This document shows positions 1-64,000 of a stretch of DNA of 64,000 nucleotides, one piece after another. Made by a program: the position numbers and the translations under genes. Origin of the DNA: Glandiceps talaboti (Eukaryota; Hemichordata; Enteropneusta; Spengelidae); NCBI RefSeq assembly GCF_964340395.1, contig NC_135571.1:3967953-4031952 (forward strand), given 5' to 3'. The first letter of the stretch is position 1. Every line of letters starts with the position of its first letter. Below the pieces are notes generated by a model that saw only the letters and a program-made list of their open reading frames with translations, ran no database searches and had not been told where the DNA came from.

Positions 1-2110
1 TTGACAGTCAGACTCCAATTAAACTAAGTGGGTTGCGGTTAATTAAGGGTGTTAATGGCCTGGCCATGATATCCAACAACAATCAAAGCACTAAAAGTTT
101 GATGGTAACTCAAATCCAGAGCATCCAAATAACCCACAATAATCAACACAGTACCCACAAGTAACCACACATACTTGTCGCTGAGCAGGAAACATACCCT
201 ATATAATAACTATCACATAGAAAGATTAATATACCGACAGCCATACGATATATCATAGCTACTACACTTGTAGCCGTTTGATACTTGCAACTACAACCTC
301 TATATACACAAAATATTATAGTATACGCACACTAAATATGGACTCTGGGATGGACTCTAATGTACTGTGGCACAATACTAGTAAATTGACAAATACAGGA
401 GAAACAACATACCGCATCAAAGTCGCTATTGTCGGTGGCGTGAAAGAGGGGTCGATTTTCGATAGATCTTTCGATTCCATTTTGCATCATCACTGACCTT
501 GACATTCATTTTTAATGCAACCTTCAGCAACAGTAATTCTAGGACCATATATTTAGTGTACGTACCATAAAATATGTTTCCCCCAGCTAAACCTGCGTCT
601 ATTTCCATTGGATTTCGTTACGGTTTTATACATTGTTTTCTATACCCTATCCCACACCACCCCTAGCCTCTGAGCCTGACAGGTGATATAGTAGTGTACA
701 GCTACATAAATGCTAAATAAAACAATATATGGAAAGCGATATAAGTACTTACTGAATATAACCAGTGCGAGAGTTCAAGCCTTTTTTCTTCAAAACTTGA
801 TAAGCTAAATAAACTTAGGAGTTTTCCCGAGTATAGCTAATCTTACATTCAAGAACTTGATCCACATTGGTCCATTGGTCACCAAGCTTTCGCTTCAATC
901 GATTTGAGTGCCAGTCTATTCTGTATGTTATAGTTAGCTTATAGATGAGACTTTTTATGCATTCAAAATCTTGATCCACAGTGGTCCAACTTGGTCTGGG
1001 CGAATCAACGAATCAGGATCTGTTTGTTACACATTCAAATCTCTATCACCGTGTTCTTCCATGGTATTCATTCTGTACACGTAATTACAACGACGTTAGC
1101 ACTATGTGTTGTGGTCACGTTTTCTAACTGGTCACGGAGCCAAGTCACAATTGTCACTTCTGGTACACTCACATGTGGTGTGATCACCTAACAAAGTAGA
1201 CAATGCAGACGTCGTATGCTGTGAACAACTAGTTTGATTTTCTGATAAACCCCAATGGTATTGTATATTATCAAAGAGACAATAGGCATCCAGTAGACAA
1301 TCTTTCTTCAGTACCTTCTCCCTTTGTTCTGCACAGCTTAAAGCAAAGTTGCCGGCCAATATTATGTTACTCTAGGCCGCTACTAAAAGCCCCCTTGGCT
1401 TGTTTTTTTCTTCACGAATATAATTACTTGTCATAACGAAGACAAAATCCTGAGAGTCAGTAGATGAATATGTACACAATGAAGAATGCCATTTCTACAG
1501 CTTCAGGGAACTCACAGAGTAAATACTATTGCCGAGCAATTAGGACAAAAAGTCGATTGGTAGTAGCGATTTTAAAGAATTGCAGACACTCAAAAGACGT
1601 AATGCTATACACACCCCGAGGAATGTCACTTCATTCAGGTGAAAAATCAGCGAAAAGAAAACCTTGAGATGGTGCAGAGACATCTATTATGCCACATATT
1701 CAGGAAAAACTTCACTGAAAAAGTCCAGGGTATAGCACTTTTGTGAACTGGTGAAACATGTTCATGCATTCAATGAGAGTCCCTATGACAACTGACCCAA
1801 ATACTGTGACATCTAGGCCTATACAGTAATAGTCTGTCCCGTAATTTGTATAATTCAACCAATTACATGTAAAGACTGGGTTCACTAACTAAAAGCATGA
1901 CAAAAGCTCTATAGCCTTGTCTCCGGATGTTTGACCACCATAATTTGACAACTCAATGTCCCCAGAGATTAAAAGCTGCCCAATTTAATCAAGATTACGC
2001 TCTTCTTTTACACGGCTGTGTTTTCTCTAATATCATCAGACACTGTCGGTGTTTTCGTTAGCAACTCAGAAACTCCATTCTAATCAGTGGATCTTTGTGC
2101 AGTAACCTTC
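1..2110. other. No gene recognised
   Basis: Only short open frames with no recognisable domain and no convincing splice-flanked exon on either strand. No strong repeat structure was seen. Confidence 0.5.
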
Positions 2111-2334
2111 ATTCGTGTCAAGAGGCCTTTGGAGGCGTCTTAGATCCCGTAAGTACATTTCCGATGCCTGGTGAACACCCCTCCCTTCTCCAAGACATTA
2201 CATTAACTTAAGAATCATCCCCATTCGTGTCAAGAGGTCTTTGGAGGTGTCTTAGATCCCGGAAGTACATTTCCCATGCTTGGTGAACACCCCTCCCTTC
2301 TCCAAGACATTACATTAACTTAAACATGATCCCT
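2111..2334. repeat. 112 bp tandem dimer
   Basis: Two adjacent copies of a 112 bp unit beginning ATTCGTGTCAAGAGG (2111 and 2223), differing at a handful of positions. No coding potential seen. Confidence 0.85.
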
Positions 2335-2982
2335 AATATGTTATCTTTGATAGCTTTCTCCACACTTAATCTGAAACAACTCAGTCTGATACTTACTAAC
2401 AGTAACTGATGCAGTAAGCATGGTAACCGAATCAGCTGTCACTTTCTAAAAAAGTAGGTGATTGGGTAACCATGGTAACTACACTAATTTAAGATATTGC
2501 ACATTTGTATTTCCGTTAGTCACCATAAATTCCATTTATGTTCCAATTATATAACCGTTTGCTGTTCAAAAATTCTTGAAATATTTACTGGGTCGTCTAC
2601 TCAAAACGTAGTGGATGTATCGATACATTACAAAAACAATACTATCAATCTATTAATAATCAATCATTTTTAAATTTGTAAATCTGATGGGACATGATAA
2701 TTTGTCCTACTATTACCCCATTAATTCATCCATGTGTTTGGTAATGTATTATACACCTCATAATTTCAAATATGCACTGTCACTTCAGTTAAAAAAAACT
2801 TACAACATTTCTCAGTTAAAATCAAGACATTTTCAATGTTACTGAAGTTTGTTCAAGAAAACTTAAAATCCTTCACAGTTAAAAGCAATCAGGTCAGGGG
2901 TCGACGTACGAGTTCTTTTTCTAAATGATAGCAAACCACTAAGCCATGATTTTAGAATCCAGTATGGCCATCGAATACTGTG

Positions 2983-3585
2983 TTAAAGGAAAAGTCCAGT
3001 CAGATTTATTCCTACATTTAGTTCACTTGTATTGATTACCTCTATCAACTTACAGAAAGAGTCCAGTCAGATTTATTTCTACCTTTAATACACTTGTATT
3101 GATTACTGCTATCAACTTAAAGGAAAAGTCAAGTCAGACTTATTTCTGCCTTTAGTACACTTGTATTGATTACTGCTATCAACTTAAAGTAAAAGTCCAG
3201 TCAGACTTATTTCTACCGTTAGTACACTTGTATTGATTACTGCTATCAACTTAAAGGAAAAGTCAAGTCAGACTTATTTCTACCTTTAATACACTTGTAT
3301 TGATTACTGCTATCAACTTAAAGGAAAAGTCCAGTCAGACTTATTTCTACCTTTAGTACACTTGTATTGATTACTGCTATCAACTTAAAGGAAAAGTCAA
3401 GTCAGACTCATTTCTGTCTTTAGTACACTTGTATTGATTATTGCTATCAACTTAAAGGAAAAGTCAAGTCAGACTTATTTCTGTCTTTAGTACACTTGTA
3501 TTGATTACTGATATCAACTTACAGGAAAAGTCCAGTCAGACTTATTTCTGCCTTTAGTACACTTGTATTGATTACTGCTATCATG
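2983..3585. repeat. 67 bp minisatellite, about 9 units
   Basis: Units start near 2985, 3052, 3119, 3186, 3253, 3320, 3387, 3454 and 3521. Each contains AAAGTC(C/A)AGTCAGA and CACTTGTATTGATTACTG. The strict 67 bp spacing and scattered substitutions mark a minisatellite. Just before it (2891-2950, minus) is a weak tRNA-like stretch that could be an old SINE head. Confidence 0.9.
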
Positions 3586-4146
3586 CAGTCAGACTACACT
3601 GTGACTTGTATTAATTACTGCTACCGAGGTGCACTCTATACCTTAAATGATAGGAAAATTAAGTAATGGGGACTTTTAGACAAAAAATATAAGTTCGAAC
3701 CTTGAGCAGCAGCAGCTAAGTCTGTTTGATTTAATTTGTAGTTCAATCTAAAATACAAATCATTTGCATAATTAATGATTTTCAGTAATTAGGCTATATC
3801 TTCAAAATGCATACTTCAAATTCAATATAACTTGGTACTTACTTTAAATATAACTAATTGCATATGTTCTGTTGCAATTACTATGTGTAAGAACATAAAA
3901 CTCAAGATTACCCATAGGAAGGCATTCAGTTTAAATCTGGTTATGCACTATTCTAACGTACACACTCATTGCACTGTCTATTGTCTGTACATGTTGTGTT
4001 GTTTATCGTTGTGATTATATATACACAGGCAAGTGAAAACACGACCAACAAGTTGAACATGTTGGGTAAAGGTATGAACCTGATAAACATGCTGCTAAAA
4101 GAGTAATATTTTAAACAGTTTTTACATCTGGAGATAGAAGAGCCAA

Positions 4147-4206
<60 letters not shown>

Positions 4207-4247
4207 CTACCCACACGTGCACGCACGTATATACATGTCCAACCAAA

Positions 4248-4284
<37 letters not shown>

Positions 4285-4363
4285 GCACGCACGCACGCAC
4301 GCACGCACACAAACGAACGAGCGGACGGACGGACGGACTCACTCACACACACACACTAGCGCG

Positions 4364-4401
<38 letters not shown>

Positions 4402-4498
4402 AACACGTACGAACACACATACCTACCTACATACATACACACACATACATACATACATACATACATACATACATACATACATACATACATACATACTT
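4147..4498. repeat. Compound CA / GCAC / CATA microsatellite
   Basis: Runs of (CA)n, (GCAC)n, (GGAC)n and (CATA)n follow one another over about 350 bp. Apparent His-Thr or Cys-Val reading frames here are translations of the repeat. Confidence 0.95.
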
Positions 4499-5218
4499 TT
4501 CATGTCATATGGCAAACAATTCTATCGCAGACTGTCAGTCACTTTTATCAGTAACCAGTGAGGTATGTTTTCCATATTTAACAGGCGAGTAGAACTCGCC
4601 TGTATTGTATAGTTACTTGTTGAGTACGATCGTACGGTAAGGGGGCATAAACTCTTATAATTACGTAGTAATTTATAATACACTGTAAATAATTTTACCA
4701 ACGGGAAAGAAGTTGATAATGAAGTTTTTTTTTTTTTCAATTTACATCGCCGACAAACAATCGTGGTGTGCGGTAAATAATGACCTTATACCAAACACCA
4801 CTACCTTGAGATTCACGAAGTCAGTTTTCCGGTGTACGTGTGGGCTATTTTGGCTGTTTTGTTAAAGTAATCCGTATATTTTTTTTTTATGACCGATGCC
4901 ACAAACCTAAGACACACGTTCATAAGATATGTATTCTTGTTTGGTTGAAGACAACATGCATGTAAGGTTTGTGGAAACAATATACTCCCGGACCGTTTGT
5001 TGTGTGATGTACATTCGTATTCATGCATCGTTTGATTATGATACAATGTCATCGTTTTTGAAGACAGTGGCCTCAAAGTTTACAGCCCTCCAATGTCCAT
5101 GGATTAACTCATAGACTTGCACTAATGCCCCGGATGGGAGACAATTATTTTGGTGATAGTTCATTGAAAAGCAATTTACGTGCATACCAACAATATAGTT
5201 TTTATTTGTCGTGATTTT

Positions 5219-5635
5219 GTTGTGTTGTGTTGTGTTGTGTTGTGCTGTATTGTGTTGTGCTGTGTTGTGTTGTGCTGTATTGTGTTGTGTTGTGTTGTGT
5301 TGTGTTGTGTCGTGTCGTGTTGTGTTGTGCTGTATTGTGTTGTGTTGTATTGTGTTGTGTTGTGTTGTATTGTGTTGTGTTGTGTTGTATTGTGTTGTGT
5401 TGTGTTGTGCTGTGTTGTGTTGTGTTGTGTTGTATTGTGTTGTGTTGTGTTGTATTGTGTTGTGTTGTGTTGTGCTGTGTTGTGTTGTGTTGTGTTGTGT
5501 GTGTTGTGTTGTGCATGCTGTGCTGTGCTGTGCTGTGCTGTGCTGTGCTGTGCTGTGTTGTGTTGTGTTGTGTTGTGTTGTGTCGTGTCGGGTTGCATTG
5601 TGTTGCGTTGCGTGTCATTGCGTTGTGTTGTATTT
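5219..5635. repeat. TTGTG pentanucleotide array
   Basis: About 415 bp of TGTGT/TTGTG pentamers with interspersed TGCTG, TGTAT and CGTGT variants. All three frames stay open on both strands because no stop can form, so the Cys/Val/Leu-rich or Gln/His/Asn-rich frames are not genes. Confidence 0.95.
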
Positions 5636-5685
5636 TCGTATGTCGCAATAACTCAACATATAAGCTTTAATATCGCACAAAAGAT

Positions 5686-5905
5686 AGCTGTAGCTAAAAT
5701 ATCCACTGTATGCCTGTAGCTAAAATATCCACTGTATGCCTGTAGCTAAAATATCCACTGTATGCCTGTAGCTAAAATATCCACTGTATGCTTGTAGCTA
5801 AATATCCACTGTATGCCTGTAGCTAAATATCCTGTAGTTTAAAATGTCCACCGCTTTCCTGTAGCTAAAATATCCAATATATATGTCTACAGGTAAAATA
5901 TCCAC
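5686..5905. repeat. 26 bp tandem repeat
   Basis: Five or more copies of a 26 bp unit beginning TGTAGCTAAAATATCCACTG, spaced exactly 26 bp at 5715 and 5741 and then drifting and degrading. Confidence 0.85.
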
Positions 5906-6602
5906 TGTACGTCAGTAGGAAGAATTTGTAAGGTGTATATTGTTCTCATTTTGTTCATTCTTCACATTCTGACATTATGTTCATAGCTTGGAATATGCAT
6001 TTAGTCGATTCTGCACTGAATCGCGGACATCAACAATCATCAGTACTATACGCATACATGTAGTCTCCGCCTTCCTTTCAACATTAGTCAGTAGCAGTGT
6101 CAACAACTATTGTCTGTCCGTTTATCTGACCATATATCAATGGTCTCAGATAAAACAATACTGTTAATTAAGTATGTTCAGTTCATTGAGTTGCAATGTC
6201 ATGATGCCCTTCAGAATGTAAGCTCACCACATCATGACATGGCATGTTTCCTTGTAACAAGCACGGGGAGGGGGGGATTACTTTTTTAGAGCAGATAAAC
6301 ATGTTTACTAACAATTCTTAAAATACTAATGGCTACACATTGAACATGTTAATTAGAGGTCTATTTTACTAGTATAGTAGAAGTGGTTTAGTAATATTTT
6401 AATATTGAAATCGTCGTTGATTGAGACGCGCTAATATGCGGGTACGGACTCCAACAACAACATTGCGTCATAATATGATGTATTACACGAATGTGTTCAT
6501 CAAAAGGGGATTAAACGGATCACGTGGTCCACAATATTACGAGTAAGGCATTTTATCTAACAAACTTTCAAAAAAAAAACCAAACCACCCCCCCCCCCCC
6601 CC

Positions 6603-6635
<33 letters not shown>

Positions 6636-7949
6636 TTCCAGTTGCAGCTACAATAACTAATCGGTCGGATTTCAATATGTTTGTGTAGATTGAACCAGCA
6701 CCTACACTCCTTTGATATTAAGAATTAAAAACAAGGGGTCATCTCCAACTATTTATTTACAAACATGTAAACATAATCTCAGATTAGCGCTTAGACAGTC
6801 TAGCCATAAGAATACATTGAAAGTTACAGGTCAAACATGTTATGAGAAATTGAATATTTCATGTCGCTAGATTTTGATTTGTATTGAAACAGCAGGGAAT
6901 GGTCAACTGATCTGTGCAATAACAAGTCGGTGTCATTAGATTTTTGAATTTAAATATGTCGTTCGAATCAACGCGTCCATCCTGAATGGAAAATCTGGTG
7001 AGTATGTTCTTACTAACGCGCAATGGCAGAGAAAGCTCCCTCCTTATAGAGTAGCACCAGCAAAAAATGCTACATTAGTCTTATTTTATTTCTGAAAAAG
7101 TTAATGAAAATACGAATATTTATCATTTTCTAAAAAGCCTTGTCACTGCACAGCCCTCCTTCCAAACGACTGTAAGATTGTTTTTCATTCTTTTTCCGTT
7201 TAATTTTAGAAACTTGTATATTTCTGTCCAAGTTTATAGAATTCTATAAACCCAAAACAATAATACAATTCTCTATTTCCACTAAGGTAATATAATTCAA
7301 TTTTTCTAGTTAGATGATGGAATTATATGTCATCAGATAGAATTATGCGACCAATATCACCATATTTGAGACGAATCTTATAATTCTATGAAAGTATAAC
7401 CCAGACTAAGCTGTCTGGCTTGACATACTGACTGACTGTAGTTCTGACGGCAACAGTGTCACGGAAGAAAATCTTTAGGCTAATGAACAATGTGCTCATG
7501 ATCATCATTAAAAATATTGTGTCTTTCTGCTTGTTACTTCTGAATGTGAGAATTAACCTTCTGACCTTTCATCGTGATAAATTCCATTAAATTTTCACAC
7601 TGCCCTTTGTTTTGTTATGCCGTTTCCATGGATATCAGAAAAGAATAACACTTTGGTTATGGATATCCGCTTTGGTTTGTCTATTTATTTAATTAATAAG
7701 TTTATTTATTTAAGGATATCCCCTTTGCTTTGTGTGTTCATTTATTTGTTCATAGTTACCCCACAACAACGGAAGGAAGACACAGTAAGTTTTACCCATG
7801 AGACTTTTTTACCTTTACCTTGGAAATGATATATACGTTGTAGACATCACGAGATTCTAAATATCGGCGTAGACATTGCTGGAATAAATTTTCACACAAA
7901 AATGTACAATTGAAAGTAAGACGAAAGAACAAACTGAAAACATTTTGAG
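5906..7949. other. No gene recognised; homopolymer tract
   Basis: No supported exon. A C-run followed by a long A-run lies near 6585-6631. The rest is AT-rich unique-looking sequence. Confidence 0.45.
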
Positions 7950-8297
7950 TTTAAAGTGGTCATATGGACAAAGATTTGATATTAATTTTTGATTTTTAAA
8001 GTGCCAATATGGACGAGGATTTGGTAGTTATTTTGAGTTTTTAATTCATAAAACAATTTTCACATACCTTCCTACTTGAAAAATTAAGGTACAACATGTG
8101 CGTAGATCTTGTTTGTAACTTAATAAATTGCAAAAATATTAATAAATGTGTAAACTGTTACATTTGTTGCTGTTTTGCAACATATTGAGTTATCGTCTTT
8201 GTTGTTTCACATTGATTTTCAACTCTAGGAAGCCATAATAAAATAGTTTTATAAATTAAAAATCAAAAATAAATACCCAATCCTCGCCACTTTTAAA
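7950..8297. mobile_element. Hairpin MITE family H, copy 1
   Basis: A non-autonomous element whose two halves are inverted copies of each other. The left end reads TTAAAGTGGTCATATGGA and the right end, reversed, TTTAAAAGTGGCGAGGATTG. Inside are matching arms ending in a short turn near AATAAATGTG. The left tip is duplicated here. The same element recurs at 30803, 42359 and 45442. TTAA at both tips suggests TTAA target duplication, an inference. Confidence 0.75.
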
Positions 8298-10471
8298 TGA
8301 ATAGTTAGATTTGTTCAAGTCTGCAAAATTTCTCTAACTTTGATTGAAATAAAGTGATTCTGATATTCTTTTTATTTATTTTTTTTGAGATAGCCAAGAT
8401 TTTATCATGATATACACGTAATTTGATTTTAGCCATCACCATAACAATTGCCTGGGGAGGGATTAGTGCAAGTCCAATGGGTTAGGCCACAGACGCTGGA
8501 GGTCTAAAAATCTTTGAGGCCAATGTCGTCCGAAAAACGCTGATCAAACGGTGAATACAAATGTACACCATACAACACAATCTGGGGGTATGTTGTTTAC
8601 ATAAAACTAACGTGCTTGTTATCGTCAGCCAAACCGAAGTGAGGATGTTATGAACGTCCAATATTTGTGGCATCGGTAATCGGATAAAGTACACTATTAA
8701 TTAAACATCAACGTTGTGGCCAAAACAACCCACACGTACACTCACTGGGTAGCTAACCGTCACGAATCTCAAGGTAGCGGTGTTATCTAATATTAATTGT
8801 ACCCAGCGATTGTTCACCGGTGATAGATATCATCAGAAGAATCCTCATTATATCATCAGGATTCTTCCCGTTGGTAAAATTCATTACAAGTTATAAGTCA
8901 TAATGTAACCAAGGGCAACTAAAAGAGTTTATAAATGATGTAAACTGTATTACATTCGTGTTGGTCAGCCCTATCAGGCTTCTAAACCATGTAAGTGCTG
9001 AAATTTTGAAAAAGCTAGTTGACGCAGATTTGATTACAGTGTAGCCATATTATGACCTAGCTGGTTGCCGACTGAATAGCCTTGGTACGTTAATGATAAG
9101 AATACCGCTTGACATTTACTGAATGAAATCTACCTTATATGTACAATCAATTTAGTCTGATTAGTTACACAAAGGGTATTCACACATTTAGATGTCCACA
9201 GCTGTAAGATTCGATGAAGGATAGAAGTAGACCTAGTCTATTACATGTACATTATTGCCTATTTAGGAACTCATCTTGCCTCGCCAAGTCTCGTGATGTC
9301 TCGTATACTGAGGATGGTCTCGTTTTTTCTTATCTTGTCTTGACTAGTCTAAAAACTCATGGCCAGTCGAATATAGTATATCTTATCCTCCTAGACCCTG
9401 TATCTTATTTCCAACTTAGGGCAAAGGTAGACCACAGTAATGGACAATGGTATTGGGTCCCCTAACAATTGAGACTATACTCATAGACATGAATGTATAT
9501 CGTCGCACCAATTGGTTGAAAACCAGAGTGAAACCAAGTTCTGACAATCAAGTTGACACACGCCCTCAAACAGTACCATGATAAACACCTAAAATTACCA
9601 ATTGGCGCATCATCAGTGATGAAGAGCATGCGTTGGAAAATGTGCCTGGCCGTAGGGAAGGTCAATGTCTACCTCACTATCCATTGTGATAGTGACAAAG
9701 CTATTATCAACCAGAGTGAGCATGATGCTTAGAAGTCCCAAACATGATTGTGAACCCCTAAACATGAGAAAATCACATCAGTATTTGAAAACTATTCAAA
9801 GTTGAAGGTTTTGACAGAGTTTACTTGATTGATGTCAGTAATTAGCCTTATTTATTTGATTGAAACTCGCCAAAGAATTGATCATGATAAGAACGGGGAT
9901 TGTCAGACATCTGGCACTATAACACTAAATGTACCACTAAGTAGGCACCCCAGGGCATATGGATCATCATTGAGGTTTACCTGACATCAAGATAAACAGA
10001 CATGTTGACTTTCTCTGGACTAAGATTGTGCTGTAGATGACTTTGCCCTTGCTAAACTTGCGATATGTCAATACAGACACACAAAGAAAATTAAAATACT
10101 TGTCAGAACGGCCAAGGGAAATATTAAACTTACAATGTCAATACAGGCCCCACAAAGAAAATTAAAATACTTGTCAGAACCGCCAATGAAAATAAACCAA
10201 CAAAGATTTGATATGATCAGACATCTTTGTGTGTATTAGACGAAGGACAACGCTAAGAGACACTTAACTCCTTGACTTTCTGATTTTCAACTTCGTCAAA
10301 AACAACTTTGTAGGAATCTATCTCAATAACTTTAGGGTAATATACTCCACTAAAAAAAACCGACAGCATCTCAGTTGCGATGAAAAATAATGACATGGGA
10401 GTTTTCTGAGTAACGTAAGGATATTTTCAAATACAAGGTTTCCAGAGTTAGTAAACACATAAAAATGTAAT
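8298..10471. other. No gene recognised
   Basis: Short open frames only (for example 9214-9465, plus), without a domain, splice context or homologous copy in the window. Confidence 0.4.
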
Positions 10472-10725
10472 GAAACCAGTATAGTCGATAATGTTTGATA
10501 ATAAGACCAGTATAGTCGATAATGTTTGATAATAAAACCAGTATAATAATGTTTGATAATAAAACCAGTATAGTCGATAATGTGTGATAATAAAACCAGT
10601 ATAGTCGATAATGTGTGATAATAAAACCAGTCGAGTCGATAAGGTTTGATAATAAACCTACCGAGTCGATAATGTGTGATAATAAAACGTCAAGTCGAGT
10701 CGATAATGTTTGATAATAAAATCTG
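10472..10725. repeat. 31 bp tandem repeat
   Basis: About eight copies of a unit beginning AAAACCAGTATAGTCGATAA and ending TGTTTGATAAT. Later copies carry GAGTCGATAA variants and small deletions. Confidence 0.85.
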
Positions 10726-11897
10726 CCGAATCACTAAATGCACGTTAAATGTTTGATATTCCAACTAAGCACATTATCTAAGAATTCCAGATAATTATGA
10801 CTATTAATATTGCTAAAATTATTCACTTGCTAATTGAAGTACATTAACTTTCCTCACCTTATTTACAGTGTTGAAATTTGATGAAACGCAGATCTCACTA
10901 CACTTTTCTGTCTTAACAACAGAAGTTAGGCTGGCTTAGAATGTGCTCCGTCTACAAGCAAGGCTTTCACCCTACTATACTCCTCTCTTAGAATATGCCG
11001 CGTCTGCAAACATGACTTGCACCCTACTACTGTTAAAATATGTCCCCTCTAGCTCTGCAAACATGACTTGCGCCCTACTCCTTCACCCCACCTCTCTTCA
11101 TTCAAACTACAATTCTGGACAAACTTGATAAAACTTCAAGTTTGCATTTTTGTCATCGACCTTCAAAATGAACGCTTTGCACACGAACTTGACTTCATAT
11201 CACGTGGAGCCAGTTAGCTATTTTCCATGGTTCAATTCCAGTCCATGAAGAGCGCCAGGAAATGTCAAACCGCGATTTTACCTCTCTTGTTAGTAAAGAG
11301 TGCAACAACAGTGTTCCTAGGCTTTTAAACACCCTGAAAATAATGACAACAATTTCAGATACACTTAAATTCTTTTTTTTTAATCAGAAGGCATAATAGA
11401 TGTATTCCCACGTTTCAAAACTCGTGACCGTTACGTTTTGAAAGCAAACCAACCCTTGAGAATAAAAGACTTTACCAGGGTAATAGATGTTAATAGCTCA
11501 ATTCAAATACAATGACCAATTTGTCAGATCACTCCATTATACAGGTAATTGCACGTTGTACACCACGAGGCAATCAGAACAACAATACGTCTTTATGGGT
11601 GTAATCCTGCGCTATCATTGTAAACAGAATACCCTCCCCATGATTTGTCCCCCGTGAAGACTTGAATAAGGTGACCCTGCATAATTGCACATGCCATATG
11701 CCTTCTGTGTACTCAAATACTCATAGTCCTGCCAATGTACTATAACAAGACAGACACCATCTCTTCGTTTATATACATCATAATCTTTGTAAACCAGAAT
11801 TGCATTGGTTTTCTAACCCCGTGTCAAGATTAGGAAATTGTGGCATAATGTTCTGAAAGATTAACGAGAAAAGGGGAAGGAGGGTAAGGAAGGAACA
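10726..11897. other. No gene recognised
   Basis: Nothing identifiable beyond a loose near-repeat around 10940-11090 (phrases like GACTTGC.CCCTACT). Confidence 0.4.
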
Positions 11898-11963
11898 CGA
11901 GAAGGGTAATGGTGGTGATGATGATGATGATGCTGTTGTTGTTGCTGCTGCTGCTGCTGCTGC

Positions 11964-12002
<39 letters not shown>

Positions 12003-12403
12003 GGTGGTGGTGGTGGTGGTGGTGGTGGTGGTGGTGGTGGTGATGATGATGTTGCGGTGGTGGTGGTGGTGGTGGTGGTGGTAAGTACAACAGTTTTGAA
12101 TCGACCCTCGTTCTTTACAATTTTTGTATACTATAGTATATCTTAGTATCTTGTGTACATAGGACAAATACGCATTAAAGTTCTTTTGTAAGATGATGTT
12201 GCGGTGGTGGTGGTGGTGGTGGTGGTGGTAGTGGTGGTGGTGATGGGGGTTGTGATGATAGATAATGATGATTTGTAACTATAGAATCGTTCTACATTTA
12301 CTCGAGATATCATTGCACCATGTACTCTACTAGAGTATGTTCGCCCTGCTACCCTTGTTTGTATCTTTAGCCTTTTGAAATTGTAACAGGGTTTAAACAG
12401 GAA

Positions 12404-12434
<31 letters not shown>

Positions 12435-12475
12435 TGATGGTGATGGTGATGGTGATGATGACGATGATGATGGCT
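11898..12475. repeat. GAT / GTT / GCT / GGT triplet arrays
   Basis: Consecutive (GAT)n, (GTT)n, (GCT)n and (GGT)n arrays at 11910-12082, a second (GGT)n at 12199-12245 and (GAT)n at 12403-12475. Poly-His, poly-Asn, poly-Thr and poly-Ser frames are repeat translations. Confidence 0.9.
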
Positions 12476-13630
12476 TCGTCAATGTTTTCTGAAATTATGA
12501 CGCATGCGTTGTGACTTCAGAATACACTGACGAAGCCATGAAGGATACCTGGCGAGAGCTTTGGTGAGCTAATTAAAATGTCGGTGCAATACGAATGTAA
12601 ATACATTAATATATAACAATATTGTTTATTTTGATCTATAAAAATCGCTTTCGCCAATTTTTTGCATAAACCTGGCAGTTTTTCGTTATATTTTGGTTGG
12701 TTTGTCCTACCTTTATTTTAGACCCGAGTCATGGCAACGGCGTGATTTTTTTACTGTTCCAATACTGGTCATCATTACAAGGCAAGAAAAACGTTCATTT
12801 GATTGTTACACAAACATCTCATTATTTGAATAGGTTTTAGTTGGTAAAGAATGAATTAACAAACACGGTGTCTGTTGTATTATGTTGGACTCATCCGATG
12901 TTGTATCTAGCAGTCATCGCATACCCAATACCGCTGATTATTTGAGATACAATTATGGAACTTGTTGTATCGGAATGTATTTCATTATTTGACGGAATGC
13001 AGTTAGGGATCTATTGAATGCATTCCACGGATTGTACCGTAGACAGTCCGTTGCATGAGACCTGGTTATCTTTGATGACAGTATGAGTAAACAAAGGAAA
13101 TCGTGAATGGTCACCTTTCAATACAGTTTCATTACTGCCTAACCGATGTCAATATTGATGCGAGTAGTTAGTACAATACATTGTCAGCACAATGATGAAA
13201 CTGCATTCACAAAGGTGTGAAAAAACTGTATGTTTGAAAGAAACTTTCTGTTCGCACTTTAAAAGCTTTTTAAAAGACGAACGGACAACACGAGTTGTTG
13301 ACTTAAAATACCAATGAATATAACCGTTTCATTTTGTCCGTGTGTTTTGTAAACAGTGCAGATTCCGGTTTAAATGAAGCGTAAGTAACTGGTCTTAATT
13401 TTCGACGAGTTAATGAGAGCGATGACGTAGAATACCACCTTCACGATAATGAGGAGACGACAACAACAAAGCTTTACATGGTTCGGTTTACAGGTTCATC
13501 AACACTTTGTATTTGACAACACACTTTACTTGCTGTGTAATACTTGAAACTATTTAGTGACAATCTTGATCTATTCTGCCAAAGAAAACACGTCGTTTGT
13601 GACTTGAACGAATTGTGATGGACAGACAGA
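12476..13630. other. No gene recognised
   Basis: AT-rich sequence with no supported exon or repeat family. Confidence 0.4.
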
Positions 13631-13743
13631 CATACATACATACATACATACATACATACATACATACATACATAGACACATAGTCAGTCAGTCAGTCATT
13701 CAGAAAGACATGCTGACAGACAGACAGACAGACAGCAGACAGC

Positions 13744-13776
<33 letters not shown>

Positions 13777-13783
13777 CAGAACG

Positions 13784-13849
<66 letters not shown>

Positions 13850-13850
13850 A
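13631..13850. repeat. CATA and CAGA tetranucleotide arrays
   Basis: (CATA)n then (GTCA)n then a long (CAGA)n interrupted by GGACGGAC. Confidence 0.95.
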
Positions 13851-14091
13851 TGATCGTGAAAACGCGTTTCAGTGAAGGTGATCTTCAGCACCGGGCTCGT
13901 CAGTGTGCAGTCGTAAACACTAATTACCAGACAGTCTAAACCTGATCCGACGTTTTCAACACATTGATTCCTTGCCCATTCACTTGTTCTATGATTCAGA
14001 CTAGTGAACAAGTGCACAGATGTGGACCAAAGCTTCATGTTTTCACTCAATGTCAATTATCTGCAGTGAGTGTCTCAGAATATTAAACCGC

Positions 14092-14493
14092 CATTAGGCG
14101 TAAAAACATGTGTGGTTCCGGTTAACCGACCCAACCTAGTTTTTCACTTCCGACCCTAAACCTTTTTTCTTTGTTTTACATATTCGAGAAAAAAACCAAT
14201 AAAGTCACGAAAATTGTGAAGTCTCGCCAGAAATAGTGGACGCGGAAACTGACATCAACTTAAAAAGACAATATAAAACTGTTCTTCCAATCTGTAATGG
14301 CTGTACATCTGATAGGAAGAAACCAATAACACAGAGACCATTTGGAAAACAACGGAAAACATAACTACCTGAACTAGACTCTTACACATGAAAAAGATAA
14401 AATAAAATTTAAAAAAAATAAAAAAATCTACCTACCACACCTATTCTAAAATTGAGTGTAATCGGAACCACACACTTTTTTTTATTAGGCCTT
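14092..14493. mobile_element. TIR MITE family T, full-length copy
   Basis: About 400 bp, non-coding, with imperfect terminal inverted repeats. The left end is TTAGGCGTAAAAACATGTGT then GGTTCCGGTTA. The right end, reversed, is AAGGCCTAATAAAAAAAAGT then GTGTGGTTCCGATTAC. The interior includes GAAGTCTCGCCAGAAATAGT and CTTCCAATCTGTAATGGC. Related copies lie at 18295, 24815, 37540, 42800 and 53430. There is no transposase, so it would be mobilised in trans. Confidence 0.8.
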
Positions 14494-14583
14494 AAATGTC
14501 TATGCTGATAGTAAAATACATGAAAAACATTCAATTCAATAATGTTCGAAATGACTTCTTTCAAACTACTAAAAACAGAATAA

Positions 14584-17217
<2,634 letters not shown>

Positions 17218-17496
17218 TATCCATACAACCTGAACACTGTTGAATCACCTGTAAACATAGATGTATTTATGTAACTGTGTACAGAACACGGTAAATAAAT
17301 AAATAAACAAACAAACAAACAAACAAACAAACAAACAAATAAATAAATAAATAAATAAGTATAATGATTTCGAATTTGTTCAGTGAATAGTATTGAATCA
17401 CCTGTAAACATAGATGTATTTATGTAGCTGTATACAAAACACGATAGACAGATAGATAGATAGATAGCTGGATAGATAAATAAATGAATGAATGAA

Positions 17497-17543
<47 letters not shown>

Positions 17544-17717
17544 ATATAATGACTTTAATGTAGTATTGTGCAGTGAACAGTATTGAATCACCTGTAAACG
17601 TAAACGAATTTATGTAGCTGTATACAAAACACGGTAAATAAATAAATAAATGAATACACAAATAAATAAATAAATAAATGAATTAATTAATTCACAAATA
17701 GATAATAAATAAATAGA

Positions 17718-17760
<43 letters not shown>

Positions 17761-17830
17761 ATATAATGACTCAATTGTAGTATTGTACAGCGAACAATAT
17801 TGAATCACATGCAAGCTTAAACAGACTGTC
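17218..17830. repeat. Tandem ~180 bp units, each ending in its own tetranucleotide array
   Basis: Three full units and one partial unit share GTATTGAATCACCTGTAAAC and TTTATGTAGCTGTATACA. Each full unit then runs into a tetranucleotide array: (AAAC)n/(AAAT)n, (GATA)n/(AAAT)n, and (AAAT)n with AATT. Diverged single copies of the unit occur near 30290 and 39110. Confidence 0.85.
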
Positions 17831-18294
17831 AGTAAATTCATTTTTATGCAGCTTTGTTAATAATATGAAACCAATAAACCAAATCAAATTTATTTGAATA
17901 ATTTTAGATAAAATATATTCTCAGTTGTCTGATCAAAAACAAATACTCACGTTACAGCTAGTGCTTCAGTAGTATGGTGTAGTATTGTCTGATTTTAGAC
18001 TGATTTAAACATCTGACAGAGCCTAATAGTAAACAACCTGAAACAAGCAGCGTCTAATTTAACGTGTTTTTATATTACGGATAGAGGTCAACGGATGTTG
18101 ATCGGATTCTTCTTGTTCGTCAAGCAATCCTACACTACAATTCACATTGTTATGATTGAATTTGTTGACAAATCCAACCCCTACTGAATGACCTTGGTGA
18201 ATGTTGTCAACCATTCCAGCTAAAACTGACCAGGAAGTGCTACCGTTGACATATTCCTAATGTTATTAAATACCATACATTGACCACATTATGC

Positions 18295-18765
18295 CTTGGG
18301 CCTAATAAAAACAATTGTGTGGTTCCGATTACGCTCAGTTTTAGAATAGGTGGGGTAGGTAAAAAACAAATGTGTGGTTCCGATTACGCTCAGTTTTAGA
18401 ATAGGTGGGGTAGGTAGAAAACAAATGTGTGGTTCCGAATACGCTCAATTTTAGAATAGGTGGGTTTATTTTATTATATATTTTTTTTCATGTGTGAGTG
18501 TCTAGTTCAGGTTTTCCATTGTTTCCAAATGGTCTCTGTGTTGTTTATTTCTTCTCATCAGATGTACAGCCATTACAGATTGGAAGAACAGTTTTATTTA
18601 GTCTTTTTAAGTTGATGTCAGTTTCCGCATCCACCATTTCTCGTGAGACTTCACAATTTTTGCGATTATTATATTTTTCTCGAATACGTAAAAAAAGTTT
18701 AGGGCCGGCAGTGAAAAACTAGGTGGGGTCGGGTAACTGGAATCAAACAATTATTTTTTAGGCCT
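18295..18765. mobile_element. TIR MITE family T copy with triplicated end
   Basis: Same family as 14092-14493 in the opposite orientation. The GGTTCCGATTACGCTC end is present three times at a 55 bp spacing (TGTGTGG at 18316, 18371 and 18426). The body continues to GGTCGGGTAACTGGAATC and TTTTTTAGGCC at 18765. Confidence 0.8.
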
Positions 18766-19339
18766 TACTTTACAGTTGTAGCTAGTGCCTAGTATAGGTG
18801 TAAAATTATAACGCTTCATATGTAAAACAAACATTTCAAATCGCTTGTAGGAAGTACTATTTAAAAAAATTCAAAGTACAATTGTTACTTATGACATGTT
18901 TGTAATTTTAGCAAATTGGATAATTTGGCCATAATATGCCCTACTTTGATTGAAGGGCCATAACTATATTTGGGGTCGCCATGAGTCATTAAGTTATATA
19001 TGTAATTCTAAAGCTATTGTGATGAAATTCATGCTATAATGAGATGCAGCAATACATCTGTACTGAAGCTAGAACCCAATTTCAAAGAATAATCGAAATT
19101 TATGATCAAAGTTTTTCACAATTATCGCGAAAAAAAATATTTTAAAAGAATAATGAGTTCAAATGATGATTTCATTACTGATAGTTTTGAAAATTGACTA
19201 ATTCATCATTATCATTGCATTCATTAAGGTAGTTTAATGTTTTATATATATATTTATATCTAATATTTTTATTTTTGTTTTTGTACGTTGTTTTTGACTC
19301 CAGATAATGTATTATTTACATTATTTCATGTCAAATAAA
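18766..19339. other. No gene recognised
   Basis: AT-rich sequence. The first part (18771-18790) resembles the tail of the interspersed repeat at 17.9 kb. Confidence 0.35.
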
Positions 19340-19515
19340 ACTATACTATACTATACTATACTATACTATACTATACTATACTATACTATACTATACTATA
19401 CTATACTATACTATACTATACATGTACTATACTATACTGCACTGTACTGCACTGCACTGCACTGTACTGTACTGTACTGTACTGTACTATACTATACTGT
19501 ACTGTACTGTACTGA
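19340..19515. repeat. CTATA / CTGTA / CTGCA pentanucleotide array
   Basis: (CTATA)n grading into CTGTA and CTGCA variants. Confidence 0.95.
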
Positions 19516-20737
19516 AGTGCACTGTTCTGTATGTATGTGTTTTGCGTTGCTTTCCTTTTGTGTTTACCCCGGCTTTGAATATGTGTGCGCTAATTCCCTA
19601 AATTCCAAGTGATCTTGTGTACAAGTGGAGATATGATAGTGAACCTTTGTATAGTTACTAGTACATAATATACCTGCTGGGTGTGGAGACCAAAGTAACA
19701 TGTACAGAAGATGACAACTAGGAATGACTGTGAGATTACATTTATTGTGATGTCTCATCTGAAGATCTTCCATCCCACGTATCTCGCAGTTATACATGCA
19801 GTTCTATTTGCATAATTAGCCTTGTATAATCTAATTAGCATTTCTTTGTTTTCCAAGTTGGAATTTGGCAGAAAAACAACTAAACGTTATGAATAGTGGT
19901 ATGCTTCTGTTGTTTTCCATTTTAATTTTTGTTGTTGTGCACTCACAAAGCTCCACAAAGTTGCCTTCAAAAAAATATGAGATTTTAAAAGTTTGTGTAA
20001 ATACATATTTATTACATGACTCACACAGAGGCTGTCTTTAATTCTGATCACAAAAAATCTCTATTAAGCTTCCAGACGTGCTTTTTCTCAGGGTTGTATG
20101 GGAGAGTCTTTGTAAAGATGCAGTCTCCAGAGGCCTGCGTTTCATCTCTCGTACGAATGAGATTTATTTGCACCAATTAAAATGGAATACTACACACAAA
20201 TTAGGGTAATTAGTACACCTGCATCTATCGCAAAACCGTGACTAAACAAATTGATACACACCCACACTGTTCACCTCGACACGTGACTTACGAACTCGTG
20301 AGTCTAAGAGGGCTCAGACACATGTACATGTTTCAACTTAAAACTTTAATTGAGAATTGGTTTCATCTTTACGTATTACAACAAAATGTTGATCGTTTAC
20401 ATGTCGTTAAACAAATGTTTTATAAATTAGTTTTACATATACATATAAATGGTATACGTCTTCATGGCTGTAGTAAATTTGAAATAAAATGTACATCAAA
20501 TTACTGCTTTAATTGGAAATGCTGCTGTTTTACGACAATTTAATTAGCTATTTCAAGTCACTAAAGTACCTTTTACCCACCTACTTTTAACTATATCGTA
20601 TCGTAAGCCTGCTAGGTAGTCGATTGTCTGTACATACTGTGTGTATTATTGTCTGCATAGGAGGTGACAATACCACATCACTGAATGAATGAATATGGCT
20701 CATACCATCATTTAATGAATAGTTCATTCTTCAATAC
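19516..20737. other. No gene recognised
   Basis: An open frame at 20238-20543 (plus, 101 codons) has no recognisable domain and AT-rich, non-gene-like composition. Confidence 0.4.
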
Positions 20738-20884
20738 TTGTGTTGTGTTGTGTTGTGTTGTGTTGTGCTGTGTTGTGTTGTGTCAGTGTGCTGTGCTGTG
20801 CTATACTGTGTTGTACAGTGCTGTGCTGTGCTCCGTTGTGTTGTGTTGTGTTGTGTTGTGTTGTGTTGTGTTGTGTTGTGTTTT
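20738..20884. repeat. TTGTG pentanucleotide array
   Basis: Shorter array of the same type as that at 5.2 kb, with TGCTG variants. Confidence 0.95.
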
Positions 20885-21814
20885 ACTATTATGTTATGTC
20901 CGTCTCGTTACTGTCTAGATCAATCATATAGGTGTATAAAATCCCTTTCTGTCAGAACGTGGCGTGTTTTGTCACTGTAATAACACCTTGGTTGGAGGTC
21001 AAATATTGGATAATTGGAACACGAAGGCAGAAGACTCACCGTTATTAAAAACTATTTCAGTCTCCATTTATGCACACTGATAACCTACCCCAAATAAAAT
21101 AAATGAGTAAATAAACCCACACACCACCACCACCACCACCACGTGCGATCGTACAACCGCCTACAATGACCAATTACTGCATTTACTATTGAAATCAGGG
21201 GTGTTTCTCGAAGTAAAACACCCCCCCCCCTATAAATGGATTTCATGACCACTGCTGTGAGACAACAATACAGGATTAAGAACGAAAACTTATTATTCCT
21301 TGAAAGATTTGAAAACAAAAGAAACATCACCAATTAGATGAAGTAACGAACACTAATTTTGACCTCAGGGAAGAAGACGTTGTTGTTGTTGTTGTTTTTA
21401 TTTCAACAATTCATGCATTTAATAACCCTACCATTCGCCTTCTTCTAATTGTACCTTGCCTCGGGATCTTAGATAGGTAGACAACAGACTGGACAGAAAA
21501 GAGCCAAGTATCTCTCATTCCATAATGACTGTTCATTGAAACTGAACACAGTGATACTTTCCACCGTATTATTACTAAATATCTTTATCTGTATTGATAT
21601 ATAAATCATACTAACATTGTTCTACCTGTTTTCCCAAAATCAAATCAAGAATTTCAAATCTCGCCCCTCAACCAGTTAGAGGTGAGATAAAATAGATCAA
21701 TGTTGGATAAATGAAATTCATTTCTTTTAGGTAGGCCTCAAACCCCACCGATACCCCCTTCTAACTTAATTGGTCAAAGTTGAAAATGTTGCAGACAGCA
21801 CAATCAATTTCAAA
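20885..21814. other. No gene recognised
   Basis: Short (CAC)n near 21121 and (GTT)n near 21380. No supported exon. Confidence 0.4.
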
Positions 21815-22120
21815 TCAGTATGTAATAGTATGTAGTGCTATGACTATAAAGCCAGTATGTAGTAGTATGTAGTACTATGAATACAAAGCCAGTATGTAGT
21901 AGTATGTAGTGCTGTGAATACACAGCCAGTATGTAGTAGTATGTAGTACTATGAATATAAAGCCAGTATGTAGTAGTATGTAGTGCTATGAATATAAAGC
22001 CAGTATGTAGTAGTATGTAGTACTATGAATACAAAGCCAGTATGTAGTAGTATGTAGTGCTATGAATACAAAGCCAGTATGTAGTAGTATGTAGTGCTAT
22101 GAATACAAAGCCAGTATATA
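21815..22120. repeat. 37 bp tandem repeat
   Basis: About eight copies of a 37 bp unit containing GCCAGTATGTAGTAGTATGT followed by AGTRCTATGAATA. Spacing is exactly 37 bp (21851, 21888 and onwards). Confidence 0.9.
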
Positions 22121-22892
<772 letters not shown>

Positions 22893-23598
22893 ATAATTAT
22901 TATGATGCCAATATTTCAAACTTTACTTGAAATATAGAGAAAATACTATTAAAAATCTGGAAAATCGCGAGACAAAATTATTTATTCGCCCTGTTCCCTG
23001 TGGATCGACGGAGATTTTGCCAATCAAATAGAAATATGTATTTCACTAAAAGCTTAATTTGCACCCACTGAGGTACGTTCGTACCCATGACATGACATGA
23101 CACAGTAGATGCAATGTGCCGAATGGAAGACTATTCTTTTTTATCATACAGTAGTCTACCATAAAGCAATACAACTGCAAGACACTGTACACAGTAGATT
23201 TTAGTCTGAAGTAAATATTATTACATATATACATTTATACAATTATGTAACCATAAAGTTACTTTTCTTTGTATTTCTTTAACTGGCATGGTCTTTATTT
23301 CTAGCTCATAATGTCAGCTAAAAATTATGTATTAATTAACATATTATCACGATTCCTTTTTACAAAGTGTTGGGATCTTCGCTGTATGTTAGACAAATCA
23401 GGAATTTTGTCGTGTTTTACTCACCTAGCAACTTTCGTGTCTGATTAATACAAGTTTTTTGTCATAAAATAAGGTCATGATTCTCACTGTCAAATGCTAG
23501 ATAATTATTCTGAATCAGTATGTTTGACGACGCAGCCTTGTCACGGCGCCCTCTGGAGAGGCAATGTTGTGTTGGGTAGCAGACGTCAAGCTTCAGCA

Positions 23599-23785
23599 AT
23601 GGCGGCAGTGACTGTACCAGCTGTGTGTGTTCTTGCTCTCAAAGGTACTGAGCTTACTTCCTCCGATATTCCAGGTTCTGGTCTCGGCAAGAGAGATCCA
23701 AAAACGTTGAGGGTGCCAGAACTTTCATTTTGGCTGAAATGCAGAAAGCTGCCAGTATCTGGTACGAAAAAATCTTGGTTGATAG
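23599..23785 (+). CDS. First coding exon of a SAP-domain-like protein, continuation not found
   Basis: A 187-nt exon opening with ATG in strong context (GCAATGG) and ending at the donor TAG|GTAAGT, exit phase 1. It encodes about 62 residues. The second half, RDPKTLRVPELSFWLKCRKL then SGTKKSWLI, matches the helix-turn-helix pattern of SAP-like motifs (LxVPELKxWLxxRGL...G.K..L). SAP motifs bind DNA, and in many invertebrates similar exons start proteins of unknown role with SWIM or exonuclease-like domains. The 5' region is more GC-rich than its surroundings, like a promoter-proximal segment. No compatible downstream exon was seen, so this may be a gene with distant exons or an orphaned duplicate. 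Confidence 0.55.
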
Positions 23786-24344
23786 GTAAGTTTGATTTTT
23801 CGCTTTATCGTCTGCTACATGCACAGTGCTAAGTTACACGATGACAGTCTCACTATGTACAGTAGTCTAGAGCCCAGCAACAAAATATCGACCTATTCAT
23901 ATGACGGTGGAACGGGTCATCTGTACAAGGCCTCGGTAGAAATTATTTTGCCATCATTCTAGCATAACAGTAGCATTGCCGTGCAATGCACGGAATCACT
24001 TTGTGTGTGGCCCGGTGGCCGGAAACAGTACATCATGCAATGTTACATTGTATACCGTATGTAATATGTGTACTAGTATATAAACAAGCAAAACTGTTCT
24101 GACAGGTCAAGAAGTGGCCGATATTGTGCTAATTGTACGTGATCTATATTAAAGAGCGGTTCCCTATAAGGCTAGTGATGGTGTTTTGACATTTCTTGAT
24201 GATTTCTGACCCCTGTACTTGCTAAACTGTGCAGAAATGGATTTCTTTGCATCAGCTGACATCAGTAAAACAAGAGTTGCCTTTGAAAATGCTAATTAGA
24301 TAATGTAGCTCTCTATTAAACTTTAAGCAAATGAAAAGTGTATC
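23786..24344. other. Putative first intron of the SAP-like gene
   Basis: No exon-like segment in phase with the donor at 23786 was recognised. Confidence 0.3.
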
Positions 24345-24560
<216 letters not shown>

Positions 24561-24814
24561 TAGTTAATACAGTGCTGATGAATGGATGGATGTATTCATG
24601 TTTGCTTCTCCTTCATTTGCTCTGTGACTGTTAGTTACAATTTAAAGATATTTGATAAATTCTCAGCTAAATGTTTTGTTTATCTCCTAAAAACAATGTT
24701 TCTAAAAATATTTAATGTCTTGTTCATTCTTCATATCTTTCAAGGGAAATAGTTATAAGGAGGGACTAAAAGACAAAGTGTTTGACCCAGATGTGAATAA
24801 ATCATGTACTAATA

Positions 24815-25165
24815 AAAAAATTTGTGTGGTTCTGGTTACGCTCAATTTTAGAATAGGTGGGGTAGGTAGATTTTTAAATTTATTTTATTATATTTTTATT
24901 ATATTTTCCATTGTTTTCCAAATGGTCTCTGTGTTATTTATTTCTTCCTATCAGATGTACAACGTTACAGATTGGAAGAACAGTATTATATTGTCTTTTT
25001 AAGTTGATGGCAGTTTCCGCATCCACTATTTCTTGTGAGACTTCACACAATTTTTGCGATTTTATTATTTTTTTCTTGAATACATTAAAAAAAGTTTAGG
25101 GTCGGCAGAGGAAAGCTAGGTGGGGTTGGGTAACCGGAACCAAACAATTATTTTTGTTGGCCTAA
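24815..25165. mobile_element. TIR MITE family T copy
   Basis: Runs from TAATAAAAAAATTTGTGTGG through GGTTGGGTAACCGGAACC to TTTTTGTTGGCCTAAG. Nearly complete, same orientation as the copy at 18.3 kb. Confidence 0.8.
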
Positions 25166-25515
25166 GTATAAATTGTCGTTTAATACAAATTGGATTTGTC
25201 GATTTGACAGGTGGTACACCGTTTTAGCCACTCCATTGAGAGATTATAACATGTCGTGATGAGGATAAATGACTAATTTTAGTTGAATAATATCGATATT
25301 TATTGTCTAGTATCGATACGTCTTAGACACTCTCAATGTATAAGATATTTTGTTAGTTAATATCCTATAATAATTAATATCTAACAGAAAACCAAACTTG
25401 TAAGAAATTACTTTTCATTGGTGCTGTGGTCTCATCTATACATTTTGATAATGTACATCTGATTCATTACCATTTTTCTTTTAAATTTGATAATGCCATA
25501 CTTGAATTATGGTTG
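25166..25515. repeat. Flank repeat L, left copy
   Basis: A segment starting near AATACAAATTGGATTTGTCG recurs just beyond the 5' end of the first MS4A-like gene (29814-30130), and a short diverged piece occurs at 37803-37900. These copies bracket the gene units and probably mark tandem-duplication junctions. Confidence 0.65.
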
Positions 25516-25794
25516 TCTGAAACGAGTATTCTATTCCAGCATGAAAATGGTTGTGATTTAGATAATGAGATTTTAAAATTTTGTTGAAAACATGATAAAT
25601 CTCGAGAACAATTTGTTATGATCTGACACTTTCAATATTACCTTAGCCTTTGTATCAGCTTTTGGTGCATCATGCGTTATTCAGATGTAGTACCCTTTAT
25701 GTCATTGTACTTAATTGACGACGGTGCCATCTCTGGAATCCAGCCATGTTCATAGACCTTTTTTTTACACGCAAGCAAGCAAAAGCACACTGAT

Positions 25795-25800
25795 TTTATT
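25795..25800 (-). terminator. Poly(A) signal of MS4A-like gene 1
   Basis: AATAAA on the minus strand, about 180 bp downstream of the stop codon. The same hexamer sits at the equivalent place in the second copy. Confidence 0.6.
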
Positions 25801-25978
25801 CCAAGAGGCCCTACCACCCACCCACCCAACCACCACCCACTTTCCCAATGAAAATTGATATTTGCAGTTTACAGTGCAAATTTCACAATTGCCTGCTGAA
25901 TATGTAGTTATAATTTGGGAAAAGAACTATTTTTGTAGTATCAGCGTATGCCTACATGTTCTGTAGGATTTGATTTGT

Positions 25979-28554
25979 TTACTCCAGCACTTCGTTATTA
26001 ACCAGACATGCTTCCATATTTTCGGTAACCGTAGTAGTCGAATAACTTGGTGGTGGAGTGATTTGTTTGTCCTCTGAACCACTGGCTCCTGCTTGTCCTT
26101 GGACAGTGGACTGGTGTTGTTGTCCTTGGGTTATGTTCCCTTGAACAAGTTGTGGCAGAGTTTGGGGCATCAGTTGTAGTAGTGGTGTTGGCTGAGTTAC
26201 TGGTATCACCATGTTTGGCTGTTGCTGTGAATACATCTGAGCACCTGTAATTTGTTGCATCTGGCCATGTGACTGATTGACAGTGACTTGCTGAGGTGTC
26301 GGTGTTATCATTTGTCGCGGTTGATATGTTAGATTATCTGTAACAAATAGTTCAAATATGGTAAAATTAAAACAAATCCAAGCCAAGTGTCTGTCCTAAA
26401 TATGGTGCGGCCGGGTTATGAAAATGAAATTGTATTTACATTCAGCAGATCATGTGACCCTTTTAATGCATCATATCAATAATATGTTTGTAATAAATAG
26501 TTTGTTAAAACGATGAACACTTATCCTGAAAACATCTTTTGGTGATAAATGACATTCAAACTTACTTTGTCCTTGAGCTTCAAAGGATACACCTGCTGGT
26601 GACATTTGCATAGTTGGTGGCATCATTTGGATAGTTGCCATGGGAACCTGCTGTTGTTGATTTGACCAATAATACATGGCCATGTCCCGTCTTTGTCCAC
26701 AACAGACTGCTCTACAACAGAATATTGACGTCAGAATGGCAATAACAGTCTCAGCAAAGGCAGTTATTAAAAGAAGAGAGTCTATTGCGATTGGTCCATC
26801 CTAAAAATAAAATCAAAATGTATGTATCAAATTAAGTATCTCCTGTTCGATTGACCATATGGGATCAGTAACACTGAAGACCTTCATGCTTTCATAACGA
26901 CTTTTCATTAAAAGTTGTGGGGTATAAAACAGGAAACTCTCTAACCTGTTAAACAAGAAAGGGTAGCAGTACTACTGTACAGTTCTATACCAAAAGATTT
27001 AGATGCCGCAAATCACGTCAATTCTTTCATATTTTTCTATAAGGCAAAATGAAAATAAAAACAATCTTTCCGATAACATGGCTTCAGTAAAAAGGGGACA
27101 GTAGGTAAGTCAGAATTATATTTGATTTTACTTTAAATTTTTAATTATTACTTTGACCCCAAGATAAGATACTAGATGGTCATAATACTTCCATGAAAGT
27201 TTGATGTCGTGTAAAAGAAGTAAATGTAGACAATTATAAATTAAGTTGTTGAACAAGTTATGCAGACTGTACTGTTGTAGACTAAGAAGACCTGGCTTCT
27301 TCCTGGTATACGATCTACTTTCGTTTTGTAATTGTACAAGTTTTTGGTGAGTTGAGTGGTAACTGTGTCCATCAGCTGTTGTTGTTTCGTGGCTACCCTG
27401 TTCTTAAATAAATTTTACTACTACTACTACTACTACTTAATTAATGTTTGTGAGCTGTAACTATGGAGGAGCGCTAATATACAGCTCATGGGCATTTAGG
27501 TTGCACTACCATCACTGTGCAGCCCTTATTCATGAGGAAACCCTATTCCCAGACAGGAAAAATATTATAACCTTACCATGTCTGTGGGTTCACATATATA
27601 TTGATAATCATGACTCCAGTAGCAGTCATCATAGTGATATGGTTCTGCGTCATAAACTACGGCACGGATTCCTATGCCCAGAAGTATGGTTCCACTGAAT
27701 GATGCAGATATTATTGATAATACCATAGATGTTATAATCTGAAGAGGAAAAAACATATTTGAACAAATATGATTATTATATTGGTATTGTATTGGAACAT
27801 GGAACTTGTCATGGTGGATATTTCACTCCTGCCCGACCGACTGACTGATAAAGTAACAGGCAATAACTACATGCTCGTCCAACCCTTAGCATGTATGACT
27901 GAAACTTGAAAAAAGCCTTAAAATTAAAATTAAATTTAAATGCAAAAACTTAAACTTCAAAATTAAACTATCATTCTTATTTTAATGACATAATAAAAGT
28001 ACTTTTCATGAAATTACAAACTTTTATCAAAAATACTTACATAACAATTAGTTTTCTTCACAGATGATACAACACCAAAGGATCCAGTCAAAATGAACTG
28101 TTACAAAGATACAATTGTGAATAATGTTTGATAAGTAAATATTGCAGCCACATCAATGTATCAGTTACACAACTGTTCAGGCTTAGGTGAAAATATAACA
28201 TAACTGTGAGGTTGAACATACTCTCTGTGTTTATTTTTAGTTAGAATATTTTCTACCAGCAGTCCCTGCCCCCTTCCCAAATCTAATCGTATACACAAGT
28301 GAAACTCTTACCAAAACTCCACACCACAGTCCACTCCCTGCAGTAGATAGATATGACTGAAGTCCAATCCCAGCTGATCCAAGAGTTATGGAAATTACAC
28401 CAAATATTATTTGACAGATGCCAAAGGCAAGTGCTGTTTTGTGAGCAAATCCCTGTCTCACCGCAGGTTTGCTACTAAACTGGTTGAAAACTGGTTGTTG
28501 TACGATTGGTTGCATCACAACTTGTTGTTGTTGTTGTTGTTGTTGTTGTTGCAT
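25979..28554 (-). CDS. MS4A-like four-pass membrane protein, copy 1 (5 exons, 351 aa)
   Basis: Coding exons, minus strand: 28554-28312, 28097-28041, 27738-27577, 26800-26566, 26337-25979. All junctions are GT-AG and phases agree (0, 0, 0, 1). The N-terminus has ten CAA-encoded glutamines. Four hydrophobic segments follow in the MS4A (CD20-like) pattern: TM1 around LAFGICQIIFGVISITLG; TM2 GLWCGVLFILTGSFGVV spanning the first junction; TM3 SMVLSIISASFSGTILLG; and TM4 ending AILTSIFCCRAVCC, a cysteine-rich end typical of the family. A polar extracellular loop (residues about 128-154) carries two Cys. The Gln/Pro-rich cytoplasmic tail ends near TPPPSYS, a PPxY motif that could bind WW domains. 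Known MS4A proteins act as membrane scaffolds or channel-associated subunits; the role here is unknown. Acceptor CAG lies just 5' of the start (exon opens at 28562), so the 5' leader is spliced. Confidence 0.85.
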
Positions 28555-28685
28555 TTTTAAAGCTGATTTAAGAAAATAACACCACACATTAATATGGTAA
28601 TACTTACTTGTGTTATATCATATACAAATGAATTATACATAGACGTTGTCGCATTCAAAGTGTTCGTAAGTTGACAACACCTTAC

Positions 28686-28720
28686 CTCTTAGCCTACCCA
28701 TATTTACATTGTTAAAACCT
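28686..28720 (-). other. Candidate alternative non-coding first exon, MS4A-like gene 1
   Basis: TAAGAG|GTAAGG donor (intron begins 28685) preceded by sequence conserved at 35997-36030 in the second copy. The 5' edge is unknown. Confidence 0.35.
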
Positions 28721-29369
28721 CAAGTATATATGTGTCAGTTGCTAGGGGCGCAGGTGTTACCATTTATTTATGTTAAACAAATGCTCAAGTCGAGAGGGTA
28801 TATATAAGACGCATAATTAATGTTTTGTGTTGTTGGAATGTAAGTGTGGAAACATAAAAAAGAAAGAAGCAAAAATCGGATACCTGGATGAATGAGACCA
28901 TTCATAGACATATCAGTGAAATGCAATGAATTAACTAGTTGTGGTGTGACCTTTCCCTTATAAGTCAAAATGTAAATTATTATATCATGGTAAATATTTT
29001 TTGACATGTTGTCAGAATTTTTTTGACATGCTGTCAAAAACTATATTGAGCCACTTATCGAATGTGCAGGTAGATGCAAGTCACAAATGTAGAAACATTA
29101 GAAAGGAGGATATGGTGAGAAGGTTTTATGGACCTGTTATTATTACTTGAATTCAAGCTAGGAAAATGATACCCTGGCAACGAAGACAGTCAGATATACG
29201 GTAACTACGTCTGATAGTGAAAGACAGTGGTTCTAATCGATAACACCATGATGAAGTCTGAACTAAGCAACTGCAATTTGACAAATTAGATCTATGAAAT
29301 ATCTGCTTCATTGAATCATATAATTTTGAAGAGAATAATATTATATAATTTGGATATAATTAGTCTTAC

Positions 29370-29430
29370 CTTTTAGCTACACAATAACTCAGTCTACTTG
29401 CTTGTATCAGGTCTGTGAGGAAATGGTGTT
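29370..29430 (-). other. Candidate non-coding first exon, MS4A-like gene 1
   Basis: Donor AAAAG|GTAAGACT (intron begins 29369), preceded by AAGTAGACTGAGTTATTGTG. The same donor and exon sequence are retained at 37125 in the second copy. The coding exon starts with an acceptor, so an upstream leader exon is required. The 5' edge is unknown. Confidence 0.45.
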
Positions 29431-29813
29431 TTGTCATGTGTTACCATCATGTGATTCAAAGTTATCACATGGTGATCACATGACCCCCTCCCCCTTAAGC
29501 CAATCAATTTGGACTGTTAGTATTAGCTATACCTCAATACACAATGGTCATGACGAAATAAGTTATAAATAACTTTAAAATTTGGCAGATTAATACATTT
29601 CCGAAACTTGAGATTGTTCACTCGTCTTTTAGTTAATTTTATGTCAACAAAGTTAGATCTGAAATGTGCTGTGACAACAAATGTTTGACATCTTGTCTGA
29701 TAACGTTGACATATTGTCAGAATCTAGATATGGGCTATTGATAACTCACCTGTTTTGGTTTGTTCGAGTCTTGACTACAGCAAAGAAAAGATCATGTTAG
29801 TACGAAATGTTGC

Positions 29814-30130
29814 TTAATACAAAATTGGATTTGTCGATTTGACAGGTGTACACCATTTTAGCCACACTATTTAAATATTATTATAGGTCGTGATGAAGAT
29901 AAAAAACGAATTCATTTCAGTTGAATAATATCGATATTTATTGCCGAGTATGTATCTTAGACATTCCCTATGTAGAATATTTTGTTAGTCTAAAATCCTG
30001 TAATATCTAACAGACTGTTACAAATGTGTTTTCAATGGTGAAATCCATCTATACATTTTGATAATCAATGTACATCTGATTCATGACCAAAATTTGATAA
30101 TGTTCATGTACAGAGAATTAAATATTTGAT
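29814..30130. repeat. Flank repeat L, middle copy
   Basis: Matches 25178-25510 with small indels (for example AATTGGATTTGTCGATTTGA). It lies between the two MS4A-like gene units, as expected at a tandem-duplication joint. Confidence 0.65.
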
Positions 30131-30289
30131 GAGAAACTAGTATGTTTATTTCTAATTGCACGATTTCGATAGGGTGCTTATTTATATACTTAATAAATTC
30201 TTAGGCACGAAAACAGTCCAGGTAACTTTCAAAAGCTGCACTAACAGCAGTTGGAATGTATTTCATGTGGAAAATCGTGCAATAACGTG

Positions 30290-30600
30290 CTCATAATACC
30301 ATACGTTGTGAACAATATTGCATCACCTGTAGGCAAATGTATTGCTTGTGTCGGTTAATCAAATCAAACAGCTTTTTAGGTTCGCACCCAAAAATCACAC
30401 CCTCATTGGTGATCACGATTTCAATCTGTTTCTGTACTGCTTATGGATAATGTTGACCACTGATAAACATGTAAAATGTCTAAAAAAAAATAATTGGTAT
30501 TTTAACAACTCTAAAATTTCAGTGAATATACTTCTAGCATTGTGGTTGTCTGATCATAAAATGATACTCCCGTTCCAACAATGATAGTTTTAATGTGGTG
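30290..30600. repeat. Interspersed repeat (17 kb unit family), single copy
   Basis: Shares GAACAATATTG.ATCACCTGTA and TTCGCACCCAAAAATCA with the copies near 17.2-17.9 kb and 39.1-39.4 kb. Non-coding; its class cannot be set from sequence alone. Confidence 0.5.
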
Positions 30601-30802
30601 AGAAATTCAAAACCAAGCTTTCACTCAAGATTTAAACTTGCCACTACACTACCTACAGATATTTCTACCCCTAACTAACAGATACGGTGTCATTTTCATA
30701 AGTAATTCACTGCTTTTAATGAACATTTCTTTGGTTATTTGATGAAAAAAATATCCGCGATGCAGCTAGTGCACGTTTAAACAAAACCGACCACTTGTTT
30801 GG

Positions 30803-31081
30803 TTAAAGTGGCCATATGGATGAGGATTAGGTATGTATGTTGGATTTTTTATTTTATAAAAACAATTTTATCATATGAAACAACATATATCAAGTCTGTG
30901 TTTGTAACTAGCTCAATACATTGTAAAAAGCTAACACAAAATTTTAAAAAGTTTATTATTGTATGTACAATAACAAACATTTCACACATTCATTAATCTT
31001 TTGCAAGTTATTGATTTATAAACAAGGACTTGGCATATGTTGTTTCACCTTGATTTGTCAAGTAGGAAGTTATAATAAAAT

Positions 31082-31117
<36 letters not shown>

Positions 31118-31533
31118 ATAATAAAATTGTTTTTATAAATTCTGTTTATTTTGCATTGCAGTCTTTATGATGGCATACGTAATACTTACATTAAGACAGA
31201 CAATAACACAGAATACATCACACTGTCAGACAATGAGAAATTAAAGTCCTTGGTGACAAATCAAGTTAGGAATACAACAAAATTCATTGAAACCGCCTTT
31301 TTAAGACGGAATAAAACTTTGTATCTTAGTTAATTTATTTTTTCTCACACTGTATGTACAATTACTTCTTTTTTTCACTCTATATTGTCAGTCTATCTTT
31401 TTTATGTTCAAGGTGACTTATAAGCCCGATGAGCTTACAACATGTCACTATAATAAAATTACTTACTTACTTACTTACTATAAATTAAATATCCAAATAA
31501 ATACCCAATCCTCATCCATATTGCCATTTAAAG
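30803..31533. mobile_element. Hairpin MITE family H, copy 2, interrupted
   Basis: Left end TTAAAGTGGCCATATGGATG and right end AATCCTCATCCATATTGCC flank the element. It is split by a poly(A) tract (31084-31114) with a repeated AGTTATAATAAAAT on both sides, and by a LINE fragment (31140-31479). Confidence 0.75.
31140..31479 (+). mobile_element. 5'-truncated L2/CR1-like LINE inside MITE
   Basis: The plus-strand frame to 31333 reads CSLYDGIRNTYI, then ITLSDNEKLKSLVTNQ and RNTTKFIETAFLRRNKTLY before the stop, matching the C-terminal tail of L2/CR1-type reverse transcriptase ORFs (C.LY..IR ... LS..EK...L ... K....A...R...L). A short 3' UTR ends in AATAAAATTACTTACTTACT repeats. ATAAATT flanks both ends and is a likely target-site duplication. 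Only the last ~60 codons remain, so it is not functional. Confidence 0.75.
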
Positions 31534-31779
31534 TATCAACAAAAAAGTCAAAATCAATTGATTAATTTGATGGCTAATGGTTATACATTTCGAATGACAA
31601 AATACTCAACATATATTATTTTTGTAAGAATATTTCATTGCACTATTTGTAATAATCTGTGCATGAAGTGTTTCAATGTTTTAACTATTTTAAATGGTAG
31701 AATACCATCTGAATCTGCAAATTTTATCAGTATAATAGATTTTCTTGGTTTCACTAAAAAGTTACATTTTGATTACAGT
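31534..31779. other. No gene recognised
   Basis: An open frame at 31558-31839 (plus) has no recognisable domain. Confidence 0.35.
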
Positions 31780-32061
31780 AGAAACGAGTATTTCTATTCC
31801 AGCATGAAAATGGTTGTGATTTGGATAATGAGATTTTGAAATTTTGTTAAAAACATGATAAATCTCGAGAACAATTTGTTATGATCTGACACTTTCAATA
31901 TTAGCTTAGCCTTTGTATCAGCTTTTGGTGCATCATGTGTTATTCAGATATAGTACCCTTTGTGTCCTTTTTACTTAATAATTGATGACTGTGCCATCTC
32001 TGGAATCCAGCCATGTCCATAGACCCCTTTTTTACATGCAAGCAAGCAAAAGCGCACTGAT

Positions 32062-32067
32062 TTTATT
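32062..32067 (-). terminator. Poly(A) signal of MS4A-like gene 2
   Basis: AATAAA on the minus strand about 170 bp past the stop, at the position equivalent to that of the first copy. Confidence 0.6.
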
Positions 32068-32238
32068 CCAAGAGGCCTTACCACCAACCCAACCACCACC
32101 CACTTTCCCAAGGAAAATTGATATTTGCGGTTTACAGTGCAAATTCAATTGCCCGCTGAATATGTAGTTATAATTTGGGAAAAGAACTATTTTCGTAGTA
32201 TCAGCGTATGCCTACATGTTCTGTAGGATTCAATTTGT

Positions 32239-33311
32239 TTACTTGGTGACTTGCTGACGTGTTGTTGTTGTTGGTGGTGGTGGTGGTGTCATCATCTCTT
32301 GTGGTTGATGATATGTTAGATTATCTGTAACAAATAGTTCAAATATGGTAAAATTAAAAAAAATCTGAATCCAAGCAAAAATTTTGTCTTAAATATGGTG
32401 TGGGTTATGAAAATTAAATTGTATTTATTTTCAGCAGATCATGTGACCCTTTTAATGCATCACATTAATAATATGTTTGTAATAAATAGTTTGTAAAAAC
32501 GATGAACACTTATCCCCAAAACATCTTTTGGTGATGAATGACATGCAAACTTACTGTGTCCTTGAGATTGTAAGGATACTGATCCTGCTGGTGACATTTG
32601 CATATTTGTTGGCATCATTTGGACAGTTGCCATAGGAACCTGCTGTTGTTGATTTGACCAATAATACATGGCCATGTCCTGTCTTTGTCCACAACAGACT
32701 GCTCTACAACAGAATACTGACATCAGAATGGCAAAAACAGTCTCAGCAAAGGCAGTTATTACAAGAAGAGAGTCTATTGCGATTGGTCCATCCTAAAGAT
32801 AAGATCAAAATGAATGACTGTATTTATCAAACTAAGTCCCTCCTGTTCAATTGATCATACGGTATCAGTAACAGTGAAGCCCTCCATGCTTTCATATTGA
32901 CTTTTCATTAAAAGTTGTGGAGTATATAACAGGAAACTCTCTAACCTGTTAAACAAGAAAGGGTAGCAGTACTACTGACCCCAAGATAAGATAGTCAATG
33001 GTCATAATACTTCCATGAAAGTTTGATGTCGTGTATAAAAAGAAGTAAATGTAGACAATTATAAGTTAAGTAGTTGAACAAGTTATGCAGACTGTACTGT
33101 TGTAGACTAAGAAGACCTGGCTTCTCTCTGGTATACAATCTACTTTCATTTTGTAATTGTAAAGTTTTTGGTGAGTTGAGTGGTAACTGTGTCCATCAGC
33201 TGTTGTTGTTTCCTGGCTACCCTGTTCTTAAATAAATTTTACTACTAGTACTACTACTACTACTACTACATACTACTACTACTACTACTACTACATACTA
33301 CTACTACTACA

Positions 33312-33349
<38 letters not shown>

Positions 33350-33405
33350 AATACTACTACTACTACATACTACTACTACTACTACTACATACTACTACTA
33401 CTACA

Positions 33406-33441
<36 letters not shown>

Positions 33442-33483
33442 ATACTACTACTACTACTACTACTACATACTACTACTACTACA

Positions 33484-33521
<38 letters not shown>

Positions 33522-33754
33522 GTACTACTAAATACTACTACTACTAGTACTACTAAATACTACTACTAGTACTACTACTACTACAACTACCACTACAACT
33601 ACTACTACAACTACTATCACTACAACTACTACTACCACTACTACTACCACTACTACTACAACTACCACTACAACTACCACTACTACTACCACCACTACTA
33701 CTACCACTACAACTACTACTACAACTACACTACCACTTCTACTACTACTACCAG

Positions 33755-33790
<36 letters not shown>

Positions 33791-35821
33791 CACTTCTACT
33801 ACTACTACTACTACTACTACTACTGCCACTACCACTACCACTACAACTTCTACCACCACTACCACTACTACTAATACTACTAATACTACTACCACTGTAT
33901 GAAGATTTATAGAGAAATACGTAAAATACATATTACATAAACATCACAAAGTTAAAAATGCTTGGTATGTCAACCTTCATGTTGGACACAGCTTGTGTAA
34001 ACTTAATGAATGTTCGTGAGGTATTTCTATGAACTCAGGAGCACTATATACAGTTCATGGGTCTTTAGGTTGCACTATCACCACTGTGCAGCCCTTAATT
34101 CATGATAAAACCCTACTTCCAGAGTGTAAAAATATTATTGCCTTACCATGTTTCGACACTCATAAGAATCATAACTCCAGTGGCAGAAGACACTGTCGTA
34201 AATTACAGCACTAATTGCTATCATTAGAAGTATGGTTCCACTGAATGATGCAGATATTATTGATAATACCATAGATGTTATAATCTGATGAGGAAAAAAC
34301 ATATTTGAACAAATATGATAATTATACTGGCATCGTATTGCTTGATGCTGCAGTATTTAAGGGAGACAAACTGAGTTTATACGTCTGGGGAATGACTTTG
34401 GCTGTACATGCAAATGTACTCTCTGTATACGTATACTGCTTATTGAAGCATACGTAATTAACATTTACATTGACTGATTTCAAACCTCATATAAGGTATC
34501 TTGTAAAACATTATTTCTTTATATGCATGCAAAATGTTGAGGAAATCCCTCTTCTGCAGTCAGCTGTTCTAACAATGCCAGTAGAAGACAATCATTATGG
34601 TAATTTCATAGAAGGTATTCATTATACTAAAATTGTTTAATTGGTCACTTGAGTAAATAGTTTACACAACCAACTTGTCCCACATTAAGGCAACACTGTT
34701 GAGCCATGATAGCCAAATGGTTAGCGCAGACAGCATGGAAATTGGAATCTTCAGTTTGCAGGTTTGAGCCCTGCCACATTTGTTTCTGAATGACTAAGTC
34801 CTTGGACAAGATTTGAACAACAAATGTACCTCAGTCAACCCAGCTGTGTAATTGGGGACCTGGTAGGACAGAGGTTGCATTGTGAATGCATTAATCCTAT
34901 GTGTATATAGAGGCTACACTGGGATGTATGCGCCCCAGGGAGTTGAGGAAGTTAAGGGCAGTTCTGCTGCTGTATGTCCGTCCCCAGGGGTAATAATGAT
35001 AAAAAGCACTTCGAGCGCAGAGTGGGAAAATGCTATATAAAAACCAATCAAATAGAGACAGAGAAATATAATTCGCTAAAGCACATGGAACTTGTCATGG
35101 TGGATATTTCACTCCTGCCCGACCGACTGACTGATAAACAGGCAACAACTACATGCTCATCCAACCCTAAGCATGTATGACTGAAACTTGAGAAAAGCCT
35201 TAAAAATTAGAATTAAATTTAAATTCAAAAACTTAAACTTCAAAATTAAACTATCATACTTATTTTAATGACACAATAAAAGTACTTTTCATGAAATTAC
35301 AAAGTTTTATCAAAAATACTTACATAACAATTAGTTTTCTTCACAGATGATACAACACCAAAGGATCCAGTCAAAATGAACTGTCAATTGTGAATAATGT
35401 TTGATAAGTAAATATTGCAGCCACATCAATGTATCAGTTAGACAACTGTTCAGGCTAAGGTGAAAACATAACATAACTATGACTATGAGGTTAAAGGGAC
35501 TCTCTCTGTTTATTTTCTGTAAGGACATTTTCCACCACAAGTCCCTGCCCCCTTCCCAAATCTAATCGACTTTTAGTAAAGAAACATGATATACACAAGT
35601 GAAACTCTTACCAAGACTCCACACCACAGTCCACTCCCTGCAGTAGATAGAAATGATTGAAGTCCAATCCCAGTTGATCCAAGAGTTATGGAAATTACGC
35701 CCAATATTATTTGACACATGCCAAAGGCAAATGTTGTTTTGTGAGCAAATCCCTGTCTCACCGCAGGTTTGCTACTAAACTGGTTGAAAACTGGTTGTTG
35801 CACGATTGGTTGCATCACAAC

Positions 35822-35862
<41 letters not shown>

Positions 35863-35866
35863 CCAT
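32239..35866 (-). CDS. MS4A-like four-pass membrane protein, copy 2 with shortened tail (5 exons, 257 aa)
   Basis: Coding exons, minus strand: 35866-35612, 35380-35324, 34284-34147, 32792-32555, 32324-32239. Phases match copy 1 exactly and no stop or frameshift interrupts it. Differences: 13 glutamines after Met-Glu instead of 10 after Met; the loop after TM3 is 8 codons shorter with a different sequence (AVIYDSVFCHWSYDSYECRN); and the last exon is 86 nt instead of 359, ending PPPPPTTTTRQQVTK. The same TAA stop is used as in copy 1, so a 273-nt (91-codon) net loss removed the middle of the tail, including PPPSY, without breaking frame. TM segments are nearly unchanged. Exon 2 has a weaker pyrimidine tract than copy 1 after an 11-nt loss before the acceptor. 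Probably functional at the membrane but with altered cytoplasmic contacts. Confidence 0.83.
33240..33896. repeat. (CTA)n array in intron 3 of MS4A-like gene 2
   Basis: About 655 bp of CTA triplets with periodic CATACTA, then TAGTACTA and CAACTA/CCACTA variants. The matching intron position in copy 1 (27415-27437) holds only about seven triplets. Confidence 0.95.
34700..35045 (+). mobile_element. tRNA-derived SINE, copy 1
   Basis: tRNA-like head with an A-box-like TGATAGCCAAATGGTTAGCG and a B-box-like GGTTTGAGCCC (34761). A body follows, then the tail AAGCACTTCGAGCGCAGAGT with GGGAAAATGCTATATAAA. The tail resembles the 3' end shared by many SINEs and L2-clade LINEs (GCGCTTTGAG...GCGCTATATAAA). 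It lies in intron 2 of MS4A-like gene 2 and is absent from copy 1. Confidence 0.8.
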
Positions 35867-35996
35867 TTTAAAGCTGATTACAAAAACACCACACATTTAT
35901 ATTGTAATACTTGTATTATATCAATATACAAATAAATTATACATAAATCACAGATGTTGTCACATTCAAAGTGTTTGCATGTTGACAACACCTTAC

Positions 35997-36030
35997 CTCT
36001 TAGCCTACCCATATTTACATTTGTTGAAAC
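35997..36030 (-). other. Candidate alternative non-coding first exon, MS4A-like gene 2
   Basis: Counterpart of 28686-28720, with the GTAAGG donor retained. Confidence 0.35.
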
Positions 36031-37124
36031 CTCAAGCATATGTGTCAGTTGCTAGGGGTGCGGTTAATGAAAGGTGTTACTATTTATTTATGTCCAAAAA
36101 ATGCTCTAGTCAATAATTAATGCCCTTTGTTGTTGGATGTGAGTGTGAAAACAAGGAAGTAAGCATAAACAAGCACAACTCCAATCTTAAAAATAATTCT
36201 GTAAACCCTTTCTATGTACAAAGGTTCTTATATACAAATAATGGTGGTATATGAGTTCATGTTCCACAACTAGAATTATATTTTGCCAAAAAAACAGCAA
36301 AAATAGAGATAGCAAGTGAGTGAGCACTACACGAAATAAATTCAAATGTCCATAGCAAATATAACCACACCAAACTGATATGACATTGGCTTTAAGAATT
36401 CAGTAATTACAAGGGGAGTTAGGTGGTGGGTCACTTTTTACAGATCGTTCCTTGGGGAGGGCCATATGTTAAAAAATGGAAATTAGGGGAGGGGCACAAT
36501 TTGTAGTGACTTATTTTGTATGTTGTCTAAATGCATTATTTTATGATTTTGGCATGATCCCAGACATATCAGTGAAATGCAATGAATTAACTAGTTGTGG
36601 TGTGAGGAGAGGAATGGATCCCACAGTAGTAAAGGGGGGAACAGCTTACTACTAGCAAAGATATTGGGGAGAGATAGAGAAGCGATGTTGAACTTTCCCT
36701 TATAAGTGAAAAAAAATAATATATTATGTTATGGTAAACATTATTATGTCATGGTAAACATTTTTTGACATGTTGTCAGAATTTTTTTGACATGCTGTCA
36801 AAAACTATATTGAGCCACTTATCGAAAGTGCAGGTAGATGCAAGTCACAAATGTAGAAACCTTAGAAAGGAGAATATGGTGAAAGTTCTTATGGACCTGT
36901 TATTTTTACTTGAATTCCAGCTAGGAAAATGATATCCTGTCAACGAAGACAGTCAGATATATGGTACTACACCTGATAGTGAAAGACAGTGGTTCTAATT
37001 GATACACCATGATGAAGTCTGAAGTAAGCAACTACAATTTGACAAATTAGTTCTATGAAATGTCTGCTTCACTGAATCATATAATTTTGAAGAGAATATA
37101 TAATTTGGATATAATTAGTCTTAC

Positions 37125-37190
37125 CTTTTAGCTACACAACAACTCAGTCTACTTGCTTGTAGTTGTATGTAGTCTGTGAGGAAATGGTGT
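37125..37190 (-). other. Candidate non-coding first exon, MS4A-like gene 2
   Basis: Counterpart of 29370-29430. Donor AAAAG|GTAAGACT is retained (intron begins 37124). Confidence 0.45.
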
Positions 37191-37539
37191 TTTGTCATGT
37201 GTTACCATCATGTGATTCAAAGTTATCAAGCGATGATCATATGATCCCCTTCAGCCAATCAATATGGGTTGTACTATATGTAAGCTATACCTCAATACAT
37301 GATGCTCATGACGAAATAAGTTATAAATAACTTTAAAATTTGGCAGATTAATACATTGCAAAACCTGTGATTGTTCACTTTTCTTTTTTTTTACTTTTAT
37401 GTCAGTCAACAAAGTTAGAAGTGAAATGTGTTGTGACACATTGTCAGTGGTTGTGATAACAATGTGCGACATCTTGTCTGAAAATATTGGCATATTCTCA
37501 GAATCTAGATATGGGCTACATGTATTGATTACTCATCTG

Positions 37540-37790
37540 TGTAGGTTTCCATGGCCTCAGAAAATAGGGTAGGTAGGTTGTGATTTATTTTATTTCAATT
37601 AATCTTTGTGTTTTTATTTTTGAAAAATATTGCTTCGACTTATAAAATAAAGAAAATGTCGGTTAGAATACCCCGTTCTATGATAGATGTACAGTCATAG
37701 CTGGGAAAAAGGTTTAGGGTCGGAGGTCGAAACTAGGATCGGTCAGGTTATCGGAAAAACATATTTTTTTATCTGGCCTAACATGTTTGT
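37540..37790. mobile_element. Diverged TIR MITE family T relative
   Basis: Contains AGGGTAGGTAGGT, TAGATGTACAGTCATAGCTG, GGTTTAGGGTCGG and an end resembling GGTTATCGGAAAAACAT then GGCCTAA. This is the family layout at lower similarity. Confidence 0.55.
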
Positions 37791-38088
37791 AGAATTTTCA
37801 TTTAAATACAAAATATGACTTGTTTATTTGACAGATGGTACAATGTGTTAGCTACTCTAGTAAGAGATTATTACATGGCCATCATAAAAATCAATAACAT
37901 ACTTATGCATGTACATACAGACATCATTGAAAATAATGTTTTGTATTCTGAATTAGCTATTGTCCCTCTCCAGAGAGAAGAAAGGTCAAGTTTTTAATGG
38001 GGAGGGGGGGGGGGTGCCTAGCATGTTGTCTTATCAAGGCCCTCTACACTGTACTACATGTGGACAAACCTTCCTTACTGATAAGGGT

Positions 38089-38152
38089 ACATACATACAT
38101 ACATACATACATACATACATACATACACACACACATACATACATACATACAT

Positions 38153-38185
<33 letters not shown>

Positions 38186-38323
38186 TACATACATACATAC
38201 ATACATACATACATACATACATACGTACATTTTGTACATACATACATTTTGTACATGCATACATACATACATACATACATACATACATACACACATACAT
38301 ACACACATACATACATACATACA
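38089..38323. repeat. (CATA)n / (CACA)n array
   Basis: About 235 bp of ACAT tetramers with CACACA interruptions and two TTTTGTACATACAT inserts. Confidence 0.95.
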
Positions 38324-39110
38324 TGCTGATAAACAAGAAGAAATGTGAAGAAATCAATGACACAAAACATTTCTTACTTTATGTTTATTAATGCTTTATT
38401 ATTTTGACTTCATACTTAAGGGTAAATATTATACCTTAACAGACCCATATCCTAACTTACATATTAAATGTATAAATCTACGATAAGACAGTGGTTAAAT
38501 GAGTTCAAATAAATTTGCTTGCTACAACTATTGTCAATACAGTATACTTATGTAAAGTAAACTCTAACTCTCATTTCATTCACTACAGTTTCCTGTTAAT
38601 ATACTGGTCACCAAGTGCCCTTGTACAGAGCACCCTCAACGGTTAATTGAAAACTAAATTCATGACACAATCATCGTCGCAAACCAAGACCGTTTTATGG
38701 TACCGTTCTTAATGAGCCGGTCCCCACTGGAAAGAAATAATAGCTCAGGTTTGCGAGAATGGACAGGATGGGCAGTGATTTAGCAAAAATCAGTGACCAG
38801 CGAGTGCTTTAGTGTCACTAGTTCACAGTCTATATCATCAAGTGGTTATTTTTCAGTGCATGTAACCGTTGAGGGCATACTGTACAGGGGATTGGACTTC
38901 AGACTCTTCAGAATAAAGCTAATTATCCAAAGATTAAAAGGTAATTAAAGAAAGGCAGTGAGACAATGACACTATATGTGATGGTGAAAAAGGGGAAAAG
39001 AATAAACATTGTATAACTATTCAATCTTAGTGTATTCATGGAACATTTTGAAACTCTTGTATGAATATTACACTAGCTACACTAGCTGGAACATATGTTG
39101 AAACTATTCT
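38324..39110. other. No gene recognised
   Basis: No exon-like segment. The region lies beyond the 3' end of the metalloprotease-lectin gene. Confidence 0.35.
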
Positions 39111-39425
39111 AATTAGATATAATGACTTAACCAGAATATTGTACAGTCTTCACAGTATTGAATCATCTGAGGGTAGACAATTGTGAACGTAGCTGTACAC
39201 AAATATGTAGTAATGTGAGATATATATAATCAAATTGTTCATCAGGTCCGCACCCAAAAAAATCAGCACTCCCAATGAATCACGATTTCAACTTATTGCT
39301 TTACTACTTAATACTAATTAAAGTAGACCTAATTAACATGTAGAATGTCTAACTTTTGGTATTTTAACACTTTTCTTGTTGGTTATGTGATTGACAAAAA
39401 TAATACCCCAGTTAACACTATAGTG
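39111..39425. repeat. Interspersed repeat (17 kb unit family), single copy
   Basis: Shares ATATAATGACTTAA, CACAGTATTGAATCATCTG and CCGCACCCAAAAAAATCA with the copies at 17.2-17.9 kb and 30.3 kb. Confidence 0.5.
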
Positions 39426-39657
39426 CAAGTTTAATTGCCAATTAGTTTCTGTGTCTATATGTATGCCTTATATTTAGATTGTGTGCTAAAGATTTACCCG
39501 GAATCTTTTGGAAGTTTACCTTGACTTTACAACATTCTCGTTAAAATTTCAATTATCAACAAAACCCCTTGTTATGCCCAGAAAGGCATTGCCATGGATA
39601 AATCTGTGCGAAATATGAATGTTTTGCTCCTGAAGAGAGCACATGCTTCCAAGAGTA

Positions 39658-39663
39658 TTTAAT
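39658..39663 (-). terminator. Possible ATTAAA poly(A) signal
   Basis: Variant hexamer on the minus strand about 250 bp past the stop of the metalloprotease-lectin gene. No AATAAA is closer. Confidence 0.25.
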
Positions 39664-39908
39664 AGTGGTTTTTTTTTATACATTCAACGTCCTAACCCCA
39701 ATAAAATAATGCTTCTAATGAATTACGTGTTACCTTATAAATTAAGTTATACATAAAAGCCTATACCATCACCATCAAAAAATGATTTTGATAAGAAGTC
39801 TCGTGTGGAATCCATGTGCACAATTATTGTTTCCATGCCAACATCTGTGCCGTTGAATCCTGATATTATTCGTCTGTATCCGCTAGACAGTGCCACGAAA
39901 TTTAGATG

Positions 39909-40173
39909 TTATCCTACGTAAACAGAAAAAAATATTACTTGTTAGCTGACAGTTTTGGTTCCTGTCAATTTTGGTTTGAGCAAACACATCTCAGTGTCCA
40001 ACCTCCAAGTCATTCATTCATATATATGTCGTTCATCGATCCATCAATACATCTATATATACATCCATCCATCATGCATGCTATTCATGATGATTTACAT
40101 CTTATATATCCCTCATCCTTCCCTACCTTGCTCACCTACCTGCAGACAGACAGACAGACAGACAGACATACAT

Positions 40174-40208
<35 letters not shown>

Positions 40209-40327
40209 TACATACATACATACATACATACATACATACATACATTTTATAATTATATACATACATACATACATACATACATACATACAGACAGACAGAC
40301 AGACAGACATACATTTTATACATACAT

Positions 40328-40358
<31 letters not shown>

Positions 40359-43300
40359 TGTGTTTGCTATTGTTGAATGTTAGAAAGCAGAGGAGTGAGT
40401 TGGATTTATTAATTAAAAGAATCTAAATGATATTAGAAACTTCTATTGGCTCACACACTTGTACTTGTAGATAAAGCAATACCCTTATACAGTATGATAT
40501 TATTTTACACCATCGATTGTGTACAAATACACTTACCACAAACATCAGAATCTTGAACAATTGATTGAGAGTTAGGTCTAAGGTCCTTCATCCATGCAAT
40601 AATATCACCGTCACCATTGTTCATACAATTACTGGCCAAGGCTTGTATTTCATCAGACGTTAACACTCGCGACCACAGGTTGAAGTAGGCAACCTCGCCT
40701 TTCCATCTATACCAATAACTACCAATTTTGCTTTGTGCCTGACCTATAGCTAAGTTTCCTCCAGCCAAGATTACGTCACCGGCAAGTAATCCAGTACCTT
40801 CAGCCACAACATCACCATCTTTGTAGGTTTTCCAGTCTCCAGCCTCAGAAGACCATGTGACACACACGTGATGCCACTTGCTGTCAATCAATCCGACATT
40901 GACATTGTTGTCTTCCATATTCAGGCTTAGTTTTAGGTTTTTCTTAAGGATCATTTCCTTTAGATTCCGAATAGAGGCATAGCTAAATATTGTCCCATAG
41001 GATGTAACGGACATATACACCCATGCACAAGCAGTAAAATGTGACATTTCAGGAATAGTTTTGGTATTAATTGCATAGTCATCTGTCAGCACCAATTTCT
41101 TGTTTGCAAGACCAGAAGATGAAATCTCTGAAAAAAATTAAACCAACCAAATGATTAAACGAAGGAAAGTTTTTTTGGATCAAAGGTGTACCGTAATAAA
41201 TATAAATTTTGTGATTTTTGTTTTCACAATCACTTGATTTCTATAATTAACGTATTTATTATGCAAACTGTATTTTTAAATGTACCTCTGTGTTATCAAA
41301 TGATAAATATTTCAACGTTAGACATCAGACCGTAGACAAAAGGAACCTGTTATGAACAGCAAAAGTAAACAATTGAATTGGATTAATAACACTTGGCTCA
41401 GTATGTATTGGAAGTACAGAGACTTGTAGTACATTCCATCATTTGATAAGAACAGTTTTATGGCCACTTTACATATTAGTTCATATTCACAAGCATACTT
41501 CTACAGGATACCAAGGAACATAGCTCTTAAAATACAGTACAATGAGGTGATGATACCCCCAATTTGAGTGAGGGTGCTGTATTTTGAGTTTCCTGTCTGC
41601 AGTCTGGAATGGCCTATTGCCCATCCAATGAAAAAATGTGTAAGAACAGCTTTTTCCAAGAAATATTTGTTGCCTGTACACAGAATTTGGGAACATGAAA
41701 ATTAATTTTAAAAAGTACACATACCACATACGTCAACGTCTATAATTCGGTCAGAAGATGGGGGATTAAAATTGACATCCCATGATAAAATATTGCCTTG
41801 GTCGTTGTCATTACAACTCTGTGTAAGGGCTGTGATTTCTGTAGACGTCAGCACGTTGTCCCACAGATTGAAGAAGGCAACATCACCAGTGATGTAAGAG
41901 GTCCTAGATCTACCCACGGAGAACTCCCCTTTACCAGGTATCATGTATCCTGTTGACAATCCGTCACCATGACCAATCACAATAGTGTCCTGATATACCT
42001 GCCATTCACCATTGGCTGAGGACCATGTGATACACACGTGATGCCATGCGCCATTTACCGGATAGCTGTTGAATCCATTGCTTTTACCATTAATTTCCAA
42101 ATACAGCTTGGCTGAACATGAAATTTTGTAACCCCCTTTGTAATATCTAAACCAGCCTCCAGTTTTAGACGTTCCTCGTAACCAGAGACAGGCAGTAAAC
42201 ACATTGATGTCAGGCATGACTTTGTTCTGAGATAGTTTATGTCGACTGAAAGTGACTCCCTTCCCTTTGATAGAAGGTGGCAAGTTACCTGTTGGAGATA
42301 TGTAAAGTATTACCACATGTGAGAAGAGTGTCTCCCATAACGTGTCACAAACAGTTTGTTAAAGTGACCATATGGATGAGGATTGGGTATTTCATTTTGG
42401 ATTTTCATTTTTTAAAACATTTTTATCATGGTTTCCTACTTGAAAAAGCAATGTGAAGCTACATATGCCAAGTCCTTGTTTGTAACTAAATAAATTGCAA
42501 AAGATTAATAAATGTGTGCGATGTTTGTTATTGTCTTATTGTATGTACAATAACAAACATTTTACACATTTTTTTTTAGCTTTTTGCAATATATTGGGTT
42601 ACAAACGCAGTCTTGGTCTATGTTGTTTCATATTGATTTTTCAAGTAGGACGCCATAATAAATTTGTTTTATAAAATTTAAAAATCACCAAATCCAAAAT
42701 AAATACCCAATCCTCAGCCATATAGCCGCCTTAACAACTTAATACCATGCTTTATAATATGTAAAATGGACTGATAAATAGATAAGTTACATCTAATTTA
42801 GGACATTTGTATGTCTTAGCATTGGAAACTGTCACTACTGAACAGCAAACGACTGGTGGGTTAGGTAGATTTTTTATTTTAGTTTATTATACATATTTTT
42901 TCTGTGCGAGTGTCAGGATTTCCATTGTTTTCCAAATGGTGTCTGTGTTATTTATTTCTTCCTATCAGATGTACATCCATTACAGATTGGAAGAACAATT
43001 TTATACTGTCTTTTTAAGTTGATGTCAGTTTCTGCATCCACTATTTTTGGCGAGAGTTCACAATTTTTGCAATTTTATTATTTGTTTCTTGAATATGTAA
43101 AAAAAAAATTTAGGTTCGACAGTGAAAAACTAGGTGGGGTCGGGTAACCGGAACCAAACTATTATTTTTTTTAGGCCTAAAGACAATATGAAACTATTGG
43201 TCAAAAAACTTTACCGCCACCACCACAGCCACAGCCACAGCCACAGCCACAACCATCACCAACCTCTGCTAATTTATCATAACCTACCACAAGCATCTGA

Positions 43301-46300
43301 CTCTTCAATAGGCATGTGCCCTGGAATTGAACTTTCCACACTCAATGTTCCACCAATCCATGACACAACATCTCCAATAGAAGACCCACAATTTGCAGGG
43401 AGTGCCGCAATTTCTTCACTGCCCATCACGTGACTCCACATGTTAAAATTTGTTATATCAATCTCTGTACCATAGCTCCAAAGAACACCAGCCTTACTCT
43501 GTCCACGTCCAATAGTTAGCAAACCTCCACTGTTTATGACATAACCAGGAGAAAGGTCAGAACCAGAGGCTAATAACACACCATCACGATATATCGTCCA
43601 CTTGCCAGATTCACTGCTCCATGTGATAGCAAAATGATGCCAATAACCATCGTTTCCTTTGATTGATAAAGATGGCCCCCGTATACCATTAATAATAACT
43701 ATCATGTCGTACATATATCTGACAGAAAACTCTTCATTCTTTGTTTGTGTTGAGTACATAAAGATACTAGTTATTTGGGTACCAGTTGTACGTATCCACA
43801 CACCAACAGTTACATCTGTCAGCTTGACTGTAAATGGCTTAGTTGACACAATTGCGACCGATCTATTGGAAGTGACCATTTTACCATCAAGGGTTGGTGG
43901 CGCGACATCTAAATAATCAAAATTATGAATCACTCTGTTACTTAATATTGACACTGTATGCTTACCAAACTGAGCATCAACCATATACACAACAAAACTA
44001 TTATGACTTTATGTGATTAAATGGATTTGATGTCATACATTGCTTGTGATGTTTTTAAAAAAAAATAATTAAGAAGGATTTTGTCAAAATGAAATGAACT
44101 GAGGTGCCACTATGCAGACATCAAATGCAGATGTCAAAACATTGCGTCCACATGTCTGCCTATTGTTGCAGTACGTCATAGGTTGTTGAGGGTCTATGAG
44201 TACGTTGATTGAAATGGTTTAATTTTTCTCATAATTTCATTCAGACTAAATGTAGCAATGAATAGAGACCTTGCTATTAAAGTTTAGCACATGTAAATTC
44301 TTATTGACTTCTTTCAGTGTTAAATGTATTTAAATCGTTTAAACGCAGTGATAATTGTGTAAAGGAAAATGGCAACCAAACATGGTCAATCTTTTCTTTT
44401 CTTTTCTTGTGTCTTGTAAATACTTTATTTTTCTCTCTGAGTAATTTGTACTTATTTTGTGTGTCATGGACTGAGGCCTTAACACCTGAGATAAACGAAC
44501 ATTAAATTCTGCGTGGTTGTATTTATTTATTTATTTATTTATTTATTAATTAATCTTTCATATACAGACGACATTTCAGTGCATTAGCACTGTTCTCCCA
44601 ATCGAACCTATTGCAAGATTACATACACAGAAAAAAACAAAAACAAGAAGGGACAAACCAGGACAAAAAGTTACAGATGCACAATGTACTTCAAAAGATG
44701 TCCACTTATATTACCAGACTACATTCTTAACATGTCTTTTAAATATCGACGAGTTCGGAGCTGATCTTATGGATAGGGGTAGATTGTTCCATAGAACAGC
44801 ACCACTGTAGTGAAATGTCCATTTCCCATATTCAGGTTTAACTGTAAGGGATGTATATGTTACCTTTACTGGTCTGTCTTGTGTTATGGAGATGAATTTG
44901 TAACAAACAGAGTGGCTCAGGGTATTCCGAAATCCGCTGTATCATGCATGATAACACAATAGTTATCAAACATGCAAAACTACTGTATATATAATACCCA
45001 TACCTTGTTGACATATGAATGGTCTTGTGTCACTGCAGTTATAGTCATGGAAAGTAGCTTCATCATTATCCCTGTATTGTGGTGAAAATTAAAATCAATA
45101 ATGCCATTAACACAGAAACTCATATTAATTATGTTTACATAACTGTGTATTATATTTCAGGTGATCATAATCTGGAATACTAAACTACATTCAAATTAAC
45201 TTCAACATTGGCTAAGCATTGATGAAATTATTGAGCAAGGCTCTGTCTTTCCAGAGTTGTGTTTTCATTTAATGCACATATCTGTACACAAATTTGAATT
45301 CTTCCTCGTTAAGGAGATATCTAATGAAGTAAACTGTGTTCTCATTCCGTAGCTCTAATTTGGTCATTTGCATAACTTGGTGGTATAAATTAATAGGAAG
45401 CTTTAAACTTCAGTTTAATAAAATTTGTACCATAAAACATCTTAAAGTGGCCATATGGATGAGGATTTATATTTAATTTGGAGTTCTTATTTATACAACA
45501 ATTTTATCATGGCTTTCTACTTGAAAAAAGAAGTCAGTGTAAAACAACATAGGCCAAGTCTGTGTCTGTATTCAATGTATTGCTATAAGAAACGAGTAAA
45601 AAAGTTTGTTATTGTTTTTACAAGTTTACACATTTAGTAATCTTTTGCAATAAGATTTATTTAGATACAATCAATGACTTGGCATAAGAGATTTTGCATT
45701 GAATTTTCAAGTAGGACACCATGATAAAATTGTTTTATGAATTAACAATCCAAAAGAAATACCCAATGTTCATCCTTATTGACACTTTAAAAGCAGTGGT
45801 TTACAACACATGAAACATGAACTAAGAACTTACATCAAATCCAAACATTCCTCACTTTGCTTTAAATTATTGGGTTGGTATTTTGACCAGTCAAAATAAA
45901 CCATCTGTTCTCCATCTACGGTTTGCCAGGTATTAGTTCCTGATGGATACCGTCTTCCATCAAATCCAACCTTCAGATTGATACCTATACTTTTCAAATA
46001 ATCTCTTAGGAAAGTGTGTGTTTCCTTGTTCAATATTTTGGCGAGAGATGCACCTCTATGTTTACAAATTTCAACAGCAGTATCTCTTGATTGCTTAATC
46101 AAAATAGGTGTATACACATAAGAATTTGGAGGTGGTCCTATAGGGTGGAGATACAAAGAGTAGTTTAGCATTCGACATAAAAGTAGCCACAAAATGACGT
46201 CATTGTATTCATATAGTATGTAAATACAGTGTCATAACAATTAGCATGATGGGAGTTTTGTCAGTGACTACTAGTCATTAAACAAGTGACAGTAAAAGGT

Positions 46301-46915
46301 AAAACATACCATTTAATTTTGATCCAAAAAGGAAGAAAAATACTTTCAAGTTGCGGACAAGGTACCGTTAATTTTTAGTATGAGAGAACTTGCAATCCAG
46401 ACTGAGCATGCTCAGATGCAAAGGACTGTGGGATTATCTGTAGTTATCGTATTGTCTAATCTGGAGCTATCAATAAAATAAACCTACTACAATGGTCAGG
46501 GTAACCATGACTAGATTATTTGTGGTTGCAAAACAATGTAACAAGACTGTTTACAATGCGGATTGATTCATATTTATCATCATATTTCCCATGATGCAAC
46601 ATACATGATATTCAAGATGGCAAGTCTGCAAGTTCCCTATTGTACAAATAGTAAAATTTAAACATACCATATCCTGTCTCCTGGCGACAGGCTGTGCTAT
46701 TACATCGGCATTGTTTACTAATACACACCTGTGGTTAATGCAAAGAAATGTTTGCATCAGTCAACTTGTGATGATGATAAAATTATGAAGGGATGTCAAG
46801 ACACATCTGTTTGGAAGAGCTTTGTAACTTGTTACAGTGATCTACTATTGTTCCACCATAGAACATTATGTCGTAATCCTCATATTCGATTTTGGCACTA
46901 CACAAATTCTTTTGA

Positions 46916-46995
<80 letters not shown>

Positions 46996-47389
46996 ACCCG
47001 ACTGACTGATTGATTACCTGACTGACTGATTGATTAATTGGTATGTTAAACCAGATACAAGGAAGAGACACAGTCTGTGGTATACACAAATATAGAATTA
47101 TCTATCTTTTGTATGAAACAATATGAAGGGATGTACATGTGTTAAACCATGTATCTGCAACAATAGCACTATGTATGCACAAATATAGTACTATCTAGGT
47201 TTGTAATAGAAATATGTTATATTAACTAAACCTTTACTAGTACTCACCACTCTTGGAAAGAATAGTTGATGTTTTGATATGCCATCATTGCATGAAAGTT
47301 AAATATGATATACCACCACCACCAACAACAACAACAACAACAACGACAACATCAACATCAACATCACCATCACCACCACCACCACCATT

Positions 47390-47421
<32 letters not shown>

Positions 47422-50400
47422 CATATTTATAACAGCATGTTATCAACAGCACAAAACAATCACAGTACTTACACTTCCAATACCACAGGTTGTCCCTTCA
47501 GTGGCTTTACCCCAAAAGACACACGAACCATCGGTCATTTCACAGTACAGTTTACATAAATCACCATCTTTAAAATTCTGAAGACAATGAAAATGAGTAA
47601 GATGCCTATCACAGCATAATCACACAAAAAAACATCAGGAAAGACAAATAATTATCTGTTCTAGAGGTCAGTATCCAACACAGAGATGGTGACTCTATTG
47701 TTTTTTATCTATTTCTCATTACCCGACCGACCCAAATTTTCAGCTCAGACATCAAAATAAATATTTTGTGGAACAGTGCCCTCTCTGGGAAGCATAAGCA
47801 AGAATCTGGACTGTTGACATCATCTACTGTTATGTCACTTGTTCATGGACAGAGCATTTTTTTCATGACACAAGTTATTCAAGTGGGGGGGGGGGGAGAA
47901 CTTGCCAATTGTGTAGAGATGCTGGGAAAGGGATTGTTACCAGGAGTCCAATAAAAAGATGATAGAGAGAAGGAAAAGGAGAGGCAAAGAAATAGCATGT
48001 GATTCTGGTAACACACAGTCACGAGGGGGTAATGAATGGGTGCTATAGCCCTAATATAGGCCAGGTAATATGTGTTTTATAATATACCTCATGCTGTGAA
48101 CTCGCGGTGGCAGACGACATCATCAGAAGCTGCCATTTTGACCTGCTGTAAACTCACGGTGGTCACGTGACCATGTAATAGTTGATGGAACTATTTCCCT
48201 AGGGAAATAGTCATTCTATTTTCCTATCACGTGACTGATTCTAGCGAATCAAGGCACAGCATTATCACTAGGTATATTATAAACTACTTTATAGATATGA
48301 TAGACATGTACAAACTCTAATTATTGGTATTTTAGGAGTTTTCATTGGATATATTGTTGGTTGTCTGATCGACGCTAGTGCAGCTTTATACGATTACCTA
48401 AAAATGGAATATTACACAACAAGTGGATTTGTTTGTTTTTTTTGTTTTTTTTTAATTATTTTTTTATTTTCCAAAAGAATATAGTAACAACAAAAAGGAA
48501 GGAAAAGAAAAGGAGAAAGGGTTACATTGCACGGTATAAATTGCTATAAAATGCTATAAAGTGATTGGAATCCTATAATGCAGAAGTATCACTCGATTCT
48601 TAGATTGTCCCACTTGTTCGAGCAAATTTCTAGCTTATTTTTCCTCTTCGCTATAAAAATCTCTGTCTCTCTAGCGATTCTGACATTTACTTTGACAAGA
48701 TTGAATGTGGATTTGTTGCATATATTTGCTAAAATAAATACAGGATTATCCCGTTATATGTCTAACCTGCACGGCCTGCGTTTTCCAACGGCATTCCCCA
48801 ATGCTTTTGCCTATATAGACTGCTCGACAATGAACATCTGGTGGGAATAATTGTCCAGCATTTACACGTTCACCTACATCATATCCTGGCCATGGCCATG
48901 ATGTTTTCTCGCTTGGTACATCTAACACACATTTTGGTGGATCACTGTAGTTGAATACATTAATACATTGGTTAATATTATTATAGACACTGCCTTAAAC
49001 TTTTGATCTTATAGATTTGGTCTACCACATTGAAGAACAATAGATTTAGGTGGCGTGTATCTTAGTAAACCGAAGGCTGGATTACCAGTGTCGTGTATAT
49101 AATAAAGTGAATAATAATGAAGTTTCTTTTATACTTGATAAAATAATTAGTGATGCAATGTTGGTCCTTGTGTGTTGAAATAGTAAAAATACTATAATCT
49201 GTCAAACAGTACCTCAAATATTCCCGGAATTCTTGCCTGTTACATTCGGTGAATTTTAACCAACCACCAGACATAAATCCGTCTTCCAAAACATTTGGAC
49301 ATTGTTCTGGATCGTGATGCAATCCAAATCTAAGACGATGAGGTAAACAAGTTAGAAAAAGTCCGCTATAACAGTGACTTGCTTTTGAAGCATGTGGAAT
49401 TGATTGAAAGATATTTTCACTTTCTTTGCATGGATTTGTTGTTTAGTAGGTAAAATCAAGTATAGTGTAACATATCATGATTTCAGCCAATACAAGTCTA
49501 GTTATAGATGGAGGAGAGATACGACTTTTGCTAGGTTTGCAGCTAAAGGTGCCTTTTAAGATGATCATCCTTGGTCAAGGTGATAACATATGCCCATTAG
49601 AAGTAAGGGTACAAAGTTGTACTAAGTCTACCAGCACCTTGAATATTGATTTGATGTACAATTTAACAGTTTGACATTGAACATGACTTGTATTAGTTTG
49701 AATTATAATTCCTTATGATGTTCAACTAAATCAAAACAGGACATTTGGTGGCTGTAATACAACTCACAAAATAACACCAGTGCGTTTGCATGACTGAAAT
49801 GAGATATGGAAAGACTTATGGATGGCAAAGATAAAATTAGTTATAAACAACAATAACACTGATACAAAAAGAATGAGTGTCTCTGATTTAGGTTCAGGCA
49901 ACGTTTTTATCAGTTTGTGTTATATCTGAGAAAGTTATAAAGTAACACTTAAACAGCTGTACTCAATCCTTACAGCATACAACATTCTATCAGTACACAG
50001 AGTTATGGGATCCCTACTCCTTTCATTACAGCTTACAACATTCTATCAGTACACAGAGTTATGGCATCCCTACTCCTTTCATTACAGCTTACAACATTCT
50101 ATCAGTACACAGAATTATGGCATACCTACTCCATTGATTACAGCATATACAACATTCTATCGGTACACAGAGTTATGGCATCCCGACCCCTTTGGTTACA
50201 GGTGTTTATGTTTTCTTTAGATACCAATATTAATAAGTATTACAGTGATATACCTATGAATGAAACCTGTCTCATTCCTGCTTACCATGACCAAGCAAAC
50301 GTACAGGTATTTTTTCGCAGGTTGTATTTCTTGTCATAAATGACTGCATCATTACTAACCACACAATATGGATATACTTACGAGTGTCCCATCTCATGTC

Positions 50401-51526
50401 CTAGACATGAAATATGTGTACTCGTAGGACATATACCAACAGATTTACAAAGCCCCTTCACGTATGCAAGTCCTCCAACACCAGGTTCAAACCATGGTTT
50501 GCTGAAACAAAGTAAAGATAATAAAAATATCAATTGACAAATATAGTCTATTTATAACGCCGACATCATTCGACATCTTAGGCACTAGTTCCCTCCAAAG
50601 ACAATGAAATTCACACATTAATTAATATTAATGTTAGTTTATAAATTCCCACTCTATGCTCAAAGCGCTTTACAATTGTTAACCCTGGCTCGGATCTATA
50701 TCGACACAACAGCCCTTTACTCTTCAACTCCCTAGGGAGCATACAATCCATTGCAGTCTTTATAGCACATAGGATTAAAGCATTCATATTGCAACATCTA
50801 TCCTACCAGGTCCCCAATTATAAGCTGGGTGGACTGAGGCACAGTCGTGGTTCAAATCTTGACCAAGGACTTTAGCCACTCAGAAATAAATGGTAGTGAT
50901 GGGGCTCGAACCTGCATCTTGCAGATTCCAAGCTGGCAACTCTAACCATTTGCCCATCATGACTCCACATGACCAGCTTGAAGGGAAGAGACACAACTGT
51001 GATTTTCAGGATGAACTCAATTGATAAGACCCCTGTATATAAACAATTACACTCTTTGGAAAGTTCAATTCAAACAATCAACACCAAGTGTGGTATCTTG
51101 GAAGGGGCCTAGGCATGATATAAATTATGGATGTGTTGCATCAATAAGCTTTATGAGACGTGCACCCTGGTATCATGAATGTATGTACCAAATTATATAG
51201 AACCTGAAGCTTGTACTCTTCATATATAGCTAGCCTAATTACTGAAAATCTGCTTATTTATCAAATCGATACTAAAAACTTGTCAAGGCGCGAAGAAACT
51301 AAGACGCGAAATGTGATAAGATGAAATTCATTAACTCACTTTGTGAAGAAGAATGCATAGTCAAAATGCAAAGGATTACTGTCATCTTCAACATTAATTA
51401 ATCTCGTCCATTCCCTGAAGTTCCTTAATCTCTGGTAGATAGAGTCAGTCATGTTTAGAGACGGTTGGCACTGAGAAACAACATAAACATGAAATCAGTG
51501 TAGATTAAGTTAGGCGCAAGGTGTGT

Positions 51527-51567
<41 letters not shown>

Positions 51568-52244
51568 CGATGAGTATCTGATCAGTGTAAACTAATTATA
51601 GATGATAGTTTGACAGTAGGGCCAACTGATTAATATTAAAACGCTTAACTAACAGGAATACATGCAAGTGAAATTTCACGTTACCCAAAATGTCAAAACT
51701 CACGAATCCTGTAAAATTACGACAATCAAGAAATGTGTCAATGAAAGCTAAATACAGTTAATATGTTTACCGTATCCTCATCGATCAAAATAAATCTAGT
51801 TAATCGAACATTCATATCAATTTCTTCTGTGCTTATATGTTTATAGGCGGTAGCAACCTGAAAAGGTATTAAAAAAACAAACATTATATTAGAGATTATA
51901 CAATGCACGTACGAGCCATTTAGAACAAAAAATATGGAATATATACGCTGGTCGTTCTACGTCACAACAACGCGCGTCTACGTCAAGACACGTCTCTACC
52001 TGACTGGTTATGGTGTGTTCGAAATACGAATTTACGATTGAAATTTATAATCTGTGGCAACCTACCAGATTCATCATTGCCAGGGTATGTGGTACAATAT
52101 TTTCTCCCAGTTCTTCAAGTGCAGCCTTATCAACAGCAACCATCATTTCGATGTATAAAGGTTGTGTCACTCTTAAGGGTTCGCTACCATCGATGACGTC
52201 ACGTCTTTTTATCTCAGCATCTGTTTATAAATTGGTCGAAAATA

Positions 52245-52294
<50 letters not shown>

Positions 52295-53064
52295 CGCTGA
52301 AATCATTTTATCAACAATGTTTTTTTGTTGTTTTTTTCAATCGTATCATTTTTTTCAATTAGTTTTACTTTTAATTGAATAACAGTACGTGTGTATAGCC
52401 CTTAGTCGCAAAGAGTCAATTAACGAAAAATGTGTTGCACTGTCTCTCAAGTTTGATCATTACGGGAAAGGTAAACACCAGATGAGAAAAGGTAAGCTGT
52501 GATATCCGTAAGGAGTTTAGCTGGTATTAATCAGATAGACTTGGGTAAGTGCTTATACTTGCCAGGGGCAATTATGGCCTTGTAATTGAGGTCATCCATG
52601 TCGTCTTCAAGAAGGATGGCGATATGTGGTTTAATGTCTTCGAGTTCCCAGTCAACACTTCTTAATGACCGCACTGTCTCCAAATGTTCGTCTTTGATTG
52701 GGTGAAGAAAAAGTGTGTAATTACCAATTAACCATCCAGTCTATAAAAAAATGGGGATATTGATTACCAAAACCGATGAAAGGAGTTCTCAAATATTAAT
52801 CTACAATTTTTTTCACTTTTAATCCATCAAATTTGTCTTTTTTGCAAAAACGATAAATCTGGGTTTTAACCACTGAGTGCTATATGTGTTGTATCACAAT
52901 GTCATTGTCGTAAGCCACAACCTCTTACAGCACTGTCAAAAATGTCAAAACGCGCCATCATTACTCATTATTTCGCAGTGTCGCGGAAGAAATAACGGCT
53001 CTGGTGTGCGACAATGCACAATGTAAAAGGCTGTTACCTATGAGGCTATCGAGTTTAAATAAAG

Positions 53065-53129
<65 letters not shown>

Positions 53130-55900
53130 GTATACACCAAACAATTCAAATTCAAATTCAGTCTAAAAAGATGTACATGGTACAACGCTTCATAAATTAT
53201 CAAAGTCAGTACTCACAACATCTCCCCCATCGCATGCTTTCAGTGCAACCAGTGTATTTTCAACACCGGTAACATAACCACTGACAAAACATGTTTTGTC
53301 GACATCCACCGGAAAAACATCCCAACGTATTCCACCATTACCACAGTATTCCAAAAACGGTGCGTTGAAAAAGTCTGGTTGGACAAAAATATGCAAAAAA
53401 ATATTGATAACCACTTAGAGAAAGATTTCTTTTAGGCCTGCTAAAGATAATTTGGTTCCGATTACCCGACCCCATCTAGTTTTCACTGGCGACCCGAAAC
53501 TTTTTACGTATTCAAGAAAATTGTGAAGTCTCGCGAAAAATAGAGGATGTGAAAACTGACATCAACTTAAAAAGACAATATAAAACTGTTCTTCCAATCT
53601 GTAATGGCTGTACATCTGATGGGAAGAAACCAATAATATAATATTGTTTTGCTAGTCGAGTGAGTGAGTGAGTGAGTGAGTGAGTGAGAGTGAGTGAGTG
53701 AGTGAGTGAGTGAGTGAGTGAGTGAGTGAGTGAGTGAGTGAGTGTGTGGGTGAGTGAGTGAGTGAGTGAGTGAGTGAGTGAGTGAGTGAGTGAGTGAGTG
53801 AGTGAGTGAGTGAGTGAGTGAGTGAGTGAGTGAGTGAATGAATGTGTGTGGGGGGGAGGGGGGTGGACGGGCGGGTGGGCGAGGGATATATAAGGGAGGG
53901 AGGGAGCGAGTATATGTCCTTGTGTCTGTAATTGTGAGAAGAGAGAGATGGAAGTGAGAAATCAATGTGAGAATATCAATTGGACGTTATAACACACACG
54001 ACTCACAAATAATATGCATGGGTATGATAAACAGAAAAGAGAGGTATATGTACAAAATATATGAAGTCCATTGTGTGCTTTATAAGAATACAGCGACTTA
54101 CGACAGGACGTAAAATGATAACTCACCTCCACTGCGTTTTAAACGGAGATTATATGTATCCCCAAATGCTTCAATCGTCATATGTGTAGTTTCATCTTCA
54201 CTCAGTTCGTCGTCTCTTTTCCATCGTTCACTTTTCTTGGGATACACCAGATCGTACTTTGCATTTCCTTATTAAATATACATACATATAAGTTAATGTA
54301 GTGAGTATATTTATACACAGAATAACACAGAGATGTCATTTTATACCAACTCAGTTTTACCAGCATTTTATATCTACCAGATTAATAACTAATACTATTT
54401 AAAACAGTTGGGCATGTGATCAATATCATTATGTATTTCTGTACAACAAAATGGGAAATTATGTAACTTCCCAACTCCAACCCATTTCTGTTACCGGGAT
54501 TCTTAACCTTAACAAAACCACTAGCATGTTACACGACACAACACAACACGATACGAGGTAACACAACACAACACGACACGACATGACTTGACACAACACC
54601 ACACAACACAAGACAACACGACAGTAAACGGAGATTATGTGTCAACAACAACACGAATTAACACAACACAAGGCAACACGGCGTAACACAACACAACACA
54701 GCACGACGTAACACAATACAATATAACAACATATTTAAAATATGAATGAACACAACACAACACAACACAGCGTAACATAACACTATATAACACAACATAA
54801 TAAAATACGACGCAACGAAACACAACACAACACAACACAACACAACACTATATAACACAATACAACACTCAATTCTAATCAAATAAGTTTGACCACTCAC
54901 TGGTATTGAAGCCACTTGCAGATGCATACACATCAGTTATATGAGCCGGGAAAATCTGCAATGTTGAAAGTCAGTGTTCAGAGTAATACTAACATTTGAA
55001 AGTGTACTTTGAGTAACAGTAACAACAAAATAAAATCTAAAGGGGGGTACTCGAATTCATGGAACTATAATGAGTAATAACGTTATTTTTCATATAGCAC
55101 TTTCCCACTCTGTGCTCTAAGCGCTTTTATTAACCAGATATAAACCTATAACCGCACAACGGCCCTTAATGAATTCTCAACTCTCCAGAGAGCATACCTA
55201 TACAATCCATCACAATCTTTATTAGCTCACAGGATTACAAAATTCATATTGCAACTTATATCCTATCGGGTTCCATGTATATAGCGGGGTTGACCAGGGG
55301 CACAGTCGTGGTTCAGATCTTGTCCAGGGACTTTAGCTATTCAGGAACAAACTGCAACAGCGTGGTTCGAACCCGCAACATAAAAATTCCAAGCCGACAA
55401 CTCTAACCAATCGGCCATCATAACTCCATCATCCGATGTACATACGCGTAAAAGAAATGGACACAGATTTCAAGTCCATCACTCTAACCATTCAAGCATC
55501 ATAAGATGTGCGTACATATATGACGTGGGCATACAAAAACACGAACTGTATACACTAATACATATAAACATGGAAGTGATTGCCGCTTGTGAAAATTGAC
55601 ATCGGCCGTGGCTTTAAAAAGAAACGTAAAACGTAAAACTTTCACTTTGAATAAAACGTCCATAAGTTCATAAGCAAAAATTACATTATTCGGTACATTG
55701 CATTTGTTCATCACCGGACGTAAATCTATTTCACATGTAAATCATATTTGAAATCGCGAACATTTACATACAGTGTAAAACCCCTGAAATAGTGTGTGTT
55801 CACAAATATTGAAACACTTTTACATTACCGGGTGTTCTTCAGGCTTGAGGTGTACAATTCTAGGAATGATGGCTAAAACAGCCAAGACAAACAGCCCCAT
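39909..55900 (-). CDS. Secreted M12B/ADAMTS-like metalloprotease with C-type lectin and three pentraxin-like domains (19 coding exons, 1236 aa)
   Basis: Exons, minus strand: 55900-55829, 54955-54901, 54267-54127, 53374-53217, 52740-52563, 52220-52066, 51857-51771, 51470-51340, 50501-50382, 49329-49213, 48944-48767, 47577-47473, 46728-46668, 46137-45834, 45071-45004, 43908-43288, 42288-41725, 41127-40537, 39913-39909. All phases join and the summed frame is open. The start has an in-frame upstream stop (55922-55924), a good Kozak context (AATATGG) and a signal peptide (MGLFVLAVLAIIPRIVH). Domains: propeptide about 25-205, basic KRR at 206-208, metalloprotease about 224-403 with zinc site H361-E362, H365, H371 and Met-turn M385, cysteine-rich ADAMTS-like region 405-519, C-type lectin 520-643, pentraxin/LamG-like 644-850, 851-1038 and 1039-1236. 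No thrombospondin repeat is seen. One intron (after 52563) uses a GC donor. Likely an extracellular protease targeted by glycan- or ligand-binding modules. A split into two genes is possible, but no internal start, stop or poly(A) site supports it. Confidence 0.82.
40143..40359. repeat. (CAGA)n / (CATA)n compound array
   Basis: Alternating CAGA and CATA tetramer blocks in the last intron of the metalloprotease-lectin gene. Confidence 0.95.
40537..41127 (-). CDS. Pentraxin/LamG-like domain 3 (exon 18)
   Basis: One phase 1-1 exon, residues 1039-1235. FTACAWVYM pairs with WHHVCVTWSS; GGNLAIGQAQS and GEVAYFNLWSRVLTSDEI follow, and it ends SDVCG. The donor at 40536 (GTAAGT) reads into the last exon at 39913, whose first two bases complete a Gly codon before TAA. 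Confidence 0.85.
41725..42288 (-). CDS. Pentraxin/LamG-like domain 2 (exon 17)
   Basis: One phase 1-1 exon, residues 851-1038. FTACLWLRG pairs with WHHVCITWSS, giving the usual pentraxin Cys pair. GKGEFSVGRSR and GDVAFFNLWDNVLTSTEI follow, and it ends VDVCG. The calcium-binding acidic cluster of classical pentraxins is not evident. Confidence 0.85.
42359..42733. mobile_element. Hairpin MITE family H, copy 3
   Basis: Starts TTAAAGTGACCATATGGATG and ends AATCCTCAGCCATATAGCC. The arms are inverted copies meeting around TTATTGTATGTACAATAACA. It lies in intron 16. Confidence 0.8.
42800..43180. mobile_element. TIR MITE family T copy, one end degraded
   Basis: The right part is intact (GGTCGGGTAACCGGAACC then TTTTTTAGGCC). 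The left terminal repeat is replaced by unrelated sequence before GGTGGGTTAGGTAGATT. It lies in intron 16. Confidence 0.75.
43213..43262. repeat. (CACAGC)n short array
   Basis: CACCACCACAGCCACAGCCA and similar, just 3' of exon 16 in intron 16. Confidence 0.85.
43288..43908 (-). CDS. Pentraxin/LamG-like domain 1 (exon 16)
   Basis: One phase 1-1 exon, residues 644-850. Hallmarks are YWHHFAITWSSESGKW, a YRDG turn, GGLLTIGRGQS and FNMWSHVMGSEEIAAL, ending SDACG. The pentraxin core disulfide is missing on both sides: Gly replaces the first Cys (VTVGVW) and Ala the second (HHFAITW). Confidence 0.8.
44519..44945 (-). mobile_element. LINE 3' fragment (CR1/Jockey-type ORF end)
   Basis: Minus-strand frame ending at TAA 44711-44713: PEYGKWTFHYSGAVLWNNLP then LSIRSAPNSSIFKRHVKN. 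This matches the reverse-transcriptase ORF end pattern (F..SGA.LWN.LP..IR.A.....FK...K). A short 3' UTR ends in (AAAT)n at 44519-44549. It is 5'-truncated, non-functional and lies in intron 15. Confidence 0.75.
45004..46137 (-). CDS. C-type lectin domain exons 14-15
   Basis: Residues 520-643, bounded by phase 1 introns. The four conserved cysteines appear in order: EICKHRGASLAKI, EECLDLM, HDYNCSD and PFICQQ. The sugar-site loop reads YQPNN, intermediate between EPN (mannose-type) and QPD (galactose-type). The usual WND strand is replaced by FHDYNC. The calcium-dependent specificity is therefore uncertain. Its internal intron is phase 2, but the outer boundaries match the neighbouring modules. 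Confidence 0.85.
45442..45790. mobile_element. Hairpin MITE family H, copy 4
   Basis: Starts TTAAAGTGGCCATATGGATG and ends, reversed, TTAAAGTGTCAATAAGGATG. The inverted arms contain GGCTTTCTACTTGAAAAA and TTTTCAAGTAGGACACCA. It lies in intron 14. Confidence 0.8.
46668..48944 (-). CDS. ADAMTS-like cysteine-rich / disintegrin-like exons 11-13
   Basis: Residues 405-519. Landmarks are CVLDVPSEK, GERVNAGQLFPPDVHCRAVY (compare G..Y..D.QC...FG), DLCKLYCEMTDGSCVFWGK, ATEGTTCGIGSVCISKQC and CRCNSTAC. The EGT.C(G)..S.C....C block is the ADAM/ADAMTS cysteine-rich signature. This region usually positions substrates. The ADAMTS thrombospondin type 1 repeat (W..W..CS..C) that would normally follow is absent; the lectin comes next. 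Confidence 0.75.
46917..47040. repeat. (TTGA)n array
   Basis: ATTGATTG tetramers with ACTGACTG variants, in intron 12. Confidence 0.95.
47314..47418. repeat. CCA / CAA / CATCA / CAT triplet arrays
   Basis: Successive short triplet arrays in intron 12. Confidence 0.9.
47580..48766. other. Intron 11 of the metalloprotease-lectin gene
   Basis: No additional exon recognised. Contains a G-run near 47885 and T-rich and A/G-rich stretches at 48430-48530. Confidence 0.5.
49213..52220 (-). CDS. Metalloprotease catalytic exons 6-10
   Basis: Residues 202-404. The domain opens with LYIEMMVAVDKAALEELG, the M12B start pattern. The active site HEMGHSFGLHHD (361-372) fits HExxHxxGxxHD, with its first five residues and half of Ser366 in exon 9 and the rest in exon 10 (phase 2 junction). 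Met-turn EDGFMSGG (381-388) follows. All three zinc ligands and the catalytic Glu are present, so it should be active. MSGGWLKFTECNRQEF resembles the ADAMTS catalytic-domain end (M.....W..CS...). Confidence 0.85.
49971..50203. repeat. 56 bp tandem repeat, 4 copies
   Basis: Four copies of a 56 bp unit beginning ACAGCTTACAACATTCTATC and including AGTACACAGAGTTATGG. Intron 9 of the metalloprotease-lectin gene. Confidence 0.9.
50638..50967 (-). mobile_element. tRNA-derived SINE, copy 2
   Basis: Minus orientation. Head GAGTCATGATGGGCAAATGG, B-box GGTTCGAGCC (50903-50912) and tail AAAGCGCTTTGAGCATAGAG. Intron 8 of the metalloprotease-lectin gene. Confidence 0.85.
51521..51564. repeat. (GT)n microsatellite
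   Basis: Short GT run in intron 7. Confidence 0.95.
52251..52292. repeat. (AT)n microsatellite
   Basis: AT run 30 bp upstream (transcript sense) of the exon 6 acceptor. Confidence 0.95.
52563..54955 (-). CDS. Propeptide-encoding exons 2-5 of the metalloprotease-lectin gene
   Basis: Residues 25-201. Recognisable reprolysin (M12B) propeptide landmarks are YDLVYPKK near the start, HMTIEAFGDTYNLRLKRS (the AFG..F.L.L strand), then KTCFVSGYVTGVENTLVALK with ACDGG (the C.Y.G.V....S.VALS.CDG motif) and TGWLIGNYTLFLHPI. The exon 5 donor is CCTG|GCAAGT, a GC-AG intron with an otherwise strong consensus. The prodomain normally keeps such proteases latent until processing. Confidence 0.8.
53066..53129. 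repeat. (ATT)n microsatellite
   Basis: ATT triplets in intron 4. Confidence 0.95.
53430..53645. mobile_element. TIR MITE family T copy, truncated
   Basis: Starts TTTTAGGCCTGCTAAAGATA then TTTGGTTCCGATTACCCGAC and continues to CTGTACATCTGATGGGAAGA. The remaining part is missing where the GTGA array begins. Intron 3. Confidence 0.75.
53656..53840. repeat. (GTGA)n array
   Basis: About 185 bp of GAGT tetramers with rare interruptions, in intron 3. Confidence 0.95.
54529..54866. repeat. Degenerate AACAC pentanucleotide array
   Basis: ACACA/AACAC pentamers with ACGAC, TATAA and GTAAC variants, in intron 2. It is the reverse-strand counterpart of the TTGTG arrays at 5.2 and 20.7 kb. Confidence 0.9.
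55084..55428 (-). mobile_element. tRNA-derived SINE, copy 3
   Basis: Minus orientation. Head GAGTTATGATGGCCGATTGG, B-box GGGTTCGAACC (55364-55374) and tail AAGCGCTTAGAGCACAGAGT. Intron 1. A second degenerate tRNA-like piece follows at 55450-55500. Confidence 0.85.
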
Positions 55901-55929
55901 ATTCGTGTTCACTCTCGGTGTTCAACTGT

Positions 55930-56820
55930 GAAACTGAAACATTTACTTACAACCGTGGTATTTCATAGAGTATGACCGCGAGTCAAATATGAATATGAAT
56001 ATACACGGTTGAAAGAATTCAAAACCTGCCTAAAATAAAAATAAAAGGAACAACTGCAACAATACAAACACTTAAATCGATTGAAAGAGCGATTCAATAC
56101 AAACTTTAAACGACTTGATTTATAAAAGGAAGACAGACAGAACAGTGTTGTTTGAGGGTTAACACAAGAACCAGCAAAATGTTGGGATATTTACTAAAAT
56201 AGGAAAACAGCAACGTCATAAAATAAACCCTGAATCAGTCGATACCATTCAGCTATAAAAAACAAAAGATTGGGTTTACCAGATAGACTGGTAAAAGATA
56301 CCGTGACAGTAAATCAGACAAAATGATCGTATAAACCAGAGATGTGTAGAAAACCAACAAACTTTATTGACATAGATAAATGGAAAATAATGAAAAAATA
56401 TAACACTAGAAAATAAATCGAACAATATGAACATCTTTCTACAGTTTGCAGAGATAAACAAATATTCATCAATGTTGAAGCTAACAAAGGTTTTATGAAT
56501 CTAAGAGTCGATAGAAAAGTCCACAAAAATCATTTACACTGAAATAGAGAGAGGTAGTTGGAAATTGAAACAGCTTTTACGGCCGGTTGTTAAAATCCAC
56601 TGCATTGGTGAAAACAACAAAATATATGGTTTGGAAAGTTCAGACAAAGGTGCAACTATCACAACGAAGAACCCAACAAAAGATGTCCAATAAAAATTCA
56701 TTAAAGATATGGACAGATCTAGATGCAACCCGTATATTTGTCACATGGATTTATCATACAATACCGTGTATACAATATGGCGAACACCATCGGTATTTCG
56801 TGTAAACAAATTAAAGTTCA
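55930..56820. other. Intergenic; diverged duplicate of 59700-60240
   Basis: Segments such as TGTTGTTTGAGGGTTAACAC and the AAAGACGATATTGGTAGTGG phrase recur diverged in the same order near 59937 and 60256, so the zinc-finger downstream flank is part of an older duplication. No gene recognised. Confidence 0.5.
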
Positions 56821-56849
56821 TCCACAGTTGATGTCGATAATAAAGACGA

Positions 56850-57150
56850 TATTGGTAGTGGTGGTTGTGATGAAGTGTGTGGTTGTGGTAGTAGTGGTAT
56901 CAGTGGTATATATAGTGGTTGTGATGGTAGTTGTTTTGGTATGTGTATTAGTGGTGGTTGTGATAATGGTGGTAGTGATGGTGGTGGTGGTGGTGGTAGC
57001 AGTTGGGTTGATTTGGATGGTGGTGTTAGTGTGGTGATAGCATTGGCAGTGGGGTAGTGGTGGTATTAGTGGTACAGTGTCATTAGTACCTGTAATAGTG
57101 TTTTGTTTGTGTGGTGGTGGTGGTGGTGGTAATGATGGTGATGGTACTGT
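56850..57150. repeat. GGT/GTG-rich simple sequence
   Basis: Imperfect GTGGTG/GTAGTG triplet-like tract. A related tract lies at 60262-60390 in the same position relative to the third zinc-finger copy. Confidence 0.85.
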
Positions 57151-57967
57151 GGTGGTTTAGTTGTCTTAGTATGCGTAATATTAATAGTAGTAGTTTTGTA
57201 AAGGGTCTTTATTACATTGATTTAAAAGGTTGACAACTGACAGGTAGCAATTGACGTGAAGTGTTGACTATTGGAAGTATATTTTATATTTATATAAAAT
57301 CACACACATTGGAGAGATATCTGCAATGTCTGTAATAAAGTATATAACTTGCTTTGAAATTAAATTTGATGTTTAAATTGTGGTAATTGAATTTCAACTG
57401 GTATAAATCACAGTATGAGGTTTATGGTTGTTCACTGACTGAAGTACTTAAATCACCAGTCTAGTTGTCATGCAATATGTTAATGACCTGTCTTAGTTGT
57501 CATACAATATGTTAATGACCAGGTGTATTCGCGAAGTATTAATTAACATAGTCTGTTTTGTTCGCCAGGTGCTGGGAGTCACGTGGGGCTCATTCTAGTT
57601 TGTTTTTCCCAGTATTTCGACAAAGGAGTTTCATTTTCACTGAACGCTATAAGGAGATGTGTTGTTTCCGAGTAAAGTTCGATGTCGTCGAGCGCACCCA
57701 GACGTATAGTATGAGAGTATACAGACATCACCGTAAAAGCCTGGGGAAATACTTCAATGACAGTTCGGTATGACGAAGGACCCTTGTGTAGAAGGTTGTC
57801 CAAAGTAGCCACCAACACTTAACAATCTCATCGTCCCTGGCTCTGTACTGTTCGTGTGCACACTACCGGTAAGACTGAAAATAGCATACCGTTTTCCTTC
57901 TGTACTGCTGTGCAGTGTCCTGTGTTTGACCATTTCTTGTTTCGACTAGAAAAGGAAAGGATCGGAA
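57151..57967. other. No gene recognised
   Basis: Two overlapping open frames near 57560-57818 lack any recognisable domain. Confidence 0.35.
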
Positions 57968-58642
57968 CTATTTAATTTTTAGCGATTTTCCGTTCGTAAC
58001 AAATAATTCACCAGTATGAGTTCTCATATGGCTGACCATGTCTCCTTTCGTACGAAAGGGTTTTCCACAAACGTCACATTTATATGGCTTCTCACCAGTA
58101 TGGATTCTCATATGGCACACCATATTACCTTGGTCAGAGAATGTCTTTCCACATACATCGCATTTGTATGGCTTCTCACCAGTATGAATTCTCGCATGTT
58201 CGTTCACTTGTCCTTTCTGAGTGAAAGTCTTTCCACACACGTCACATTTGTATGGCTTCTCACCAGTGTGGATTCTTTCATGTCTGACCATGTTTAGTTT
58301 TACACTGAAAGTTTTTCCACAAACGTCACATTTGTATGGCTTCTCACCAGTATGGATTCTTCTATGTATAACCATGTTGTGTTTTAGATTTAACGTTTTT
58401 CCACAAACGTCACATTGATATGGCTTGTCACCAGTATGTATTCTCGCATGCCTGACCAAGGTCCACTTTCGTCCGAAAGTCTTTCCACATACATCACATC
58501 TGTATGGCTTTTCACCAGTATGAATTCTCATATGCGCAACCATTATTTCTTTCTTCATGAATATCTTTCCACACACCCCACATTTATACGATTTGTCACT
58601 GGAGTTAAAACTTATCAGCGAATGAATGTCCAGTCCTTCCAT
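57968..58642 (-). CDS. C2H2 zinc-finger protein, copy A (7 fingers, 224 aa)
   Basis: Single open frame with an ideal start context (ACCATGG). After a 19-residue leader come seven consecutive C2H2 fingers joined by TGEKPY or TGDKPY linkers, the arrangement of DNA-binding Krueppel-type proteins. Finger 3 has Leu instead of Phe (CGKTLNLKH), and several fingers have Met at helix position 4. Helix residues -1/2/3/6 by finger: K/E/I/A, R/W/T/R, L/H/N/I, V/L/N/R, Q/G/Q/E, D/G/N/C, T/G/D/S. No KRAB, BTB or other effector domain is present. It ends with a short unique tail (GELFVTNGKSLKIK). Probably a nuclear DNA-binding protein; target unknown. Confidence 0.85.
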   Translation of the reverse strand: MEGLDIHSLISFNSSDKSYKCGVCGKIFMKKEIMVAHMRIHTGEKPYRCDVCGKTFGRKWTLVRHARIHTGDKPYQCDVCGKTLNLKHNMVIHRRIHTGEKPYKCDVCGKTFSVKLNMVRHERIHTGEKPYKCDVCGKTFTQKGQVNEHARIHTGEKPYKCDVCGKTFSDQGNMVCHMRIHTGEKPYKCDVCGKPFRTKGDMVSHMRTHTGELFVTNGKSLKIK

Positions 58643-59556
58643 GGTTAATGTGGTATATAAATTCGTGCTCTATGTATTTTAACTGCAATAGATAATATTA
58701 AGTTATTACAAATACTGGTTAAACTTGTTATATATAACGATGTTGTCATCATTTTTTATACTCTACGTACGTAATGGAATGTCTGTGGTAACGTCACGTG
58801 TCTATTCACATTGTATGCACATATGGGACGTTTTTATTCATATGTGACATTTATTCGTATTGTATGCAAATAATTCTCGCATGTTCGTTCACTTGTCCTT
58901 TCTGAGTGAAAGTCTTTCCACACACGTCACATTTGTATGGCTTCTCACCAGTGTGGATTCTTTCATGTCTGACCATGTTTAGTTTTACACTGAAAGTTTT
59001 TCCACAAACGTCACATTTGTATGGCTTCTCACCAGTATGGATTCTTCTATGTATAACCATGTTGTGTTTTAGATTTAACGTTTTTCCACAAACGTCACAT
59101 TGATATGGCTTGTCACCAGTATGTATTCTCGCATGCCTGACCAAGGTCCACTTTCGTCCGAAAGTCTTTCCACATACATCACATCTGTATGGCTTTTCAC
59201 CAGTATGAATTCTCATATGCGCAACCATTATTTCTTTCTTCATGAATATCTTTCCACACACCCCACATTTATACGATTTGTCACTGGAGTTAAAACTTAT
59301 CAGCGAATGAATGTCCAGTCCTTCCATGGTTAATGTGGTATATAAATTCGTGCTCTATGTATTTTAACTGCAATAGATAATATTAAGTTATTACAAATAC
59401 TGGTTAAACTTGTTATATATAACGATGTTGTCATCATTTTTTATACTCTACGTACGTAATGGAATGTCTGTGGTAACGTCACGTGTCTATTCACATTGTA
59501 TGCACATATGGGACGTTTTTATTCATATGTGACATTTATTCGTATTGTATGCAAAT
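58187..59556. repeat. 685 bp direct tandem duplication
   Basis: 58187-58871 and 58872-59556 are direct repeats, identical as far as I can read them. The joint lies in AATT, which is also present at the far end (59557). The unit covers the 5' part of zinc-finger copy A plus its upstream region. Confidence 0.9.
58851..59327 (-). pseudogene. Truncated zinc-finger copy B (4 fingers and part of a fifth)
   Basis: Identical to copy A from Met1 to HARI in finger 5, then ICIQYE and a stop contributed by the duplicated upstream sequence. It keeps the leader, start context and its own copy of the promoter region, so it could be transcribed. It lacks fingers 6-7 and breaks finger 5 before the last His. 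It arose from the 685 bp tandem duplication. Called a pseudogene, though a four-finger product is possible. Confidence 0.7.
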
Positions 59557-60471
59557 AATTTTTCCCAATGTGAAGATCAATGGGAGGGAGATAGTTAAGA
59601 TTCACATTTACTTCGGTTTTAAGGCGTTCCTTAAATATCCTTAATATCCAACCTGCTAGTAATATTCAATCATTTTATATGAAAACAGGAGATATATTAG
59701 GAGAACAACCTGGATGAGTACAGAAGTCATTCAAGTCGGTAAATTGATGACGTTTTGGTCGCCTCCATCTAACGGTACGTAAAATGTTTCAGTTGTTATC
59801 GAGTGTTTTCCGTTCCAATTTCTTTGTATGAAGTATGAAGAGTCCTGGGAATTTGTTGTTCCATTCTATGTAAAGGTGATTATCACGATGTTCACGCCAA
59901 CTACCGGTCAACAGACACTTAAATAATGACAAAACAGCGTTGTTTGAAGGTTGATACAGGAGCCGGCAAAACATAGTTATTTACCAAAAGTAGGGAAAAG
60001 GCAACATCGCAAAGACGTCGGTGAGAGCGGAACGACACCCGTATCTTACCGTCTACAAACTATAAAGCTTGAAACAAAGACACGCTGGAAATGATAACAG
60101 AAAACAACGCATATCATAATGGTGAGAAGGACAAATAGGTCTACTGTAAATTCAATCACGGGATTTACCATACAATAAAATATCTACATTTGTCAATCTC
60201 GCGAACCACTGGTAATGTTTGGTTAGCAAATTACTTCCATGGTTAGTGTCGGTGATGAAGACGATATTGGTAGTGGTGACGGTGATGAAGGTGGTGGTGG
60301 TGGTGGTTTTGGTTTGTGAAATAGTGTTGGTTGTCATAATGATGGTTGATAGTGGTGGTGGTCGTAGTGGCGGTGTAAGTAGTGGGTGACGGATCTTTTC
60401 GTCCCAATTTCAACTCGTCCGATTCGCATTGCCCCATTTTCAACTCATCTTAATTTCACCTTACCATAAAC
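59557..60471. other. Intergenic with GGT tract
   Basis: Diverged relative of the flank at 56-57 kb, with a GGTGGT tract at 60262-60390. A short sequence near 60398-60425 (CCCAATTTCAACTCGTCCGA) recurs inverted at 62078-62100. Confidence 0.45.
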
Positions 60472-61233
60472 TCAAAACATTTGACTTTTAGACTGACTGG
60501 ATTGTTTGTTATATTTTGAAGTATGAGTTATCATATGGCTGACAATGTCTCCTTTCGTACGAAAGGGTTTTCCACAAACGTCACAATTATATGGCTTCTC
60601 ACCAGTATGAGTTCTCATATGGCTGACCATGTCTCCTTTCGTACGAAAGGGTTTTCCACAAACGTCACATTTATATGGCTTCTCACCAGTATGGATTCTC
60701 ATATGGCACACCATATTACCTTGGTCAGAGAATGTCTTTCCACATACATCGCATTTGTATGGCTTCTCACCAGTATGAATTCTCGCATGTTCGTTCACTT
60801 GTCCTTTCTGAGTGAAAGTCTTTCCACACACGTCACATTTGTATGGCTTCTCACCAGTGTGGATTCTTTCATGTCTGACCATGTTTAGTTTTACACTGAA
60901 AGTTTTTCCACAAACGTCACATTTGTATGGCTTCTCACCAGTATGGATTCTTCTATGTATAACCATGTTGTGTTTTAGATTTAACGTTTTTCCACAAACG
61001 TCACATTGATATGGCTTGTCACCAGTATGTATTCTCGCATGCCTGACCAAGGTCCACTTTCGTCCGAAAGTCTTTCCACATACATCACATCTGTATGGCT
61101 TTTCACCAGTATGAATTCTCATATGCGCAACCATTATTTCTTTCTTCATGAATATCTTTCCACACACCCCACATTTATACGATTTGTCACTGGAGTTAAA
61201 ACTTATCAGCGAATGAATGTCCAGTCCTTCCAT
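60472..61233 (-). CDS. C2H2 zinc-finger protein, copy C (8 fingers, 253 aa)
   Basis: Identical to copy A through finger 7 (offset 2591 bp), then an eighth finger (YNCDVCGKPFRTKGDIVSH) whose helix residues repeat those of finger 7, and a tail TSKYNKQSSQSKSQMF. Start context ACCATGG, single exon. The match with A includes third positions, so the copies are very recent or homogenised by gene conversion. Finger 8 probably arose by duplicating finger 7. Copy A may have lost it, since A and C diverge precisely at the linker after finger 7. Confidence 0.85.
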   Translation of the reverse strand: MEGLDIHSLISFNSSDKSYKCGVCGKIFMKKEIMVAHMRIHTGEKPYRCDVCGKTFGRKWTLVRHARIHTGDKPYQCDVCGKTLNLKHNMVIHRRIHTGEKPYKCDVCGKTFSVKLNMVRHERIHTGEKPYKCDVCGKTFTQKGQVNEHARIHTGEKPYKCDVCGKTFSDQGNMVCHMRIHTGEKPYKCDVCGKPFRTKGDMVSHMRTHTGEKPYNCDVCGKPFRTKGDIVSHMITHTSKYNKQSSQSKSQMF

Positions 61234-61396
61234 GGTTAATGTGGTATATAAATTCGTGCTCTATGTATTTTAACTGCAATAGATAATATTAAGTTATTAC
61301 AAATACTGGTTAAACTTGTTATATATAACGATGTTGTCATCATTTTTTATACTCTACGTACGTAATGGAATGTCTGTGGTAACGTCACGTGTCTAT

Positions 61397-61600
61397 TCAC
61401 ATTGTATGCACATATGGGACGTTTTTATTCATATGTGACATTTATTCGTATTGTATGCAAATATGTGACATGTCTATTCGTATTGTATGCAAATATGTGA
61501 CATGTCCATTCATATTGTATGCAAATTTGTGACATGTCTATTCATATTGTATGCAAATATGTGACACGTCTATTCATATTGTATGCAGATATGTGATGCG
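61397..61600. repeat. 32 bp repeat with octamer motifs, upstream of copy C
   Basis: About five units of 32 bp (TATTCGTATTGTATGCAAAT plus ATGTGACATGTC). Most contain ATGCAAAT, the classical POU-factor octamer. Copies A and B retain one octamer-bearing unit at the same distance from the ATG (near 58865 and 59550). Confidence 0.8.
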
Positions 61601-62893
61601 TTGTTTCTACTCAAAATCTAATGAGAAATTTCACATAATAAGTGGTGACTGAGAAGAATATTTGGATTATTAAATAACAATATCTTGATATGTAGTGGTA
61701 TATTTGTTTACTATAGAATTGATTTACAAATATATTAATATATTTGTTAAACCTCAGACCTTCATTTAGTGGTGTGAGTTTCAATTGACAAAATAATGTA
61801 CACATTCCTTAAATTCACATCACAAACATAGAAACCTATATGTGTAATTGCATTTCAAGAAATGTATAATTCACATAATGTATAACCAATACTAATGAAA
61901 GTGAGGCAATGACATTAATGTTAAATCGCAAACAAGTTGAATCCATAAGTAGGTGTTCTTCATGAAAGGTAGAAATGGGCGGTTTACAGAGAAAACACAT
62001 ACACTGTAAATAATCTTGCAAAGATCTGCAAATTACTTTACCATGATTATGAAAGGTATTGAGACGAGTTTGAAATCGGACGAGTTGAAATTGGGGCGAA
62101 GGGAATCACAATCAATATTATTCAACTTACATTGGTCTTTCTGGATCAATACATCGGCGGCTAATGTCTCTTCATGGCTGCTGCGTGTCTATGAACCAGC
62201 TAACTCTTCTGTACTGTTTTATATGTTCAAGTCTATTGTTGTACAGTGAAGATATGCAAATAGGAGACAGGTCTTTTTTATGTAGAATAGTCAGATATGC
62301 AAATAAGAGTCGCGGTTATTGAATACTGATGTTAATTAATTAACGTTTATTATTCTTTTTACTCAATTTACATATCGTTGTTTTATCTGTTACATACATT
62401 TTTTATATGAAAATATAGTAAAAGATATTAACTGATTTTAGGTTGATAAATTTGGAAACAGGCGAAATTCTAATACAGAAGTACAAATGTATCGATATAA
62501 TGGATCCTATTGTTTTTGGCCAAGCACTTTAGCAAAACCAACACACAATTATAACTACAAAAGGGAACATTCCAATCAAGTACAAAGACACGTGAATAAC
62601 AAAAGAATACAATTAGAAGAAACAATGGAAAATGCTATTAGTAGCGAGAACAATAAGTATCTAAAACCTAATCTCCGGTAATGTTATTATAGCTTTTGTT
62701 AGTTATAGTATCAAGTTCAAGTTAGAGTGCTGGGCTTGAAACAAAGGGAACCATTAGATTAGCTTTCAAAGAAGAGACTGGATGTCTGGAGACATCGATG
62801 TCGGCTAAATGTCAAACAAACTTATTACAATTTCAAAGGAATAGAATTCATAGTATGCATTCATAGTCGGCATTGACTGTCATAAGAATATAT
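61601..62893. other. No gene recognised
   Basis: Short frames such as 62487-62681 (plus, 64 codons) have no recognisable domain. Confidence 0.35.
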
Positions 62894-63371
62894 TGTTATA
62901 GAAAGTATTTGTTAAGATGGCAACGAACATTGATGCGTGGCAATGATAATTTGAATATCATGTGATCATATGTAAATATAGTAAACTCCCAACCAATCGG
63001 ATGTTTGAAACGTCTCTTGACGCCGGATGCAGATTTAGAATAAGAATTGTGTTGTGATATTAATATGCGTTGCATATCGAGAAACGCCCCTTTTCTGGGC
63101 TATAAGATAGGATAACTATTGTAACTAGATATAGAGAGATATGGGTGGAGTGATGGATAGCAGCTTGGGACTTGTTGGGTAGATTTTTATATCTCCCGAA
63201 CCTGTGTTGAAGTGGTGTTTGAGCCAGTGCTGATCAATAAATCATCTTGTAGTCATATCTTGGTCTAGTCCCTGTGCAGTGATTCTGAGAGTACCTCTTG
63301 CTAGCTAATTCCCTGCTAGAAGTTAAGTTGCTATATCGAAAGAGAATACCATAAACGAACCGCTAGCAACA
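62894..63371 (+). mobile_element. Possible solo LTR
   Basis: A 478 bp segment starting TGTTATAG and ending CAACA. It has promoter-like elements in LTR order: CCAATCGG (62993), CTATAAGATAGG (about 63100) and AATAAA (63236). No internal retroelement sequence or convincing target-site duplication was found. Confidence 0.3.
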
Positions 63372-64000
63372 TATCCATACAGTAACCTTTGGTGAAAGTG
63401 TTAATAATTTCTACCTTTCATAGGAGGACAATTCATTAATTGCCAACTTTCTCCAACTTTTTCCATTTGTTATTTTCAATGACTTGGAATGAGAGAGGAC
63501 AGGTTTGCAACAACCTTATCTTTAAAAGTGTAATAGTGTTCCAGAGAAAATATGAACACTTTCCGTGTTGTTTATGGGATGTAGACACGTGTTGAAAACC
63601 GTATTACGACACAAAATATGTGTCACAATTGTACAGCTATTTTGAGAATGCTAATGTGTTTTGTCAATAATCGCTAGGGATTTTATGGACACTTTTAGTT
63701 TGCTTTCATATATTGAGACTGAAACATACTGGAAATGGATGTCTATTAGTCTGATATTTTTGAAAGTCATTTGTGATATGTCGACATTTGACGTGAGGGT
63801 TGAATAGTTTCAGTCAATCATGGACGTGCTAATATTTTCGTCGTTCAGCCAAAGAAAATATGAGTCACCTAAGGGGCCTTTGTCACGACTCGTCTACCGA
63901 CTCGTAGTTACAATCCTTCGGTCACGAGTATTTTCCGGCTGAATGTTTTTTTATAGTGTTTTAACATTACTAGTATACTATAGTCATTTAGGAATACATT
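63372..64000. other. No gene recognised
   Basis: No exon or repeat family identified up to the window edge. Confidence 0.35.

Follow-up and report, generated by a model that had tools for sequence, protein, structure and literature searches.

A single acorn-worm gene predicted to join an ADAMTS-like metalloprotease core to a C-type lectin and three pentraxin domains

Does one gene of the acorn worm Glandiceps talaboti encode an extracellular metalloprotease with a C-type lectin and three pentraxin-like domains in its tail, and what would such a tail do for the enzyme? The question arose from an initial annotation of a 64,000-nucleotide stretch of the genome (the window; C26:3967953-4031952 in the species' own assembly), which described an architecture without known counterpart and proposed a protease steered to glycans or microbes by its recognition modules.

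The 19 minus-strand exons of that annotation (55900-39909) were rebuilt from the raw sequence and joined into one frame of 1236 residues with no internal stop, starting at an ATG at 55900 and ending in a TAA at 39911-39909 (Table 1). All acceptors were AG and all donors were GT with the sole exception of exon 5, where intron 5 opens with GC at the donor at 52563. The encoded order was signal peptide, M12B propeptide, Reprolysin domain, ADAMTS-like cysteine-rich block, C-type lectin and three pentraxins, and the chain terminated directly behind the last pentraxin domain. The signal peptide that had been claimed agreed with the hydropathy of exon 1. Phase 1 was found at both ends of the lectin unit (exons 14-15) and at both ends of every pentraxin exon.

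Table 1. Coding exons of the protease-lectin-pentraxin gene and repeated small frames in the window, with the basis of each assignment (P. flava, Ptychodera flava)
Feature	Position in window	Strand	Basis
Exon 1: start codon and signal peptide	55829..55900	-	Best 9-residue hydropathy 3.49 after start Met
Exon 2: propeptide	54901..54955	-	Rebuilt gene model
Exon 3: M12B propeptide	54127..54267	-	Weak Pep_M12B_propep and P. flava protein match
Exon 4: M12B propeptide	53217..53374	-	Gene model, Pfam, P. flava match
Exon 5: propeptide end, GC donor	52563..52740	-	Gene model, P. flava match
Exon 6: Reprolysin catalytic domain start	52066..52220	-	Gene model, Pfam, P. flava match
Exon 7: catalytic domain	51771..51857	-	Gene model, P. 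flava match
Exon 8: catalytic domain	51340..51470	-	Gene model, P. flava match
Exon 9: catalytic domain, HEMGHS at its end (50398-50382)	50382..50501	-	Gene model, P. flava match
Exon 10: FGLHHD (from 49329) and Met-turn FMSGG	49213..49329	-	Gene model, P. flava match
Exon 11: catalytic domain end and ADAMTS-like cysteine-rich block	48767..48944	-	Gene model, Pfam, P. flava match
Exon 12: cysteine-rich block	47473..47577	-	Gene model, Pfam, P. flava match
Exon 13: cysteine-rich block end	46668..46728	-	Gene model, alignment to P. flava
Exon 14: C-type lectin domain part 1, phase 1 in	45834..46137	-	Gene model, Pfam
Exon 15: C-type lectin domain part 2, phase 1 out	45004..45071	-	Gene model, Pfam
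Exon 16: pentraxin domain 1, phase 1-1, Cys of H-x-C lost	43288..43908	-	Pfam, alignment
Exon 17: pentraxin domain 2, phase 1-1, calcium loop shortened	41725..42288	-	Pfam, alignment
Exon 18: pentraxin domain 3, phase 1-1	40537..41127	-	Pfam, alignment
Exon 19 coding part: last codon completed, then TAA	39909..39913	-	Gene model
Repeated small frames	26471-26800 and 32460-32792; 28237-28617 and 35573-35896	-	

Two other features of the window were observed on the minus strand. At 57968-61260, C2H2 zinc-finger frames of 233, 167 and 262 residues follow one another in tandem; the three are similar and have identical first residues, and the Pfam scan covered the third alone. Small open frames between 25979 and 36000 were repeated in two sets, resembling a duplicated gene. 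Of the five small frames tested there, one had a TetR_C_1 match under the cut-off and the other four gave nothing in Pfam at E 0.01.

Pfam placed the Reprolysin domain at residues 224-415 (E 6.6e-12). The zinc site HEMGHSFGLHHD was found intact at residues 361-372, as first claimed, interrupted by the exon 9/10 junction and followed by the Met-turn FMSGG, whose position was set by alignment to ADAMTS13. The M12B propeptide (residues 54-124; 17.1 bits) and the cysteine-rich block (ADAMTS_CR_2, residues 435-506; 20.2 bits) named in the initial annotation were recognisable, but both scored under the curated Pfam cut-offs of 23.7 and 27.3 bits, respectively. By sequence, the nearest solved proteases were ADAMTS-13, -4 and -5, and the ADAMTS13 match extended through the cysteine-rich block. 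A Foldseek search with a low-confidence model returned ADAMTS-4, -5 and -1; the structure model of a shorter G. talaboti protein (P0009, see below) had a pLDDT of 48.8, with values of ~70 in a large part of the catalytic domain. Fold searches with low-confidence models, both for the protease and for pentraxin 3, matched the sequence results and contribute little more.

The window protein is like ADAMTS-4, -5, -1 and -13 in its Reprolysin domain with HExxHxxGxxHD and its weak propeptide and cysteine-rich matches. It is unlike them in what follows, which in ADAMTS is a thrombospondin type-1 repeat and spacer and here is a lectin and pentraxins (with kringles in sister genes). Neither the thrombospondin type-1 repeat (PF00090) nor the spacer domain (PF05986) was matched in the window protein with Pfam, and Disintegrin and Astacin gave no match at E <= 0.1. 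When three proteins that carry thrombospondin repeats (P0003, P0004 and P0005) were compared with the window by tblastn, nothing convincing appeared beyond the protease exons. Hidden kringle or thrombospondin exons were sought in the same way with P0001-P0005, P0007 and P0009, and matches outside the known exons had E values of ~1 or worse. Since ADAMTS proteins are distinguished by their thrombospondin repeats in the part of PMC10381214 that describes them, the window protein was ruled out as an ADAMTS; its core is ADAMTS-like.

The same order of domains occurred in a second acorn worm. In the first protein search, an uncharacterized protein of Ptychodera flava (P0001) was the only match at E <= 0.001 among the best 7997 candidates. 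Fourteen of the 19 window exons matched P0001 in order at E < 1e-5 (exons 3-12, 14, 16, 17 and 18), an exon-by-exon agreement that is beyond chance on these alignments; exon 15 matched at E 6.6 only, and exons 1, 2, 13 and 19 were without a match in this search of the window. A second P. flava protein, P0002, had the same plan as P0001 and a clean start. Residues 1-176 of P0001 precede an apparent signal peptide and are probably a false fusion in the publicly deposited model. Identity to the window protein, counted as far as the lectin domain reaches, was 50 and 51% for the two proteins, and both carried the propeptide, protease, cysteine-rich block, lectin and pentraxins in the same order. 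They differed from it in having two kringles between the lectin and the pentraxins, two pentraxins rather than three and a His at the Met-turn.

The remaining matches of three protein searches were ADAMTS-type or unnamed proteins with 21-29% identity. Among the matches listed, the same order was not found outside hemichordates and no Saccoglossus protein was present; this kind of search needs shared exact words and a similar length, so that absence from it is weak evidence, and it is on such weak evidence that the family appears confined so far to acorn worms among the hemichordates. The architecture is not unique to the window gene: two P. flava proteins in public databases and paralogs in the worm's own genome follow the same plan and have kringles in addition.

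Those paralogs were found by searching the own assembly (590 Mb in 47 contigs), and their number may be low and is to be read as a lower bound. The tail of the window gene, on C26, consists of a lectin and three pentraxins. On C4, protease exons at 10762679-10775529 are followed by a tail that runs to a stop at ~10787365 in the order lectin-K-K-P-P-P-K-P-K-P (four kringles, K, and five pentraxins, P). Splicing the C4 tail at GT-AG sites from exon 13 to this stop gave 1472 residues in a single open frame, in which the four kringles and the four internal pentraxins are bounded by phase 1-1 splice sites. On C13, the protease exons are followed by one kringle and one pentraxin with a stop at its end. 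A lectin was not observed in this copy but may be hidden, as part of that stretch reads N. The C17 copy had a lectin domain in two parts; over ~28 kb downstream its strand showed neither pentraxin nor kringle, and two kringle matches lay on the opposite strand. A fifth locus, C9:18340190-18343930, retained decayed propeptide, cysteine-rich, lectin and pentraxin fragments in a window-like order; it was closest to the window gene and is probably a pseudogene. The composition of the tail thus varies from copy to copy within one genome. In the protease tree, the C4 copy paired with the G. talaboti protein P0009 and the two P. flava proteins paired with each other, and no order was resolved among C13, C17, C26 and these two pairs.

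The existence of P0009 bears on whether the protease is joined to its tail at all. This G. talaboti gene model has only 513 residues and terminates at the end of exon 12, as would be expected if the protease and the lectin-pentraxin part were two adjacent genes that manual and automatic prediction had both joined in error; gene-model errors are described as a source of false novel architectures in the relevant part of PMC4967905. P0009 matched the C4 locus in 12 pieces at 89-100% identity per piece (73 to 96% in another match set, in which some pieces included intron ends). When C4 exon 12 was read past its GT donor, the exact P0009 ending KVLV appeared, followed by a stop; when it was spliced at the same donor, 1472 further residues opened in frame. 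Because the unspliced exon reproduces the ending and the spliced one opens a long frame, the P0009 terminus is most likely an intron read-through in the gene model. Direct scanning covered potential starts immediately upstream of exons 11-18 and potential ends by read-through after exons 12, 13, 15 and 18; no start immediately before any of exons 13-18, which include the lectin and pentraxin exons, was signal-peptide-like. The phase 1-1 boundaries of the tail modules in the window gene and on C4 are also in keeping with the join. The same join also occurred in both P. flava models and at the C4 locus, and as the domain order recurs in these relatives, a mis-join of protease and tail is very unlikely, leaving the two-gene explanation highly improbable. 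By these comparisons, the window gene is real and is one gene of a small conserved acorn-worm family.

Both elements of the zinc site, HExxH and a GxxH with Asp or Glu as the next residue, were present in all seven copies compared (window, P0001, P0002, P0009, C4, C13 and C17). At the Met-turn, Met was found in the window protein, P0009, C4 and C17, and was swapped for His in P0001 and P0002 and for Leu in C13 while the zinc ligands stayed. The Met-turn is named as a hallmark of metzincins in the passage of PMC4885070 on this group, and since it is not constant here, some family members may be weak or unusual enzymes.

The lectin domain of the window protein, claimed to hold four cysteines, was recovered by Pfam (Lectin_C, residues 535-642, E 2.6e-12) with C544, C617, C633 and C641 in place. 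Sugar-binding C-type lectins carry the calcium-site motifs EPN or QPD and WND, which are not present in every C-type lectin. EPN was found in four of the five family lectin domains, the window having QPN instead. The Asn of WND was missing in all five, which read FHD (window), FSD, FSD, FSD and FAD. The calcium site, as read from these motifs, is degenerate in every copy; residual sugar binding is possible because EPN persists in four of them.

Three stretches of the window protein matched the Pfam family Pentaxin (E 8.7e-37), and each exon alone exceeded the 25-bit cut-off (63.6, 41.8 and 45.8 bits), in agreement with the three pentraxin-like domains first described. NPTX1 and NPTX2 were the nearest solved relatives, by sequence for all three pentraxin exons and by Foldseek for exon 18. 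The low-confidence model of pentraxin 3 (pLDDT 50.7) also matched the laminin-G/pentraxin-like region of PAPP-A, a member of another protease family with another module order and no known C-type lectin. The pentraxin signature pattern is H-x-C-x-[ST]-W-x-[ST], and the calcium site of pentraxins includes a Glu-Gln-Asp stretch with the motif [ED]QD. The signature was kept in two of the three window pentraxins, domain 1 reading HFAITWSS. The motif [ED]QD was kept in none of the three and in none of 13 pentraxin domains family-wide (three from the window, four from P. flava, five from C4 and one from C13). GQEQD was present in the neuronal-pentraxin and Limulus chains aligned to a window pentraxin exon; NPTX1 and NPTX2 differ from the window pentraxins in keeping it and in having no protease part.

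Two groups of domains were resolved in the pentraxin tree. The PTX1 group joined the first pentraxins of the window, C4 and both P. flava proteins with the C13 pentraxin (support 100/98), and its members lack the Cys of H-x-C. A second group, PTX2, joined the second window pentraxin, C4 pentraxins 2-5 and the second pentraxins of the two P. flava proteins (99/96); its seven domains retained this Cys, and the calcium loop was shortened in all seven. Placement of window pentraxin 3 was weak (78/74). As the same losses occur in two hemichordate families, the comparison suggests that they are old.

The genome contains at least 150 pentraxin matches (150 scored of 223 candidates), many in tandem arrays. 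Large arrays were observed at C4:4167964-4194070 (L001-L008) and C26:2318875-2419310, the former with a repeat every ~1.1 kb at ~98% identity. Control domains outside the family were drawn from the 150 scored matches, including sampled rows L009-L028 and L065-L084, and 19 of 42 kept [ED]QD. The first sample, which leaned to high-scoring rows and from which six near-identical C4 array repeats (L002-L004 and L006-L008) were excluded before counting, kept the motif in 18 of 22 domains, and the second, of weaker-scoring rows with many on C26, in only 1 of 20. Pentraxin domains without [ED]QD were thus many in the genome, above all among the weaker-scoring ones of C26. A contrast in motif loss between the family and its genomic siblings, as drawn from the high-score-biased sample, was dropped in view of the second. 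The loss is therefore not peculiar to the protease family and says little about a new role.

With the calcium motif missing in 13 of 13 pentraxins and the WND Asn in five of five lectins, classical calcium-dependent recognition is unlikely for the family pentraxins and doubtful for the lectin domain. The steering proposed in the initial annotation, as far as it would depend on recognition of this kind, was not supported by the comparison; glycans or microbes may still be bound in other ways.

Precedents for the individual parts exist in other systems. RVV-X, the snake factor X activator, is described as an M12B protease in which lectin-like chains act as a distant exosite (PMC4885070), and is like the window protein in combining an M12B protease with C-type-lectin-like domains. 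It is unlike it in having these lectin-like parts on light chains of their own, one of them disulfide-linked, and the account of RVV-X in that source mentions no pentraxin. Lectin-like parts that form separate subunits, the trait of P-IIId snake venom metalloproteinases, were not found here, as the window gene is a single reading frame. For astacins, which are also metzincins, the legend of Figure 1 of PMC9848320 names C-type lectin, kringle and pentraxin among the accessory domains, which gives protease fusions with such modules a precedent in another protease family; astacins differ from the window protein in catalytic family. A secreted zinc protease followed by a variable series of lectin, kringle and pentraxin modules was not found described in the open-licence literature, in titles and abstract openings among the matches listed, and a term search of the main text of the hemichordate genome paper PMC11175523 returned 0 occurrences of pentraxin, metalloprotease, lectin and kringle.

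The explanation that we consider best, at a probability of roughly 57%, is that the gene product is secreted as the zymogen of an M12B zinc protease with an ADAMTS-like core, in which a tail of class 1-1 exon modules (lectin and pentraxins, with kringles in sister genes) replaces the thrombospondin repeats and spacer and supplies substrate-choosing exosites. After removal of the propeptide, the protease would cleave an extracellular protein, and the tail would act as an exosite array or scaffold that selects and holds this substrate. The contacts that it uses would lie outside the classical calcium site of pentraxins; the [ED]QD motif of that site is absent from all 13 family domains compared. 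Shuffling and duplication of the 1-1 exon modules may then direct one enzyme core to different targets in different genes. We infer the propeptide activation, the substrate choice and the function of the protein; by analogy, RVV-X would be the nearest mechanistic precedent for a tail exosite (PMC4885070).

The differing tails of the paralogs and the large, often tandem pentraxin supply of the genome would also suit a protease of innate defence, whose lectin and pentraxins bind microbial glycans and bring the enzyme to microbes or to a humoral cascade. Many members of the C-type lectin and pentraxin families are pattern-recognition proteins, EPN is retained in most family lectins, and many genomic pentraxins also lack [ED]QD, so that its loss need not end a recognition role. 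We nevertheless regard this explanation as rather unlikely: it has to accommodate the same complete loss of [ED]QD and of the WND Asn, together with the shortened loop of the PTX2-type domains, and matrix proteins such as Polydom carry pentraxin modules too, according to the part of PMC12549020 that concerns them.

Retention of fold residues alongside loss of ligand-site residues could also mean that the pentraxins chiefly oligomerise, as pentraxin domains often do, or form a rigid spacer in an enzyme of matrix or mucus, with no part in substrate choice. Three or more pentraxins per chain would make an unusual oligomer geometry, and this reading seems less likely again than the defensive one.

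A broader picture may be drawn, tentative and on balance rather unlikely, in which acorn worms combine a fixed protease core with an exchangeable, shuffled tail of lectin, kringle and pentraxin modules, each paralog being differently aimed and the classical calcium site going unused. Were it true, an invertebrate deuterostome whose genome has a very large supply of pentraxin exons would possess a diverse set of modular proteases, serving in defence or on surfaces covered by mucus. The family presents an M12B protease with a lectin, kringle and pentraxin tail in place of the ADAMTS-type one, in several tail-variant copies in one genome, and because the same catalytic core is followed by different strings of modules, exon shuffling of protease targeting would become directly testable.
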